Below are positions 1-64,000 of a stretch of DNA of 64,000 nt, piece by piece (the first letter of the stretch is position 1; the number at the start of each line of letters is the position of its first letter). The translations under genes were made by a program, and so were the position numbers. The notes under the pieces were generated by a model. That model searched no databases and was not told the DNA's origin. It was given only the letters and a program-made list of their open reading frames with translations. The stretch comes from Streptomyces leeuwenhoekii (GTDB taxonomy: Bacteria > Actinomycetota > Actinomycetes > Streptomycetales > Streptomycetaceae), in the NCBI RefSeq assembly GCF_001013905.1, contig NZ_LN831790.1:7454001-7518000 (forward strand), in the 5' to 3' direction.

Positions 1-188
1 TTGCCCGGCCCCTTGTTCCACAGGTCGACGACCTTGTCCATGCCGGGCGTCCAGGTCCAGTACGTCAGCGAGACCGGCCCCGACCGGGCCTCGCTGTCGT
101 CGGAGGAGCCGCAGGCGGCGAGGGCGGTGGCGCCGAGCGCGACGGCGACGGCGGATGTCACGAGGCGGCGGCGCTTCGTGTACGGCAT
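1..188 (-). CDS. sugar ABC transporter substrate-binding lipoprotein (N-terminal part)
   Basis: Reading the minus strand from an ATG at 188 gives a basic N-terminus (MPYTKRRR), a hydrophobic stretch and a lipobox ending ALAACGSSDD, then VSLTYWTWTPGMDKVVDLWNKGPG before the window edge. A lipobox followed by a 'TYWTWTPGM' start is typical of extracellular solute-binding proteins of carbohydrate ABC importers. Only 62 residues are present, so the sugar cannot be read from the protein. The divergent beta-galactosidase and endo-galactanase genes suggest galactose or galacto-oligosaccharides. The shared intergenic region with a LacI-type palindrome would allow joint control. Confidence 0.85.
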   Translation of the reverse strand, partial: MPYTKRRRLVTSAVAVALGATALAACGSSDDSEARSGPVSLTYWTWTPGMDKVVDLWNKGPG

Positions 189-239
189 GGATCTCTCCCC
201 TGACCTGGGTCCCCGCTGCCGCGGGGACCTGCCATGCTT

Positions 240-255
240 CTGTGAGCGTTCACAG
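240..255. promoter_or_regulatory. LacI-family-type operator palindrome
   Basis: CTGTGAGCGTTCACAG has matching arms CTGTGA/TCACAG around a central CG, the geometry of LacI/GalR-family operators. It lies in the 181-bp region between the divergent sugar-binding lipoprotein (start at 188) and the GH42 gene (start at 370). A second, perfect 10-bp palindrome TGATCGATCA is at 346-355, close to the GH42 start. A LacI-type repressor responding to a galacto-sugar is the expected ligand; its gene is not in the window. Confidence 0.55.
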
Positions 256-369
256 TAGAGAAACATCCCGGACACTTGTCAATGATTGTTTCCGTGCGGT
301 TATGTTGGGCACGCACCGCTGGTTGTGTGTGTGCACGTTCCCAATTGATCGATCATCGGGAGACAATCC

Positions 370-2391
370 ATGCCGGAGACCACCCCCGCAGGGCTGACCA
401 GGCTCGCCTTCGGCGGGGACTACAACCCCGAGCAGTGGCCGGAAGAGGTCTGGCAGGAGGACGTCCGGCTGATGCGGGAGGCCGGCGTCACCATGGTGAG
501 CGTCGGGATCTTCTCCTGGGCGCTGCTGGAACCGGCGCCGGGGGAGTACGACTTCGGCTGGCTCGACCGGGTCCTGGACCTGCTGCACGAGAACGGCATC
601 CGCGTCGACCTCGGCACGCCCACCGTGGTGCCGCCCGCGTGGTTCTACCGGACCCACCCCGAGGCCCTGCCGGTGACCGCCGAGGGCGTGCGGTACGCGT
701 TCGGCTCCCGCGGCGCCATCTGCCACAGCAACGCCGACTACCGCGCCGCCGCCGCGCGCATCACCACCGAGCTCGCCGAGCGCTACGGCGCCCACCCGGC
801 GCTGGCGATGTGGCATGTCCACAACGAGTATGGCGTGCCCGTCTCGGCCTGCTACTGCGACTCCTGCGCCGCCCACTTCCGCCGCTGGCTGACGGAGACG
901 TACGGCACGGTCGAGGCGGTCAACGAGGCGTGGGGCACGGCCTTCTGGGGCCAGCGCTACGGGGACTTCTCGGAGATCGACCCGCCGCGCCTGACGCCCA
1001 CGGTCGGCAACCCGGCCCAGGCGCTGGACTACCGCCGGTTCGCCGACGCCACCATGCGCGAGAACTTCGTGGCGGAGCGGGACATCCTGCACCGCCTCTC
1101 ACCCGGCGTCCCGGTCACCACCAACTTCATGACGGCGCTGAGCCAGTGCGACTCCGTCGACTACTGGGCCTGGGGCCGCGAGGTCGACCTCGTCACCAAC
1201 GACCACTACCTGATCACCGACGGCCGCCGCACCCACGTCAACCTGGCGATGGCCGCCGACCTGACCCGCTCCGTCGCCGGCGGCGCGCCCTGGCTGCTGC
1301 TGGAGCACTCCACCTCGGGCGTCAACTGGCAGCCCCGCAACCCGGCCAAGGCCCCCGGCCAGATGGCCCGCAACTCCCTCGCCCACGTCGCCCGCGGCTC
1401 CGAGGGCGCCCTGTTCTTCCAGTGGCGCCAGTCCCGGCGCGGCGCCGAAAAGTTCCACTCGGCGATGGTCCCGCACGGCGGCACGGACACCCGGGTGTGG
1501 CGCGAGGTCGTCGAACTGGGCGCCACGCTCGACACCCTCTCCGAGATCCGTGGCACCCGCACCGAGGCGGACGTGGCGATGCTGTGGGACTGGCACTCCT
1601 GGTGGGCGCAGACGCTTCCGTGGCGCCCCAGCGAGGACCACGACGCGCGCGAACGCGCCGACGCCTTCTACGAGGCCCTCTACGACCGTCACCTCACGGT
1701 GGACTTCGCCCGCCCCGAGGCCGATCTGTCGGCGTACCCCCTGGTCGTCGTCCCCGCCCTGTACCTGATGACGCGGGCGGCCGGGGCCAATCTGCGCCGG
1801 TACGTCGAAGCGGGCGGCACCCTGGTGGTGTCCTACTTCTCCGGCATCGTCGACGAGCACGACGCCGTCCACGAGGGCGCCCACCCGGGCGCGCTGCGCG
1901 ACGTCCTGGGGCTGACGGTGGAGGAGTTCTCACCGCTTCAGGCAGGGGAGCGGGTGCGGCTGACCGCCCCGGGCGGCCCGGAGCTCGACGGGGACGTGTG
2001 GACGGAGTTCGTCGTGCCGCGCGGCGCCGAGACCGTGTGGACGTACGCCGACGGCCTGGCCGCCGGCCGTCCGGCCGTCACCCGCCACCGCCTCGGCGAG
2101 GGCACCGCCTGGTACGTCTCCACCCGCCTGGGCGCCGAGGGGCTGGACGCCGTGCTGGACCGGGCCGCGCGGGACGCCCGGATCGCCCCCCGTGCCGAGC
2201 TGCCGCGCGATGTGGAAGTGGTGCGCCGCACCGGCGCGTCCGGCAGCTACCTGTTCGCCGTCAACCACACCGCGTCGGACGTCAAGGTGCCGCTGGAGGT
2301 CCCCGGCACCGACGTGCTGACCGGCGAGCACGCCGCGGGCCGCCTCGCGGTCCCGGCGGGAGCCGTCCGGGTCGTACGACTCGACGGCTGA
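370..2391 (+). CDS. GH42 beta-galactosidase
   Basis: A 673-residue cytoplasmic enzyme without signal peptide that should remove terminal beta-galactose from galacto-oligosaccharides. The N-terminus LAFGGDYNPEQWPEEVW is the GH42 start of the TIM barrel. HVHNEYG holds the family acid/base Glu (E153) and LLLEHSTSGVNWQ the nucleophile Glu (E312). A cysteine cluster (SACYCDSC, just after E153) matches the metal-binding cysteines of many GH42 enzymes. The trimerisation domain and C-terminal beta domain follow, and the length is normal for the family. The ATG is preceded by GGGAG. With the downstream GH53 galactanase and upstream sugar importer it forms a galactan-use locus. Confidence 0.95.
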   Translation: MPETTPAGLTRLAFGGDYNPEQWPEEVWQEDVRLMREAGVTMVSVGIFSWALLEPAPGEYDFGWLDRVLDLLHENGIRVDLGTPTVVPPAWFYRTHPEALPVTAEGVRYAFGSRGAICHSNADYRAAAARITTELAERYGAHPALAMWHVHNEYGVPVSACYCDSCAAHFRRWLTETYGTVEAVNEAWGTAFWGQRYGDFSEIDPPRLTPTVGNPAQALDYRRFADATMRENFVAERDILHRLSPGVPVTTNFMTALSQCDSVDYWAWGREVDLVTNDHYLITDGRRTHVNLAMAADLTRSVAGGAPWLLLEHSTSGVNWQPRNPAKAPGQMARNSLAHVARGSEGALFFQWRQSRRGAEKFHSAMVPHGGTDTRVWREVVELGATLDTLSEIRGTRTEADVAMLWDWHSWWAQTLPWRPSEDHDARERADAFYEALYDRHLTVDFARPEADLSAYPLVVVPALYLMTRAAGANLRRYVEAGGTLVVSYFSGIVDEHDAVHEGAHPGALRDVLGLTVEEFSPLQAGERVRLTAPGGPELDGDVWTEFVVPRGAETVWTYADGLAAGRPAVTRHRLGEGTAWYVSTRLGAEGLDAVLDRAARDARIAPRAELPRDVEVVRRTGASGSYLFAVNHTASDVKVPLEVPGTDVLTGEHAAGRLAVPAGAVRVVRLDG

Positions 2392-2500
2392 GCCGCGACT
2401 CCCCTCCGCCCGTGCGAGCCGGCGAGCCGCGGGCGGAGGGGGCCCCTCACGACCGCGTGACGGGCTACCCACCCCAACGTCGAAGGGACGACGGACGACG

Positions 2501-4060
2501 ATGTTCCATCCCAGACGCACCCTGCGGGCGCTGCTTCCGGCGCTCGCGGCCGGACTCGCCCTCACCGCCCTGCCCGCGCAGAGCGCCCACGCGGCGAGCA
2601 CGCTCACCAACGGCGGCTTCGAAGCCGACGGCACGGGCGCGGCCACGCCCGGCGGCTGGTCGGAGTACGGCGCGACGGCCGCCTCGTACGTCGAGTCCGG
2701 CGGCCGCGGCGGCGGTCACCGGCTGAGCCACTGGGCCTCCTCCGCCTACAAGGTGGAGACCTACCAGTACCTGTCCGGCCTGGCCAACGGCGCCTACAAG
2801 CTGACCGCCTGGGTCCGCTCCGGAGGCGGCCAGAACGCGGCCTACATTGCCCTGAAGAACTGCGGCGGCGCCGAGCAGCGCACCGACCTGCCGGTCTCCG
2901 CCGCCGGATGGATCCGCATCGTCGTGCCGGTGCGGGTGACGAACAACCAGTGCACCGTCAGCGTCACCAGCGACGCGAACGCCGGAAACTGGATCAACGT
3001 GGACGACCTGACCCTCACCCAGGGCACCTCGGGCACGGCGGTCAAGGGCGCCGACATCTCCTCCCTCGCCAAGAGCGAGGCCAGGGGCGGGGCGTACCGG
3101 ACCGGCTCCGGCACCAAGGGCGACGCCCTCGCCATCCTGAAGTCGTCCGGCATGAACTACGCGCGCCTGAAGGTCTGGGTGAACCCGGCCGACGGCTACA
3201 ACGACAAGGCGCACGTGCTCGCCATGGCCCAGCGGGTCAAGGCACAGGGCATGAAGCTGCTGGTGGACTTCCACTACTCGGACACCTGGGCCGACCCGGG
3301 CGCCCAGTCCAAGCCCGCCTCCTGGGCCGGCCACACCTACACCCAGCTCAAGACGGACGTGTACCGCCACACCTACGACGTGCTCAGCGCGCTCAAGGCG
3401 CAGGGCACCACCGCCGACATGGTCCAGGTCGGCAACGAGATCAACGGCGGCATGCTGTGGAGCGAGGGATCCACGGAGAACTGGCCGCAACTGGCCGGGC
3501 TGCTGAACAGCGGGTACGACGCCGTCAAGGCGGTCGACCCGGCCACGTCCGTGGCGCTGCACCTCGCCAAGGGCGGCGACCTGGCCGGCACCCGCTGGTG
3601 GTTCGACAACGCGGTCGCGAACGGCGTGAAGTTCGACGCCATCGGCCTGTCCTACTACGGCTACTGGCACGGCACCCTGTACGACTTCCAGACCACCCTG
3701 GACGACGCCGCCACCCGCTACGGCAAGCCGGTCTTCGTCGCCGAGACGGCCTATCCCTTCCGGCTGGACAGCGAGGACGCGCACGAGAACATCATCGACC
3801 TCGCCGGTGAGCTCGTGCCCGGCTACCCGGCCACACCGGCCGGGCAGACGCAGTGGATGAAGGACGTCGCGAGCATCGTGGAAGCCGTCCCGAACGGCCG
3901 TGGCCTCGGCGTCTTCTACTGGGAGGCGACCTGGACGGCGGTCCCCGGCAACGGCTGGGACCCGGCCGATCCGTCCTCCGGAAACGGCTGGGAGAACCAG
4001 GCCCTGTTCGGCTACGACGACCGCGCGCTGCCGGCGATGAGCTGGTTCGGCCACCGCTGA
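2501..4060 (+). CDS. secreted GH53 arabinogalactan endo-beta-1,4-galactanase with N-terminal carbohydrate-binding domain
   Basis: The 519-residue product starts with a Sec signal peptide (basic start, ALAAGLALTALPAQSAHA). A beta-sandwich carbohydrate-binding-like domain follows at about 33-175 (LTNGGFEADG start, typical of CBM families). The GH53 barrel then begins at VKGADISSLAKSEARGG. The family acid/base Glu is E313 in QVGNEINGG and the nucleophile is E415 in FVAETAYPF; VDFHYSDTWADP is another GH53 signature. It should cut beta-1,4-galactan outside the cell into short chains that the importer and GH42 enzyme then use. It lies 109 bp after the GH42 gene on the same strand and is followed by a terminator. 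Confidence 0.94.
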   Translation: MFHPRRTLRALLPALAAGLALTALPAQSAHAASTLTNGGFEADGTGAATPGGWSEYGATAASYVESGGRGGGHRLSHWASSAYKVETYQYLSGLANGAYKLTAWVRSGGGQNAAYIALKNCGGAEQRTDLPVSAAGWIRIVVPVRVTNNQCTVSVTSDANAGNWINVDDLTLTQGTSGTAVKGADISSLAKSEARGGAYRTGSGTKGDALAILKSSGMNYARLKVWVNPADGYNDKAHVLAMAQRVKAQGMKLLVDFHYSDTWADPGAQSKPASWAGHTYTQLKTDVYRHTYDVLSALKAQGTTADMVQVGNEINGGMLWSEGSTENWPQLAGLLNSGYDAVKAVDPATSVALHLAKGGDLAGTRWWFDNAVANGVKFDAIGLSYYGYWHGTLYDFQTTLDDAATRYGKPVFVAETAYPFRLDSEDAHENIIDLAGELVPGYPATPAGQTQWMKDVASIVEAVPNGRGLGVFYWEATWTAVPGNGWDPADPSSGNGWENQALFGYDDRALPAMSWFGHR

Positions 4061-4070
4061 ACCCCCCGTG

Positions 4071-4115
4071 AGCCCCGGCTCCCTCCCCTCCTGCGGGAAC
4101 GGAGCCGGGGCTTTT
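4071..4115 (+). terminator. rho-independent terminator after galactanase
   Basis: AGCCCCGGCTCC (4071-4082) pairs perfectly with GGAGCCGGGGCT (4101-4112) across an 18-nt loop and runs into TTTT. It starts 10 bp after the GH53 stop codon and closes the galactan operon. Confidence 0.85.
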
Positions 4116-4244
4116 CGCCCGAACGGCTGCCCGCCCGGCGGCGGTTCCGTCCGGCCGGGACCGTGGAGCGGCGGACAGCGGCGCCCGGGCTGCGGGACAG
4201 TGGGGACCATGCGAGGCGAGGAACCCCGGACGGAGGGGGACGAG

Positions 4245-4511
4245 ATGCCGAGGACACCCGCCCGGGAGACGCGGCCGGCCGTCCTGGACCGGCTGCAGGA
4301 CCCCGCCGGCCACTTCCCGGCCCGGCGCCGCGGCGCCCCGACCGCCGTCGCCGCCGGACCGGAGGGTCCCCCGCAAGGTCGCCGAGACCCATCTGCGCGT
4401 CCTCACCGCCGCCGGGCCGCTGCGCACCAGCAGGGTCCGGTGGCGTACGTACTGCCGTCGCGACGAGGTACGGACGCCGAGGTTGCGCGCATGTGCGAGA
4501 AAGGCCGGTAG
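4245..4511 (+). pseudogene. decayed ArsR-family regulator
   Basis: Parts of an ArsR winged-helix protein can be read in different frames. The frame starting at ATG 4245 gives VLDRLQDPAGHFPA, the usual N-terminal helix of this family. From about 4376 the next frame gives THLRVLTAAGPLRTSRV and WRTYCRRDEVR, which is the recognition helix and beta-wing. The last piece, EVARMCEKGR, is back in the first frame. No single frame carries the whole domain, so at least two frameshifts and some lost sequence are needed. No ArsR metal site is readable. It lies next to a second decayed gene. A sequencing error could explain one shift but not all. Confidence 0.6.
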
Positions 4512-4515
4512 TGCG

Positions 4516-4929
4516 GTGAAGGACGGCGACACGGCGGCCGCACGGCCCGCCCCTCTCGTCCCCCTCCGGTACGTCGCGGTGGGCGGGCGCGGCCCCGAGG
4601 ACGTGGTGGCCGACGCCCGGGGCCGGGTGCTGACCGGGGTGGAGGACGGGCGGATCCTGCGCCGCGTCCCGGCGCTGGACCTGCTGCACCGCCGTGCTCC
4701 CGCCGTCCGCCGCGCCGCCGCCCGCCTGGCGGTCCGCGCACCCTACCGGCCCCCGGGCACGGTCGCCGTCCTCGCCTTCGACGACGAGGGCGACGTCGTC
4801 CACCACCTCGCCCGCCGCCGCTCCGGCTTCCGGATGGCGACCAGCGTCTGCACGGCGGCCGGCCATCTGGTCCTGGGCAGCGTGTGGGAGCCGGGCATCG
4901 CCCTCTGCGCGGCACCCGCCCCGAGGTGA
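4516..4929 (+). pseudogene. internally deleted SMP-30/strictosidine-synthase-like beta-propeller
   Basis: The open frame encodes about 137 residues. Its start (YVAVGGRGPEDVVADARGRV, then GVEDGRILRRV) resembles the first blade of SMP-30/strictosidine-synthase-like six-blade propellers. Its end (GTVAVLAFDDEGDVV, RMATSVC, GHLVLGSVWEPGIALC) resembles the last blades. Full-length relatives are near 300 residues, and the middle blades are missing here, replaced by an Arg/Ala-rich stretch (HRRAPAVRRAAARL). I read it as an in-frame internal deletion; the protein is unlikely to fold as a propeller. Adjacent to the decayed ArsR gene, so both may have died together. Confidence 0.5.
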
Positions 4930-5103
4930 CCGTGCCCCACCTGCGGCGTTAGCCTGTTCCCCGGCCAGGTCCGGCCGCGGAGCACCCGCGCGTGCCCGCC
5001 CTCGGGCCGGGACCGCGAGCGGGGTCCCGGCGGCGCCCGTGCCGCGGCCCGGGCGCGGCGGTCCTTTCCGCCACGCCCCCCCGCGAGTAGGAGTCGCAGC
5101 AGC

Positions 5104-5565
5104 ATGACAGCCCCCGAACCACCGGACCCCGGCCTGCGGCCGGCGGTCCCGCGGCGGCCCGCCCGGCGCGCCCGGGTTGCGGTCGTCGCGGTCGTCGCCC
5201 TCGGCGGGGGCGCGGGCGCCGCGGCCCGGTACGCCGCGTCCCTGTGGTGGCCGGGGCACACCGGAGGCTTCCCCTGGACGACCTTCTGGGTCAACGTCAC
5301 CGGCTGTGCCGTGATCGGCGTCTTCATGGTCGTCATCACCGAGCTGCGGGCCGTGCACCGCCTGGTGCGGCCCTTCTTCGGCACGGGTGTGCTCGGCGGC
5401 TTCACCACCTTCTCGACCTACGCCGTCGACATCCGGCGGCTGATCGGCACCGGCCACGCCCGCACGGGCCTGGCCTACCTCGCCGCGACCCCGCTCGCGG
5501 CGCTCGCGGCGGTGTGGCTCGCCGCCTGGGCCACCCGCCGCGTCCTGATACGGAGGCAGCCATGA
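5104..5565 (+). CDS. crcB: fluoride channel subunit CrcB/Fluc (first copy)
   Basis: A 153-residue membrane protein with four hydrophobic segments, usual for CrcB/Fluc fluoride channels. It carries the family motifs [22 protein letters not shown] and [14 protein letters not shown] (the Phe-box region that lines the fluoride path). A longer Arg/Pro-rich cytoplasmic N-terminus precedes the first segment. The ATG follows GTAGGAGTCG. Its stop overlaps the next start (ATGA). Two homologous CrcB genes around DUF190 suggest a heterodimeric channel. I looked for a fluoride riboswitch in 4930-5103 and did not find a convincing one. Confidence 0.93.
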
Positions 5566-5954
5566 CGAGGCCGACCGGAAGCGCCCTGCGCCTGACCGTC
5601 TTCGTCGGCGAGAACGACACCTGGCACCACCGGCCCCTGTACTCGGAGATCGTCCACCGGGCGCGCGCGGCGGGCCTCGCGGGCGCCAGCGTCTTCCGCG
5701 GCGTCGAGGGGTTCGGGGCCTCCTCCCTGATCCACACCACGCGGCTGCTGTCCCTGAGCGAGGACCTCCCCGTGGCCGTCGTGATCATCGACACGGAGGA
5801 GCGGGTCCGGGGCTTCCTGCCGCGGCTCGACGAACTCGTCACCGAGTGCCTCGTCGTCCTCGACGAGTGCGAGGTGATCAGGTACCCCGGCCGGGAGGCC
5901 GCCCCGGGCGACGCCCCCGGCACCGTGCCGGGGAAGGGCGGTGAGGAACTGTGA
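5562..5954 (+). CDS. DUF190 protein linked to fluoride export
   Basis: A 130-residue soluble protein starting at an ATG that overlaps the stop of crcB. It shows [23 protein letters not shown], then [20 protein letters not shown] and [20 protein letters not shown], the hallmarks of DUF190 (a PII-like ferredoxin-fold family). DUF190 genes are often found with crcB; a role in regulating or stabilising fluoride export is inferred from this. Its stop overlaps the GTG of the second crcB. Confidence 0.9.
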
Positions 5955-6325
5955 ACTGGCTGCTGGTCGTCGCGGGGGGCATGGTCGGCGCCCCGCTGCG
6001 CTACCTCACCGACCGGGCGGTGCAGTCCCGCCACGACTCGGTCTTCCCCTGGGGCACCTTCACCGTCAACGTCGTCGGCTGTCTCGTCCTCGGCCTGCTG
6101 ACCGGCGCGGTGGCGGCGGGGGCCGCCGGCTCCCGGCTCCAGCTCCTGCTGGGCACCGGCCTGTGCGGCGCGCTGACGACGTACTCGACCTTCTCCTACG
6201 AGACGCTGCGGCTGGCCGAGACGGGGTCCGGCCGCTACGCCGTCGCGAACGTCGTGGCCGGCGTGACCGCCGGCCTGGGCGCGGCGTGCGCGGGCGTGGC
6301 ACTGGCCGAGACGTTCTGGTGGTGA
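5951..6325 (+). CDS. crcB: fluoride channel subunit CrcB/Fluc (second copy)
   Basis: A 124-residue four-segment membrane protein read from a GTG at 5951 inside the end of DUF190. Motifs [30 protein letters not shown] and [18 protein letters not shown] are those of CrcB. It is shorter than the first copy and lacks the long N-terminus, as is common for the partner subunit in Gram-positive two-gene Fluc systems. It converges on the desaturase gene 40 bp later. Confidence 0.93.
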
Positions 6326-6364
6326 CCTCTGGGGGTGACCAGCCGCCCCCACCGCGCGCCCCGT

Positions 6365-7426
6365 TCAGCGGGCCCGGCGCAGCGGCTCCCCGACGCTCCG
6401 CAGATGGCGCAGCGCCTCCCGGTGCGAGGCGAGCAGCCCGGTCTGGTGGTACGGAATGCCGAGCTCGGCGCAGTACCGCTCGGTGATGATCTGCGCCCTG
6501 CCCAGCGCGGGCGTCGGCATGCTGGGGAAGAGATGGTGCTCGATCTGGTAGTTGAGCCCACCCATGAAGGCGTCCACGAGCACTCCGCCCCGCACGTTGC
6601 GGGAGGTGAGCACCTGACGGCGCAGGAAGTCGAGCCGCGTGCCCTCCTCGATCATCGGCATCCCCTTGTGGTTGGGGGCGAAGACGGAGCCGAGATAGAT
6701 CCCGAACAGGCCCTGGTGCACGGCGATGAAGGCGAGCGCCTTACCGGCCGGGAGAACGGCGAACAGGCCACCGAAATACAGCACGAAATGGGCGACCAGC
6801 AGCGTCCCTTCCAGAACCGGGCGTTTCATCGACGGACTGCGCAGCGCCTTGAAACTGCTGAAACTCAGATTGAGTCCCTCCAGGGTCAGCAGCGGAAAGA
6901 ACAACGCCGCCTGGTGCTTTCCGACGAAGCGGGGCAGACCCTTCGCCCGGCGGGCCTGACGCCGTGACCACACCAGGATGTCCGGGGCGACGTCCGGGTC
7001 CTTTCCCTCGTGATTGGGATGCGCGTGGTGACGGGTGTGCTTGTTCATCCACCACCCGTAGCTCATGCCCAGCAGCACATTGGCCACCAGCAGGCCGCCC
7101 GCCTCGCTGGGGCGCCGACGGGTGAACACCTGCCGGTGCGCGAGGTCGTGGGCGGCCAGCCCGAGCTGCCCGAACACCACGGCAAGGGCGGCGGCGACGA
7201 ACAACTGCGCCCAGCTGTTCCCCAGGGCGAGGAAGGCGGCGACCCCCGCGGCCAGGGCCAGCGCCACCGCGGCGAAACGTACGGTGTAATACAGCGGGCG
7301 GCGTCGCAGCAGGCCCGCATCGGCGATGCGCCGGGAAAGTTCCGCGAAATCGCTTCCGCTTCCCTTTTCCGCTTTTTCGCGTCCCCGTGGGGACGATTCT
7401 TCAGTGAGCACCATGGGATTGGCCAT
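6365..7426 (-). CDS. membrane fatty-acid desaturase
   Basis: A 353-residue integral membrane di-iron desaturase. The three histidine boxes are HDLAH (93-97), HTRHH (130-134) and QIEHHLF near the C-terminus; the Gln in the third box marks the linoleoyl/front-end-like group (COG3239 type). Hydrophobic segments lie between boxes one and two and again after them. The substrate is a phospholipid- or CoA-bound acyl chain; position of the double bond cannot be told. I chose ATG 7426 (MANPMV); an in-frame ATG at 7414 is equally possible because neither has a strong ribosome site. Single gene, divergent from the FadR-type regulator. Confidence 0.9.
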   Translation of the reverse strand: MANPMVLTEESSPRGREKAEKGSGSDFAELSRRIADAGLLRRRPLYYTVRFAAVALALAAGVAAFLALGNSWAQLFVAAALAVVFGQLGLAAHDLAHRQVFTRRRPSEAGGLLVANVLLGMSYGWWMNKHTRHHAHPNHEGKDPDVAPDILVWSRRQARRAKGLPRFVGKHQAALFFPLLTLEGLNLSFSSFKALRSPSMKRPVLEGTLLVAHFVLYFGGLFAVLPAGKALAFIAVHQGLFGIYLGSVFAPNHKGMPMIEEGTRLDFLRRQVLTSRNVRGGVLVDAFMGGLNYQIEHHLFPSMPTPALGRAQIITERYCAELGIPYHQTGLLASHREALRHLRSVGEPLRRAR

Positions 7427-7601
7427 GTGCTCAAGTATGGGAACGGCTGCCCGGTCGCAGAATGGCGTTGTCCCCCCGGGCCGGGTGGTGGTAGCACCAC
7501 CGCCGGGCCGCCCGTACGGCCGCTTCCGCCGCCCTTCTCGCCCCGCCTGTAACTGTCTCCTCCGCTTGACAGCGGACCGGCCGCGCCCGCAGGATCGCTC
7601 C

Positions 7602-8324
7602 GTGAACCTGTCAGACAGCCAGACAGCCGGTCCGGGGCCGCGACGCGTCAGCGCGATGGAAGCGGTCCTCGGCCATCTGCGCGGCGCCATCGAGCGCGGC
7701 GAGTACGCGATCGGCGACAAACTGCCTTCCGAGGCCGAGCTGTGCCGCGCTCTGGAGGTCTCCCGCCCCGTGCTCCGCGAGGCGCTGCGGGCCCTGCAGA
7801 CCATGGGGCTGACGGTCTCCCGCACCGGCAAGGGCACCTTCGTCGTCGCCACCGCCGTGGAGGACCCCACCTTCGGCGACTACGCCGCCAGCGACCTGCT
7901 GGAGGTGCGCCGCCATGTCGAGATCCCGGTCGCCGGGTACGCCGCCCTGCGCCGCACCCCGGAGAACCTCGACCACCTGGCCCACCTGCTGCGCCGCATG
8001 GAGGGGGAGACGGACACCACCGCGTGGGTCGCGATGGACACCCTCTTCCACCTGGGCGTCGCCGAGGCCGCGCAGAACCCGGTCTTCCGCCGGGTCATCG
8101 AGGAGATCCGCGACGCGCTGGCCCGCCAGTCCGCCTTCCTCAACGAACTGGGCGGCCGGCGCGAGCACTCCGACCGCGAGCACCGGGCCATCCTCCGGGC
8201 GCTGACCGACGGATCCGCCCAGGACGCGGAGCGGGCCATGACCCACCATCTCGACCGCGTCGAGACGACCCTCACCGACATCGTGCGCCGCACGCGCACC
8301 GACACCACCGGAGCCGGGACGTGA
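7602..8324 (+). CDS. GntR/FadR-family transcriptional regulator
   Basis: A 240-residue regulator. The N-terminal GntR winged helix spans about 18-85 (LRGAIERGEYAIGDKLPSEAELCRALEVSRPVLREALRAL, then GKGTFVV). The C-terminal part is the helical FCD effector domain with its His/Asp metal-site pattern (HVEI, FHLGVAEAAQNPVF, HRAILRAL, HHLDRV). GTG 7602 has AGGA seven bases upstream. A TTGACA at 7566-7571 and CAGGAT at 7590-7595 form a possible promoter that would make the message almost leaderless. CTGTCAGACAG at 7608-7618 is a palindrome that could be an autoregulatory site. Its stop overlaps a GTG of the asparaginase frame, so it probably controls the amino-acid deamination genes downstream. Confidence 0.9.
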   Translation: MNLSDSQTAGPGPRRVSAMEAVLGHLRGAIERGEYAIGDKLPSEAELCRALEVSRPVLREALRALQTMGLTVSRTGKGTFVVATAVEDPTFGDYAASDLLEVRRHVEIPVAGYAALRRTPENLDHLAHLLRRMEGETDTTAWVAMDTLFHLGVAEAAQNPVFRRVIEEIRDALARQSAFLNELGGRREHSDREHRAILRALTDGSAQDAERAMTHHLDRVETTLTDIVRRTRTDTTGAGT

Positions 8325-8356
8325 CCCGCATACCGGCCCACGACCACCAGGCAGTG

Positions 8357-9382
8357 ATGTACACCAGCTCTCCCGCGCCCGCCCCCCTCGTCCGCGAGCC
8401 GCTCCACGCCCCCGTCGCCCATCTCGTCCGCGCCGGGATCGTCGAGGGCGTGCACTACGGCTCCGTCGTCGTCCTCGACCCGGACGGCCGGGTCCGGTTC
8501 GGGCTCGGTGACACCGAGGCCGCCTTCTACCCGCGCTCGGCGCTCAAGCCCGTCCAGGCCGTGGCCATGGTGCGGGCCGGTCTCCCGCTCGACGGCGAGC
8601 TGCTCTCGCTCGCCGCCGCCAGCCACTCCGGCGAGGAACGCCATCTGGTCGGCACCCGGCGCCTCCTCGAACTCGCCGGGCTCACCGAGGACCACCTGCG
8701 CAACGTGCCCGACCTGCCCTTCGGCCCGGCCGTGCGGGACACCTGGGTCCGCGAGGGCCGCCTGCCCTCCCGGCTCGCCCAGAACTGCTCCGGCAAGCAC
8801 GCCGCGATGCTCTGGACGGCCAAGCTCAACGGCTGGTCCCTGGAGGACTATCTCGACCCCGCCCACCCGCTCCAGCGGGCCATCGCCGAGACCGTCGAGG
8901 ACCTGACCGGGCAGCGCGTGGCCCAGGTGACCGTCGACGGCTGCGGCGCCCCCTTGTTCGCGGTCTCCCTGCACGGCCTGGCCCGGGCCGCCGCCCGTAT
9001 CACCACGGCCTCGCCCGGCACCCCCGAGGCCCGCGTGGCGGACGCGATGCGCGGGCACGCCGAGATGGCCTCCGGCTCCGGCCGGGACGTCGCCGCGCTG
9101 ATGCGGGCCGTCCCCGGGCTGCTCGCCAAGGACGGTTTCGAGGGCGTCCAGGTCGCCGCGCTGCCCGACGGCCGCGCCATCGCCGTGAAGATCGCCGACG
9201 GCGCCGACCGGGCGCGTGTGCCGGTCGCCGCCGCCGCGCTCGCGCACGCCGGGGTCGACCCCGCCCTGCTCGGTGAGTTCGCCGGGGAGCAGGTCCTCGG
9301 CGGAGGCCGCCCGGTGGGCAGCGTCCGGCCGGTGCGCGACCTCGCCCCGGTCGCGCCGCAGCCGTCGCCGGCCCAGACCTGA
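8357..9382 (+). CDS. Rhizobium-type (thermolabile/inducible) L-asparaginase
   Basis: A 341-residue cytoplasmic asparaginase of the COG4448 group, unrelated in fold to the E. coli AnsA/AnsB type. It hydrolyses asparagine to aspartate and ammonia. Group motifs present are YPRSALKPVQ, SHSGEERH, QNCSGKHAAML and VDGCGAPLFA, containing the Ser-Lys and Cys residues used in catalysis and zinc binding. I used ATG 8357; an in-frame GTG at 8321 overlapping the regulator stop would add 12 residues. The aspartate made here is the substrate of the aspartase encoded 515 bp downstream. Confidence 0.9.
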   Translation: MYTSSPAPAPLVREPLHAPVAHLVRAGIVEGVHYGSVVVLDPDGRVRFGLGDTEAAFYPRSALKPVQAVAMVRAGLPLDGELLSLAAASHSGEERHLVGTRRLLELAGLTEDHLRNVPDLPFGPAVRDTWVREGRLPSRLAQNCSGKHAAMLWTAKLNGWSLEDYLDPAHPLQRAIAETVEDLTGQRVAQVTVDGCGAPLFAVSLHGLARAAARITTASPGTPEARVADAMRGHAEMASGSGRDVAALMRAVPGLLAKDGFEGVQVAALPDGRAIAVKIADGADRARVPVAAAALAHAGVDPALLGEFAGEQVLGGGRPVGSVRPVRDLAPVAPQPSPAQT

Positions 9383-9897
9383 GCGCGGCCGAGACCCCGC
9401 GCCGACCCGGGAACGGGCCGGCGCGAGCCTAGGACCGGTCCGAGCCACGGACCGGCCCGCACCGCGGCGCCGCCCGCGCCCGGCCGGTGCTTGAGCTCTG
9501 AGCTGACCCGTGCCCCGCGCCCTCCTCCTCGGCCTCGATCGCGCCGGCTGTCCCGTGCCCCTGGCCGCCCTGCGCCCTGGGGCGGTGCGCGCCCGGAGTC
9601 CGGCAACGGGCCCGTGGCAGTGCTCGCGCCCGGTTCCCGCCCGCGTCCGCCGCCCCGATGCGGCCAGCACCCGGCCTGCGCTCGCGCCGGAAGTCGGGCT
9701 CGCGCCGGGGCGTGCCCGCGCCGGGAGTCGAGCCCGCCCGGAACCGGGTCCGCCCCCGCAGCACAGCACATCTGCGTGCGCCCGGACAGGTCGCCGCCCG
9801 GGCCCGCCCGCCGGGACGCGCGCGGCCGTCCCGCGCACAGCGGCCCGCCCCCCACCACCACCGACCCGCTCCCGCCCGAGAGAAGACCCGTACCGCC
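9383..9897 (+). other. 515-bp gap, no gene seen
   Basis: Extremely GC-rich sequence between asparaginase and aspartase. Frames are open on several strands only because stops are rare; none has a convincing start, ribosome site or recognisable protein. The stretch 9685-9750 has two related copies of a GCCGG(A/G)AGTCG(G/A)GC motif about 40 bp apart. A GAGAGAAG ribosome site ends the gap before aspA. A promoter or long leader for aspA is possible but not visible. Confidence 0.5.
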
Positions 9898-11345
<1,448 letters not shown>

Positions 11346-11349
<4 letters not shown>

Positions 11350-12290
11350 TGACGAGCATGGCTGCGTCCCCTTCGTCCCGGACCTTCCAGCCGGTCCTGG
11401 AGCGCATCGCCGAGGAGATCGAGCACACCCCCGGCGGCGGCCGGGCCGCCGACTACATCCCGGCGCTCGCCGCCCGCGACCCGCGCCGCTTCGGCATGGC
11501 CGTCGCCGAGCTCGACGGCACGGTGTACGGCGTGGGGGACTGGCGGGAGCCCTTCTCGGCCCAGTCCATCACCAAGGTCTTCACCCTCGCCCTCGACCTG
11601 GCCCGCGAGGGCGACCAGCTCTGGGAGCACGTGGGCCGCGAGCCCTCCGGCAACCCCTTCAACTCCCTGGTGCAGCTCGAGTACGAGAACGGCATCCCGC
11701 GCAACCCGTTCATCAACGCGGGCGCCCTCGTCGTCACCGACCGCCTCCACACCCGTACCGGCGACGCCGCCGGTGAACTGCTCGCCTTCCTGCGCGCCGA
11801 GAGCGGCAACCCGGACCTCGCCTTCGACGAGGAGGTCGCCGCCTCGGAGTCCGCCCACGGCGACCGCAACGCGGCCCTGGCCCACTTCATGGCGTCCTAC
11901 GGCAACGTCGACAACCCGGTGCCGGTCCTGCTGGAGCAGTACTTCCGCCAGTGCTCCATCGCGGCGTCGTGCGCCGACCTCGCCCTGGCCACCACCTTCC
12001 TCGCCCGGCACGGCGTCCGCGCCGACGGCTCCCGGCTGCTCAGCCGCAGCCAGGCCAAGCAGGTCAACGCGGTGATGCTGACGTGCGGGACGTACGACGC
12101 GGCCGGCGACTTCGCCTACCGGGTGGGCCTGCCCGGCAAGAGCGGCGTCGGCGGCGGCATCATCGCCGTCGTCCCCGGCCGCTGCACGCTGTGCGTCTGG
12201 AGCCCCGGCCTCGACGAGCGGGGCAACTCGGTGGCCGGGGTGGCCGCCCTGGACCGCTTCACCACCCTGACCGGCCTGTCGGTCTTCTGA
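11346..12290 (+). CDS. glsA: serine-dependent glutaminase
   Basis: A 314-residue cytoplasmic glutaminase of the beta-lactamase-like fold that converts glutamine to glutamate and ammonia. The nucleophile motif is SITK in EPFSAQSITKVFTLAL; other blocks are GNPFNSLVQLEYENGIPRNPFINAGALV and CSIAASCADLALATTFLA plus GLPGKSGVGGGI, all standard for GlsA. Tandem ATG codons at 11346 and 11349 overlap the aspA stop. With asparaginase and aspartase it completes an operon-like set releasing ammonia from Asn, Asp and Gln under the FadR-type regulator. Confidence 0.94.
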
Positions 12291-12306
12291 CCGGACGGGG
12301 GGCGGG

Positions 12307-12324
12307 CCCGTGCGGCCGCACGGG
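12307..12324. terminator. bidirectional terminator hairpin
   Basis: CCCGTGCGGCCGCACGGG is a perfect 18-bp palindrome in the 34-bp gap between the convergent glutaminase and D,D-carboxypeptidase genes. It can fold in both transcripts; no U-tract follows. Confidence 0.6.
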
Positions 12325-13512
12325 TCACTCCCACTCGATCCGGCTGCCCGCGAGCCGCAGCAGCAGCACCACCGCGCCCGCGCCGAGCCCGGCCGCGCCC
12401 GCGACCGCACCTGCCTCCGGCCAGCCCGGCCCGTCGCCCACGGGTCGTGCCGAGGCCGGGGGAGCCGCCTCCGAAACCGGCCCCGGACCCGCCGGCGGCC
12501 GGGCCCGCAGGGCGTCCAGCGACCCGACCGGATCGACCCGCCCCGCCGCCCGGAAGCCCCAGTCGAGCAGGGCACGGGCCTCCTCGTACACCGCCGAGGC
12601 GCCGCCTGTCCGAGGGTTCATCACGCTCACCACCACAGTGCGCGCCTGGCGGCGGGCGGCGGCGACGAGCGTGTTGCCGGCGCCGGCGGTGTAGCCGTTC
12701 TTCACCCCGATCAGCCCTGGGTAGGGCCGCACGCCGTCGGTTCCGGTCAGCAGCCGGTTGGTGTTGCGGATGCCGTACGTCCCCCCGTCGCGGCCGGGGA
12801 AGTAGGCATCGACCGTGGCGCAGTACCGCGCGAAGTCCGGGTTGCGCAGCCCGGCGCGGCCGAAGACCGCCAGGTCGTACGCGGAGGAGACCTGGCCCGG
12901 CTCGTCGTAGCCGTCGGGCGACAGCACCCGTGTGTCGTGCGCCCCCAGGTCCCGGGCCTTGGCGTGCATCCGGGCGATCGTGTCGCGCCGGCCGCCGCTC
13001 AGCGCGGACAGGACACGCACGGCGTCGTTGCCGGAGCCGAGGAAGACGCCGTGCCACAGGTCGGTGACCCGGTAGGCGCGGTCCTCGGCGACCCCCACCA
13101 GGCTGCTGCCCGGCCCGATGCCCGCGAGCTCCTCCTCGCGCACCGTGTGGCGGATGCCGCCCGGGAGCACGGGGAGCACCGCGAGGGCGAACAGGGTCTT
13201 CAGGGTGCTGGCGGGCGGCAGCCTCCGGTGCGCGTCGTGGGCGGCGAGCACCTCGCCGGTGAGCGCGTCGGCCACCACCCAGGACACGGCCGAGACGACC
13301 GGCGGCCCCGGCGTGCCCGGACGCGGCCGGACCTGGGTTCCGGAGCGGTGCAGCAGGGACGGCGGGGGTCCCGTCGTCCCCGGCCCGGCGGGTGTGCCGG
13401 GGTCCGGCGGCCGGGTACGGGCGGCCGGGGCGGCGGGTGCCAGCACCAGCAGGCCCGCGACGCACAGCGCGCAGGAGGAGGCGGCCACCCGGGAAGGGAA
13501 TCCGACGTTCAT
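12325..13512 (-). CDS. D-alanyl-D-alanine carboxypeptidase (PBP5-type, S11)
   Basis: A 395-residue exported protein: signal peptide (SSCALCVAGLLVLAPAAPA), Pro/Gly-rich linker to about 80, S11 peptidase domain, and a C-terminal membrane anchor (AVAGAAGLGAGAVVLLLRLAG) followed by a short basic/acidic tail. Active-site motifs are STLK (SxxK), SGN (LGSGNDAVR) and KNG in GVKNGYTAGAGNT; most family members have KTG in the third, so the Asn is a natural variant. It trims the terminal D-Ala of peptidoglycan stem peptides. ATG 13512 gives the shortest clean signal peptide. Separate transcription unit. Confidence 0.92.
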   Translation of the reverse strand: MNVGFPSRVAASSCALCVAGLLVLAPAAPAARTRPPDPGTPAGPGTTGPPPSLLHRSGTQVRPRPGTPGPPVVSAVSWVVADALTGEVLAAHDAHRRLPPASTLKTLFALAVLPVLPGGIRHTVREEELAGIGPGSSLVGVAEDRAYRVTDLWHGVFLGSGNDAVRVLSALSGGRRDTIARMHAKARDLGAHDTRVLSPDGYDEPGQVSSAYDLAVFGRAGLRNPDFARYCATVDAYFPGRDGGTYGIRNTNRLLTGTDGVRPYPGLIGVKNGYTAGAGNTLVAAARRQARTVVVSVMNPRTGGASAVYEEARALLDWGFRAAGRVDPVGSLDALRARPPAGPGPVSEAAPPASARPVGDGPGWPEAGAVAGAAGLGAGAVVLLLRLAGSRIEWE

Positions 13513-13642
13513 GCGGCAAACGTAGGAAGGGGACCGTCGGCCGCCGTGCTGCCGGGGCCGGTCGGTCCCCACGGGCACCCGGATGCCGCACCGCCTCCGC
13601 GGCGGCGCCGGGGCGGTTCCCGGGCCATGACGCGGGGCCGTG

Positions 13643-14782
13643 TCAGGCGGCGGGCAGCGTCGGCTGGATCAGCCGCAGGAAGGTGGCGTTGTCCGGCGTC
13701 GCCCGCATCCGCTCCAGCAGTGTCTCCAGCCCTGTCCGGCCGTCCCTGGCCGACAGGGCCCGCCGCAGGCCCCGCGTCGCGGCCGACTCGGCGGCGGTGA
13801 GCAGGAGTTCCTCGCGCCGGGTGCCGGAGGTCTCGGGATCGACGGCGGGGAAGACGCGGCGGGCGGCGAGTTCGCGGTCCAGGCGGAGCTCCATGTTGCC
13901 CGTGCTCTTCAGCTCCTCGAAGTAGAAGTCGTCGGCGCGGGAGCCGGTCTCCACCAGGGCGGTGGCGAGGATGGTGAGCGAGCCGCCCTCCTCGGTCTGC
14001 CGCGCGGCGCCGAAGAACCGTTTGGGGCCGAGCAGCGCGGCGGCGTCGACACCCCCGCTGAGGATACGGCCGCCGGAGGCGGCGGCGTTGTTGTGCGCCC
14101 GGCAGAGCCGGGTCAGGGAGTCGAGGAGGACGACGACGTCCTCGCCGGCCTCGACCAGCCGCTTGGCCCGTTCGACGACGAGGTCGGCCAGGGCGATGTG
14201 CTGCCGGGGAGTGCGGTCGAACGTCGAGGCGTACACCTCGCCCCGCACCGAGCGGCGCATGTCGGTGACCTCCTCCGGCCGCTCGTCGAGCAGGACCACC
14301 ATCAGCCGGCACTCGGGGTGGTTGCCGGCGACGGCCGCGGCGATCTGCTGGAGGACGACGGTCTTGCCGGTCTTGGGCGGCGCCACGAGCAGCCCGCGCT
14401 GCCCCTTGCCGACCGGCGTGAGCAGATCGGCGACGCGCCCGGTGAGCCCGGCCGCCGGGTGTTCCAGGCGCAGCCGCCGGCAGGGGTGCAGCGGCGTCAG
14501 ATCACGGAAGTGGACCCGGTCCCTGAGCCGGCCGGGCGCCTGCCCGTTCACCCCGACGACGTCGGACAGCGCGTGCCGGGCACCGCGCACGCCTTCGACC
14601 AGATCGCCCTTGCGCAGCCCGCACCGGCGGATCAGCGCGGGGGACAGGTGCGGGTCGCACGGCGAGGGCAGGCAGTTCTCGGTGCGCAGGTGCCCCTTGC
14701 CGCCGGTGTCGATGTCGAGGAGGCCGGCGACGGCCTCGGCCGCGGAAGGCCGGACGGGGAGGTGTTCGAGTGCGGTGGTCAT
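13643..14782 (-). CDS. rho: short paralog of transcription terminator Rho
   Basis: A 379-residue Rho hexameric helicase. It keeps a reduced cold-shock-like RNA-binding region (HLRTENCLPSPCDPHLS, GLRKGDLVEGVRG at about 31-67) and a complete motor: Walker A APPKTGKT (134-141), DERPEEVTDM, Walker B VVVLLDSLTRL, GGVDAAALLGPKRFFGAARQ and ELKSTGNMELRLDRELAARRVFPAVD. The housekeeping Rho of Streptomyces is nearly twice as long because of an Arg/Asp/Asn-rich N-terminal insertion, absent here, so this is a second copy. The bicyclomycin-contacting DSLTR segment looks conserved. ATG 14782 is preceded by a long C/U-rich leader. Role beyond a duplicate terminator is unknown. Confidence 0.88.
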   Translation of the reverse strand: MTTALEHLPVRPSAAEAVAGLLDIDTGGKGHLRTENCLPSPCDPHLSPALIRRCGLRKGDLVEGVRGARHALSDVVGVNGQAPGRLRDRVHFRDLTPLHPCRRLRLEHPAAGLTGRVADLLTPVGKGQRGLLVAPPKTGKTVVLQQIAAAVAGNHPECRLMVVLLDERPEEVTDMRRSVRGEVYASTFDRTPRQHIALADLVVERAKRLVEAGEDVVVLLDSLTRLCRAHNNAAASGGRILSGGVDAAALLGPKRFFGAARQTEEGGSLTILATALVETGSRADDFYFEELKSTGNMELRLDRELAARRVFPAVDPETSGTRREELLLTAAESAATRGLRRALSARDGRTGLETLLERMRATPDNATFLRLIQPTLPAA

Positions 14783-14929
14783 GAGGGTTCGGTCCTTTCG
14801 GCGGACGGCGGATGCGAGACATGCGGGGAAGGGGGGAGATCCGCACGCGGGAGGGCGATCGAGGCCCGCCTCCGCGGCGGAGGCGGCAGCACCTCGGGTA
14901 CGGCGGGACGAGCCCTGCTCACGAGGTGG

Positions 14930-15040
14930 TGCGGGAAACCGCTGCGCCGGTCGGCGAAGGACGGGCGGAGCAGCGAGGAAAGAAGAGAACGGAGAAGAAC
15001 GGACACCGGCGCCCGCGAAGGGGGCGGAAAAGGGGGTGTC
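14930..15040 (-). promoter_or_regulatory. C/U-rich leader of the rho paralog, rut-like
   Basis: The 400-bp region 14783-15182 has no convincing gene. On the rho-sense strand the part from 15040 to 14930 is rich in C and T and poor in G (for example CCGTTCTTCTCCGTTCTC and CTTCTTTCCTCGCTGCTCC), the composition of Rho-utilisation sites. Housekeeping rho genes are autoregulated through such leaders in several bacteria, so feedback control of this copy is a reasonable inference. GCCTCCGCGGCGGAGGC at 14868-14884 can form a hairpin closer to the start. Confidence 0.4.
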
Positions 15041-15182
15041 CATGGCACTGTACCACCGGGAGTGGCGGCCCGGCGGCCGAGCGCACCGGTTCGGCCGGAA
15101 ACCGTCCGGGGCCCGAGGAGGCCGCCGCGGGCGGCACCGCGTCCGGCCCGTCCGGCCGGGCGAGCTCCCCTAAGGTGGCCGG

Positions 15183-15911
15183 ATGTTCAGCCCCGAAGGC
15201 CCCCGCCTGCGTGAACTCGCCGTCCAGGCCATGTCGTCCGTGGAGCGCGGTTACGACCTGCTCGCCCCGAAGTTCGATCACACCCCGTTCCGGACGCCGG
15301 ACGCGGTGCTGGACGCCGTCGCGGCGGCGCTGACCCGGATGGGCCCCTTCGGCAGCGGCCTGGACCTGTGCTGTGGCACCGGCGCCGGAACCGTGGTGCC
15401 GGCCCGGGTGTGCCGGGACAGCGTCACCGGCGTCGACTTCAGCGCGGGCATGCTATCCGTCGCCCGGCGGCGCGCCCTGCCCGCCGGCCCGCGCGTCCAC
15501 TGGGTGCGCGCGGACGCACGCGCCCTGCCGTTCGCCCCCGTTTTCGATCTCGTGGTCAGCTTCGGGGCGTTCGGGCACTTCCTGCCCCGCGAGCTGCCGG
15601 GACTGTTCGCCCAGGTCCGTTCGGTGCTGCGGCCCGGCGGACGCTTCGCCTTCCCGCTCGTCGCCCCGCCCCGGCCGGGCTCGCCGGCGTACTGGACGCT
15701 GCTGGGCTTCGACGCGGTGATGCGGGTGCGCAACGCCGTGTGGCGGCCGCCGTTCGTCATGTACTACCGGACCTTCCGGCCGAGCGACGTGCGCCGCGAG
15801 CTGACGCGCGCCGGTTTCCGGGTGGAACTGCACGCGCTGCCCGAGTTCGGACGGCGGCGCGACGGCAGCCCGCGCGTCCGCCTGGTCGTGGCCCGGCGTC
15901 CGGCGCGGTAG
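15183..15911 (+). CDS. class I SAM-dependent methyltransferase
   Basis: A 242-residue protein with a Rossmann methyltransferase core: motif I is GLDLCCGTGAG, the acidic ribose-binding residue is in VTGVDFSAGML, then VRADARALPF, FDLVVSFGAFGHF and LRPGGRFAF follow in order. The acceptor is unknown; the UbiE/type-11 group methylates many small molecules. The C-terminal part (FVMYYRTFRPSDVRRELTRAGF) is typical of the group. Single gene on the plus strand, followed by a hairpin; no pathway partner nearby. Confidence 0.85.
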   Translation: MFSPEGPRLRELAVQAMSSVERGYDLLAPKFDHTPFRTPDAVLDAVAAALTRMGPFGSGLDLCCGTGAGTVVPARVCRDSVTGVDFSAGMLSVARRRALPAGPRVHWVRADARALPFAPVFDLVVSFGAFGHFLPRELPGLFAQVRSVLRPGGRFAFPLVAPPRPGSPAYWTLLGFDAVMRVRNAVWRPPFVMYYRTFRPSDVRRELTRAGFRVELHALPEFGRRRDGSPRVRLVVARRPAR

Positions 15912-15928
15912 CGCCGGGCGCTTGCCCC

Positions 15929-15955
15929 ACCCGGGCCGGGCACCGGCCCCCGGGC
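15929..15955 (+). terminator. GC hairpin after methyltransferase
   Basis: CCCGGGCCGG pairs with CCGGCCCCCGGG (two-C bulge) over a GCA loop, starting 18 bp after the methyltransferase stop. There is no U-tract, as is common for Streptomyces terminators. The remaining sequence to 16198 shows no gene. Confidence 0.5.
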
Positions 15956-16198
15956 CCGCCTCCCGGCCGCCGGCGCGCCGCACCGGCTCACGGCGGCGGT
16001 GCGCAGGCGAACTCGCGGCGCCCGGGCGCCGGTTCGCCGACGGCTCAGGGCAGGGTGACGATCCGCCGGGTGCGCTGCCGCGTGCCCGGTGACACCGCAG
16101 GACCTGCCGGACGCGCAGGCCCCGAGGCGGGCTGGAGCTGCGGGGGAGCGGTGCCGTGCCGGCCCGGACCGGCCGGGAGGGTCCGGCACCGCCGCCCG

Positions 16199-17365
16199 TC
16201 ACAGGGCGCGGTAGACGGCGTCCACCAGCGCCATCTTCCTGGGGTCGTCGGCGATGCGCGGCCCCATCCGGTTCATCACGTAGCCGATCGACACGCCGGC
16301 CTCCGGGTCCGCCAGCCCGCAGGACCCGCCGAAGCCGTCGTGCCCGAAGGCCCGCGGATTGGGCCCGTACGAGCCGTTCGGGCCACTGAGCCACAGCCCG
16401 AGCCCGGCCTCCGTCTCGCCCTCGAACCCGGCGCCGATGACCAGATCGCGGCAGGCGCCCTGCCCCTCGCGGACCCGCTCGGCGGCCTGCGGGGACAGGA
16501 AACGGCGTCCGCCGTACGAGCCGCGGCCCGCGAAGACGCCGTACAGCGCGGCGACGGCCCGTGCGGTGCCGTGCCCGTTGGCGGCCGGGATCTCCGCGGC
16601 CCGCCACTCGGGCGTGCCCGCCTCGGCCGCCCCCACCGCGGGATTGGCCAGCGCGGCCAGGGCCGCGGGCGCCAGCCGCGCGCGCAGGCCCGCCCGTTCA
16701 CCGGCGGGCGGGGCGGGCGGCGGCACCAGCTCCGCCGCCCGGCCGGACTCCTTCTCCGGCAGGCCGATGGTGAAGTCGAGGCCCAGCGGGCCGGTCACCT
16801 CCCGCGCCAGGAAGGCCCCGGGCCTCAGCCCGGAGACCCGCCGCACCACCTCGCCGACCAGATGGCCGTAGGTCAGCGCGTGGTAGCCCGACCGGGTCCC
16901 CGGCTCCCACCAGGGCTCCATGGCCGCCAGACGGCCCGTGGTCAGCTCCCAGTCGTACAACTGCGCGGCGGAATGCGGCTCCCGCAGCCCGCACAGCCCG
17001 GCGCGGTGGGACAGCAGATGCCGTACGAGGACCTTCTCCTTGCCCGCCGCGGCGAACTCCGGCCAGTAGGCGGCGACCGGCGCGTCGAGGTCCAGCAGCC
17101 CCCGGTCGGCCAGGAGATGGGCGCACAGCGCGACCGGGCCCTTCGTCGTCGACCACACATTGACCAGGGTGTCCCGCTGCCACGGCCGGGTGCGTGCCGC
17201 GTCGGCCCAGCCGCCCCAGAGGTCCACCACCGCCACGCCGTCCACCAGGACGGCCACGGCGGCGCCCAGCTCGCCGCGGTCGCGGAAGTTCTCCTCGAAG
17301 GCCGTGCGCACCGCCGAGAACCGCGGATCGCAGTGACCGTGAACCTGTGCCTCGCGCCCGGACAT
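16199..17365 (-). CDS. beta-lactamase-fold serine hydrolase (EstB/class C type)
   Basis: A 388-residue protein without signal peptide. The catalytic SxxK motif is STTK in NVWSTTKGPVALCAHLLADRG; a Tyr-based second motif is in RSGYHALTYGHLVGEVVRRVSG, and HDGFGG near the end takes the place of KTG. This motif set fits the EstB-like esterase/beta-lactamase-related family, which mostly hydrolyses small esters rather than beta-lactams. Length is normal. The nearest gene, 130 bp upstream on the same strand, is the CE7 esterase, but I see no evidence that they share a transcript. Confidence 0.87.
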   Translation of the reverse strand: MSGREAQVHGHCDPRFSAVRTAFEENFRDRGELGAAVAVLVDGVAVVDLWGGWADAARTRPWQRDTLVNVWSTTKGPVALCAHLLADRGLLDLDAPVAAYWPEFAAAGKEKVLVRHLLSHRAGLCGLREPHSAAQLYDWELTTGRLAAMEPWWEPGTRSGYHALTYGHLVGEVVRRVSGLRPGAFLAREVTGPLGLDFTIGLPEKESGRAAELVPPPAPPAGERAGLRARLAPAALAALANPAVGAAEAGTPEWRAAEIPAANGHGTARAVAALYGVFAGRGSYGGRRFLSPQAAERVREGQGACRDLVIGAGFEGETEAGLGLWLSGPNGSYGPNPRAFGHDGFGGSCGLADPEAGVSIGYVMNRMGPRIADDPRKMALVDAVYRAL

Positions 17366-17495
17366 GGGGCCCCCTCCATCGTCAGCCGTGACCGCCCCGG
17401 GCGGCGACGGCGCGGCCCGGGCGGCTCCGAACGTACCGACTGGTCGGACCGGGCGGAAGCCCTCGCCGCGGCCGGACCGGGGGGCGTGCGCGGAC

Positions 17496-18464
17496 TCAGG
17501 CGTAGGACGGCAGCCAGCGCACCTTGGCGGCCTCCTGGAACGGTCCGCCGCCCTCGTGGTCGTTGAAGTCGTACACCTCGATCGTCTTGTCCTCGTGCGC
17601 CCAGGCGTTGAAGGCCGCGAAGACCGTCGAGGGCGGGCAGGTCTGGTCCTCCAGGGCCGTCGAGAACAGCGCGGGTGCCCGCCCGCGCGCCGCGAAGTGC
17701 ACGCCGTCGAAGTAGGACAGGGTGCGCAGCGCGTCCTGCGTTCGGCCCCGGTGCGTCTTCAGGTACAGACCGATCTCCCGGTAGGGGTGCCGGTCGGTGA
17801 GCGTCGTCGCCCGCGGGAAGTCGCACAGGAACGGCACGTCGGGCGCCACGGCCGCCAGATCCGGCACCAGCCCGCCGACCGCGACGGTGATGCCGCCGCC
17901 CTGGCTGACACCGGTGACCACCGTGCGCGCGGCGTCGGTCAACGGGTGGGAACGGGCCGCCTCGACGGCCCGCACGGCGTCCGTGAAGACGCGGCGGTAG
18001 TAGTAGTGCTCCGGCGCGTCGATGCCGCGGGTCATGAAACCGGGGTACGCCGGAGCGCCGCCGGCCGGGTCCGCGGTGCCGCCCCCGCCGCCCCAGGCGC
18101 TGCCCTGGCCGCGGGTGTCCATCACGAAGTGCGCCCGGCCCGTGGAGGCCCACAACAGATGCTCGTGGGGCAGGCCGCGCCCGCCTCCGTAGCCGATGAA
18201 CTCCACGACCACCGGCAGCGGTTCGCGCGCCCCGGCGGGCAGGATCAGCCAGCCCTTGACGGGGTGGCCGCCGAACCCGGCGAACGTCACGTCGTACACC
18301 TGCACCGTGGTCAGGCCGGTGTCCACCGGCTCGAAACGCGCGTCGAGATCGTGCTCGCGGGCTTCCTGGAGCGTCTTGGACCAGAACGCGTCGAAGTCCT
18401 CGGGCTCCGTGGACGCGCTGCGGTGCGTCCGGAGTTCGTCGAGCGGAAGGTCGAACAGGGCCAT
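17496..18464 (-). CDS. CE7 acetyl esterase (acetyl-xylan esterase / cephalosporin-C deacetylase)
   Basis: A 322-residue cytoplasmic alpha/beta hydrolase of carbohydrate esterase family 7. Family markers are MDTRGQGS (the RGQ motif), the nucleophile elbow GVSQGGG, LEDQTCPPST for the catalytic Asp and FNDHEGGG for the His (the HE motif). It removes acetyl groups from short xylo-oligosaccharides and related acetyl esters inside the cell. ATG 18464 has AAGGCGG upstream. Xylanase and arabinofuranosidase genes lie 25 kb away, so a shared function is plausible but not shown by linkage. Confidence 0.92.
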   Translation of the reverse strand: MALFDLPLDELRTHRSASTEPEDFDAFWSKTLQEAREHDLDARFEPVDTGLTTVQVYDVTFAGFGGHPVKGWLILPAGAREPLPVVVEFIGYGGGRGLPHEHLLWASTGRAHFVMDTRGQGSAWGGGGGTADPAGGAPAYPGFMTRGIDAPEHYYYRRVFTDAVRAVEAARSHPLTDAARTVVTGVSQGGGITVAVGGLVPDLAAVAPDVPFLCDFPRATTLTDRHPYREIGLYLKTHRGRTQDALRTLSYFDGVHFAARGRAPALFSTALEDQTCPPSTVFAAFNAWAHEDKTIEVYDFNDHEGGGPFQEAAKVRWLPSYA

Positions 18465-18569
18465 GGAAACCGCCTTTGTGACAAGGGCCTGGCAAGTGAT
18501 CACACCGTATGCGGGTGATCGGAGCGCTGGCCAGGGCCTTCGTGGGGCAGGGCGGAGCCCGCCGCGCGG

Positions 18570-19154
18570 TCAGGCCCGGCGATGCGTCCACCGGGGTTCC
18601 GTGCGCGCCCACTCGCGCTCCCATTCGGCCAGCCGGTGCCGCAGCGCGACCCGGCGTACCCCGCTGTGCGCGAGCAGGACGGTGGCCACCGCGCCGGCCG
18701 TGGTGCAGACGCCCATGGTGAGGGAGTGCTGCCAGACCGCGGAGCCGTCCGCCGGCGGGGGCACGCCACGGCCCCCGGAGTCCAGCCACACCTCGACCAC
18801 CTCGCCGTGCCGGGTGCCGGCCGGGACGCGTGACGCGGTCGTGCGCACCGCGCCGTCCGGATCCGTCCAGCGCAGGGTCACCCGGTAGGAGTGGCGGCCC
18901 CCGGCCTCCACCGAGGGAAGCCGGTCGGGGGTCCGGCCGATCACCTCGGCACGGACGCGGTGCCGCTCCGCCTGCTGCCGGGCAGCGGTCGCACGTGCCT
19001 CGTCATGGGCCCACCAGGCCGCGGCCGCCCCGAGCAGGGGCGCGCCCACGAACAGCAGGACGGCGACGGCCAGCACGGTCCACGCCTCCACCACGTCCGA
19101 CCGGCGCCGCAGCGGATTGCGCCGCCAGCGCCAGCCGCGCACCCGGGTTCCCAT
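18570..19154 (-). CDS. Rv1733c-like two-segment membrane protein
   Basis: A 194-residue protein with RRNPLRRRSDVVEAWTVLAVAVLLFVGAPL at the start, a large extracytoplasmic domain of about 90 residues holding TPDRLPSVEAGGRHSYRVTLRW, and a second membrane segment TMGVCTTAGAVATVLLAHSGV before a basic tail. This is the layout of the Rv1733c family, which is common in actinomycetes and in Mycobacterium belongs to the dormancy regulon; no biochemical role is established. ATG 19154. Single gene. Confidence 0.8.
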   Translation of the reverse strand: MGTRVRGWRWRRNPLRRRSDVVEAWTVLAVAVLLFVGAPLLGAAAAWWAHDEARATAARQQAERHRVRAEVIGRTPDRLPSVEAGGRHSYRVTLRWTDPDGAVRTTASRVPAGTRHGEVVEVWLDSGGRGVPPPADGSAVWQHSLTMGVCTTAGAVATVLLAHSGVRRVALRHRLAEWEREWARTEPRWTHRRA

Positions 19155-19407
19155 GTCGACCTCCTCGCCGTCACCGCAGCCGAGGGCGGGACGGGCGGGC
19201 GCACGGGTCCGGGGCGCCGCCACCTCCGCACCGCGCGCGGGTGCCGCACCCGCTCCCGGTTTCCGGCCCTGCGCCCTCGCCGCCGCGGTCGCCCACGGCA
19301 CGGCGTATCGCCGGACCGTCCGGTCCACGCCGCGGGACAGGTGCCCAGCGGGGCGGCGGAGAAACCGGGCCGGGGCCCGCGCGGCCCGGCCCGGTGCGCG
19401 GCGCGGG

Positions 19408-20176
19408 TCAGCCGAAGCGCTCGATGCGGATCCGGTCCACGGGCTGGCCGGCCGCCACCAGCAGCCGCGAGGCGTGCTCGGCGAAGGCGTTGGATCCGCA
19501 CACGTAGGCCTCCCACCCGCCGGGCGGGCGCTCGGCCAGCAGCGGCGCCAGATGCGCGGCCGCCAGGCGTCCCACCGGCACGCCCGCCGGCGCGCTCCGG
19601 GTGAAGACGGGGGTCGTCTCGGGGCCGAGTTCCCGGGCGTAGATCAGCTCCTCGGGGCTGCGCGCGGACACCAGCAGCCGCAGCGGGACGGACAGGCCGC
19701 GCGCCCGGTGGTGGCGCACCATCGACATCAGCGGCACGACCCCGGAGCCGGCGCCGATCAGCAGCGCGGGACGGTCGCCCGGCCAGGCGAAGAAGCCGCT
19801 CAGCGGGCCGCGCACCGCCACCTGATCGCCGACCCGGGCCACCGTGTGGAACCAGCCCGACACCTCCCCGCCCTCGACATGGTCCAGGGTCAGCTCGATG
19901 TGCCCCGAGTCGTCGGGGGCGGACGCGATCGAGTAGTGGCGCTGGGCCACGTACCCGTCCGCGGCGGTCAGGCGCAGTTGCAGATGCTGGCCGGGCAGGT
20001 GGCCGGCCCAGTCGGGGACGGCGAGGCGGAAGGTGGCGGCGCGGGCCGTCTCCCGGCGGATCTCGGTGAGCGTGGCGGTCTGCCATCGGGTGGCCACCTG
20101 CTCGCTCACCGCGATCCGCCCGGGCACGGCGAACCGGACCGGGGGAGTGAAGCCGCCCTGGGGGTGCGTCGTCGTC

Positions 20177-20184
<8 letters not shown>
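19408..20184 (-). CDS. FAD/NAD(P)H-dependent ferredoxin-reductase-type electron-transfer protein
   Basis: A 258-residue flavin reductase: FAD domain with RHYSIAS (the RxYS flavin motif), then GPLSGFFAW and the nucleotide-binding GAGSGVVPLMSMVRH and VCGSNAFAEHASRLL of the ferredoxin-NADP reductase family. There is no iron-sulfur domain attached. The GTG at 20184 overlaps the last codons of the molybdopterin oxidoreductase gene, so the two are coupled. It most likely passes electrons between NAD(P)H and the molybdenum subunit, comparable to MsrP/MsrQ-like or sulfite-oxidase pairs with a soluble partner. Confidence 0.88.
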
Positions 20185-20785
<601 letters not shown>

Positions 20786-20923
20786 GCGGTGCTGTCTCCG
20801 GCCGCCGGCGTACGGCGGCCCGCTGGTCGGGGCGGCTGGTCGGGACGTGACCGGTGGCCACGCGGTCCCTCGGTGGTTACGTATTCAACCGTACGGGGTG
20901 TGGGGACCCGCCCGCCCGGTCCC

Positions 20924-21412
20924 TCACCCCTGGCCGGACGCCCCCTCCGGCCACGCGTTGTACCGCTCCAGATACGCCGCGAACCGGAACAGGTCCTCCT
21001 CGGGCCAGTCGGCGAGCCGCTCCCGGAAGGCCGTGCGGCGGCTCTCGGTCACCTGGGCCAGGATGCGGCGGCCCGCGTCCGTCAGGTGCAGGACCTGGAC
21101 CCGGTGGTCCTCCGCGTCCAGGCGCCGCTCGACGAGTCCGGCCCGCTCCAGGGCGGCCACCTGGCGGCTGACGGTGGACTTGTCCAGCGCGTAGTGGACG
21201 GCCAGATCGGTGGCCCGGCAGCCGCCGCGCTCCTCCAGATGCCCGAGCAGGGTGTAGGACACCAGCGACAGCTCGGGGTGCATGCGGCCCGCCGAGGCGC
21301 GGGCACGGCGGGCGAACGCCGTCATCTCGCGCTGGATCGTCTCCACGGCGGTGTCCGCCGCGGTCCGGCCGTCCGGGGCGGGCGTCTCCCGGGTCACATC
21401 GGCTGGTGGCAC
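20924..21412 (-). CDS. MarR-family regulator of the divergent membrane protein
   Basis: A 162-residue winged-helix protein: LSLVSYTLLGHLEE, then CRATDLAVHYALDKSTVSRQVAALERAGLVERR (recognition helix) and DAEDHRVQVLHLTDAGRRI (wing). The GTG at 21412 has AAGGAGG five bases upstream, a strong site, so I chose it over the longer frame. It is divergent from the membrane protein gene at 21492, with two palindromic sites between them, the standard layout of a MarR repressor controlling a transporter and itself. Confidence 0.9.
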   Translation of the reverse strand: MPPADVTRETPAPDGRTAADTAVETIQREMTAFARRARASAGRMHPELSLVSYTLLGHLEERGGCRATDLAVHYALDKSTVSRQVAALERAGLVERRLDAEDHRVQVLHLTDAGRRILAQVTESRRTAFRERLADWPEEDLFRFAAYLERYNAWPEGASGQG

Positions 21413-21432
21413 GGGACCTCCTTCGCTTCTTG

Positions 21433-21473
21433 GTTGTAGAGTACAACTTGAAGAAACAGTTGTATATACCAAC
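21433..21473. promoter_or_regulatory. paired MarR operators in a divergent promoter
   Basis: GTTGTAGAGTACAAC (21433-21447) is a perfect 6-3-6 palindrome and GTTGTATATACCAAC (21459-21473) a second copy with 4-bp perfect outer arms. Their centres are 26 bp apart. The second overlaps a TATATA that may be a -10 box. They sit between the divergent MarR and membrane-protein starts and are unusually AT-rich for this genome. Confidence 0.7.
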
Positions 21474-21491
21474 CATTGGAGGATGTGAGCG

Positions 21492-22571
21492 ATGAGCTCG
21501 CACGCCCTGCGTCACGAGCCGATGAGGTGGCACGCCCTGCGCCATGTGCTCACGCATCTGGTGACCCCGCTGCTGATGTGCCTCGGGATGGGGCTCGCCT
21601 ACATGGGGGCGTTCGTCACCCCCGAGCCCCACCACCTGCCGGTCGCCGTCGTGGGCTCCGGCCCCGAGGCGAAGGTGCTCGCCCAGTCGCTCAAGGACAA
21701 GGCCGGTGACGAGCTCGACGTCCGTACCGTCGCCACCCGCGCCGAGGCCGTCGGCCTGGTGAAGTCCCGCGACGTCACCGGCGCCTACGTCCCCTCCGCC
21801 CGGGCACCCGAGGTCGTGGTCGCCACCGCCGCCTCCGACATGGGCGCCATGGCGGTGGAGAAGGTCTTCAGGCCACTCGCCGAGCGGCAGGGCACCCCGC
21901 TGAAGGTGACCGACGTGGCCGCGCCGGTCGAGGACGACCCCACCGGACAGGGCCTGTTCTTCCTGCTGATCGCCGTCAGCATCGGCTCCTACGCCTCCGT
22001 CGCCGCGCTCGGCGCCGCCGGCGGCGCGCTGCCCATGCGGATCCGGGCTTTGCTGACGCTCGGTGTCTCCGTCGTCGTCAGCGCTGTCGGCGCCCTGCTC
22101 GCCGGCCCGGTCTTCCACCTCGCGCACCACGATCTCGCCGGCCTGTGGGGCATGGCGTGGCTCTACTCCGCGAGCGTGCTGTTCCTCGGTGTGGGGCTGC
22201 ACACCTTCCTCAAGCGGTGGACCACGCTGGCCATGATGGTGCTCTTCGTGATGCTCAACTTCACCAGCTCCGGCGGCCTGTTCCGGCCCGAACTCCAGAA
22301 CGGCTTCTTCGGCACCCTGCACGCCTTCTGGAACGGCGCCGGCTTCGTCGAGGGCGCCCGCAGCCTGCTGTACTTCGACGGCGACGGACTGGCCCGCGAC
22401 ATCTGGACGCTGGTCGCCTGGCTCCTGCTCGGCCTCCTGGTCACCGCGGTCGCCGCCGTCCGCGAGCGCGTCACCGCCCCGGCCGCGCCCGCGGCGACGG
22501 AAACCGCGCGGGAGACGAAGGAGACCGGCGAGGAAGCCGACGAAGAGGCGGAGGAGTCGGTCGGCGTCTGA
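21492..22571 (+). CDS. MarR-controlled membrane protein, DUF3533/ABC-2-like
   Basis: A 359-residue protein with one N-terminal membrane segment (LVTPLLMCLGMGLAYMGAF), an extracytoplasmic domain of about 110 residues, then five or six more membrane segments and an acidic Glu-rich tail (TARETKETGEEADEEAEE). This is the topology of the YhgE/Pip and ABC-2-permease-like group; no ATPase is adjacent. A drug- or lipid-export role under MarR control is inferred from the layout only. ATG 21492 follows GGAGGATGTGAGCG. Confidence 0.7.
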   Translation: MSSHALRHEPMRWHALRHVLTHLVTPLLMCLGMGLAYMGAFVTPEPHHLPVAVVGSGPEAKVLAQSLKDKAGDELDVRTVATRAEAVGLVKSRDVTGAYVPSARAPEVVVATAASDMGAMAVEKVFRPLAERQGTPLKVTDVAAPVEDDPTGQGLFFLLIAVSIGSYASVAALGAAGGALPMRIRALLTLGVSVVVSAVGALLAGPVFHLAHHDLAGLWGMAWLYSASVLFLGVGLHTFLKRWTTLAMMVLFVMLNFTSSGGLFRPELQNGFFGTLHAFWNGAGFVEGARSLLYFDGDGLARDIWTLVAWLLLGLLVTAVAAVRERVTAPAAPAATETARETKETGEEADEEAEESVGV

Positions 22572-22591
22572 TCGTTTCCGGTAGGGTGGCC

Positions 22592-22736
22592 GTCGGCCGG
22601 GACAGTCCCGGCCGACATGCCCGAGGAGGTGAGACCCATCGCCACTGTGTCGGCCCGGGTGCTCTCACCTCAGGACAGGGCGGATCACCGCAGCAGGTGA
22701 CCGCGAGAGCGCCCTTCGGTTCCCGAAAGGCTCTCG
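22592..22736 (+). promoter_or_regulatory. structured leader of the PrmC-like gene
   Basis: A perfect 12-bp inverted repeat around a single base (22592-22616) is followed by a 27-codon open frame (ATG 22617 to TGA 22700) and then a hairpin: CGAGAGC (22704-22710) pairs with GCTCTCG (22730-22736), with a further CCTTCGG/CCGAAAGG stem inside. The AAAGG that could act as ribosome site for the methyltransferase lies in the 3' arm. The order palindrome, short frame, hairpin, gene resembles an attenuation or translation-control leader. The short frame has no good ribosome site of its own. Confidence 0.4.
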
Positions 22737-22742
22737 GCTTCC

Positions 22743-23603
22743 ATGCCCTCTTCTTCGCCTTCTTCGCCTTTTTCTCCGTCTCCTGAGCCTTCTTCCGGCT
22801 CCTCCGCTTCCGCCGCGCCGTTTTCCGCGTATCCCTCACGTGAGCGGGTGGTGGCCGCGCTGCGTGCCGCCGGCTGCGTCTTCGCCGAAGAGGAGGCGGA
22901 ACTGCTCCTGACGGCGGCCGGCGACCCCGCCGAGCTCACCGCCCTGGTGGAGCGCCGCGCCGCCGGAGAACCCCTCGAACTCGTCGTCGGCTGGGCCGAG
23001 TTCCGCGGCCTGCGCATCACCGTGGAACCCGGCGTCTTCGTGCCCCGGCGGCGCACCGAGTTCCTCGTCGAGCAGGCCCTCGCCCACGCCCCGGAGGCGG
23101 CCGTGGTCGTGGACCTGTGCTGCGGTTCGGGCGCCCTCGGCGCGGCCCTGGCCGACGCGCTCGGCGACGTGGAGGTGCACGCCGCGGACATCGACCCGGC
23201 CGCCGTGCGCTGCGCCGGCCGCAATCTGGCGGCCTACGGCGGGCAGGTCCACGCCGGCGACCTGTTCGAGGCGCTGCCCGGCGGCCTGCGGGGCCGGATA
23301 GACATCCTGGCGGCCAACGTGCCCTACGTCCCCACCGGCGAGGTGCCCCTGCTGCCGGCCGAGGCCCGCGATCACGAGCCGCCGACAGCCCTCGACGGCG
23401 GCGAGGACGGGCTCGACGTCCTGCGCAGGGTCGCCGCCGAGGCGCCCGAGTGGCTCGCCCCCGGCGGCCTGCTGCTGGTCGAGACGAGCGAGCGCCAGGC
23501 GGCCGGGGCGCTCGCCGCCTTCACCCGCAGCGGCCTGGCGGCGCGCTCGGCCGTCTCCGAGCGGTGGTACGCCCACGTCGTGATCGGCACCCGGGAGCGA
23601 TGA
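22743..23603 (+). CDS. PrmC/HemK-like protein N5-glutamine methyltransferase
   Basis: A 286-residue SAM methyltransferase of the group annotated as putative protein-(glutamine-N5) methyltransferase. The N-terminal helical domain (SRERVVAALRAAGCVFAEEEAELLL) is followed by FVPRRRTEFLVEQAL, motif I VVDLCCGSGALGAAL, VHAADIDPAAVRCAGRNL, and ANVPYVP in place of the NPPY motif that holds the target Gln. NVPY occurs in the actinobacterial branch, so the target may not be release factor. The first 30 residues are a Ser/Pro low-complexity stretch from a pyrimidine-rich 5' end. Confidence 0.86.
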   Translation: MPSSSPSSPFSPSPEPSSGSSASAAPFSAYPSRERVVAALRAAGCVFAEEEAELLLTAAGDPAELTALVERRAAGEPLELVVGWAEFRGLRITVEPGVFVPRRRTEFLVEQALAHAPEAAVVVDLCCGSGALGAALADALGDVEVHAADIDPAAVRCAGRNLAAYGGQVHAGDLFEALPGGLRGRIDILAANVPYVPTGEVPLLPAEARDHEPPTALDGGEDGLDVLRRVAAEAPEWLAPGGLLLVETSERQAAGALAAFTRSGLAARSAVSERWYAHVVIGTRER

Positions 23604-23868
23604 AGCGGGCCTCGTCGCCGGGGACGCGCCTGCCAGGCGCCGCGGGACGGGCGGGCTTCGCGCCACCGCCAGTTGGACCAGTGCAGCAGTCCGGCCGCTG
23701 TCACGGCTGGCGCGAAGTCGGACCGGAGTACCCACACCATGACCCGAGCTGTCGTGGTCGGCAGGACCGCGAGCGGGTGCCGTGCCCATCGGCGATCAGG
23801 TGGTGCTCGAGCCGGCCCGCCCCCGGTCGACCGGTGCGGAGAGGTGACGCGAGTGCAAAAGGAGCTGA

Positions 23869-24708
23869 TCAGGATCGGCCGGATCCGAACAGTCCGTTCA
23901 CGATCCGTCGCAGTACGGTCTCCTCCCGGCCGGGGTCTTCCGTCCGCTCGTACTCGGTCAGTGCGATGCCGGCGAGCGTGAATTCTTCTGTCAGAGCCCG
24001 CACAGCTGCAAGCAGGTGTTCGATCTCGAGCCCGCCGGGCTCGGGGGTGCCGACGGCCGCAAACACCTGCGGGTCGAGGACATCGAGGTCGATGTGGACG
24101 TACACGGCCTCAGCGCCGGTAGCGCGTACTGAGGACAGGAGCGGCCCCGGTCGCGTCAGCTGCTCGACGCCGAGGTGCCGGATTCCGCGCTGCTCGACGA
24201 GGTCCCGCTCGCCCGGGTCCAGTGCCCGGGCGCCGGCCAGCACCACACGATCGGCCGAGATACTCCGCATGGGGCGCAGGCCCTCGGGCCCGTCACCGAT
24301 GAGCGCGCGCAGCACCATGCCGTGGAAGGCTCCGGACGGTGACGACTCCGGGGAGTTGAGGTCGGCGTGCGCATCGAGCCACACCAGCGCCAGCCGGTCC
24401 CCGAACACGGAGAGCGCTGCTTCGACCGGGGCGAGATCCACCGCACAGTCGCCGCCGATGGTCACCGTCGGCTCACCGGCCGGGATCTCGGTCAGCGCCT
24501 CGCGCACCGCTTGCAGGTTTCGCTCCAGCACGTCGACGTTCCGTATGCCTCCCCGCGCCTCCCCGACACCGTCCTCCAGCACAACCGTGCGCCGCCGGCC
24601 TTCGGCAATCAGCTCAGCGAGCCAGGCAGCGCCAGTGCGCAACCGATCGGCGGTCGAGGCCCCCGACCCCTGCCACTGCGCCACCTCAAGTACGACCCGA
24701 CTCGGCAC
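23869..24708 (-). CDS. arginase/agmatinase-family ureohydrolase
   Basis: A 279-residue member of the ureohydrolase family. The binuclear metal motifs are GGDCAVD, WLDAHADLNSPE and HIDLDVLDP. The first is normally GGDH, where His binds a manganese ion; here it is Cys, a change seen in some actinobacterial arginase-like proteins that may alter metal use. Substrate not clear (arginine, agmatine or formimino-glutamate). GTG 24708 has GGAGGGGAG upstream. The gap 23604-23868 before its stop end contains no convincing gene. Confidence 0.85.
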   Translation of the reverse strand: MPSRVVLEVAQWQGSGASTADRLRTGAAWLAELIAEGRRRTVVLEDGVGEARGGIRNVDVLERNLQAVREALTEIPAGEPTVTIGGDCAVDLAPVEAALSVFGDRLALVWLDAHADLNSPESSPSGAFHGMVLRALIGDGPEGLRPMRSISADRVVLAGARALDPGERDLVEQRGIRHLGVEQLTRPGPLLSSVRATGAEAVYVHIDLDVLDPQVFAAVGTPEPGGLEIEHLLAAVRALTEEFTLAGIALTEYERTEDPGREETVLRRIVNGLFGSGRS

Positions 24709-24997
24709 GGAGAACTCCCCTCCACGATGATCGACGCAGCCTATGCCGCGTCACCGGCCGACCGGCAAGCCTCGTCACTCAAGCTTCGACGGGTCCACGG
24801 GGACCCGCTCCGCCCGGTGCCTGGACGACTGCGGGAACGAAGCCTGCACCAACCCGTGGAGGAGGGACCCTTGCCCCCGCGTTGTCGTCGGTTGCCATGG
24901 CTCCGCCATGGCGCCCTCCTCTGCCTTGCGATGCACGGCACCAGACCTCGCTCCCTGGGCTGAGGTCCCGTAGGGAGAGGTCTGTAGGCTCCGGCCG

Positions 24998-26617
24998 ATG
25001 ACCATACGTGATCAGGAACGGCTGCTCTTCACCCGCGCCTGGAGAGCTGCCGTCGCCGGACTGCTCCTGTTCGCCGGGTTGTGCGTCGGGGGAGCCGGTG
25101 CGGCCGACGCGGCCAGTGGCATCATCCCCGTCGTGAGCGACGAGTTCACCCTGAGCCGCCAAGCGGATCACAGCGGCGCCGTCGACAGCACCCTGACCGG
25201 CAGCCGAGTCGGCCCCGCGCTCCTGCACGATCTGACCGGCGGTAGGTCCGGCAAGGCCGGCCTGTGCTATCCCGCGCCGTTCAACCCGGGTGTCGATGCC
25301 GACGGCTACTGCTGGGGCGAACCCACCGACGGCGACGAGAGCGGCACCAGCCAATGGGCTCCCCAGGGTTTCTCCGTCCCCCGCACGTCGGCCGGCGACG
25401 GCTACTGGGAGGGCGAGCGCTGGGAGGTGACCTCCTGGCACCTCGGCTCGGACAACCGGCAGTCCCGACTGCGTTTCGTCGACCGTACGTCGGACACACC
25501 GCGCTACTACGACGTCGCGCTGGTCGACTTTGGCGGCGGTACCAGCGTCACGGCGCACAGGAGCCACGCAGACGGGGTCGTCTGGTACGAGAACAGGTTG
25601 TTCGTCGCCAACGGCGGCACCCTGGACGTCTTCGATCTCGACGACCTGACGCGCTACTCAGGGATCAGCGGCTTCGACCACGTCCTGCCGGTCCGCGCAA
25701 GGTACACGACGACGGTCGGGAGCCCGACAGGCAGGTGCGTGCCGGCCGCCGGCGCATGGCCCTGCATGAACGGCCTCAGCTTCGACCGCGAACACAGCGC
25801 GTTGGTCTCCAACGAGTACTACGACGTGAACGGCTCGGGCGGCCGCATCGTCCAATGACCCCTCGACCCCGGCACGGGCACCTTCCCGTCGACCGCCAAC
25901 CCCGCGGACGCGGCATGGGTCTCCCCGGTGTGGCGCATGCAGGGCGTGGTCCGTGCCGCGGGCTCCTTCTTCATCAGTGGCGCCTGCCCCTCGAGCTTCG
26001 ACGTCAGCTACCGCGAGCCCGCGTGCGTGCACAAGGGTGCGCCCGGCGACAGCACGCACGTCCTGACCGCCGTCCACGACATGGCGCAGAACCTGGACTG
26101 GGACGCCTCGACCGGCCGGATCCGCGGCGCGAACGAGGTCGCGCAGGCCGACCAGGCCTATCCTCAGCGGCTCGTCTACGACATCTATCCGACCGCGCGC
26201 CCCATCACCACCGTGCGCTTCAGAAATGTCAAGAGCGACAAGTGCCTGGTTCCGTACGGCAGCAGCCTCAACAACGGTGCCAACGTGGTGAAGTGGGACT
26301 GCAACGGCACGTCCGGCCAGAACTGGTTCTGGAACGGCTACGAGATCCGCAACTTCCAGAACAACCGTTGTCTGACGGTCTACGGGTCCAGCACCTCCGA
26401 CGGCGCCTACGTTGTCCAATGGCAGTGCAACGGCAGCACGGCCCAGCGATGGAGCCGGGTGACGGGCGCCGCCGACGGCGGATCGCTCCTTGTCAACGGC
26501 CACAGCGGCTTGTGCCTGACGACCTACGGCGGCAGCACCTCCAACGGCGCCGTGGCCAGCCAGTGGAGCTGTGATACGACCGACACGGCACGCTCCTGGA
26601 TCGGCTACACGCCGTGA
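24998..26617 (+). pseudogene. secreted protein with C-terminal ricin-B lectin domain, interrupted by in-frame TGA
   Basis: One frame runs for 540 codons but has a TGA at 25856-25858. Before it: signal peptide (AAVAGLLLFAGLCVGGAGAADA) and a domain of about 245 residues of unknown function (WVGE-like aromatic blocks, VALVDFGGGTSV, HVLPVRARYTTTVG). After it, still in frame: VCHK-like linker and a beta-trefoil with three QxW-type repeats (NVVKWDCNG, YVVQWQCNG, AVASQWSC). The context GGRIVQ-stop-PLDPGTG suggests a Trp codon TGG changed to TGA. Either a recent nonsense mutation, a sequencing error, or read-through: CAA TGA C is a leaky context. Without read-through the product lacks its sugar-binding domain. 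Confidence 0.7.
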
Positions 26618-26740
26618 TGTGTCGGCACGTCGTCATCGTGTTCGGAACAAGATGAGAGCGGAGCGGTCCCGCCGGAGGCGTTCTTCCATCAGTCCGTTGC
26701 GGTGCTGTGTCGGGTGCGCCATTCACATCCGTCGAAATAG

Positions 26741-26763
26741 TAGCCATGGCTATAGTGTCCATG
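26741..26763. promoter_or_regulatory. palindrome over a -10-like box upstream of marR pair
   Basis: TAGCCATGGCTA (26741-26752) is a perfect palindrome and runs into TATAGT (26751-26756), a good -10 match. CATGG/CCATG arms (26745-26749 and 26759-26763) make a second, offset repeat. It is 14-36 bp before the ATG, in the right place for autoregulation by the MarR protein encoded downstream. Confidence 0.5.
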
Positions 26764-26776
26764 TAAGTTATTGGTC

Positions 26777-27271
26777 ATGAGCATGAGTTCACCGGGCCCC
26801 ACGCCTGGTTTTCTGGTGTGGCGGCTCGCCAACAAGTGGCGCGTCGCGGTCGATCGCGCGGTGGCTCCGCTGGGTCTGACCCACGCGCAGTATTCGCTAG
26901 TTGCGTCGCTGTACGGCATGCAGCGCGCCGGCGAGCGTCCCAGTCAGCGCCGACTCGCCGACCACACCGGCCTGGAGGCGCTGTACGTCTCGAAACTGGC
27001 GCGCGCCCTGCAGTCGGCCGGCCTGATCGAGCGCGCCCGCGACCCCCGTGACCCGCGTGCCGTGCAGCTTGCCCTCACCGAGCAGGGTCAGGCCGTCACG
27101 CGGCAGGCCATCACGGTGGTCCAGGAACTGCTTCAGCAGTTGCTGGAGCCGCTCGGCGGCCTCGGCGCCCCGCGGGTGCGCGCGTTCACCGACGAGCTGA
27201 CCATCCTGCTCGACGCACCTCTTACTCCATCCGCACCGAATGACAAGAAGACGCAGGGGACAACACCATGA
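26777..27271 (+). CDS. MarR-family transcriptional regulator
   Basis: A 164-residue winged-helix regulator: FLVWRLANKWRVAVDRAVAPLGLTHAQYSLVASL, RRLADHTGLEALYVSKLARALQSAGLIERARDPRDPRAVQLALTEQGQ is the DNA-binding core with a DPRDPR wing. ATG 26777 and ATG 26783 are both possible; the upstream TTG and GTC make a longer form unlikely. Its stop overlaps the next ATG (ATGA at 27268), so the two regulators are coupled. Confidence 0.88.
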   Translation: MSMSSPGPTPGFLVWRLANKWRVAVDRAVAPLGLTHAQYSLVASLYGMQRAGERPSQRRLADHTGLEALYVSKLARALQSAGLIERARDPRDPRAVQLALTEQGQAVTRQAITVVQELLQQLLEPLGGLGAPRVRAFTDELTILLDAPLTPSAPNDKKTQGTTP

Positions 27272-27708
27272 CCAACACCACACCCGCCGCCGACGCCCGC
27301 GCCCTCGGTCTGGCCCACTACGCCGCCCGCGGCGTCCTCGAGCACGTCCTGGCCCGGCACGGCATCACGTTCCAGCAGCAGATCGCCCTGCGCGCCGCCC
27401 TCACCGCTGACGCCCCGCTGACGGCGGACGATCTGGTCGCCCACGTCCGGGGCTCCCTCAAGACCGATCCGGCCGACATCCACGCCACTGTCGACGAACT
27501 GCTGGCCAAGCAGCTGCTCGTCGAGGACGGCGCGCACCTTCACCCCACGGACGCAGGACGCGAGCTGATCGCCGCCGCCAGTGCGGAGACCGCCCCCATC
27601 TCCGCCCGCATCTGGGGCGGGATACCCGCCGAGGACCTCGGCGCAGCCGGCCGCGTCCTCGCCCTGGTCACCGAACGCGCGAACGCGGAGCTCGAGAAAT
27701 TGGCCTGA
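27268..27708 (+). CDS. second MarR-like winged-helix protein, coupled to the first
   Basis: A 146-residue protein with an N-terminal helix pair (LGLAHYAARGVLEHVLARHGITFQQQIALRAAL), a degenerate winged helix (LTADDLVAHVRGSLKTDPADIHATVDELLAKQLLVEDGAHLHPTDAGRELI) and a C-terminal dimerisation helix. The order is that of MarR proteins, but the recognition helix is Asp/Ala-rich and poor in basic residues, so it may bind DNA weakly or act as a partner of the first protein. ATG 27268 overlaps the upstream stop. No target gene is obvious beyond the pair. Confidence 0.75.
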   Translation: MTNTTPAADARALGLAHYAARGVLEHVLARHGITFQQQIALRAALTADAPLTADDLVAHVRGSLKTDPADIHATVDELLAKQLLVEDGAHLHPTDAGRELIAAASAETAPISARIWGGIPAEDLGAAGRVLALVTERANAELEKLA

Positions 27709-28133
27709 CCGTCTGTCAGCGCGCTACGAAGTGTGCGTCGGCGCCTTCATCTTCCACGGACACCAGGGAGTCCGGCCGTGGCTGCGTGTCCCGGGTCGGA
27801 ACGTTGCGGCGGCGGCCCGCAGTCGGCCCGTCGTACGCCGAGCGGGAGCGTCCCGCCCGGTGCATGCCCGACCTGCCAGGAATACCGGTCGTGAACGGAA
27901 GCGCCGCCGGCTGCTGATGGCCGCTCTGGACCCCGTGCCTAGCCGGGCGAGCGGATCGAGGCGGCGACCATCGTGAAACAGAGTTCCGTCTCCGTGCGCG
28001 AGAGGGCGGCGTTCGCGGCAGCCTCGGCGAGCGGAGCAGGGGAGGTACCACTGAATTCGCCGGATGAGCTGCGGCGCACGTCCACTGGACAGTGTGCGTG
28101 GCTGCGTGGCGCGTCGCGGTCCTCCGTCCGCCG
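27709..28133. other. 425-bp gap, possible gene remnant on minus strand
   Basis: No intact gene. On the minus strand, from about 28029 to 27940, a frame reads AEAAANAALSRTETELCFTM and ends in SIRSPG and a stop, which looks like the C-terminus of a protein but has no readable start. It may be a leftover of a lost gene. Nothing else is supported. Confidence 0.3.
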
Positions 28134-28628
28134 TCAGTGGGCCCGGGCGGACCGCCAGAGCGTGTCGTCCACGAAGTGGACGTCGTAGCGTTCCTGCTCG
28201 GGCAGCAGGTCCTCAAACGTTTGCTCGCCGCGGGCGATGCCTGCCAGCCGGCGGAAGTAGCCGAATCGCTCGACACCCGGCGCCGCCACCACCAGCAGGT
28301 CCGTCGTCGCGCCCGGGGCGGCGCCGAACGCGTGCGGCAGCCCCGGCGGGACCACCACGAGACCGCCCCCGTCCACCGTCTCCAACCGTTCGCCAAGGAG
28401 GAAGGACGCCGTTCCATCCAGTACGAAGAACATCTCGGACGACCGCCTGTGGTAGTGGGGCCTGGCCCCGTCCGCACCCGTCACCAGGGAGAGCCGGTTG
28501 ACGCCGAGCGCGCCGTCCGTGGCGTCGCCGTCGGCCAGGAGGCGGAAGGCGCTGCCGCCGGCCAGTCCGACGACCTCGGCCTCGTCCGCGGGTACCACCA
28601 GGGCGTTTTCCAAGCTGCGTGTGGACAT
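28134..28628 (-). CDS. cupin-domain protein
   Basis: A 164-residue small beta-barrel protein. Cupin motif 1 is ARPHYHRRSSEMFFVLDG (HxH and Glu metal ligands with spacing as in the family), and motif 2 is VVPPGLPHAFGAAPG with the fourth His. A short C-terminal helix region follows (FEDLLPEQERYDVHFVDD). No enzyme activity can be assigned; small cupins of this type are often dioxygenases, isomerases or sensors. It is divergent from the LysR gene, which probably regulates it. Confidence 0.87.
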   Translation of the reverse strand: MSTRSLENALVVPADEAEVVGLAGGSAFRLLADGDATDGALGVNRLSLVTGADGARPHYHRRSSEMFFVLDGTASFLLGERLETVDGGGLVVVPPGLPHAFGAAPGATTDLLVVAAPGVERFGYFRRLAGIARGEQTFEDLLPEQERYDVHFVDDTLWRSARAH

Positions 28629-28846
28629 CCGCGCTCCATCCTCGTTGCTGGTTCTCGCTGCCTGTGCCGCTTTTCATCATTCGAGCACGGGAACACCGGG
28701 CGAACCAGCAGCAGTTGTCGAAGGCAGCGATCACCGATCGTGATGAATGGCGCGGTGCCGGCCCGCGGGGTCGGGAAAGACACGCGAGGCCCGAAGGGAG
28801 CCCGGTGCCGCGTCGCACGGGAATGCGACGCAGAAGGGGACGTCGG

Positions 28847-29788
28847 GTGGAGCTGCGGCAGTTGCGATACTTCATGGTGGTGGCCGAGGAAGGCGGTTTC
28901 AGCCGGGCGGCCGAGCGGTTGCACATCGTGCAGTCCGCGGTCAGCCAGCAGATACGCGCCCTGGAACGGGACCTGGGGATCGTGCTGTTCGACCGATCGT
29001 CCCGGCGGGTGCGTCTGTCGTCCGCCGGGGAGCGCCTGCTGCCCGAGGCTCGCGCTGTCCTCGCCGCCGCCGACCGCGCCCGCGAGGTGGCCGCCGATAT
29101 CGTCGCGGGCGCCGAGGGCGTCCTGCGGATGGGTACCGTCCAGGCCCCCGGGGACCGGCTGTACCGTGCGCTGGCCGGATTCGCGGCCCTCGCGCCGCGC
29201 GTGCGGGTGCGGCTCATGAAGCTTCCGCCGGCGGAACGGCTCGCGGCTGCCCGCGCGGGCCTGCTGGACGCCGTGCTCGTACGCGCCCTGCCGCCGGGCC
29301 GGGTCGCGGGCCTGGAGGCGATCCCCGTGTGGACCGATCCGCTGTACGTCGCACTGCCCGCCGCCCATCCCCTGGCGGGCGAGCCGGAGCCGAGCCTGCG
29401 GCAGCTCGCCGAGCTGCCGCTGCGGCTCGCGCCGCGTGACCGCAACCCGCCGTTCCACGACCTGATCACCGGAGCACTCCGGGCGGCCGGTGCCGAGCCG
29501 CCGCCCGCGGCACCGTTCACCAGCCTCCAGGCGACCCTCGCGGAGATCGGCGCCGGCCCGCCGTCGTGGACCGTTTTCTACGAGGTGTCGGGACTTCCTC
29601 CGGCACCGGGGGTCGTCTACCGCCCCCTTGCCGGACTGACTGTCACCACCTCGCTCGCCTTCCCCAGCGGCCCGCCCTCCCCGGTCCTGCGGCATCTGCT
29701 CACGGCGCTCGGCGACGGCACCACCGGGAAGGCGGGGGCCACCCCGGCTTCCGACGAGGGCCCGGGTGAACGGACTGGTTCCGGGTGA
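28847..29788 (+). CDS. LysR-family transcriptional regulator
   Basis: A 313-residue LysR protein: VELRQLRYFMVVAEEGGFSRAAERLHIVQSAVSQQIRALERDLGIVLFDRSSRRVRLSSAGERLL is a complete winged helix with linker, followed by the two-lobed effector domain. GTG 28847 has AGAAGGGGA upstream and gives the normal short N-terminus, so the longer frame upstream is not needed. The 218-bp region shared with the cupin gene should hold its operator (T-N11-A type); no single copy stood out. Confidence 0.9.
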   Translation: MELRQLRYFMVVAEEGGFSRAAERLHIVQSAVSQQIRALERDLGIVLFDRSSRRVRLSSAGERLLPEARAVLAAADRAREVAADIVAGAEGVLRMGTVQAPGDRLYRALAGFAALAPRVRVRLMKLPPAERLAAARAGLLDAVLVRALPPGRVAGLEAIPVWTDPLYVALPAAHPLAGEPEPSLRQLAELPLRLAPRDRNPPFHDLITGALRAAGAEPPPAAPFTSLQATLAEIGAGPPSWTVFYEVSGLPPAPGVVYRPLAGLTVTTSLAFPSGPPSPVLRHLLTALGDGTTGKAGATPASDEGPGERTGSG

Positions 29789-29904
29789 AGGGGCACTGCC
29801 TCAGGCACGGCCCGCTGTTCCGGACCACCCCGCCCGCAGCAGCGACCCCATCGCGTTGACCGTGCCGAAGATCCGCGTCACCAATCTCTCAGGAAAACAC
29901 ACGT

Positions 29905-29942
29905 GGTGCCGCGGCAGGCAACGTCTGCCCTGTCGCGGCACC
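29905..29942. terminator. hairpin next to left inverted repeat
   Basis: GGTGCCGCG (29905-29913) pairs perfectly with CGCGGCACC (29934-29942), with an inner GCAG/CTGC stem. It lies 116 bp after the LysR stop and directly abuts the left 29-bp repeat of the element. It may terminate lysR or be an end structure. Confidence 0.45.
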
Positions 29943-29971
29943 AGGGCGCGTATCGGGTCGTGATCAATGAG
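29943..29971 (+). repeat. left terminal inverted repeat
   Basis: 29 bases starting AGGGCGCGTATCGGGTC and ending CAATGAG; it matches the reverse complement of 32129-32157 at 27 positions. The mismatches are at positions 5 and 22. Confidence 0.75.
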
Positions 29972-30120
29972 CGATCGCAGCTTGCGGGGCGGGTGCCCGT
30001 CTGAGGTACGGGGCCCGGCGATCTGCGGCTGCGCCGTGTGGGCGCGGGTGACCGGAAGCAATGCCGGAGGCAGGCAGCGGGGCCCGGGGACCCCGGCCGC
30101 GTGCCCGCTGGGGCGGTGTG

Positions 30121-30699
30121 TCAGATCATGGCGAGCCGGTCCACCAGCAGCTCCACCCTGCGCTCGGTGTCCTCCGGCGGGAGCCGTCCCGCCCGGGTCA
30201 GGGTCGCCAGTCCGTGCAGGGCCGCCCAGAACACCTCGGTGAACAGTGCGGGGTGGACGCCTCCCCCGGCGACCTCGCCGAGGTTCTCCAGCAGCGCGGC
30301 GAAGGCGTCCTTCAGAGGCTCCGGGGTGTCCTCGTTCGCGAACGCCAGACCGCCGTCGAGCTGGAACATGGCGTCGTAGACCGCCGGGTTGCGTTCGGCG
30401 AAGTCGAGGTAGGCGCGCGCGAGGGCGGTGACCCGGGTGCGGGGGCCGTCTGCGGCGGAGGTCGCGGCCCGCACCGCCGCTGCCATCTCGGTGGCGCCTT
30501 CGAGGGCGACGGCGCCGATGATCTCGCGTTTGCCGCGGAAGTGGCTGTAGAGGACGGGCTGGCTGTATTCGATGCGTTCGGCGAGCCGGCGGGTGGTGAC
30601 CGCGTCCCAGCCCTGCTGCTCGGCGAGTTCGCGGGCTGTCGCCACGATGAGGCGTTCGCGCTCCGCTCGTTCGCGCTGCTTGCGTTCCTGTACCGACAT
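30121..30699 (-). CDS. TetR/AcrR-family repressor
   Basis: A 192-residue regulator. The N-terminal helix-turn-helix is RLIVATARELAEQQGWDAVTTRRLAERIEYSQPVLYSHFRGKREI; the C-terminal all-helical part belongs to the WHG/TetR_C group. It is divergent from the DUF1772 gene with several CTAGC-based palindromes between, so it almost certainly represses that gene and itself. It lies inside the IR-bounded segment. Confidence 0.92.
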   Translation of the reverse strand: MSVQERKQRERAERERLIVATARELAEQQGWDAVTTRRLAERIEYSQPVLYSHFRGKREIIGAVALEGATEMAAAVRAATSAADGPRTRVTALARAYLDFAERNPAVYDAMFQLDGGLAFANEDTPEPLKDAFAALLENLGEVAGGGVHPALFTEVFWAALHGLATLTRAGRLPPEDTERRVELLVDRLAMI

Positions 30700-30708
30700 G
30701 GCTTGATC

Positions 30709-30772
30709 CTAGCAGTGCTAGACAATCGAGCGGCAGCAGCACTAGCGTTGCCTCATCAGCTAGCAACGCTAG
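30709..30772. promoter_or_regulatory. TetR operator array
   Basis: CTAGCAGTGCTAG (30709-30721) is a perfect 6-1-6 palindrome. CTAGCGTTGC (30742-30751) is the exact inverse of GCAACGCTAG (30763-30772). CTAGCAACGCTAG (30760-30772) is itself a 5-3-5 palindrome. Together they offer at least three half-site pairs between the divergent TetR and DUF1772 starts. Confidence 0.75.
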
Positions 30773-30790
30773 ATTCCAGGAGGGGTCACC

Positions 30791-31237
30791 ATGCTCAACG
30801 CACTCGAGGTGTTCACCACTGTGGTCGTCGGCGTGATGGTGGGGGTGGAGTTCTCCGTCGCTTTCGTCATCAACCCGATCCTCAACGCCCTCCCGGAGGA
30901 CAGCGGCCAGCTCGGCCGCGCCCACGGGGGCCGGATGCTCGGCGCCGTGATGCCGGTCTGGTACATCACCTCGCTCATCCTCGTCGCGGTCTGGGCCATC
31001 GCCGGATGGCACAACCACGGCACCGGCCTCGTCGTCACCGCCGGCGCGCTGCTGATCCTCAGCGTGATCATGTCGCTTCTGCTGCTCGTCCCGATCAACA
31101 ACCGTGGCAAGACGTGGACCCCCGAGAACCGGCCCGCCGACTGGAAGGAGCAGATGAACCGCTGGGACCGCTTCCACTACGTCCGCGTCGCCGCCATCAT
31201 CGCCGCCTTCGCCCTGCTGGTCGCCGCCCTCGCCTGA
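30791..31237 (+). CDS. DUF1772 membrane protein
   Basis: A 148-residue protein with four hydrophobic segments, the anthrone-oxygenase/DUF1772 layout. Recognisable blocks are EFSVAFVINPILNALP, a middle VVTAGALLILSVIMSLLLLVPINNRGKTW, and ENRPADWKEQMNRWDRFHYVRVAAIIAAFALL; the NRW-R-H-R block is the family signature. The function in bacteria is not known; fungal relatives oxygenate anthrones. The ATG at 30791 follows CCAGGAGGGG. TetR-DUF1772 pairs are common in Streptomyces and respond to unknown small molecules. Confidence 0.88.
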   Translation: MLNALEVFTTVVVGVMVGVEFSVAFVINPILNALPEDSGQLGRAHGGRMLGAVMPVWYITSLILVAVWAIAGWHNHGTGLVVTAGALLILSVIMSLLLLVPINNRGKTWTPENRPADWKEQMNRWDRFHYVRVAAIIAAFALLVAALA

Positions 31238-31309
31238 GCCCGCGGACCGACACCGCGCTGGTGGCGCACGATCCCCACTCCCTGGGCGGCAGCGGGCCAC
31301 CGAAATTCC

Positions 31310-32082
31310 GACATCCGGGAATGCAGCTGCTGAGAGCCCGCAACTGCGATCCCAGGTTGGCGCGGTTGGCGCGGGACGAGTGCGCCTTATCCCCGGCGAC
31401 CGCGTCCGGCCTGGTGCGAGGCCGCCCCACTGGGCCGCGGACCCGGATCTTCCCCAGCACCGGGATGAACTGTGGGCTGTCGGCCGCCTGTCCCGCGGTC
31501 AGGACGAACGCCAACGGCCGGCACTTGCGGTCGGCGGCGAGATGGACCTTTGACGTCCACCCGCCCCGTGAGCGCCCCAGCAGAGCGGCCTTCAGCAGCC
31601 GGACCCTGCGCCGGCGCCGGACGCGTCCCCGCTTGTCCCGATCGGGATCGGCACCACCGTCCTGCCCGCTTCGTCCCTCGGGACCGCCCCCTTCGACCTG
31701 GCCTCCTCCTCTTCGGCGGCAGCCTTCTCCAAAGCGGTGAGCACGTCCTGGCTCGTGTCCATCCCGGTGGCATCCTGATGGGCCCGGATGGTGGTGGAGT
31801 CGATAGTGACCAGCGACAGATCCCCCTCACCCCGCTTGGCGGCTTCCGCAATCAGGCCCTCCAACAGGGCCTCGAACACGCCGGCGTCACGCCACTGCCG
31901 GAAACCATTGGACACCGTCGACCAGGCACCGATTCCTGCGGCATCTGCCCGCCGGTCCTGAACCGCCACACCACGCCCTCGAACCGCTGGCGCAACCGCT
32001 CGGGGCACGAGCCATACTCGCCGATCGGCAGGTACGGCTCGATGAACTCCCACTCCACATCGGTCAGCTGCGCACGCGTCAC
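31310..32082 (-). pseudogene. frameshifted, truncated IS5-family DDE transposase
   Basis: Three pieces in different frames of the minus strand add up to the first two-thirds of an IS5/IS427-type transposase. Piece one: LTDVEWEFIEPYLPIGEYG, RLRQRFEGVVWRFRTGGQ. Piece two: FRQWRDAGVFEALLEGLIAE, LVTIDSTTIRAHQDATGMD (first catalytic Asp), VLTALEKAAAEEEEARSKGA. Piece three: HLAADRKCRPLAFVLTAGQA, DAVAGDKAHSSRANRANL (second Asp). A few codons near QMPQE are missing, and the reading stops before the catalytic Glu. At least two frameshifts; not functional. The GTG start at 32082 lies 47 bp inside the right repeat. Confidence 0.85.
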
Positions 32083-32128
32083 GCAAGACGATCTACCGGA
32101 TCGAAGATCAGCACGAGGGGAGAACCCA

Positions 32129-32157
32129 CTCATTGCTCACGACCCGATACGCACCCT
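32129..32157 (-). repeat. right terminal inverted repeat
   Basis: 29 bases which, read on the minus strand, start AGGGTGCGTATCGGGTC. They match the left repeat at 27 of 29 positions. The last two bases overlap the stop codon of the PP2C gene. Confidence 0.75.
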
Positions 32158-34234
32158 AGGCCGGATGCGTGGCCCGCGCGATGAGCAGGGCCACGTCGTC
32201 GGCGTTCTCCGGTTCGTGCAGGGTGCGCAGGAGGAGGTCGCACACCTCCTCCAGGGGGCGCTCGGGGCCCTCCAGCGCGGACAGCAGGGCGTCCAGCCGT
32301 TCGTCGAGCGGGTGCCTGCGCGTCTCCACCAGTCCGTCGGTGTAGAACACGAGCAGATCGCCGGGCTCCAGATCGACCGTGGTGGTGGTGAAGGGGACGC
32401 CCCCGACCCCCAGGGGCACCCCGGTCGGCACGTTCAGCAGCGCAGGGGGGTGCCCGGCACGGACCCGGACCGGCGGCAGGTGCCCGGCGTTGGCGATCCG
32501 GCACTGGCGCCGGTGGGGGTCGTGGACGGCGTAGACGCAGGTGGCGATGGCCTGGTCCAGGCCGGAGGCGGTGCGGTCGAGGTGCTCGAGCAGCAGCGCC
32601 GGGTCCAGGTCGAGGGAGGCCAGGGTGTTGGTCGCGGTGCGCAGCCGCCCCATCGAGGCCGCCGCCGTGATGCCGCTGCCCATCACGTCGCCCACCACCA
32701 GCGCGGTCTTGCATCCCTCCAGCGGGATCACGTCGAACCAGTCGCCGCCGACCTCGCTGGTCGCCTCCGCGGGCTGGTAGCGGGAGGCCACCTCCAGGCC
32801 GCCCGTCACCGACGGCACGCTCGGCAGCAGGCTGCGCTGGAGGGTCAGGGCGGTGTCGCGGGCGTTCTGGTACCAGCGGGCGTTGTCGATCTGCACCGCC
32901 GCCCGGGCGGCCAGCTCCCGGGCCAGCAGCAGGTCGTCCTCGCCGAAGGGAAGCGGATTGCGGGTCCGCTTCAGATCCAGCGCGCCCAGCACCTCGCCGC
33001 GCGCGATCAGCGGCACGGCCAGATACGAGTGGACGCCCGCCCGGCGCAGCAGCTCGGCCGCCTCGGGGGAGCGGGCGATCCGCAGCAGGTCCGCCTCGCC
33101 CACCCGCGGCACCATCACCGGGTTCCCGGTGCGCACGCACTCGGTGACGAGGCGGTCGGGGGCGTACCGGGCCACCTGCCCGGGAGGGTCGGCAGCCCGC
33201 AGGGCGTCGGGGGCGTCGTCGGCCTGCACCGCCAGGGCGCGGATCCTCGCGGGCTCGGCCGGGGCCAGGGCGCTGCGCCGGCCCTTCACCACCGCCTCCA
33301 GCAGGTCCACGGCCGCCACGTCGGCGAGCTCGGGCACCGCCACGTCGGCCAGCTCGTGCGCGGTGCGGTCCAGCTCCAGGGTGGTGCCGATGCGGGCGGA
33401 GGCGTCGGCGATCACGGCCAGGCGGCGCCGCGCCGCCTCCGCCTCGACCCCGGCCCGGTACTGCTCGGTGACGTCCACCACCGACAGGGCCACGCCCAGC
33501 ACCGACCCGTGGGCGTCCTCCAGCCGGTACAGCGACACCGACCAGGCGTGGTCGTGATCCGGATCGGCGGGGGTCCGGCCGTGGGCGGGCAGGTCGACGA
33601 CCGGCCGTCCGGTGTCCCGGACCGCGCGCGCCGCGGACTCCAGGGCGTCGGCGTCCAGCCGGGGCAGCACCTCGCGGATCCGGCGGCCGATGTGCTCCGC
33701 GGCCGGCCTGCCGCCGATCTGTTCCAGAGCCGGGTTGACGGAAACGTAACGCAGATCGGTGTCCAGCACCGCCAGGCCGATCGGGGACTGCTCGATCACC
33801 CGGGACGACAGCGCCACGTCCCGCTCCAGCTGCCGCACCGTCGCCTGGTCGGCGGCGAGCCCCAGCGCGTAGACGTCCCCCCGGTCGTCCAGCAGCCGCA
33901 TGTTGCGGAACTCCACGAGCCGGGTCGTGCCGTCCTTGCGGCGGATCGGGAACGCCCCGGCCCAGCTCCGCCCGGTCTCCATCACGTCGGCGAACAGCTT
34001 CACCACCAGATCGAAGTGCTGCTCGTGGACCATGATCCGGGCGGCGTACCGTCCCAGCGCCTCCCGCGCCGGGTAACCGAACAGCTCCTCGGCCTGCGGG
34101 CTCCACAGCACGATCCGGCCCTGGGCGTCCAGCACCACCGAGGCCACGCCCAGCACGTCGAGCAGCCCGCTCGGCCCCACCGGCCCGCGCGGCGGTTCCT
34201 CGCCCTCGACCACGGGGGTCCCGGCTGCGCTCAT
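32156..34234 (-). CDS. PAS-PAS-GAF-PP2C (SpoIIE/RsbU-type) phosphatase
   Basis: A 692-residue soluble multi-domain sensor phosphatase. Two PAS domains (about 20-130, with VVLDAQGRIVLWSPQAEELFGYP, and 140-260, with VIEQSPIGLAVLDTDLRYVSVNPALEQIGG) are followed by a GAF domain (265-455) and a PP2C/SpoIIE domain (470-690). The phosphatase core shows ASRYQPAEATSEVGGDWFDVIPL, VVGDVMGSGITAAASMGRLRT, LLVFYTDGLVETR and ENADDVALLIARA with the metal-binding Asp residues. Such proteins act on anti-sigma-factor antagonists in partner-switching control. The stop codon is shared with the end of the IS repeat, so the last residues may have been changed by insertion. ATG 34234 was chosen; an in-frame GTG lies at 34267. 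Confidence 0.92.
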   Translation of the reverse strand: MSAAGTPVVEGEEPPRGPVGPSGLLDVLGVASVVLDAQGRIVLWSPQAEELFGYPAREALGRYAARIMVHEQHFDLVVKLFADVMETGRSWAGAFPIRRKDGTTRLVEFRNMRLLDDRGDVYALGLAADQATVRQLERDVALSSRVIEQSPIGLAVLDTDLRYVSVNPALEQIGGRPAAEHIGRRIREVLPRLDADALESAARAVRDTGRPVVDLPAHGRTPADPDHDHAWSVSLYRLEDAHGSVLGVALSVVDVTEQYRAGVEAEAARRRLAVIADASARIGTTLELDRTAHELADVAVPELADVAAVDLLEAVVKGRRSALAPAEPARIRALAVQADDAPDALRAADPPGQVARYAPDRLVTECVRTGNPVMVPRVGEADLLRIARSPEAAELLRRAGVHSYLAVPLIARGEVLGALDLKRTRNPLPFGEDDLLLARELAARAAVQIDNARWYQNARDTALTLQRSLLPSVPSVTGGLEVASRYQPAEATSEVGGDWFDVIPLEGCKTALVVGDVMGSGITAAASMGRLRTATNTLASLDLDPALLLEHLDRTASGLDQAIATCVYAVHDPHRRQCRIANAGHLPPVRVRAGHPPALLNVPTGVPLGVGGVPFTTTTVDLEPGDLLVFYTDGLVETRRHPLDERLDALLSALEGPERPLEEVCDLLLRTLHEPENADDVALLIARATHPA

Positions 34235-34556
34235 CCCATGCCCCGCCTTCGCCGTTCCACGTGGCACGCCTTCCCGATGCCGATTCCCTTGTTCTACCGC
34301 GTATCACCGCGTACCGGATCGTTTCCCGCGGGTCGCGCGGTCTTCTTCCACCTTCCCCCACTGCCCGCCCGGGCGCCCGCGAAGGCGCCGGGTGGGCCGG
34401 GCGGGCCCGCGTGTCCCGCAGCGGCATCCGCGGCCCGCGCCGGTAGTGCTCCGCCGAAGGTGGTGCTTTTCTAGGGATATGCGCGCGATGTCCGGCGCGG
34501 TGCCGGCAGGGCGGCCCTCCGCGGGCCGTGCCGCGGCCACGAGAGGAGCGATCACG

Positions 34557-34928
34557 ATGGACGGCGAGCGATCCCACCCGGAGTCCGTCTCGGTGGAGCT
34601 GAGCGGATGCAGCAAGGAGGACGCCCGGACGGTGTTCGACGCCCTGTGCGCCTGCTTCTCCTCCGACCGGTGCGAGGACGACGTGCTCAAGGAGTACCAC
34701 GCGGTGCGCCCCACCGTGTGGCTCGGCACCTTCGACGTCGCCGACGCCCACCAGGGCGGGCGCGGTCCGGCCCGGCTGCGGGCCTCCGTGGAGGCCGACG
34801 CGCAGGGCGGCTACTGGGCGATCGAACGGTTCCGCGCCACCCTGGACTCCCTGTTCACCGTGCGCGACCTGTGCGGTTCCTCCGGTGACCAGGAGCGGGA
34901 GCTGCACGTACGGCTGGAGAGCCGGTAG
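34557..34928 (+). CDS. small hypothetical protein
   Basis: A 123-residue acidic protein of unknown function, read from an ATG with GAGAGGAGCG just upstream. It has the look of an alpha/beta domain: SVSVELSGCSKEDARTVFDAL, then CACFSSDRCEDDVLKEYHAVRP, VWLGTFDVADA and a C-terminal part RDLCGSSGDQERELHVRL. Four cysteines are spread through it. It is divergent from the PP2C gene and not in an operon with the reductase downstream. I do not recognise a family; small actinobacterial proteins of this kind are widespread. Confidence 0.7.
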   Translation: MDGERSHPESVSVELSGCSKEDARTVFDALCACFSSDRCEDDVLKEYHAVRPTVWLGTFDVADAHQGGRGPARLRASVEADAQGGYWAIERFRATLDSLFTVRDLCGSSGDQERELHVRLESR

Positions 34929-34997
34929 CGGCGTGACCGGGTGACGGGGCGGAGCTGGGCTCCGCCCCGGTGGGGAGAACGTGCGCACCGCCACTTA

Positions 34998-35011
34998 TGC
35001 AACTAGTTGCA
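34998..35011. promoter_or_regulatory. 14-bp palindromic operator before the dienoyl-CoA reductase
   Basis: TGCAACTAGTTGCA is a perfect palindrome 56 bp upstream of the reductase ATG, in an AT-rich island. The PadR gene that ends this operon is the likely source of the binding protein. Confidence 0.6.
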
Positions 35012-35033
35012 AAAAGCGGCGGGGGTCCTCTAG

Positions 35034-37082
<2,049 letters not shown>

Positions 37083-37110
37083 GCGCCGGGACCGTCCCTA
37101 GGATGGCGTC

Positions 37111-37662
37111 ATGTCACTCCCGCACGCGATCCTCACCGCCCTGCTCGAGAAGCCGTCGTCGGGGCTGGAGCTGACCCGCCGGTTCGACAAGTCGATCGGC
37201 TACTTCTGGTCGGCGACGCACCAGCAGATCTATCGCGAGCTGGGGAAGCTGGAGGCCGACGGCCTGATCCGCGCCCTGCCGGCCGAGCAGCCGGCCCGTG
37301 GGCAGAAGAAGAGCTACGAGGTCCTGCCCGCGGGCCGCGACGAACTGGCCCGCTGGACCGCCGCCGCCCAGGACCCCAGGCCCATGCGCGACCCGCTCCC
37401 GCTGCGTCTGCGGGCCGCCGCGGTCGTCGGCACCACGGGCCTGGAGGCCGACCTGCGGCGCCATCTGGAGTTGCACGAGCGCCAGTTGGCCGAGTACCGG
37501 GAGATCGAGAAGCGGGACTTTCCGCCCGGCAAGGACGGCACCGAGGACCGGCTGCGGCACCTGGTGCTCCGGGCGGGCATCGACCTGGAGACGTTCTGGA
37601 CGCAGTGGCTGCGCCACGCGCTGGCGGAGTTCGCCGACCTGCCCGGCCGCGGTCCGGCCTGA
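37111..37662 (+). CDS. PadR-family regulator
   Basis: A 183-residue regulator with the PadR winged helix (HAILTALLEKPSSGLELTRRFDKSIGYFWSATHQQIYRELGKLEADGLIRAL, then GQKKSYEVLPAGRDELARW) and the C-terminal Vir_act_alpha-type coiled helices (LRAAAVVG, RRHLELHERQLAEYREIEK). The WSATHQQIYRELGKLE stretch is typical of PadR-s2. It follows the reductase by 28 bp and probably controls it through the palindrome at 34998. Confidence 0.92.
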   Translation: MSLPHAILTALLEKPSSGLELTRRFDKSIGYFWSATHQQIYRELGKLEADGLIRALPAEQPARGQKKSYEVLPAGRDELARWTAAAQDPRPMRDPLPLRLRAAAVVGTTGLEADLRRHLELHERQLAEYREIEKRDFPPGKDGTEDRLRHLVLRAGIDLETFWTQWLRHALAEFADLPGRGPA

Positions 37663-37708
37663 GGACGCGCCGCGGGCACAGGCGGGCGGCGCGGCACCCC
37701 GGCGGCCC

Positions 37709-38260
37709 TCAGAAGCGGTACGGCTTGGCGCGGCGGCGCAGGAACCAGACCGCGGCGATGACCCCCGACCCGGCCAGCGCGCCGCCGGCCACGAGGGTGA
37801 CGGTGCCGTAGTCCCGCACCGCCCCGCCCACGCCGCCGAGGACGCCGCGCGACGGCGAGGCCGTGACGGCCGGGACCGCCGACCGGGTGGCGGACGGGGA
37901 GGGCGCGGGGGCGACGATGACGGTCTGGGTGCCGGCGGTGTCGTTGTTCGAGCACAGGACGATGACCGTATAGGTGCCCGGGGTCACGCTCGACCACGCG
38001 GCGGACTGTGCGGCGGCGGTCCCCGACAGCGCCACCTGCCGCCCCTGGGCGAAACTCGTCTGCCTGCTGTCGAGCAGCGACGCGGTGCCCCAACTGCCGT
38101 TGATCCGGCCGCAGGCGCTCGTCGTGACGGAGACCATCGAACCGCTCGTGCTCACGGAGATCCCGGAGACCGCCGAAACCGGCCCCGCGGCCAGGGCGAG
38201 GGGCAGCGCGGCGGCTGCCACGGCCGGACCCCAGCGGAGGAGTGACGGGGAGATGCGCAT
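37709..38260 (-). CDS. secreted, C-terminally anchored protein of unknown function
   Basis: A 183-residue protein: signal peptide (AVAAAALPLALAAGPVSA), an Ig-like beta domain of about 85 residues (SGISVSTSGSMVSVTTSACG, TPGTYTVIVLCSNNDTAGTQTVIVAP) with two cysteines, a Pro/Ser/Thr spacer (PAPSPSATRSAVPAVTASP), and a C-terminal membrane segment (GTVTLVAGGALAGSGVIAAVWFL) ending in RRRAKPYRF. The order fits a surface-exposed, membrane-anchored protein. No LPXTG sorting signal is present. Function unknown. Confidence 0.8.
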   Translation of the reverse strand: MRISPSLLRWGPAVAAAALPLALAAGPVSAVSGISVSTSGSMVSVTTSACGRINGSWGTASLLDSRQTSFAQGRQVALSGTAAAQSAAWSSVTPGTYTVIVLCSNNDTAGTQTVIVAPAPSPSATRSAVPAVTASPSRGVLGGVGGAVRDYGTVTLVAGGALAGSGVIAAVWFLRRRAKPYRF

Positions 38261-38425
38261 GTGGACTGCCTGCCCTCCGGCGGCACGGCCGGCGGTACGT
38301 CCCTTGCGCCGCCGATCGGGGAACGCCCGTGCTGCCTCACATGCAGCCAACAGGGCCGCGACCGCGCCCGCATGCCGGGCGCCCCCGCCCAGGTGACGGA
38401 CCGGCCCCACCGGCGGGCGGCGTCC

Positions 38426-39478
38426 TCACCGGCTGCCGCCCGTCGTCACCGTCCGCTCCGCCGAGAAGCCGCCCCAGGTGCCGTCGGGCAGCTTGGCCCG
38501 CAGCCGCACCCGGTGCGTGACACCGGCCTGCTGTCCGGCGTAGAAGCTGTACTCCGCCCGGTCGCGCGGGGCCTTGCCGCCGAACACCAGCGAGGTGGCG
38601 GCCCGTCCGTCGAGGTGGATCTGGTACTCGGTGACCAGGCCGTCCGTGCGCGGCGGGGTCCAGACGAGGTCGATGTGGTACGCGCCGTCGGCCCGGTGGC
38701 TGCTCGCCCGCAGGCCGGTCGGGGCGGTGGCCCGTCCGTCGTCGGTCCCGGGCGTGGTGAGGCGGACGGCGGGGCCGGCGGGGGAGAGGTTGTCGGCCGC
38801 GTCGCGGGCCCGGACGGTGAAGGAGTAACGGGTGCCGGGCCGCAGCCCCGTCACGACGGCCGCCCGCTGGCCGCCGCCCACGCTGTGGATCTTGGTGCCG
38901 CCCTGGTAGACGTCGTACGACGTCACGCCCCGGTCGTCCCGCGCCGCCGACCAGGAGAGCTGGACGACCCGGCCGCCGGCCGCCCGGCCGGTGACCCGCT
39001 CCGGACGCGTCGGCGCCGAGCGGTCGGCCGCGACCGCCGCGGGCGTCGTGGCCCGCACCTCGCGGCTGCTCGGCCCGAGCCGCCCCTCGGCGTCCCGGGC
39101 CCGCACCGTGAAGACGTACCCGGTCGACGGCCGCAGCCGGGTCACGTCCACCATGCGCGCCGAACCGGCCACCTCCGTCACCTTCGCGCGGCCGCGGTAC
39201 ACCTCGTAGCGCTCGGCCCCGGCGACGGCGTTCCACATCACGTGCACACTGGTCGCGCTGCCCGCCTCGGCGGTGACGCCCGTCGGCGCCCCCGGCAGCC
39301 GGCCGCCCGGCTCGCCGGCGCCCGCGCCCCAGCCGCAGGATGCCACCAGCGCGAGCGCCGAGCAGAGCAGGGCGCAGCGACGCCAGGTCGCGGCGGGAGC
39401 CGACGGCGAGGAGGAGCCGTCGGCGGCCTCCCGGGCGGCGGGAACTTCGAGAACGTCATCGGCGGATACGCCTCGCAC
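38426..39478 (-). CDS. lipoprotein with three fibronectin type III domains
   Basis: A 350-residue exported protein. After a long N-region (about 35 residues) the hydrophobic stretch CALLCSALALVASC ends in a lipobox-like LVASC, so it may be a lipoprotein. Three fibronectin-III repeats follow, at about 63-150, 160-245 and 250-345, each with the APTGVTAEAGS/SYDVYQGGTKI/RLRPGTRYSFTVRARDAADN pattern. Such domains in actinomycetes are usually spacers of chitinases and cellulases, but here no catalytic domain is attached. GTG 39478 has GGGAGG six bases upstream. Function unknown, likely cell-surface binding. Confidence 0.83.
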   Translation of the reverse strand: MRGVSADDVLEVPAAREAADGSSSPSAPAATWRRCALLCSALALVASCGWGAGAGEPGGRLPGAPTGVTAEAGSATSVHVMWNAVAGAERYEVYRGRAKVTEVAGSARMVDVTRLRPSTGYVFTVRARDAEGRLGPSSREVRATTPAAVAADRSAPTRPERVTGRAAGGRVVQLSWSAARDDRGVTSYDVYQGGTKIHSVGGGQRAAVVTGLRPGTRYSFTVRARDAADNLSPAGPAVRLTTPGTDDGRATAPTGLRASSHRADGAYHIDLVWTPPRTDGLVTEYQIHLDGRAATSLVFGGKAPRDRAEYSFYAGQQAGVTHRVRLRAKLPDGTWGGFSAERTVTTGGSR

Positions 39479-39558
39479 GGCAGCCCTCCCGGAACGGCGC
39501 GACGGCAATGGTCCGGACCAATATGACGGTGTTGGCGCGATCACATCAAGGGGGCGCC

Positions 39559-39732
39559 ATGGGTGACCGCGCCCGGGAGTTACGTATGCTGAAGCTCCGT
39601 ACGGCCGAAGACCCCACGGCAGATGGGGAGTTCGGGTCGGTGGCGCGGACCGCTGTCGTCGCTCGAGCCGCGCCGACGCGGGCGGCCGGGCGGCCGGAGC
39701 CGGCACAGGCACGGACACCCGGCCGCCCGTGA
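39559..39732 (+). CDS. possible small protein
   Basis: A 57-codon frame with a good ribosome site (TCAAGGGGGCGCC before ATG 39559) in the 360-bp gap upstream of the chitosanase. The start MGDRARELRMLKLRTAEDP reads like an amphipathic helix, the C-terminus (Ala/Arg/Pro-rich) looks non-coding. It is in an AT-richer promoter region. Real or not cannot be decided; it could instead be the untranslated leader of the next gene. Confidence 0.3.
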   Translation: MGDRARELRMLKLRTAEDPTADGEFGSVARTAVVARAAPTRAAGRPEPAQARTPGRP

Positions 39733-39838
39733 AGCGGCACGCGGCCGTACGCCGTCTGGCCCCCGATGCTGGACGCGTGATCGATCCGGGACCACATTTG
39801 GGCGGAAAGTCCGCTGTGTCCCCATGGAGGGTCCCCTC

Positions 39839-40645
39839 GTGCGTGTCCAGTCGTTGACCCTGGTGGCGGCGGGCGCCGCCCTGCTCGCCCCGACGGCATC
39901 GGTTGCGGCCCCGTCCCCGCAGCAGCAGCCACGGACCCAGACCCGCGCGGAACCGGCCCACGCCGAACCGGCCCGCACCGCCCCGTCCCGTCCGGAAGCG
40001 GGCCGTGCGGACCGGTTCCGCAGAGGCCACATCCGTCCGGAACCGGCCGCGAAGCGCGAGGGAACCGTCCGCGCCGCCGAACTGCTGGCCAAAGTGCGTC
40101 AGTGCGATCCCGTCTCGCGCGGCCGCTACCGCAGCGACGCCGGAACGCCCGCGACCATCCCGGTCTGCGGTACCCGCCAGGCCGTCTTCTGGAAGGCGGA
40201 CATGGACATCGACTGCGACGGGCAGCCCGGGGCCCGCTGCAACCACCGCACCGACCGCTCCTTCACCGCCGCCACGGCGTACCCCCGGTCCGACGGCCGC
40301 CCGCTCGACGCCGAACGCCTCCCCTACATCGTCGTGCCCGGCGCCGGCCGCCTGTGGGACCACCGCGCGCACGGCGTCCAGGGCGGGTCGGTCGCGGCCG
40401 TGATCCACGGTGACCGGGTCCGCTACGCGGTCGTCGGCGACACCGGGCCGCGCGGCATCATCGGCGAGGCGTCCTACGCCGCCGCCGAGGCCCTCGGCAT
40501 CGATCCCGACCCGCACACCGGCGGTACGCCCTCCGGGGTGACCTACATCGTCTTCAGAGGCAGCCGCGTCGAGCCCATCGAGGACCGGGCCGCCGCCACA
40601 CTGACCGGGGAACGGCTGGCCCGGCAGTTCGCTCGCGGCGACTGA
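39839..40645 (+). CDS. secreted GH75 chitosanase
   Basis: A 268-residue exported endo-chitosanase that cuts beta-1,4-linked glucosamine chains. Signal peptide (LTLVAAGAALLAPTASVAA) and a Pro/Arg-rich linker to about 75 precede the GH75 domain. Family blocks are FWKADMDIDCDGQPGARCNHRTD, LDAERLPYIVVPGAGRLWDHR, GGSVAAVIHGDRVRYAVVGDTGPRGIIGEASYAAAEALGI. The catalytic pair in this family is an Asp and a Glu; the likely candidates are in the MDIDCDG and IIGEASY blocks. GTG 39839 has GGAGGG seven bases upstream. No chitosan regulator is adjacent. Confidence 0.9.
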   Translation: MRVQSLTLVAAGAALLAPTASVAAPSPQQQPRTQTRAEPAHAEPARTAPSRPEAGRADRFRRGHIRPEPAAKREGTVRAAELLAKVRQCDPVSRGRYRSDAGTPATIPVCGTRQAVFWKADMDIDCDGQPGARCNHRTDRSFTAATAYPRSDGRPLDAERLPYIVVPGAGRLWDHRAHGVQGGSVAAVIHGDRVRYAVVGDTGPRGIIGEASYAAAEALGIDPDPHTGGTPSGVTYIVFRGSRVEPIEDRAAATLTGERLARQFARGD

Positions 40646-40778
40646 GAGGACCGGGATCCCGCCAGGGGTTCGTCCAGGAGCGCCACCACCGGCCCACGCC
40701 CGCCGCGCACCCCGCCGTACCGGGCCGGACAGACGGTGGACAATTCCTGTGCGACGATCACCCAGCCGGAGGAGACCC

Positions 40779-41417
40779 ATGTCGGCAGCCCGCGGACGGA
40801 CCGGACGACCGCCCCTGACGGAGGAGCGCAAGGCGGAGATCCGGCTGGAGATCGCCCGCGCCGCGGTGGACCTCTTCGTCTCCCAGGGCGTCACGGCGAC
40901 GACGGGCGAGCAGATCGGGCGGGCGGTCGGCGTCTCCGCCCGCACCGTCTGGCGCTACTTCCCGAGCAAGGAGAGCTGTGTACGCCCCCTGCTCGCCGCC
41001 GGCATCGACGTGATCGCCGCCCAGTTGCGGCAGTGGCGCCCCGGCCGCCCGCTGGACCAGGCGTTCGACTTCGGCCGGGACCTCGCCGGCGACGACCGCC
41101 TGCTGCCGGGCCCCGACCCCGCCGCCGTCGGAGCGCTGGTACGGCTGACCCGCACCGAACCGGGACTGCGCGCGGTCTGGCTCCAGACGTACGACGAGGC
41201 CGAGCCGGTCTTCGCCCGCGCCCTCGCCGAGCGGGCCGGGCTGCCCGCCGACGACCTGCGACCGGCCATCCAGGCGGCCATGTTCAACGCGGCACTGCGC
41301 GCGGCGGTCGAACACCACGCCTGGCACGCCGCCGACCCGGCCCCCGCGACGGCGAGGGCCGAGTTGGCCGCCACCTTGCGTTCCGCCCTCGCCGTGGCGA
41401 CGGAGGGGCTCACCTGA
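40779..41417 (+). CDS. TetR-family regulator
   Basis: A 212-residue regulator with the N-terminal helix-turn-helix LEIARAAVDLFVSQGVTATTGEQIGRAVGVSARTVWRYFPSKESCV; the rest is the ligand-binding helical domain. An ATG with CCGGAGGAGACCC upstream. It has no divergent partner: the gene before is the chitosanase on the same strand and the gene after runs toward it. The target is not evident from position. Confidence 0.9.
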   Translation: MSAARGRTGRPPLTEERKAEIRLEIARAAVDLFVSQGVTATTGEQIGRAVGVSARTVWRYFPSKESCVRPLLAAGIDVIAAQLRQWRPGRPLDQAFDFGRDLAGDDRLLPGPDPAAVGALVRLTRTEPGLRAVWLQTYDEAEPVFARALAERAGLPADDLRPAIQAAMFNAALRAAVEHHAWHAADPAPATARAELAATLRSALAVATEGLT

Positions 41418-41440
41418 GGGGTGCCGTACGGCCGCACCCC
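41418..41440. terminator. hairpin between convergent tetR and GH127 genes
   Basis: GGGGTGC (41418-41424) pairs with GCACCCC (41434-41440) over a 9-nt loop, starting right after the TetR stop codon. No U-tract. Confidence 0.55.
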
Positions 41441-41516
41441 CGCGGGGCCTCACACCTTCCGGCAGCCGTACGCGTCGGCGGCCGCCGCCTCGGTGAAGGG
41501 CACCGGTGCTGTCCCG

Positions 41517-43832
41517 TCAGCCGCGCACGAGCCGCCAGCGGTTGTCGGCCGTTCCGTTGTCCGAGTCCTGGACGGCGAAGGCGCCGACGGCGGTGGAGCC
41601 GTTCTCCACGCCGAGCAGCTTGCCGCTGTGCACATTGCGGATCTTGTACGTGCCGTCACCCTGGTCGAGGAGGAGCCACCGGTGGTCGGCGGTGCCGTTG
41701 TCGGACCACTGGAGGACGGGGGCGCCGTCGGCCGTGGACATGTCCAGCACGCCGAGCACCTTGCCACTGTGGACGTTGCGGAACCGGAAGGCGTCCCCGT
41801 CGGGGACCATCTCCCAGTCGTGGTCGGCGGTGCCGTTGTCGCTCCACTGGAGGGCCCGGGCGCCGTCGGCGGTCGACATTCCGTCGATGCCCAGCATGAG
41901 GCCACTGCCCGCGTTGACGAGGTGGACGGCGCCGGCACCACTGGTGTTCCAGTAGACGGTGTAGTTGTGTCCCTGCGCGTCGTGGAAGGGGCCGAGGCCC
42001 ACGGTGGCGCCGTTGGCGGTGGCGGTGAAGGCGAGTGCCGTGGCGCTGGTCCGCTTGATCGAGGACACGTCCAGGGCCGGCAGGGCGGTCAGGGCGGTGT
42101 TGCCGTAGTCGCCGGACAGCACGACCGGGCCGTAGGTGACCGCGCCGACCCCGGGGTTGTCGTTGGCGGGCCGCACCGCGATTCGCATGGGCAACCGGAC
42201 CGTGACGGTGTCACCGGAGGTCCAGGCGCGGTCCAGCGTCGCGTAACCGCCGGGATCCACGGCGATCCTCTGTACGGTGCCGTTGACGCTGATGACGGCT
42301 CCCGTCGTCCATCCGGGGATACGGATGCGCATCGCCCAGTTCCCGCCGGCCTCGCCGGTGACCCTCAGGGTCGTGGTGTCGCCGGCCGGGTAGGTGGTGG
42401 TCTGGGTGACGGTGATGCCGCGCTGCGTCCAGGTGAGCACCGAGGGCACGAACATGTTCACCGTCAACGTGGTGCCGGAGTGGAAGTACACCGAGTCCAT
42501 CAGCCGGGTGTGCATCTCCACCCCCGTGCCCTGGCAGCACCAGAAGGTGGTGTAGTCGGTGCTCCAGGTGCCGCCGCCCCACGCCGGGCCCACACCACGC
42601 CGGGCGCCGGGCCTGAGCGGGGTGAAGTAGGTGATGTGGCCGTGCGGATCGGCCGGGTTCTGGTTGCCGATGATGTGGTTGAGCCAGGCCTGTTCGTAGT
42701 AGTCGAAGAGCGCGGCCCGGTCCGGCGTCAGCGTGAACAGCTCCCGGGTCAGCGTGAGCATGTTGACGGTGTTGCAGCTCTCGCAGGTGTCGTTGGCCAG
42801 GTGGGAGGCGATCGCGTTCGGAGCGCGGAAGTGCTCGGCCTGGCTGTTGCCGCCGATGGCGTACGTGTGCGCGGTGACGCACATGTTCCAGGCGTTGGTG
42901 GCGATGTCCCGGTAGCGTGTCTCACCGGTGGCCTTGTACGTCCGGATCGCGCCGATCCACTTCGGTACCTGGGTGTTGGCGTGCAGTCCGGCCAGCGCGT
43001 CCCGGTTCGCCGCCAGCGGGTCGAACACCGCGGCGTGGTCGAAGCGCCGGGCGACGGTGAGCCACCGCGGGTCACCGGTCTGCTGGTACAGGTCGCTCAG
43101 GACGGCGTTCATGCCCCCGAACTCGGTGCCCAGCACGGCCTGCATCTGCGCGGTGCTCAGCCGGCCCGTGCGGGTGTCGACCCAGCCCGCCAGGGCGAGC
43201 AGCACGTCGCGGGCCTGGGTGCTGCCGAGGTGCCGCCACACGTCCAGCAGACCGGTCATCGTCTTGTGGATGGTGTAGTACGGGACGTTGCCGTTCTTCA
43301 GCGTACGGGCCTCGAGCGCGGAGAAGTCGGACTCGGGATAGCCGGAGAGGTATCCGGCGCCGAAACCCGCGGCCCCGTTGTTGGCCTGGCACTTGGCCAG
43401 TTCGGCGACCATGTACAGGGCCTTGTCACGGACTGCCGTGTCGCCCGTCACGGCGTACAACTGCGCCCAGGCGGTGAGGAAGTGGCCCTGGACGTGGCTG
43501 CGGAAGGGGAAGTCGGGGGCCTCCCATCCGCCGGTGGCGGCCGCGCCCCTGGTGGACAGGCGGTGATTGGCGCGGAAGTTGTACAGCAGCCGGTCGGCGT
43601 CGACGTACCGGAGGTAGGCCGCTGTGCGGTTCTGGTTGTCGAGCCACCGGCTCGCGGTCAGCCGGACCTGTCCGAGGTCGAAGGGCAGCGCTTTGGTTCC
43701 GATGTCGCCGCGGACCGGGGGGAGGGACGCCGCCCGGGCGGCGGAGCTGCCGGCGAGGGGCCCGGCGGCGGAGGCGGCGGCGGTGACTCCGGCGATCTGG
43801 AGCAACCGTCGCCTGCTGACGTTCGAGGACAT
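41517..43832 (-). CDS. secreted GH127 beta-L-arabinofuranosidase with C-terminal ricin-type lectin domain
   Basis: A 771-residue protein with a Tat signal (SRRRLLQIAGVTAAASAAG). The GH127 (alpha/alpha)6 barrel starts at PFDLGQVRLTASRWLDNQNRT. The zinc/thiolate centre is readable as E351, C353 (CESC) and C432, C433 (WCCQGTG), with spacing close to the characterised Bifidobacterium enzyme (E338, C340, C417, C418). By that alignment C432 is the nucleophile and E333 (GGNSQAEHFR) the acid/base. A C-terminal beta-trefoil of about 130 residues with DNGTADHRW repeats binds sugars. It should release beta-L-arabinose from arabinose-rich plant polymers. It lies 175 bp downstream of xlnA on the same strand. 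Confidence 0.93.
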   Translation of the reverse strand: MSSNVSRRRLLQIAGVTAAASAAGPLAGSSAARAASLPPVRGDIGTKALPFDLGQVRLTASRWLDNQNRTAAYLRYVDADRLLYNFRANHRLSTRGAAATGGWEAPDFPFRSHVQGHFLTAWAQLYAVTGDTAVRDKALYMVAELAKCQANNGAAGFGAGYLSGYPESDFSALEARTLKNGNVPYYTIHKTMTGLLDVWRHLGSTQARDVLLALAGWVDTRTGRLSTAQMQAVLGTEFGGMNAVLSDLYQQTGDPRWLTVARRFDHAAVFDPLAANRDALAGLHANTQVPKWIGAIRTYKATGETRYRDIATNAWNMCVTAHTYAIGGNSQAEHFRAPNAIASHLANDTCESCNTVNMLTLTRELFTLTPDRAALFDYYEQAWLNHIIGNQNPADPHGHITYFTPLRPGARRGVGPAWGGGTWSTDYTTFWCCQGTGVEMHTRLMDSVYFHSGTTLTVNMFVPSVLTWTQRGITVTQTTTYPAGDTTTLRVTGEAGGNWAMRIRIPGWTTGAVISVNGTVQRIAVDPGGYATLDRAWTSGDTVTVRLPMRIAVRPANDNPGVGAVTYGPVVLSGDYGNTALTALPALDVSSIKRTSATALAFTATANGATVGLGPFHDAQGHNYTVYWNTSGAGAVHLVNAGSGLMLGIDGMSTADGARALQWSDNGTADHDWEMVPDGDAFRFRNVHSGKVLGVLDMSTADGAPVLQWSDNGTADHRWLLLDQGDGTYKIRNVHSGKLLGVENGSTAVGAFAVQDSDNGTADNRWRLVRG

Positions 43833-44006
43833 GGTGCGCCTTTCGGTTCGGTGGTTCGGCCGAGGAGGACGGACCGGCCGGCGGCCTTACGTACGGCTCG
43901 CCGGCCCGGTACGCGCTGGGAAGAAGGCACGGCGCCGGGCGGCCCGCGTGCGGCGGACCCGCCGCCGTGCCGGCTCGGGTCACCCTTTCGTCTGTGGCGA
44001 GTTCCC

Positions 44007-45869
<1,863 letters not shown>

Positions 45870-45992
45870 TCAGGCGAAGCGGGTGGGAGGGGACGGCGTA
45901 CCGGCCCCGAAGGCGTCGAGGGCCGCACGGGCACTGTCCGGCATGGCCGAGCGCTTGCCCGCCCTCACCAGAAGCGCGCGCACCCTGGACCG

Positions 45993-46733
45993 CCACCGCT
46001 GACAGGCCCTGGACGACGTAGACGGGCAGCGACAGGGTGAGGAACGTGCTGCACAGGGCGAAGATCGTGCACGTCCCGATCAGCGCGAGACAGGGCCGGT
46101 CCCGCAGCAGGGCCCGGAGGCCGACCTGGGCCCCGACCGGTGGCAGGGCGTGCGGGGCGGAGGGGCGAAGACGACCAGCAGCGCGGCGGCGAGGAACGCC
46201 AGCGCGCTGCCGAGGATCAGCCCGTCGTACACGCGCGTGGAGTCGGCGGCGAGCAGCAGGCCCGCGAGCAGCGCCCCACCGCCGGCGCCCGTCTCCCGCA
46301 TCATCCCGGTCCGTGCGAACCAGTGGTCCTTGGCGTCCACGCCTTCGGCGTCCGCCTGGTCGGCGATGAGCGTGAAGACCGACGACCAGTAGATCCGCAC
46401 CCCGACCGTCATCACCAGGACCGCGGCCACCAGGGATGCCGCCCCGGGGACCGTCGGATAGAGCAGGAAGCCGGTCCCTTGCAGCGCTTGGCCGCCGGCG
46501 ACCATCGGCCGCGGCCCGACCCGGTCGACCAGCAGGGCGACGACTATCGGCAGCGGCAACGTCAGGGCGGTGGCCACGCTGACGAGGGGGCCGATCGTCG
46601 CCAGGTCCAGATCGGTGACCCGTAGGAAGTACAGCAGTGACAGCGGGAGGTACAGGCCCGTGCCCAGTGAGTCGATCGCCACCGCGGCCAGGAGCGGCCA
46701 GCTCCTGCGGCCGCCTTGCCCCGTGCCGTGCAC
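45993..46733 (-). pseudogene. MFS transporter, frameshifted and C-terminally truncated
   Basis: From GTG 46733 the minus strand reads MHGTGQGGRRSWPLLAAVAI, then six or seven membrane segments with the MFS block VDRVGPRPMVAGGQALQGTG after segment two. Near 46140 the frame breaks: PPRTPCHR continues in the next frame as PVGAQVGLRALLRDRPCLAL, IGTCTIFALCSTFLTLSLPV, and stops after VYVVQGLSAVAVQGA at about 45993. Normal MFS proteins have twelve segments, so four or so are lost as well. Not functional. Confidence 0.75.
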
Positions 46734-46796
46734 GTCACTGCCCCTGCCGCCGTGACTCCTCTTCCGTGCGGGTCGCCGGTTGTCCGGCCGTGTCGG

Positions 46797-47189
46797 TCAG
46801 CCGAACCATCGGCCGAGTTCGAGTGCCACACCGTCGTCCCCCGCCGTCGCGGTGACCGCGTCGGCGGCGTCCAGGACGTCCTGGGGTGCCTGCGCCACAG
46901 CCACTCCGCGGCCGGCCCAGCGCAGCATCTCGATGTCGTTGCGCCCGTCGCCGACGGCGAGCACGTCCGCCCCGGTCAGTCCGAGCCCGGCGCAGACGTG
47001 GCGCAGTCCGTTCGCCTTCGAGACGCCGACCGGCGTGAGGTCCAGCCAGGCCGACCATCCGACGACGTGGTCGGCGCCCGGCAGGTCCAGTCCGGCCACC
47101 AGCCGGGCGAACTCCTCGGGGGTCGCCGCGGGGCCGCGGACGATCACCCGGGTGACCGGCCGGGCGAGGAGGTCGTCGAGGTCGGCCGG
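46797..47189 (-). pseudogene. HAD-superfamily (Cof-type) phosphatase, C-terminal half only
   Basis: The frame encodes 130 residues that match the second half of a Cof-type HAD phosphatase: a cap piece (TRVIVRGPAATPEEFARLVAGL), motif III Lys (VSKANGLRHVCAGLGL) and motif IV (VLAVGDGRNDIEMLRWAG, with QAPQDVLDAADAVT). Motif I (DxD nucleophile) and motif II are missing. The open frame begins with the codon right after the stop of the MarR gene, so the N-terminal half was replaced or deleted at that point. Confidence 0.7.
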
Positions 47190-47651
47190 TCAGCGGGGCC
47201 AGGGGCGGCCCGTGCGCCGCTCGATGTCGGTGTTGAACTGCTGGAGGTCGGCGACGAACCGCCGGAGCCGTTCCGCGGGCCAGTCGCCGAGGATGTCGCT
47301 GAGCCCGGCGACGATGGCGTCGCGGTCCGCGCGCAGACGCCTGCGTCCTTCGTCGGTGATCCGGAACTTGCGGGCGATGCTGCCGTTGGGGTCCAGGGTG
47401 CGTTCGACGAGGCCGTCGCGGAGCAGTGCCGCGGTCTGCCGGGTGAAGGTGGAGGGCGCCAGCCCGAAGGCGTCGACGAGGTCGGGGACCGACATCGGCC
47501 CCTGCGCTTCCAGGCGGCTGAGCAGGACGTAGGCGCTGCGGTCGAGCGCGTCGTTGCCGCTGTGGACGCGCCGCGGGGAGGTCAGCTCCAGGTGCCGGGT
47601 GAGGATGAGTAACTCCCGCTCGATACGGCTGCCTGCCTGCCGTGCGTCCAC
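47190..47651 (-). CDS. MarR-family regulator divergent from P450
   Basis: A 153-residue winged-helix regulator: RIERELLILTRHLELTSPRRVHSGNDALDRSAYVLLSRLEAQGPMSVPDLVDAFGLAPSTFTRQTAALLRDGLVERTLDPNGSIARKFRITDEGRRRL. GTG 47651 with GGGAGG upstream was chosen; the frame is open further but the 200-bp upstream region carries operators. It is divergent from the P450 gene and likely represses it. Its stop abuts a HAD gene fragment. Confidence 0.88.
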   Translation of the reverse strand: MDARQAGSRIERELLILTRHLELTSPRRVHSGNDALDRSAYVLLSRLEAQGPMSVPDLVDAFGLAPSTFTRQTAALLRDGLVERTLDPNGSIARKFRITDEGRRRLRADRDAIVAGLSDILGDWPAERLRRFVADLQQFNTDIERRTGRPWPR

Positions 47652-47759
47652 GCCGCCTCCCAGGAAAGTCAGAGCTGTGCCGCCCACCTTATGCGCGCGC
47701 CCCGGCCGTCGATTTCCGGCCGTTTGCCATGTGTTCGGCCGGTGTGTGACGTACCGCAC

Positions 47760-47790
47760 GTGCATCATGCACTTTCGATGTACGGTGCAT
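47760..47790. promoter_or_regulatory. operator half-sites between marR and P450
   Basis: GTGCATCATGCAC (47760-47772) is a 6-1-6 palindrome, and another GTGCAT half-site lies at 47785-47790, one helical turn later. They lie 62-92 bp before the P450 ATG. The MarR protein is the natural candidate for binding. Confidence 0.6.
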
Positions 47791-47851
47791 AACACCGGTC
47801 CTTCCGTCACAGTGCGCACCCCCACCGCCTCATCACACGAGGAGACGCCCG

Positions 47852-49108
47852 ATGACCGACCAGGCCGAACGCCCCTACGCCCCGCCGTCCCTCCATCTGC
47901 CCCTGTCCGGCGACACCCCGCTCGATCCGCCCGCCGAGTGGGAGGAACTGCGGGCACGGTGTCCCGTCGCCCACGCCACGCTGCCCAGCGGTGACACGGC
48001 GGTGTACCTGACCCGCTACGACGATGTCCGCGCCCTGCTCTCCGACCCCCGGTTCGTCCGCCCCACCGATCGGGACAACGCCGCCCGGCTGGCCCCCGAG
48101 GGCATGGGCGGAGCCGCCGTCACCGGCAGCACCGCCGTCGCGATCCCCGACCGGGGCGCACCGCACCAGCGCTGGCGGCGCCGGGTCGGCCGGTACTTCA
48201 CCGCCAAGCGGATGACCGCCCTGCGCCCTGGCATGACCCGCCTCGCCGAGGACCTCGTCGACGCCATGCTCGCCGACGGTGCTCCCGCGGATCTGCGGGC
48301 GAGTCTCGGCTTTCCGTTCCCCGTCTACGTCATCTGCGACCTCCTCGGCGTTCCCGCGGAGGACCGGGAGCGCTTCTCGCACTGGTCCGACAGCTTCCTG
48401 AGCGTCACCCGCTACACCGCCGACAAGATCCGCACCGCCCAGCAGGAGTTCGTCGCCTACATGTCCGGGCACGTCGCCGCCAAGCGGGCAGAACCGGCCG
48501 ACGACCTCCTCAGCACCCTCATCGCGGAGAGCGAGACCGAGGGGAGCGAAGGGAGCGACGACGGCGGCGGCCTGAGCCACGACGAACTCGTGGCCACCGG
48601 CATGGGCCTGCTCGTTGCCGGCCACGAGACCACCGCCAACATGATCGGCAAGATGGTGTCCATGCTGCTCTGCGACCGCAGCCGCTGGGAACAACTGCTG
48701 GCCGACCCCTCGCTGGTGCGCTCCGCCGTCGAGGAGTCCCTGCGCTTCGACACCAACCTCGGCTTCGGCCTGCGGCGTTACATCGGCGAGGACGTCGAGA
48801 TCGGCGGGCACGTCGTCCCCGCGGGGAGCACGGTGGTGTGCAGCATGCCGGCCGCCAACCGCGACGAGCGGGCGTTCGACGACGCCGACACGATGGACCT
48901 CGCCCGCACCCCCAATCCCCACCTGACCTTCGGTGCGGGACCGCACTCCTGTCTGGGCCAGGCCCTGGCCCGCACCGAACTCCAGGTCGTCCTGGAGGCC
49001 CTGCTCGCGCGCGTGCCCACCCTGCGCCTCGCCGTCCCCGTCGATGAACTGCGCAGGACGGAGGGCCTCCTCGTCGGCGGCCTGCGCGAAGTCCCCGTTC
49101 GCTGGTGA
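47852..49108 (+). CDS. cytochrome P450 (bacterial class I)
   Basis: A 418-residue soluble P450. The I-helix oxygen motif is LLVAGHETTANMI, the K-helix ExxR is in VEESLRF, and the heme-binding loop is FGAGPHSCLGQALA with Cys367 as ligand. It has the CYP107/105-like layout of Streptomyces tailoring and detoxifying enzymes; the substrate cannot be read. The ATG follows GAGGAGACGCCCG. It is 19 bp upstream of a ferredoxin gene that should supply its electrons. It could belong to the biosynthetic cluster starting 0.6 kb away, or be an independent MarR-regulated oxidase. Confidence 0.95.
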   Translation: MTDQAERPYAPPSLHLPLSGDTPLDPPAEWEELRARCPVAHATLPSGDTAVYLTRYDDVRALLSDPRFVRPTDRDNAARLAPEGMGGAAVTGSTAVAIPDRGAPHQRWRRRVGRYFTAKRMTALRPGMTRLAEDLVDAMLADGAPADLRASLGFPFPVYVICDLLGVPAEDRERFSHWSDSFLSVTRYTADKIRTAQQEFVAYMSGHVAAKRAEPADDLLSTLIAESETEGSEGSDDGGGLSHDELVATGMGLLVAGHETTANMIGKMVSMLLCDRSRWEQLLADPSLVRSAVEESLRFDTNLGFGLRRYIGEDVEIGGHVVPAGSTVVCSMPAANRDERAFDDADTMDLARTPNPHLTFGAGPHSCLGQALARTELQVVLEALLARVPTLRLAVPVDELRRTEGLLVGGLREVPVRW

Positions 49109-49127
49109 CCCGTAAAGGAGACGGACC

Positions 49128-49328
49128 GTGAAACTCACCGTCGACCAGGACAAGTGCTGCGGTGCCGGTGCGTGCGTCCTGTCCGCGCCGGAGGTCTTCG
49201 ACCAGCGGGACGAGGACGGCATCGTCACCCTCCTGACCCCCGAACCCGCCCCCGAGCAGCACGCCGCCGTGCACGAGGCGGCGGCCGTCTGCCCCGCGGC
49301 GGCGATCCATGTGACCGGGACGGACTGA
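49128..49328 (+). CDS. 3Fe-4S ferredoxin
   Basis: A 66-residue P450-type ferredoxin: VDQDKCCGAGACVLSAPEVFD and AAAVCPAAAI. C10, C16 and C55 are the cluster ligands of a 3Fe-4S centre; the residue usually filled by a fourth Cys is Ala. It accepts electrons from a reductase encoded elsewhere and passes them to the P450 upstream. GTG 49128 with AAAGGAG before it. Confidence 0.94.
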   Translation: MKLTVDQDKCCGAGACVLSAPEVFDQRDEDGIVTLLTPEPAPEQHAAVHEAAAVCPAAAIHVTGTD

Positions 49329-49343
49329 TCCCCGCCACCATGG

Positions 49344-49367
49344 CACCTGGACACATCCGTCCAGGTG
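49344..49367 (+). terminator. hairpin after ferredoxin
   Basis: CACCTGGAC (49344-49352) pairs perfectly with GTCCAGGTG (49359-49367) over a 6-nt loop, 16 bp after the ferredoxin stop. The sequence from here to 49720 (353 bp) has no gene I can support. Confidence 0.6.
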
Positions 49368-49720
49368 ACGGAGCTCCGGCTGCCGGCGGCGACGTACGCG
49401 GTGCGGGGCGGCACCCCGACTGACATCGGTACGGGTGCCGCGTCCCCGCCCCTCGATCCGTCCGCGCCGGCGCGGACGCTGTGCCGGGCGGTCGGCCGTT
49501 CACGCCGGGGGAGCGGCGCCTGCTGCCGGAAGGCACGGTGGACGAGGGGCTGTGCCCCCGAGACCGTGCGGCGGCCCCGGACCACCGGCTGACCGACCGG
49601 GCCCGGGACCGGCGCCCGCAGGCGATGGGCCCCGTCCTCGCCGGGCGCGTCTGCGGTACCGGCTCCACGGCGGCGAAGGCCACGCGGGACGGGGCCGGCG
49701 GGGCGGCCGAGCCGCGTGGC

Positions 49721-50983
49721 TCAGGAGGCGAGCCGGCCTTCCGCGTCGCCCGCGTAGAGACTCTCGTGTTCGAGTCTGCGCACCTGCCGGTAATCCCGTT
49801 CCACCTGGTCGAGGTCGTCGCCGAGCAGGTAGAGGTGACCGGGGGAGGTGAACAGGTCGACCGTTCTGTGGACGGGGGCGCCCGGCTGGAGCGCGTCGGT
49901 GGAGCCGCACAGGTAGCTGGGGAGCCGGCGCAGCTCGTCCAGGGGGGCGGCGGCGATCCGGCCGCCCCGCGAGGCGATCAGGACGACCACCCTCAGATGC
50001 TTGAGGAGCTGGTAGTCGGTGCCGGGCAGCCGGGAGAAGCGTGCCGGGTCCGTGTACGCGTCGACCGTCAGCGACACCTGACTGTGGCCGGTGGCGGCCC
50101 GCGGCCCGCGGGAGGTGACCGATCCCTCGAGCCGGGCACCGATCTCGATGAGCACCGGTCCCCGTGCCGTCAGCATGACCTCGGCATGGGCAGGACCGTG
50201 GGCGATGCCCAGGGCGTCGAGCACTTGGCTGACGTACGCGGTCAGGGCGCGCTGGACCGCACCGCCGGGCGGGAGCAGGTCCTGGTAGTCGTAGACCACC
50301 GCGCCGTCGACGCTGGTGCGCTGCTCCCGCCAGATCTCGTGGATGAAGTGCTTGCCGTCGCGGCTCACCGAGTTGACGAAGTACTGCTCGCCGACGAGGA
50401 GTTCCTGGGCCAGGACCCGGTCGTTGAAGCCGCCCATCTGGTTCGTCTGCCCGTGGATGCGCTCGAACGCCTTCCTGGCCTGTGCCGCGTTCTCGCAGAT
50501 GGCCACCGCGTCCGACCCGGCGCTCGCCAGCGGTTTCACCACCAGCGGCCAGTGACCCTCGGCGTCGGCCCAGGACAGGATCTCGGCCACGTCCTGTGCG
50601 GCGAGGCTCGCGGCAGCCGCGACGCCCTGCGCGCGCAGGCGCTCGGCCATGGCGAACTTGTCCCGGCGGCAGTGGCTCAACGCCGTGCCGTTGCCGGGCA
50701 GTCCGAGCCGTTCGGCCAGCTCGTCGGCCGTGTGCACGCCCCACTCGGAGCCGGTGATCACATGGGCGGGCCGGGCGGCCCGGAGCTGTGTGGTGACGTC
50801 GGTACCCGCGGAGGCGTCCAGGACCGCGGCGTAGTGTTCGGGGCGGAAGCCGCGGCGGAACTCCGCGGGCACGTCGCCGGTGCTGAGCAGGGCGATGGCC
50901 TGCCAGCCCCGGCGCGCGAACTCCGGGGCGAGCTGCGCCCCGGTGGAGAACGGATCGACGATGGCGACGGTGGGGCGGGTCAC
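49721..50983 (-). CDS. ATP-grasp carboxylate-amine ligase
   Basis: A 420-residue cytosolic ATP-grasp enzyme related to the BacD/dapdiamide-type L-amino-acid ligases. The N-terminal pre-ATP domain (PTVAIVDPFSTGAQLAPEFARRGW) is followed by LSHCRRDKFAMAERLRAQGV, the ATP-binding lysine region HWPLVVKPLASAGSDAVAIC and the metal-binding HAEVMLTARGPVLIEIGARLEG. It should activate a carboxylate as acyl-phosphate and join it to an amine, most likely an amino acid. I start at GTG 50983, which overlaps the stop of the aldo/keto reductase; a GTG nine bases upstream is possible. It is the downstream gene of a two-gene unit transcribed away from the NRPS-like gene. Confidence 0.9.
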   Translation of the reverse strand: MTRPTVAIVDPFSTGAQLAPEFARRGWQAIALLSTGDVPAEFRRGFRPEHYAAVLDASAGTDVTTQLRAARPAHVITGSEWGVHTADELAERLGLPGNGTALSHCRRDKFAMAERLRAQGVAAAASLAAQDVAEILSWADAEGHWPLVVKPLASAGSDAVAICENAAQARKAFERIHGQTNQMGGFNDRVLAQELLVGEQYFVNSVSRDGKHFIHEIWREQRTSVDGAVVYDYQDLLPPGGAVQRALTAYVSQVLDALGIAHGPAHAEVMLTARGPVLIEIGARLEGSVTSRGPRAATGHSQVSLTVDAYTDPARFSRLPGTDYQLLKHLRVVVLIASRGGRIAAAPLDELRRLPSYLCGSTDALQPGAPVHRTVDLFTSPGHLYLLGDDLDQVERDYRQVRRLEHESLYAGDAEGRLAS

Positions 50984-51963
50984 TGCGACCACTCCGTGGG
51001 CCGGCGGTCCCAGCGGTGGCGACGCAGCTCGGCCAGCAGCTCGGGGGCGAGCGGTGTGCCGTCACTGACGGCGAGATTGGCACGCACATGGGCCGGGGTG
51101 CGCATACCGGGAATCACCGTGTGGACCGCCCGGTGGTTCAGGATGAAGCGCAGAGCCAGCTCGGGCATGGTCATCCCCTCGGGGACCACGGGGCGCAGCC
51201 GCTCGGCGCGTTCGACGCTGGCGGCCAGATTCTCCGGCACGAAGTAGCTGTTGCGCCAGTCGCCCTCGGGCCACCGGCTCTGCGGGGTCAGGGTGCCGGT
51301 GAGGGTGCCCTCGTCGAACGGCACGCGGGCGATGACGCCCACGTCGTGGCGTTCGCAGGCGTCGAGGAGTTCGTCCTCGGGGGCCTGGTCGAAGATGTTG
51401 TAGATCACCTGGACGACGTCGACGAGCCCGGTGTCCAGGGCCGCCAGCACGTTCCAGGGCTCCCAGCGGTTGACGCTGATGCCGACGGCCTCCACCAGGC
51501 CCTGCCGCTTCATCCGTTCCACCTGGCGCACCCACAGGTCGTCGGAGGCCCACGCGTCCTCCCAGACGTGGTAGTGCAACAGATCGATCCGGTCGACGCC
51601 GAGGTTCTCGCGACTGTGGTGCAGATACTCCTCGACGTGGGCGTCGGGGAAGACCTCGGCGAAGCGGGCGTCCTTCCGCGGCGGCCAGCGGCGGTCCAGC
51701 GGCGGGATCTTGGTGGCGACGTACAGCCTCCGCTCGGGGTGGTCCCGGCACAGCCGTCCCAGAAGCTCCTCGCTGTGGCCGCGGCCGTAGATCCAGGCGG
51801 TGTCGAAGAAGTTGCAGCCGCCCGCCACGGCGAGCTCGAGTGCCTCGCGGCCCGCGTCCTCGTCCGTACCGGTCCAGCCGCCGGGGCCGCCCCCGATGCC
51901 CCACATGCCGTAGCCGATCTCGCTGACCTGCCAGCCCGTACGTCCGAAACGACGAAACCGCAC
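50980..51963 (-). CDS. aldo/keto reductase
   Basis: A 327-residue NADPH-dependent aldo/keto reductase of the AKR-11/12-like group (YdjG type). The catalytic tetrad residues are in FFDTAWIYGRGHSEELLG (Asp, Tyr), YVATKIPP (Lys) and DLLHYHVWED (His). The barrel ends with VHTVIPGMRTPAHV, the NADP-binding loop. It is coupled to the ATP-grasp gene by overlapping stop and start. In the cluster it may reduce the aldehyde formed by the NRPS-like enzyme. GTG 51963 has GGGGAGGG upstream. Confidence 0.93.
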   Translation of the reverse strand: MRFRRFGRTGWQVSEIGYGMWGIGGGPGGWTGTDEDAGREALELAVAGGCNFFDTAWIYGRGHSEELLGRLCRDHPERRLYVATKIPPLDRRWPPRKDARFAEVFPDAHVEEYLHHSRENLGVDRIDLLHYHVWEDAWASDDLWVRQVERMKRQGLVEAVGISVNRWEPWNVLAALDTGLVDVVQVIYNIFDQAPEDELLDACERHDVGVIARVPFDEGTLTGTLTPQSRWPEGDWRNSYFVPENLAASVERAERLRPVVPEGMTMPELALRFILNHRAVHTVIPGMRTPAHVRANLAVSDGTPLAPELLAELRRHRWDRRPTEWSQ

Positions 51964-52046
51964 CCGTCGAGCCCTCCCCAACGTAGTGTCAACTTACGCG
52001 CCACAGTACAGGATTGACGGTTATTGGTTCCCCGAAGGGAGAGCTG

Positions 52047-55000
52047 GTGCGGTCCGATCTGCGACGTCGGCTCCTGGTCGACTTCCAAGGGCGCCGAGTG
52101 CCCTATCCCACCGGCCGGACGACTATCCACCTGTTTGAGGACCACGCCCGAGACCATCCCGACCGGCCGGCCCTCCGCTGGGCGGACGCCTGTCTGACCT
52201 ACGGTGAGCTCGACGCGCTGGCCGCCCGGTGGGCCGGGGTGCTGCGCGCGCGGGGAGTCGAGCGGGGAGACTTCGTTCCCCTGGTCACCGCCGGCGGGCC
52301 CGAACTGCCCGTGATGATGCTCGCGTCGATGAAGGTCGGCGCGCCGTTCGTGCCCATCGACGACGCCTGGCCGCGGCAGCGCCTGCACGAGAGCCTGCGG
52401 CGGCTGCGGCCACGGGTCGTCGTCCGAACCGGGCCCGGTCCGGAAGCGGGCGACACCTCGATCGGTCTGGACGGTCTGGACGGTCTGGACGGCCTGGACG
52501 GCCTGGACGTGGTGCGTGTCGCGGGCACGGCACCACCCGACGGCGCCGCCGCCGTGCCCGAGGCGGTGGCCACGGTGGACGACCTGGCCTACGGCTTCTT
52601 CACCTCGGGCTCGACCGGCGCCCCCAAGTGCGCGCTCAACCGTCATCTCGGCCTGCTCAACCGCTTCCTGTCGATGACCCGCCGCTTCGGCGCCCAGCGC
52701 GACGTGGTGCTCCAGAACAGCCGGCACGTCTTCGACTCCTCGCTGTGGCAGCTCCTGTGGCCCCTGACCAAGGGCAGCCAGGTCGTGCTTCCGGACCGGG
52801 CCGGCATCCTCGACCTGCCGCGGACCGTGGAGGAGATGGCCCGCTACGGAGTGACCGCCACCGACTTCGTGCCCTCCGTCTTCAACATCCTGGTGGAACT
52901 GCTCACCTCCGACCCCGGGCTGCGCGGTCGGCTGACCTCCCTGCGGCACCTGCTCATCGGGGGCGAGGAGATCGATCCGGGCGCGGTGCGCGCCTTCCGG
53001 GCGATGTTCCCGCGGGTGACCCTCACCAACACCTTCGGGCCCACCGAGGCCTCCATCGGCTCGGTCTTCCACGAGATCCAGGACCAGGACGGCTCGGCGG
53101 TGCCCATCGGCCGGCCCATCGACAACACCTGCGCGATCCTGCTCGACGAGCGCGGGCACCTGGTGGAGCCGGGCACGATCGGCGAGATATACCTGGGCGG
53201 CGACTGCCTGGGAACGGGGTATCTCGGTGACGCCCGGCGCACCGCGGCCGCCTTCGTGCCCAACCCCTTCGCGGAGATACCCGGAACCCGGCTGTACCGC
53301 ACCGGAGATCTGGCCTGGCAGCGGGACGACGGGGCGCTGATGTTCGTGGGGCGGCGTGACCAGCAGATCAAGCTGAACGGGGCGCTCATCGACCTGCTGG
53401 AGGTGGAGACCGCCGTCGCCGGACACCCGGCGGTGCACCAGGCCAAGGCCGTCGTCCACGGCCACGGCGATCTCAAGACGCTCGCCTGCTGCTACGTCGC
53501 CGACGCGCCTGTGTCCGCGCGCGAGCTGGCGGCGCACTGCGGGGACCTGCTGCCGGCCCACGCGGTGCCGCGGGTGTTCCTGTCCGTGGCCCGCGTCCCG
53601 CTCACCGGCAACGGCAAGACCGACCGGCTGGCGCTCAAGCGGGAGGTGGCGGCGCGCCTGTCCACGAAGCGGCAGGAGACGGCGGCCGGACGCGGTCCGC
53701 GCCTGACGGAGCGGCAACACGAACTGGCCCGGCTGTGGGCGCAGTTGCTGCCCTCCTTGCCCGCCGGGCTGCCACGCCCCGATTCCGGCTTCCATGAACT
53801 CGGCGGCACCTCGCTGACGCTGCAGCGCCTCGCCGGGCTGATCCAGCGGTCCACGGGGCTGCGGCTGCCGCTGAAGAGCCTGGCGGCCGCCGGCACCCTG
53901 GCCGAACAGGCCGTGTTGCTGATGCCGGGGGGCACCGGCGCGGCGCGGGCCCTGGACTCCGCCGCCGATCAGCAGATGCGGGCGGACATCGAGCGGGCCG
54001 CGGCCGTGCCGCCCGCACCGGGGCACCCCCCGTCCCATGCGCCCCGGCACGCGCTGCTCACCGGCGCCACCGGCTTCCTGGGCGTCCATCTGCTCGCCGA
54101 GCTCCTGGAACGTACCGAGGCCGTGGTGCACTGTCTGGTGCGCGCCCGCGACCAGGGCGAGGCGCGGCTGCGGCTCGACCGGGTGCTCGCCGAGCACGGC
54201 CTGGACCTCGACGCGGGGCGGATCGTACCGGTACCCGGTGACCTGGCGCGGCCCCGGCTCGGCCTGGCCGCCGAGGCGTGGGAGGGGCTCGCGGAGCGGA
54301 CCGACTCCGTCGTGCACGCCGGCGCGCTGGTCAACCTCGTCCTCGGGTACTCCGGTCTCAGGGCCCCCAATGTGCTGGGCACGGCAGAGGTGCTGCGACT
54401 GGCCGTGACCGGCCGGCCCAAGCGCCTGCACCACGTCTCCACCCTGGGCGTGATCCCCGAGGGGGCGGGCCCGCTCCTGGAGGAGCACCGGCCCCTCCAG
54501 GCGCCCCGCGGCGGCTACGGCCGTTCCAAGTGGGCCGCCGAGCAGATCCTCGCCGCGGCCCGCGGCCGGGGCATCCCCAGCACGGTCTTCCGGCTGGGCG
54601 AGGTGATGGCGCACTCCCGGACGGGCCGGGGCAACCCGCGCTCGGTCCTGGAGCTGCTGCTGCGGGCCTGCGTCCGGCTGCGGCTGCGGGTGGCGACCGA
54701 TGCCGTGACCGACTGGACTCCGGTCGACCAGGCGGCGTCCGCCCTGGTCGAGGCGGTACGCACGGGGCGGGACAACGACAGCTTCCATGTGCTCAGACCC
54801 GGGGCGGTGCGGATCGACCGGCTCCTGGCGCTGCTCCACGAGCGCCTGCCCCTGCGCGAGACCGACTACCGCACCTTCCACGCGCAGACCACCGAGGGCG
54901 CGGCCCACGGTGCGGCGGAACTGGCGGCCCTGCGCTCCCTGCTGCCCGACCCGGAGACCGTCGGGCCCGGCGCGGACGCGCTCGCCGGGCTGTTCGGGGA

Positions 55001-55121
55001 CGGGGGCAGGCAGGTGTCGTGCAAGCACGGGTCCGAGCTGGCCGAGGCGTGCGGCCTGGCGTGGACGCCGGTGGGCGAGGACGTGCTGCTCGCCTGTGTG
55101 CGCCGTCTGGTGAGCGACTGA
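52047..55121 (+). CDS. stand-alone NRPS-like adenylation-PCP-thioester reductase enzyme
   Basis: A 1024-residue A-PCP-R protein. Adenylation domain about 30-540: YGFFTSGSTGAPKCAL (A3), FDSSLWQL (A4), NTFGPTEASIG (A5), YRTGDL (A7), GRRDQQIKLNG (A8), PLTGNGKTDR (A10). PCP: ELGGTSL with phosphopantetheinyl Ser589. Reductase: NADPH site LLTGATGFLGVHLL (about 670) and Y824/K828 in YGRSK. No condensation or thioesterase domain. It should load one amino or carboxylic acid and release it as an aldehyde or, with a second reduction, an alcohol. By eye the pocket code reads roughly D-S-W-D-L-G-T-I-G; no substrate recognised. GTG 52047 with GAAGGGA upstream; a TTG at 52014 is in frame. Confidence 0.94.
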   Translation: MRSDLRRRLLVDFQGRRVPYPTGRTTIHLFEDHARDHPDRPALRWADACLTYGELDALAARWAGVLRARGVERGDFVPLVTAGGPELPVMMLASMKVGAPFVPIDDAWPRQRLHESLRRLRPRVVVRTGPGPEAGDTSIGLDGLDGLDGLDGLDVVRVAGTAPPDGAAAVPEAVATVDDLAYGFFTSGSTGAPKCALNRHLGLLNRFLSMTRRFGAQRDVVLQNSRHVFDSSLWQLLWPLTKGSQVVLPDRAGILDLPRTVEEMARYGVTATDFVPSVFNILVELLTSDPGLRGRLTSLRHLLIGGEEIDPGAVRAFRAMFPRVTLTNTFGPTEASIGSVFHEIQDQDGSAVPIGRPIDNTCAILLDERGHLVEPGTIGEIYLGGDCLGTGYLGDARRTAAAFVPNPFAEIPGTRLYRTGDLAWQRDDGALMFVGRRDQQIKLNGALIDLLEVETAVAGHPAVHQAKAVVHGHGDLKTLACCYVADAPVSARELAAHCGDLLPAHAVPRVFLSVARVPLTGNGKTDRLALKREVAARLSTKRQETAAGRGPRLTERQHELARLWAQLLPSLPAGLPRPDSGFHELGGTSLTLQRLAGLIQRSTGLRLPLKSLAAAGTLAEQAVLLMPGGTGAARALDSAADQQMRADIERAAAVPPAPGHPPSHAPRHALLTGATGFLGVHLLAELLERTEAVVHCLVRARDQGEARLRLDRVLAEHGLDLDAGRIVPVPGDLARPRLGLAAEAWEGLAERTDSVVHAGALVNLVLGYSGLRAPNVLGTAEVLRLAVTGRPKRLHHVSTLGVIPEGAGPLLEEHRPLQAPRGGYGRSKWAAEQILAAARGRGIPSTVFRLGEVMAHSRTGRGNPRSVLELLLRACVRLRLRVATDAVTDWTPVDQAASALVEAVRTGRDNDSFHVLRPGAVRIDRLLALLHERLPLRETDYRTFHAQTTEGAAHGAAELAALRSLLPDPETVGPGADALAGLFGDGGRQVSCKHGSELAEACGLAWTPVGEDVLLACVRRLVSD
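52464..52508 (+). repeat. five 9-bp tandem repeats inside the A domain
   Basis: GGTCTGGAC occurs three times and GGCCTGGAC twice, in a row, giving five Gly-Leu-Asp units. They lie in a surface loop between the A2 and A3 regions of the adenylation domain. Perfect in-frame unit repeats like this tend to vary in number between strains by replication slippage. Confidence 0.9.
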
Positions 55122-55126
55122 CCGCG

Positions 55127-55159
55127 CTGTGCGGCGCCCGCCCGGCGGACGCCGCACAG
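55127..55159. terminator. bidirectional terminator between NRPS-like and permease genes
   Basis: CTGTGCGGCG (55127-55136) pairs with CGCCGCACAG (55150-55159) over a 13-nt loop in the 41-bp gap between the convergent genes. Confidence 0.65.
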
Positions 55160-55162
55160 GGT

Positions 55163-56695
55163 TCAGCGGTCCGGGGCCCGACGGCGCCGGGTGCGGGCGG
55201 CCAGGGCCCAGAACGCCACCGCCAGCAGGGCGAAGCCGAGCAGCGGCAGACCCTGGGTGGCCAGATACGTCCAGCGCTCGTCGTGGGTCCACCCCGAGGG
55301 CGCGAAGTCCGCGCCGAACCAGTCGGCCCCCAGCCCGGGCGTTATCAGCTGGAGGGTGGCGAAGGCGATCAGCAGGGTCAGCAGGGTCGCGATCGCGCTG
55401 GGATACGGAGCCCGGTAGGGCCGTTCGACGTCGGGAAACCTGGTGCGCAGCGCCGGCAGCGCCGGGAAGATCCACAAGTAGCTGATCAACGTGGTGGACA
55501 CGGCGAGGGAGAGCACCGCGCCGAAGTACTTGGCCGTGTCGCCGCCGGTCAGCTCGTGGGTGAGTACGAGCACGCCGGTGGCGACCCCGCCGGAGAGCAG
55601 GTTGACGCGCACGGGTGTGCCGAACCGCTCGGAGAGCACGCCCAGACCGCGCGGCGCGGCGCCGTCGTAGCCGGCGACGGCCAGGGCCCGGTCGGAGCCC
55701 ATCAGCCATGCTGTGCCGGAGGAGAACAGGGTCAGTACGAAGGCCACCGCGCAGGCGCTTCCCAGCACCTGCCCCAGGCCGGTGAGCACCACCGTGCCGT
55801 CGGCCTGTACATGGCCGCCGTAGACGGTGAAGACCTGCCGTACCGTGTCGAGGAAGCCGCCGAGTCCGGTGACCGCCGCCACCGGCAGCACCAGCAGGAT
55901 GCCCAGGACCGGGACGGAGTAGAGCAGCACGCTGAGCACGGCGCTGCGGAAGATGGCGAAGGGGACGTCCCGCTGGGGGTCGCGCATCTCCTCACCCGCG
56001 CTGCTGGGCAGTTCGAAGCCCACGTAGTTGAACATCAGAACCGGTATGAGCCCGATGAAGCCCGCCCAGGTGGGGACGAAGTCGCCCGCGCCGAAGCCGT
56101 GCAATCCGTTCTTGACGGCGTAGACCAGCACGGTGGCGGAGAAGAGGCCGAGCAGCACCAGGCGGGCCCAGCCGCCCAGGATGGGGATCCACTTGCCGAT
56201 CCGGAACGACAGCACCGCGGCGAGTACGCCGGTCCAGATGAAGGCCAGCGTGCCGGCGTAGAAGCCGGCGCCGCCCAGCGCGGTGCCGTCGCCGAAGAAG
56301 GTGGTGAAGGCGGTGACGGCCGCGACCGAAAGCGTGCCGCCGACCCACACCGGGGTGGTGACCCAGTACAGGAAGGCGGTGAAGGCGCCGGCCAGGTGAC
56401 CGAAGGCGAGCCGGACCCATAGATAGGGGCCGCCTTCCTGGGGGAAAGCGGCTCCCAGCTCGGCGAACAGCAGGGCCGAGGGGACGAAGAATACGGCCGC
56501 GAGCACGATCATCCAGGTGAACGCCTCGGGGCCGTGGGCCGCGACGGTGCCGACGGTGTCCAGCCCGACGATGGTGCACAGCAGAAAAAAGAGGATGTCG
56601 AACCGGCCAAGATTCTTTTTCAGTTTGCGTCGTTCGACCGCCGAGCTGTCGTCGATCAAGGGCGGAGGGAGAGGTGATACGGCTGGCGTGTCCAT
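55163..56695 (-). CDS. APC-family amino-acid permease
   Basis: A 510-residue membrane protein with about twelve hydrophobic segments. The first is FDILFFLLCTIVGLDTVGTVAAHG after a basic start; the family block is GLIPVLMFNYVGFELPSSAGEEMRDPQRDVP (segment six, with the FELPSSAGEE signature of the amino-acid/polyamine/organocation superfamily). It probably brings an amino-acid precursor into the cell or exports the product. It is divergent from the radical SAM operon with 247 bp between. ATG 56695 was chosen; in-frame GTG codons at 56701 and 56731 could extend it. Confidence 0.92.
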   Translation of the reverse strand: MDTPAVSPLPPPLIDDSSAVERRKLKKNLGRFDILFFLLCTIVGLDTVGTVAAHGPEAFTWMIVLAAVFFVPSALLFAELGAAFPQEGGPYLWVRLAFGHLAGAFTAFLYWVTTPVWVGGTLSVAAVTAFTTFFGDGTALGGAGFYAGTLAFIWTGVLAAVLSFRIGKWIPILGGWARLVLLGLFSATVLVYAVKNGLHGFGAGDFVPTWAGFIGLIPVLMFNYVGFELPSSAGEEMRDPQRDVPFAIFRSAVLSVLLYSVPVLGILLVLPVAAVTGLGGFLDTVRQVFTVYGGHVQADGTVVLTGLGQVLGSACAVAFVLTLFSSGTAWLMGSDRALAVAGYDGAAPRGLGVLSERFGTPVRVNLLSGGVATGVLVLTHELTGGDTAKYFGAVLSLAVSTTLISYLWIFPALPALRTRFPDVERPYRAPYPSAIATLLTLLIAFATLQLITPGLGADWFGADFAPSGWTHDERWTYLATQGLPLLGFALLAVAFWALAARTRRRRAPDR

Positions 56696-56942
56696 GTGCA
56701 CGGATACTGCACTTCCCCCGTCGGACCGCACAACATGAAATGGCTTTTTCCGCTGCGGGGGAGGCCGGACCGGAGAACTTTCGCCGAAGCGAGCGGAATG
56801 ATTGCTTCAATGGCGTCACGGCATCGACTCTCGGCCAACTAACCGCAGAAGTAGGCTACTTGACGCCCCATGACCGGTACGCAAGACTGACTCGCCTGTT
56901 TGGCGGGATCAATCTGCCACGGATGCCCCCGGGGAGTCCTGC
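56696..56942. promoter_or_regulatory. divergent promoter region of permease and radical SAM operon
   Basis: The 247-bp gap has a lower GC content than either gene. It should hold promoters for both directions. GGGGAG before GTG 56943 is a clear ribosome site. I found no palindrome shared with the 83-bp gap at 51964-52046, so the cluster does not visibly share one operator. Confidence 0.4.
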
Positions 56943-58511
56943 GTGAAAGTCAACCTGTACTACGCCCCATTCCCCTCGCAGATCTTTCGCGGCTGCGAAG
57001 AACCCATCAATACGGAGCGGCCACTGAATCCGAAGAGCGCCCTTCCCACGCTGGCGGCGGGCCTTCGGATGTTCTCGGAAGAAATGGGCTTCGACTGCGA
57101 CATCGAGATCATCGATATGCAGCTCGGCGGGCAGCGCATCCCGTACAAGACCATCGAGTACGGCCCGCACCAGATGGACTGCTATCGCTACGGGTCTCCC
57201 TTCGAGGATTTCGTCGAGCAGATCCGCGGAGCCGATATCCACGGACTGACCTGCAATTTCACGAACAGTGCGCAGATCACCGCGGACCTCGCCCAGTTCA
57301 TCAAGGCCGTCAACCCCAGGGCCTTCGTGGTGGCCGGCGGCGTCGATCCCACGGCCCGCCCGCACTACTACCTCCAGCGCGGGGTCGATCTGGTCGTCCA
57401 GGGCGAGGGTGAATGGGTCTTCTCGCGGGTCGTCCAGGCGTTCGCCAACGGCGGCGACTACAGCGAGATCCCCAACACCGCCACCCTCGACCGGATCGCG
57501 CCGAAGATCGACATGTCGCACATCCTGGACATGAACGCCCTGCCGCCGATGGCCCTCGACCTGGTCGGCGACCTCTCGCTGTACACCGACACCGCCGAGG
57601 GCCCGCCCCCCGAGGGCGTGGGCACCAACTACATCTGCTGGGAGACCTCCCGCGGCTGCGCCTGGCGCTGCTCCTTCTGCACCGCCCCCTCGCGCGGCAA
57701 GTACCGCTTCATGTCGCCCGCCGCGGTGGAGACACACCTGAAGTACTTCCGCTCGCTGGGCATCAAGACCATCGTGTGGCAGGAGGACAACCCGCTCTCG
57801 CGCATCCAGCAGAACGGCACCGGGCGCTACCTGTACGACAGCGGCCGCGAGGAACTCCTCGACATCTTCCGGATGATCCGCTCGTACGGGTTCGCCTGGG
57901 AGTTCGCCAACGGCATCGAGTTCGGCAAGTTCCGGCAGAACGGCCGGTTCGACCACGAGCTGGCCGAAGCGCTGCTGGGCAGCGACAAGTCGGCCGACGG
58001 ATGGACCGGCTGCTACCGGGTTCAGATCCCGCTCGACAACATGAACATCGCCAAGAGCCGCTTCCCCAAGCTCCTCGGCTTCGACGAGCAGGTCGACATC
58101 CTGGCGACGATGCTCACCGACTACGGCGTCGGGCACCAGACCTACGACCTGTTCATCGGCTACCCGGAGCAGGACGCGGTCGCGGTCGACCAGTTCAACG
58201 ACTACTGCCGGCGCATCAAGGAGGAGCTGAGCGCCCTGGGCGGCGACGCCTACCAGCCCTACTTCAACGTCTTCAACCTCTCGCTGCTCCCCGGGGCCCG
58301 CGACTACACCACGTTGCGCAAGCTGCTGGCCTTCGACGTGGAGGAGAACCCGGAAGTGATCGGGATCTTCCTGTCGGCGATCAACACCGACCACTTCAGC
58401 TACTGGGACGTCTACCAGAAGCGCCTGGAGATGACCAACGCCCTCAACGACCGCGAGCTGCACCGGCTGTACGACGGGATCTACGCCGGTCCGACCACGG
58501 CGGGGGTGTGA
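56943..58511 (+). CDS. cobalamin-binding-domain radical SAM enzyme, first paralog
   Basis: A 522-residue B12-type radical SAM enzyme (BchE/OxsB-like layout). Residues 1-190 form a Rossmann-like B12 domain (IRGADIHGLTCNFTNSAQIT, PRAFVVAGGVDPTARPHY, GVDLVVQGEGEWVF). The 4Fe-4S motif CAWRCSFC has Cys239, Cys243 and Cys246; SRGCAWRCSFCTAPSRGKYRFMSP continues as a usual radical SAM barrel, with FEWEFANGIEFGKF-type blocks. Members either transfer a methyl group to an unactivated carbon or rearrange carbon skeletons. GTG 56943. Its stop overlaps the earliest start of the second paralog. Substrate unknown. Confidence 0.9.
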   Translation: MKVNLYYAPFPSQIFRGCEEPINTERPLNPKSALPTLAAGLRMFSEEMGFDCDIEIIDMQLGGQRIPYKTIEYGPHQMDCYRYGSPFEDFVEQIRGADIHGLTCNFTNSAQITADLAQFIKAVNPRAFVVAGGVDPTARPHYYLQRGVDLVVQGEGEWVFSRVVQAFANGGDYSEIPNTATLDRIAPKIDMSHILDMNALPPMALDLVGDLSLYTDTAEGPPPEGVGTNYICWETSRGCAWRCSFCTAPSRGKYRFMSPAAVETHLKYFRSLGIKTIVWQEDNPLSRIQQNGTGRYLYDSGREELLDIFRMIRSYGFAWEFANGIEFGKFRQNGRFDHELAEALLGSDKSADGWTGCYRVQIPLDNMNIAKSRFPKLLGFDEQVDILATMLTDYGVGHQTYDLFIGYPEQDAVAVDQFNDYCRRIKEELSALGGDAYQPYFNVFNLSLLPGARDYTTLRKLLAFDVEENPEVIGIFLSAINTDHFSYWDVYQKRLEMTNALNDRELHRLYDGIYAGPTTAGV

Positions 58512-58516
58512 GCGCG

Positions 58517-60088
58517 GTGAAGGTGCACCTCTACTACGCCCCCTACCCCGGCCAGCGGTTCGCCGGGGAGGAGGAGACCATCAGCCCGGTGCGGGTCTTC
58601 AATCCCAAGAGCGCCCTGGCCACACTGGCCGCCGGCACGCGTGCCCACCTCGCCGAGTGGGGCGTCGAAGCAGAGATCAGGATCATCGACACCCAGGTGG
58701 ACGACGACGAGCCGGTGCACTACAAGTCGTTCGCCTACGGCCCGCGCACCATCGAGTGCCTTCGCTTCGGCGGCGCCTTCGAGCGCTACGACGCGTCACT
58801 GCGCGAAGCCGACATCATCGGCATCTCCAACAACTTCACCAACTCCGCCGGTGCCGTCACCGACTTCGCCAAGCACGCCAAGGCGGTCAACCCGCGTGCC
58901 CTGGTCGTCGCCGGCGGCATGGACGCCACCGCCCGCTCCGAGTGGTACCTGGACAACGGCTTCGACGTGGTCGTCCAACTGGAGGGGGAGTTCCTCTTCG
59001 CCAAGGTGATCGAGGCGGTGGCCAACGGCACACCCCTGAAGGAAGCGGTCTTCTGCCGCGAGCACCGCAGCGGCCAGATCGTCTTCGGCAGCCCCGCCAT
59101 CAACCTCAACGAGCTGCCCCCGATGGCCCTGGACCTGGTCGAAGGATACGAGCGGTACAACGACACCGGCGAAGGCACCCCGCCACCGACCGTGGCGGCC
59201 CCCTTCACCTGCTTCGAGTCCTCCCGCGGCTGCCACCGTACCTGCTCCTTCTGCGCGACTCCGATGCGCGGCAAGTACCGCTACATGTCGCCGGAGGCGG
59301 TCGAGCGCCACTTCGCCTACTTCCGCAGCATGGGAATCCGCAACATCCTCTTCCAGGAGGACAACATCCTCTCCCGCCTGCAACGCAGCGGGCGCGGCAC
59401 CATGTACTACGAGAGCGGCCGCGACGAGGTCATACGGATCTTCCAGTTGGCCCGCGAGTACGGCTTCTCCTGGGAGTTCGCCAACGGCCTGGAGTTCGGC
59501 AAGTTCCTCGACATGGGCAAGCCGGACCTGGAGCTGATGGAGTACATGTTCTGGAGCGACCGGTCGGGCGGCACCTGGCGGGGCTGCTACCGCGTGCAGA
59601 TCCCGCTGGAGTTCCTGGGCGAGGACCCCACCAGCAAGTTCAACAAGCTGCGCGGCTTCGAGGAAGAGCTGGAGATCCTGGAGGCCATGCTGAACTACGG
59701 GGTCGACTACCAGACGTTCAACGTGCTGATCGGGCACGACGGCGACGACCGGGCCGCCATCGACACCTACCTGCGGCGCAGTCTGCAGCTGAAGGAGGCT
59801 CTGCTGAACCGGGCCCCCCAGGTCGTGCCGTACTTCAACATCTTCAACCGGACCCTGCTGCCGGGCACGGCCGACTTCAGGAAGAAGCACGAGCGCCTGG
59901 AGTTCGACATCGACCGCGATCCGGAGGTCATCAGCGTCTACCTCTCGCCGATGAACACGGAGCACCTGTCCTACTACGAGCTCCTGGACGAGCGGCTGCG
60001 CCTGATGCGGGAGCTGAACGGCGACCTCATCGACCAGTACGACGGCATCCACCGAGCCCCCCTGACGGAAGCCGACAGCACGTCGTGA
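58517..60088 (+). CDS. cobalamin-binding-domain radical SAM enzyme, second paralog
   Basis: A 523-residue paralog of the gene before it. The start VKVHLYYAPYPGQRF aligns with VNLYYAPFPSQIF, the B12 domain with EADIIGISNNFTNSAGAVTDF and ALVVAGGMDATARSEWY, and the cluster motif CHRTCSFC again at Cys239, Cys243 and Cys246. That exact register supports GTG 58517; the GTG at 58508 overlapping the upstream stop would add three residues. Divergence is scattered over the whole length, so the duplication is old and both copies are probably used. It may act on a second position or second step. Confidence 0.9.
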   Translation: MKVHLYYAPYPGQRFAGEEETISPVRVFNPKSALATLAAGTRAHLAEWGVEAEIRIIDTQVDDDEPVHYKSFAYGPRTIECLRFGGAFERYDASLREADIIGISNNFTNSAGAVTDFAKHAKAVNPRALVVAGGMDATARSEWYLDNGFDVVVQLEGEFLFAKVIEAVANGTPLKEAVFCREHRSGQIVFGSPAINLNELPPMALDLVEGYERYNDTGEGTPPPTVAAPFTCFESSRGCHRTCSFCATPMRGKYRYMSPEAVERHFAYFRSMGIRNILFQEDNILSRLQRSGRGTMYYESGRDEVIRIFQLAREYGFSWEFANGLEFGKFLDMGKPDLELMEYMFWSDRSGGTWRGCYRVQIPLEFLGEDPTSKFNKLRGFEEELEILEAMLNYGVDYQTFNVLIGHDGDDRAAIDTYLRRSLQLKEALLNRAPQVVPYFNIFNRTLLPGTADFRKKHERLEFDIDRDPEVISVYLSPMNTEHLSYYELLDERLRLMRELNGDLIDQYDGIHRAPLTEADSTS

Positions 60089-61422
60089 AACGAGTCACCG
60101 CCCACCGCCTGCGGCGGTACGGCTTCGGCGCCCTGTGGCTGGGGCAGAGCCTGTCGCTGGTGGGCACCCAGATCGGCACCCTGGCCCTGTCCCTCGTCGC
60201 CGTGATCCACCTGGACGCCGGATCCGACCAGCTCGGCGTGATCAGGGCCCTGCAGTACCTGCCCTTCCTGCTGTTCGCCCTGCCGCTGGGGCCGCTGGTC
60301 GACCGCAAGGACCGCCGGCGGCTGATGCTGGTGGCGGACGTGGCACGCGCGGTCCTGGTGGCCGCCGTGCCGCTGCTCCACGTACTGGGGCTGCTCAGCC
60401 TGTGGTGGCTGTACGCGGTCCCGTTCGTGCTGGGCGTCTTCCAGGCGCTGTTCGATTCGGCCTACCTGGCCTACGTACCCCAGTTGGTGGGCCGGGAGCG
60501 GCTCACCCGGGCCAACCGCAACCTCCAGGCCAGCCAGTCCGCGGCCGACCTCGGCGGCCCCGGCCTGGGCGGGCTGGTGTGCGGGGCGATCGGGGCTCCT
60601 CTCGCGCTGCTGCTCGATGCCGTCTCCTTCGCCGTCTCCGCGGTGACACTCGCGCTGATCAAGCCGTTCCGCCGCACCGAGCGCCCGGCGTCCGAAGCCC
60701 CGATGCCCGACACCCCGGCACCGGCCGCCTCCGCGCCGGTCCGCCAGGCGGTGGCGACGTGGTGGCGCGAGGTCCGCGAAGGCATCGTCTTCGTCTTCCG
60801 GCAGGCCGAGCTGCGTGCGCTGGCCGTGGAGACCGCGGTCTTCAACGCCTGCGAGCAGGGCATCCTGGTGCTGTACACGGTGTACGCCGTACAGGAACTG
60901 CGGTTCTCGCCGCTGCTGCTCGGCCTGACCCTGGCGGCGGGCGGAGTCGGCGCGCTGCTCGGCACGTTCCTGTCCGAGCGGGCCAGCCGGCGCCTGGGCC
61001 TGGGACGCACCATCGTGCTGGGCTCGGTGGTGGGCAGCGCCGCCTTCCTGCTGATCCCGGCGGCCGCGGGCGGGCGGACGGCGGTCTTCGCCGTCGTCTG
61101 CCTGGGGTTCGGCCTCGCGGGGGTGGCCACCGGCATCTCCAACGTGCTGCAGGTGTCACTGCGCCAGATGCTCACCCCGGACTCCCTCACCGGCCGGATG
61201 ACCGCCTCCCTGCGCTTCGTGGCGTACGGCATGGTGCCGATCGGTTCCGTGCTGGGGGGTGTGCTCGGCTCCGCGCTCGGCCTGCGGCCCGGGCTGTGGC
61301 TGCTGTCCGCGGCGCTGCTGTTCGGACCGCTGGCCATCATCTGCTCCCCGCTGCCGGGGCGCCGCACCCTTCCCGACCGTCCGCCAACTGACGGTCATAC
61401 AAAAGCACTTGAGCGTTCCTGA
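60085..61422 (+). CDS. MFS exporter (EntS-like)
   Basis: A 445-residue major facilitator protein with twelve hydrophobic segments and a long central loop (PFRRTERPASEAPMP, PAPAASAP). LGPLVDRKDRRRLMLVADV is the MFS loop 2-3 signature; the closest family is the EntS/TetV-like drug and siderophore exporters. It is coupled to the second radical SAM gene by overlapping GTG and TGA, so it belongs to the cluster and probably exports the product or gives self-resistance. Confidence 0.9.
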   Translation: MKRVTAHRLRRYGFGALWLGQSLSLVGTQIGTLALSLVAVIHLDAGSDQLGVIRALQYLPFLLFALPLGPLVDRKDRRRLMLVADVARAVLVAAVPLLHVLGLLSLWWLYAVPFVLGVFQALFDSAYLAYVPQLVGRERLTRANRNLQASQSAADLGGPGLGGLVCGAIGAPLALLLDAVSFAVSAVTLALIKPFRRTERPASEAPMPDTPAPAASAPVRQAVATWWREVREGIVFVFRQAELRALAVETAVFNACEQGILVLYTVYAVQELRFSPLLLGLTLAAGGVGALLGTFLSERASRRLGLGRTIVLGSVVGSAAFLLIPAAAGGRTAVFAVVCLGFGLAGVATGISNVLQVSLRQMLTPDSLTGRMTASLRFVAYGMVPIGSVLGGVLGSALGLRPGLWLLSAALLFGPLAIICSPLPGRRTLPDRPPTDGHTKALERS

Positions 61423-61478
61423 TCCGCCGTGCCATTAGACTCACCCCTCGACCACAGCTTGGGGAAGGGCGACGCACC

Positions 61479-62789
61479 GTGGACAGGTTCACGTACAAGA
61501 ACGGCTCGCTGCACTGCGAGGAGGTGAACCTGGAGGACCTGGCCGTCGAGTACGGCACACCGACGTACGTGTACTCCCGCGATACGTTGACCACCCACCT
61601 CGCCGACCTGACCGCGGCCTTCGCCGACCTCGACCCGCTCGTCTGCTACGCCGTCAAGACGTGCAGCAACCTGCACCTGCTGCACGAGCTCGGGGCCGGC
61701 GGGGCCGGCGCCGACGTGGTCAGCGGCGGCGAGCTGCACCGGGCGCTGACCGCGGGCATCCCGGCGGAGCGCATCGTCTTCGCCGGGGTCGGCAAGTCGC
61801 GGGAGGAACTCGAAGAGGCGGTCGCCCACAACATCGGCTGTGTCAACGTCGAGTCCGAATCCGAGCTGGAACTGCTGGCCGACGTCGTACGGCAGGCGGG
61901 CCGCACCCAGCGCGTCGCCATCCGTGTCAACCCCGACGTGCAGGGCCACGGCACCCCGGAGAAGACCACCACGGGCACCCGCGGCAGCAAGTTCGGCGTG
62001 GACCTGGAGCGGGTCGCGGACGTCTTCACGCGCGCCGCACAGCTACCGCAGCTACGACTGGCAGGACTCCACGTCCACCTCGGCTCGCCCATCTACTCTC
62101 CCGAGCCGTACGTCCGGGCGCTGACCCGTGTCCTGGAGCTGGAGGGGCAGTTGCGCGCCGCCGGTCACCACATCGAACTGATCAACATGGGCGGCGGGTT
62201 CGCGGCCGACTACGAGACGGGGCTGGCGCCCGGGTGGAAGGACTACGCGGCGGCCATCGTCCCGGTGCTGCGGCCCTTCGTCGCGGCCGGCGGCCGCGTC
62301 ATCATGGAGCCGGGCCGCTCCATCGCCGCCAACGCCGGGGTGCTGCTCACCCGCGTGCGCTATCTCAAGAGCGCCGGCCCGCGCACGGTGGCCATCGTCG
62401 ACGCGGGCATGACCAACCTGATCCGCGCGGCGCTGTACGACGCCTTCCACTTCATGTGGCCGGTGCGCCCGGCCGGCGGTCTCGTCCCCCCGAACCGCAC
62501 CGAGGACCTGCGCCTGGAACACTCCCAGGAGTACGACGTGGCGGGCCCCATCTGCGAGTCCAGCGACTACCTGGCCCGCGCCCGCTCGCTCCCTCGTCTG
62601 GGTGAGGGCGACCTGCTGGCCGTCTTCGGGGCCGGCGCCTACGGCATGGCCATGGCCAGCCAGTACAACTCCTCGCTGCGCCCGGCCGAGGTGCTGGTGG
62701 AAGGCGACGGCAGCCGGCTGATCCGCCGGCGGGACACCTACCACGACCTGGTCGCGGCGGAACTGGACCTTCCCGGCGGGAAGTTCTAG
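61479..62789 (+). CDS. diaminopimelate-decarboxylase-like PLP enzyme
   Basis: A 436-residue fold-type III PLP decarboxylase. PLP-binding Lys60 is in LVCYAVKTCSN; MGGGFAADYE binds the phosphate; HVHLGSPIY and EPGRSIAANAG are LysA blocks; CESSDYLA holds the dimer-interface Cys359. Housekeeping LysA acts on meso-diaminopimelate. Here it sits last in a biosynthetic operon, so it may supply lysine or decarboxylate a product-specific intermediate at a D-configured carbon. It follows the MFS gene by 56 bp with a TAGACT (61436-61441) that could be its own -10. GTG 61479 with GGGGAAGGG upstream. Confidence 0.92.
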   Translation: MDRFTYKNGSLHCEEVNLEDLAVEYGTPTYVYSRDTLTTHLADLTAAFADLDPLVCYAVKTCSNLHLLHELGAGGAGADVVSGGELHRALTAGIPAERIVFAGVGKSREELEEAVAHNIGCVNVESESELELLADVVRQAGRTQRVAIRVNPDVQGHGTPEKTTTGTRGSKFGVDLERVADVFTRAAQLPQLRLAGLHVHLGSPIYSPEPYVRALTRVLELEGQLRAAGHHIELINMGGGFAADYETGLAPGWKDYAAAIVPVLRPFVAAGGRVIMEPGRSIAANAGVLLTRVRYLKSAGPRTVAIVDAGMTNLIRAALYDAFHFMWPVRPAGGLVPPNRTEDLRLEHSQEYDVAGPICESSDYLARARSLPRLGEGDLLAVFGAGAYGMAMASQYNSSLRPAEVLVEGDGSRLIRRRDTYHDLVAAELDLPGGKF

Positions 62790-62810
62790 TACGCCGGTCG
62801 CGATGGCGGT

Positions 62811-62845
62811 GACGAGGTCACAGCGTTGGAGGCCGTGACCTCGTC
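62811..62845 (+). terminator. terminator of the biosynthetic operon
   Basis: GACGAGGTCAC (62811-62821) pairs perfectly with GTGACCTCGTC (62835-62845) over a 13-nt loop, 21 bp after the decarboxylase stop codon. Confidence 0.75.
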
Positions 62846-62913
62846 GTTCGCAGTGGCTCCAGCGGGCTCGGCGCCGTCGTCGCCGGCCCGCCAACGACGG
62901 AGACGATCCACCC

Positions 62914-62960
62914 GTCCGGCGGTTCCCGTCCGCACGCGGGGCGGACGGGAACCGCCGGAC
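62914..62960 (-). terminator. 20-bp-stem terminator of the ABC importer genes
   Basis: The 20 bases 62914-62933 are the exact inverse of 62941-62960 with a 7-nt loop. It lies 28 bp after the stop of the minus-strand ATPase gene and isolates the importer from the biosynthetic operon. Confidence 0.8.
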
Positions 62961-62988
62961 AGGCCCTGCGCCGGATGCGCGGCGGCCG

Positions 62989-63792
62989 TCAGGAGATGAC
63001 CGGGCCGGCAGGGGACGGCTCGCCGGGGAGGAAGGTCACCTGGGGCGCGCCCGTGCGTGGATGGATGGCGACCTCGCACTCCACGCCGTAGACCTCCGCC
63101 AGGAGCCGGGGCGTGAGGATGTCGGCGGGCGGCCCCGCGGCGGTGACCTTGCCGTCGCACAGCACGTAGAGGCGGTCGCAGTAGTACGCGGCCAGGTTGA
63201 GGTCGTGCAGGGCCACCAGGACCGTCGCGGGCAGGTGCCGCACGGTGGCCAGGACTTCGAGCTGATGGCGTATGTCGAGGTGGTTGGTCGGCTCGTCCAG
63301 GACCAGGAGGGACGGCTGCTGGGCGAGGGCGCGGGCGATGAGCACGCGTCGGCGTTCGCCGCCGGAGAGCCGGTCGAAGGGACGGTGGGCCAGGGCGGTG
63401 GCGTCCACCGCGGCGAGCGCCGACCGGATCAGGTCGGCGTCCTCCGATGTGTCCCCGTCGAGCAGCCGTTTGTGCGGGGTGCGGCCCATCGCGACCACCT
63501 CGCGCACCGAGAGGTCGGACTCGACGCTCGACTCCTGTACCACCGCCGCCACCGTCCGGGCGAGCTGCCGCACGGGCAGCGACCAGGCGTCGGTGCCGTC
63601 GACACCTATCTGCCCGGCCGCGGGGCGCAGGACGCGGTAGACGGCGCGCAGCAGGCTGGACTTGCCGCTGCCGTTCGGTCCGACCAGGCCGACGACCTCG
63701 CCGGGCCGGGCGGTCAGGGAGACGTCCTCGACCAGGCGGTGCGCGCCGGCGGTGAGGGTGACGCCGTCGATGACGAGTTCCGCGCCGGTCAT
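62989..63792 (-). CDS. iron-siderophore/cobalamin-type ABC importer ATPase
   Basis: A 267-residue ATPase of the FecE/BtuD group: Walker [20 protein letters not shown]-loop [13 protein letters not shown], signature [17 protein letters not shown], Walker [14 protein letters not shown] and the switch His in [16 protein letters not shown]. The C-terminal part ([22 protein letters not shown]) is normal for the group. ATG 63792 overlaps the permease stop (ATGA). Substrates for this family are ferric siderophores, heme or vitamin B12; the next-door cobalamin-dependent enzymes make B12 or a cobamide a tempting but unproven option. Confidence 0.93.
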
Positions 63793-64000
63793 GCCCCTCC
63801 TCGCTCGCCGCTCCGCCGGGCGTCCCGGCGCATCAGCCACAGGAAGAACGGGCCGCCGCACAGTGCCGTGAGCACGCCGACGGGTATCTCCAGCGGCGCG
63901 GCGACGACACGTGCGGCGATGTCGGCCCAGACGAGGAAGACGGCGCCGCCGAGCGCGGCCGTCGGCAGGACGCGGCGGTGGTCGCCGCCGACGACGAGGC
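63789..64000 (-). CDS. FecCD-type ABC importer permease (C-terminal part)
   Basis: The window ends inside this gene. The 69 visible C-terminal residues include [32 protein letters not shown], then [22 protein letters not shown] and a basic tail. GDHRRLLP and [20 protein letters not shown] are hallmarks of FecCD/BtuC permeases. It is upstream of and coupled to the ATPase. Start and substrate-binding protein lie beyond the window. Confidence 0.9.

Follow-up and report, generated by a model that had tools for sequence, protein, structure and literature searches.

Dapdiamide- and bacilysin-type pathways, with the ligases DdaF and BacD, provide one point of reference for a set of eight genes in Streptomyces leeuwenhoekii, located at 49721–62789 of the window (i.e., the whole stretch of 64,000 nucleotides analysed), as a DdaF-like ATP-grasp ligase would join two amino acids without an NRPS. 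The fold modelled for the ATP-grasp protein of this set resembles BacD and BL00235; scored with the DdaF model, the protein reached 217.4 bits, far below the equivalog cut-off of 840. The cluster differs from these pathways by the addition of an A-PCP-R protein, two radical SAM enzymes, and a diaminopimelate (DAP) decarboxylase paralogue. The A-PCP-R protein shares domain order and reductive release with MxcG of myxochelin biosynthesis, its best NCBIfam match (484.8 bits); however, it lacks a condensation domain and remains far below the cut-off of 2300. The radical SAM enzymes have the CX3CX2C motif and, over the whole chain, the two-domain fold of AprD4, MgmA, CysS, OxsB, and TsrM, but identities in structural alignments are 13–19%. 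The decarboxylase paralogue passes the LysA cut-off, with the chief landmark residues intact, but differs from LysA in being dedicated and tied to the cluster. Amino-group-carrier pathways (vazabitide, ficellomycin) were also compared; the LysX-like ligase, kinase, and semialdehyde dehydrogenase, which we take to be their features, are absent from the eight proteins (Pfam).

Gene content and distribution of the cluster

An earlier note on this DNA had proposed a compact cluster of eight genes with these boundaries, and Pfam and NCBIfam calls bore out the domains named for each; all ORFs are open and intact. On the minus strand, the gene of the ATP-grasp L-amino acid ligase-like enzyme (49721–50992; PF13535, NF005543 over cut-off) overlaps by 13 nt that of an aldo-keto reductase (AKR; 50980–51981; PF00248), the partner of the NRPS-like A-PCP-R (52014–55121, plus strand; AMP-binding, PP-binding, and NAD_binding_4/thioester reductase domains). 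An APC-family amino acid permease follows on the minus strand (55163–56731; PF13520), and its gene and that of A-PCP-R are each a lone transcription unit candidate. The plus-strand genes rSAM1 (56943–58511), its paralogue rSAM2 (58508–60088), and a predicted MFS exporter (60085–61422; PF07690) overlap by 4 nt each, and are followed by the decarboxylase paralogue (61479–62789, plus strand; Orn_DAP_Arg_deC). Given these overlaps and the two lone genes, the four transcription units suggested before are a fair reading, and the reported absence of a condensation domain held for all eight proteins (Pfam; no match to PF00668). No cobalamin riboswitch or other known RNA was matched upstream of the rSAM genes at the Rfam gathering cut-off in the window, and none of the eleven genes checked for bldA control contains a TTA codon.

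Six core genes, encoding A-PCP-R, AKR, ATP-grasp, rSAM1, rSAM2, and the DAP decarboxylase paralogue, occurred together in all six other actinobacterial loci retrieved with the radical SAM query (tblastn), two from Streptomyces (L004, L005) and four from Micromonospora (L006–L009), spanning 12–14 kb, with three gene orders among them. The ATP-grasp match of L009 consisted of four tblastn pieces. None of the non-actinobacterial loci (L010–L015) carries the core. Conservation of all eight genes in other actinomycetes had been suggested as a check, and it held for the core and for the MFS gene, present in 7/7 clusters including the window's (those of Micromonospora were unmatched by the window's MFS query), but not for the permease, which was found by tblastn in L004 and L005 and had no match at E ≤ 1e-8 in the Micromonospora loci. 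The best NCBIfam match of the permease is a GadC-type antiporter and the match of MFS to TIGR00900 gave 223 bits, both below cut-off. L005 and the Micromonospora clusters encode a GNAT-type protein, which the window's cluster lacks; the L005 query was empty in the window's own genome, a search that had no positive control. The P450–ferredoxin pair, which had been considered a possible member, is not conserved with the cluster and was rejected, as tblastn at E ≤ 1 gave no match in L004–L015. L004 extends just 1.2 kb past the ATP-grasp gene; given the same layout, this stretch would cover the ferredoxin gene and a portion of the P450 gene, and a P450 lying farther away was out of view there.

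Each core gene queried was rare in the samples of genomes, for which the E-value limit was set query by query. Counting the window's genome, rSAM2 was matched in 1/392 genomes of the genus sample, where this genome was the sole match among Streptomyces, and in 1/396 of the phylum sample; A-PCP-R in 2/121 genus and 1/296 phylum genomes, ATP-grasp in 2/295 genus genomes, and AKR in 8/297 family genomes. The rSAM2 of S. harenosi is a 98% match to that of the window, while tblastn against plasmids returned five records, all below 60% identity. The gene set is a rare, patchily distributed actinobacterial cluster with a conserved, order-shuffled six-gene core plus MFS, and its genes stay together in relatives, as expected of a single real cluster. 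Consistent with the earlier note's failure to recognise a known pathway, no described cluster with the same gene set surfaced in the parts of the literature available to our searches; of those searches that came back empty, most required many terms together and are weak evidence of absence.

Radical SAM pair and decarboxylase paralogue

Both radical SAM proteins contain PF02310 followed by PF04055, in line with the cobalamin type assigned to them previously, and the cysteines of their CX3CX2C motif (C242, C246, and C249) are invariant in an alignment of 43 sequences. rSAM1 adjoins rSAM2 in 6/6 other actinobacterial loci. The family forms its own group of about 105 database relatives, with no characterised member among the names shown. 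Beside lone relatives in non-actinobacterial loci, an EamA transporter gene was found in L010, L013, and L014, which suggests that rSAM relatives act on a free small molecule; L013 and L015 gave identical match values and were therefore counted as one. Among the neighbours scanned in L011 (Kordia) and L012 there was no EamA gene; upstream, L011 shows NRPS-like matches together with an ABC transporter gene, and in L012 branched-chain amino acid transport genes lie downstream. In the actinobacterial clusters, the substrate of rSAM1 and rSAM2 may instead be the dipeptide after its assembly.

In structure, rSAM2 matches AprD4 best, an enzyme described as a radical SAM 1,2-diol dehydratase, which ranks ahead of methylases. 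It is quite possible, though short of an even chance, that the two enzymes do not methylate and catalyse dehydration, ring contraction, or rearrangement in the manner of AprD4 or OxsB; however, the methylases MgmA (23.6), CysS (22.8), and TsrM (21.3) follow closely in the structural comparison, and similarity of fold is no proof of function.

The decarboxylase paralogue scored 444.6 bits against TIGR01048 (lysA), for which the cut-off is 297.9. Its motifs YAVK, EPGRS, LIR..LY, CES, and GAYG align with those of the solved DAP decarboxylases 3vab, 3n2b, and 2p3e, and 7/7 cluster decarboxylases retain the PLP-site lysine, EPGR, R...Y, CES, and GAYG, although the four Micromonospora proteins have FSAK and AR..MY around two of these landmarks. 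We presume that these residues serve as PLP lysine and in DAP recognition. Retention of the main landmarks suggests a DAP/lysine-type building unit in the product. The same landmarks and the score above the lysA cut-off would also suit an enzyme that merely raises lysine supply, with lysine or methyl-lysine as building block and the radical SAM enzymes acting after decarboxylation. We consider this somewhat unlikely, because the paralogue is only 37% identical to the highest-scoring lysA, which lies elsewhere in the genome, and because its presence in 7/7 clusters goes beyond what an optional supply gene would need.

Ligase and A-PCP-R–AKR cassette

Peptide-bond-type ligation, as proposed in the earlier note, is supported by the AF2 model of the ATP-grasp protein (pLDDT 92.6), which resembles an L-amino acid ligase: its six best PDB chains belong to three enzymes of this class, followed by PurK/GAR-synthetase folds, and the sequence matches the L-amino acid ligase 30vh with 243.5 bits. 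In L038, a 55% relative has genes for LysX-like, AA-kinase, and semialdehyde-dehydrogenase proteins as neighbours, a layout that presumably resembles vazabitide/ficellomycin-type amino-group-carrier pathways.

The A domain has the pocket code DSWD(L/F)GTIGK in 7/7 cluster members, its positions being mapped by GrsA numbering as we assume it. Among the 120 A-PCP-R homologues listed (of 567 matches), 107 have DSWDLGTIGK, and all 120 share the D of positions one and four and the W of position three; the acidic residue at position four may point to a substrate whose side chain is basic or carries an amine. The code found no match in the parts of papers that could be searched, a result that is weak as evidence of absence. 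DSWDLGTIGK also occurs in L031 and L033, where rSAM1 and rSAM2 had no match within the fetched 19.9 kb. As the code is common to A-PCP-R and AKR cassettes with no such match, the amino acid loaded and reduced by A-PCP-R is probably a simple one and not the radical SAM product.

AKR is present in 6/6 other actinobacterial cluster loci (7/7 with the window's) and adjoins an A-PCP-R-type gene in 7/7 other loci that were fetched. Of these seven, six were found via AKR (six regions fetched from five AKR-matched genomes, with G795 and G811 left out) and one (L020) via A-PCP-R, so that the sample hardly includes A-PCP-Rs without AKR; in L034 and L035 the A-PCP-R-type gene was counted on parts other than the reductase. 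Candidate D/Y/K/H residues, which we take to be the AKR tetrad, are kept in the printed part of a 13-row alignment. The cassette neighbours an FAD amino acid oxidase-like gene in L020, L030, and L032, an argininosuccinate-synthase-like gene with LuxR and LysE exporter genes in L031 and L033, and an NRPS in L034 (Pfam) and L035 (similar tblastn matches). With AKR as partner, the product is at least as likely to end in an amino alcohol as in an amino aldehyde.

The earlier prediction of a modified amino acid or dipeptide aldehyde or alcohol agrees with the absence of a C domain, but needs amending in that the loaded residue is probably simple and an alcohol as likely as the aldehyde. It is quite unlikely that A-PCP-R loads the very amino acid or dipeptide modified by the radical SAM enzymes and releases it as a protease-inhibiting peptide aldehyde. 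An R domain is usually taken to release an aldehyde, and one A domain and zero C domains were reported, but the pocket code is the same in fetched stretches with no rSAM1/rSAM2 match, and AKR in 7/7 clusters and 7/7 other fetched loci, six of them AKR-selected, favours further reduction. That ATP-grasp/AKR/A-PCP-R and rSAM/MFS/DAP decarboxylase are two unrelated clusters side by side by chance can practically be dismissed despite their separate transcription units and the occurrence of AKR and A-PCP-R without the rest, as the co-occurrence of individually rare genes in 6/6 loci, in differing orders in Streptomyces and Micromonospora, exceeds chance.

Proposed pathway and its meaning

Tentatively, and with a likelihood somewhat below even, we propose that the cluster makes a small dipeptide-like specialised metabolite without NRPS condensation. 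rSAM1 and rSAM2 would use radical carbon chemistry to C-methylate or rearrange a free amino acid, probably one of DAP/lysine type, and the decarboxylase paralogue would remove the D-end carboxyl from the DAP-type intermediate, or from DAP itself, to give a modified L-lysine-type unit. A-PCP-R, with its DSWD pocket, would load a second, simple amino acid and reduce it to an amino aldehyde, which the partner AKR would convert to an amino alcohol, the direction of both reactions being assumed. The ATP-grasp ligase would then form an amide bond between the two units. MFS would export the product, and the APC permease, in Streptomyces only, would import or exchange a precursor; in L005 and the Micromonospora clusters the GNAT-type protein may add a further acylation or transfer.

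A broader reading, which we regard as unlikely, is an unrecognised antimetabolite amino acid route, in which a single rSAM would modify a free amino acid for export by the adjacent EamA in Pseudomonas, Ruminiclostridium, and Alphaproteobacteria, while the actinomycete pair would act twice on a DAP/lysine skeleton that is then decarboxylated at the D-end and coupled by ATP-grasp to an amino alcohol from a portable A-PCP-R and AKR cassette.

If the proposed dipeptide-like pathway is true, the cluster would compactly unite the radical carbon modification of a free amino acid with a lysA paralogue recruited to secondary metabolism and one-module reductive loading coupled to a stand-alone ligase. 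Three further gene settings contain the A-PCP-R and AKR cassette, and identifying its substrate would help to decode all of them; the stand-alone members of the radical SAM family in other bacteria would make substrate and reaction accessible with one gene.

Conservation and layout of the gene cluster

An earlier note had placed eight genes between 49721 and 62789; all eight are genuine and open, and their placement was correct. Refinement of the starts set rSAM2 at 58508-60088 and the MFS gene at 60085-61422. As both genes share a four-base overlap with the gene preceding them, rSAM1, rSAM2 and MFS are probably translated jointly. The decarboxylase gene starts 56 bases past the MFS gene, and the AKR gene shares 13 bases with the ATP-grasp gene. 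The G+C content of the two radical SAM genes (0.649 and 0.660) is below that of the other six (0.695-0.738).

The GTDB species collection was scanned with the radical SAM family alignment, which yielded 12 loci, six of them actinobacterial (Streptomyces harenosi, Streptomyces sp. ODS25, Micromonospora okii, M. alfalfae, M. acroterricola and M. tarensis). The genes for A-PCP-R, AKR, ATP-grasp, rSAM1, rSAM2 and decarboxylase were found together within 12-14 kb in all six, confirming the proposal of one cluster, and this core was missing from the six other loci (L010-L015). Counting the window, three different gene orders were seen. Cluster parts are rare in the genome sampling, and co-location by chance is not credible. 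Amino acid identity to the window was 91-99% over the eight genes in S. harenosi; in Micromonospora it was 41-42% for A-PCP-R and 66-73% for the radical SAM enzymes. Matches to the window's permease and window-type MFS were observed in Streptomyces loci only, while the Micromonospora clusters carry a different MFS. A GNAT-type protein is present in the second Streptomyces locus (L005) and in all four Micromonospora loci, is absent from the S. harenosi locus, and had no match in the window's genome in a search run without a positive control.

A P450 gene and a small ferredoxin gene lie next to the cluster but beyond its edge (47852-49325). Suggested earlier as possible members, they are not conserved with it; the best match of the P450 was pentalenolactone synthase, below cut-off. 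Plant-polysaccharide genes were also observed at 370-4060 and 41517-45851: those for GH42 and GH53 are neighbours, and the GH127 and GH10 enzymes carry ricin-type lectin domains.

The reduction cassette and its adenylation pocket

The AKR query identified eight relatives (60-68% identity) in seven other genomes, and six of these regions, drawn from five of the genomes, were fetched. Each had an A-PCP-R-type gene beside the AKR gene; L020, a region found via A-PCP-R, also contained an AKR, giving the pairing in 7/7 regions. Because six of the seven were chosen through AKR, they show that this AKR accompanies an A-PCP-R; the converse, an AKR for each A-PCP-R, does not follow.

The pocket code of ten residues was taken from an alignment using GrsA positions. 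It reads DSWDLGTIGK in the window, S. harenosi and L005, as well as in 107 of the 120 homologues listed from 567 matches, and DSWDFGTIGK in the four Micromonospora enzymes. Outside the cluster, the neighbours of the cassette varied between three settings: three-gene sets with a DAO-family FAD oxidase (L020, L030 and L032, DSWDVGGIGK); small clusters with a LysE exporter, a LuxR regulator and an argininosuccinate-synthase-like gene (L031 and L033, with the window's code); and an NRPS as partner (L034 and, judged by similar matches, L035; DSWDVGAIGK). Judging from these codes, the pocket seems to be independent of whether radical SAM enzymes are present. This speaks for a simple amino acid as the one loaded by A-PCP-R.

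Five in-frame Gly-Leu-Asp repeats were observed in the adenylation domain (52464-52508, A-PCP-R residues 151-165). Only two copies occur in a homologue of 98% identity (P0112); S. harenosi likewise has two, in an altered context, and L005 lacks them. Known from protein sequence, the run looks like a 9-base repeat of variable length.

Radical SAM enzymes, decarboxylase and ligase

The radical SAM database search, in which the 8000 candidates with most words in common were scored, returned 111 proteins, about 105 of which form one clear family. A tree of 101 rows, built by a quick method and rooted at its midpoint (20 of 98 inner branches weak), placed rSAM1-type and rSAM2-type enzymes in two groups, and a third included Pseudomonas, Kordia and alphaproteobacterial enzymes; a Ruminiclostridium enzyme matched rSAM1 best. 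Among the non-actinobacterial loci, an EamA-type transporter gene adjoins the radical SAM gene in L010, L013 and L014, and none was seen among the scanned neighbours in L011 and L012; L014 also has a LuxR-type autoinducer-binding regulator 1.3 kb downstream. In the alphaproteobacterial L013, the gene for a haem-oxygenase-like iron enzyme (PF14518, 9192-9953) immediately precedes that of the lone radical SAM enzyme (9992-11620), and the transporter gene lies downstream. The rSAM2 structure model was confident and matched cobalamin-type radical SAM enzymes over the full length. Since AprD4 ranked first, followed by MgmA, CysS, OxsB and TsrM, the fold does not separate methylation from other radical reactions.

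The decarboxylase scored over the lysA cut-off and aligned full-length with solved DAP decarboxylases, sharing their customary landmarks. The PLP-site lysine, EPGR, the R...Y pair, CES and GAYG are kept in all seven cluster versions, residues around the lysine and the R...Y pair differing in Micromonospora. Identity to the genome's highest-scoring lysA is only 37%. A DAP-type substrate, modified or unmodified, would be the simplest inference. A third lysA-like gene of the same genome (L003) scored 210.5 bits, below the cut-off. In S. harenosi, a ricin-lectin-domain gene (L004, 14614-15681) lies between the decarboxylase and ABC ATPase genes; in the window, these two are separated by about 200 bases.

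The six best solved matches of the ATP-grasp model were L-amino acid ligase chains (three enzymes), PurK and GAR-synthetase folds ranking after them. A relative with 55% identity (L038) adjoins genes of the LysX-like ligase, amino acid kinase and semialdehyde dehydrogenase types, an arrangement known from amino-group-carrier pathways to unusual dipeptides.

Proposed pathway

At the level of literature listings, no description of such a cluster was found. Each enzyme is of a known class; what appears undescribed within the literature searchable is the way they are combined, along with the radical SAM family and the A-PCP-R and AKR pair as a portable reduction cassette. The earlier note had expected a small aldehyde or alcohol and pointed to protease-inhibitor aldehydes; an aldehyde of that kind is possible but not favoured. 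Shown here are which genes occur together and how they are conserved, the families to which they belong and the folds of the models. Beyond this, we propose two converging branches: on their putative substrates and in the predicted order of steps, the radical SAM enzymes and decarboxylase would act in one and the reduction cassette, ending in an alcohol, in the other, and the ligase would join both through an amide bond.
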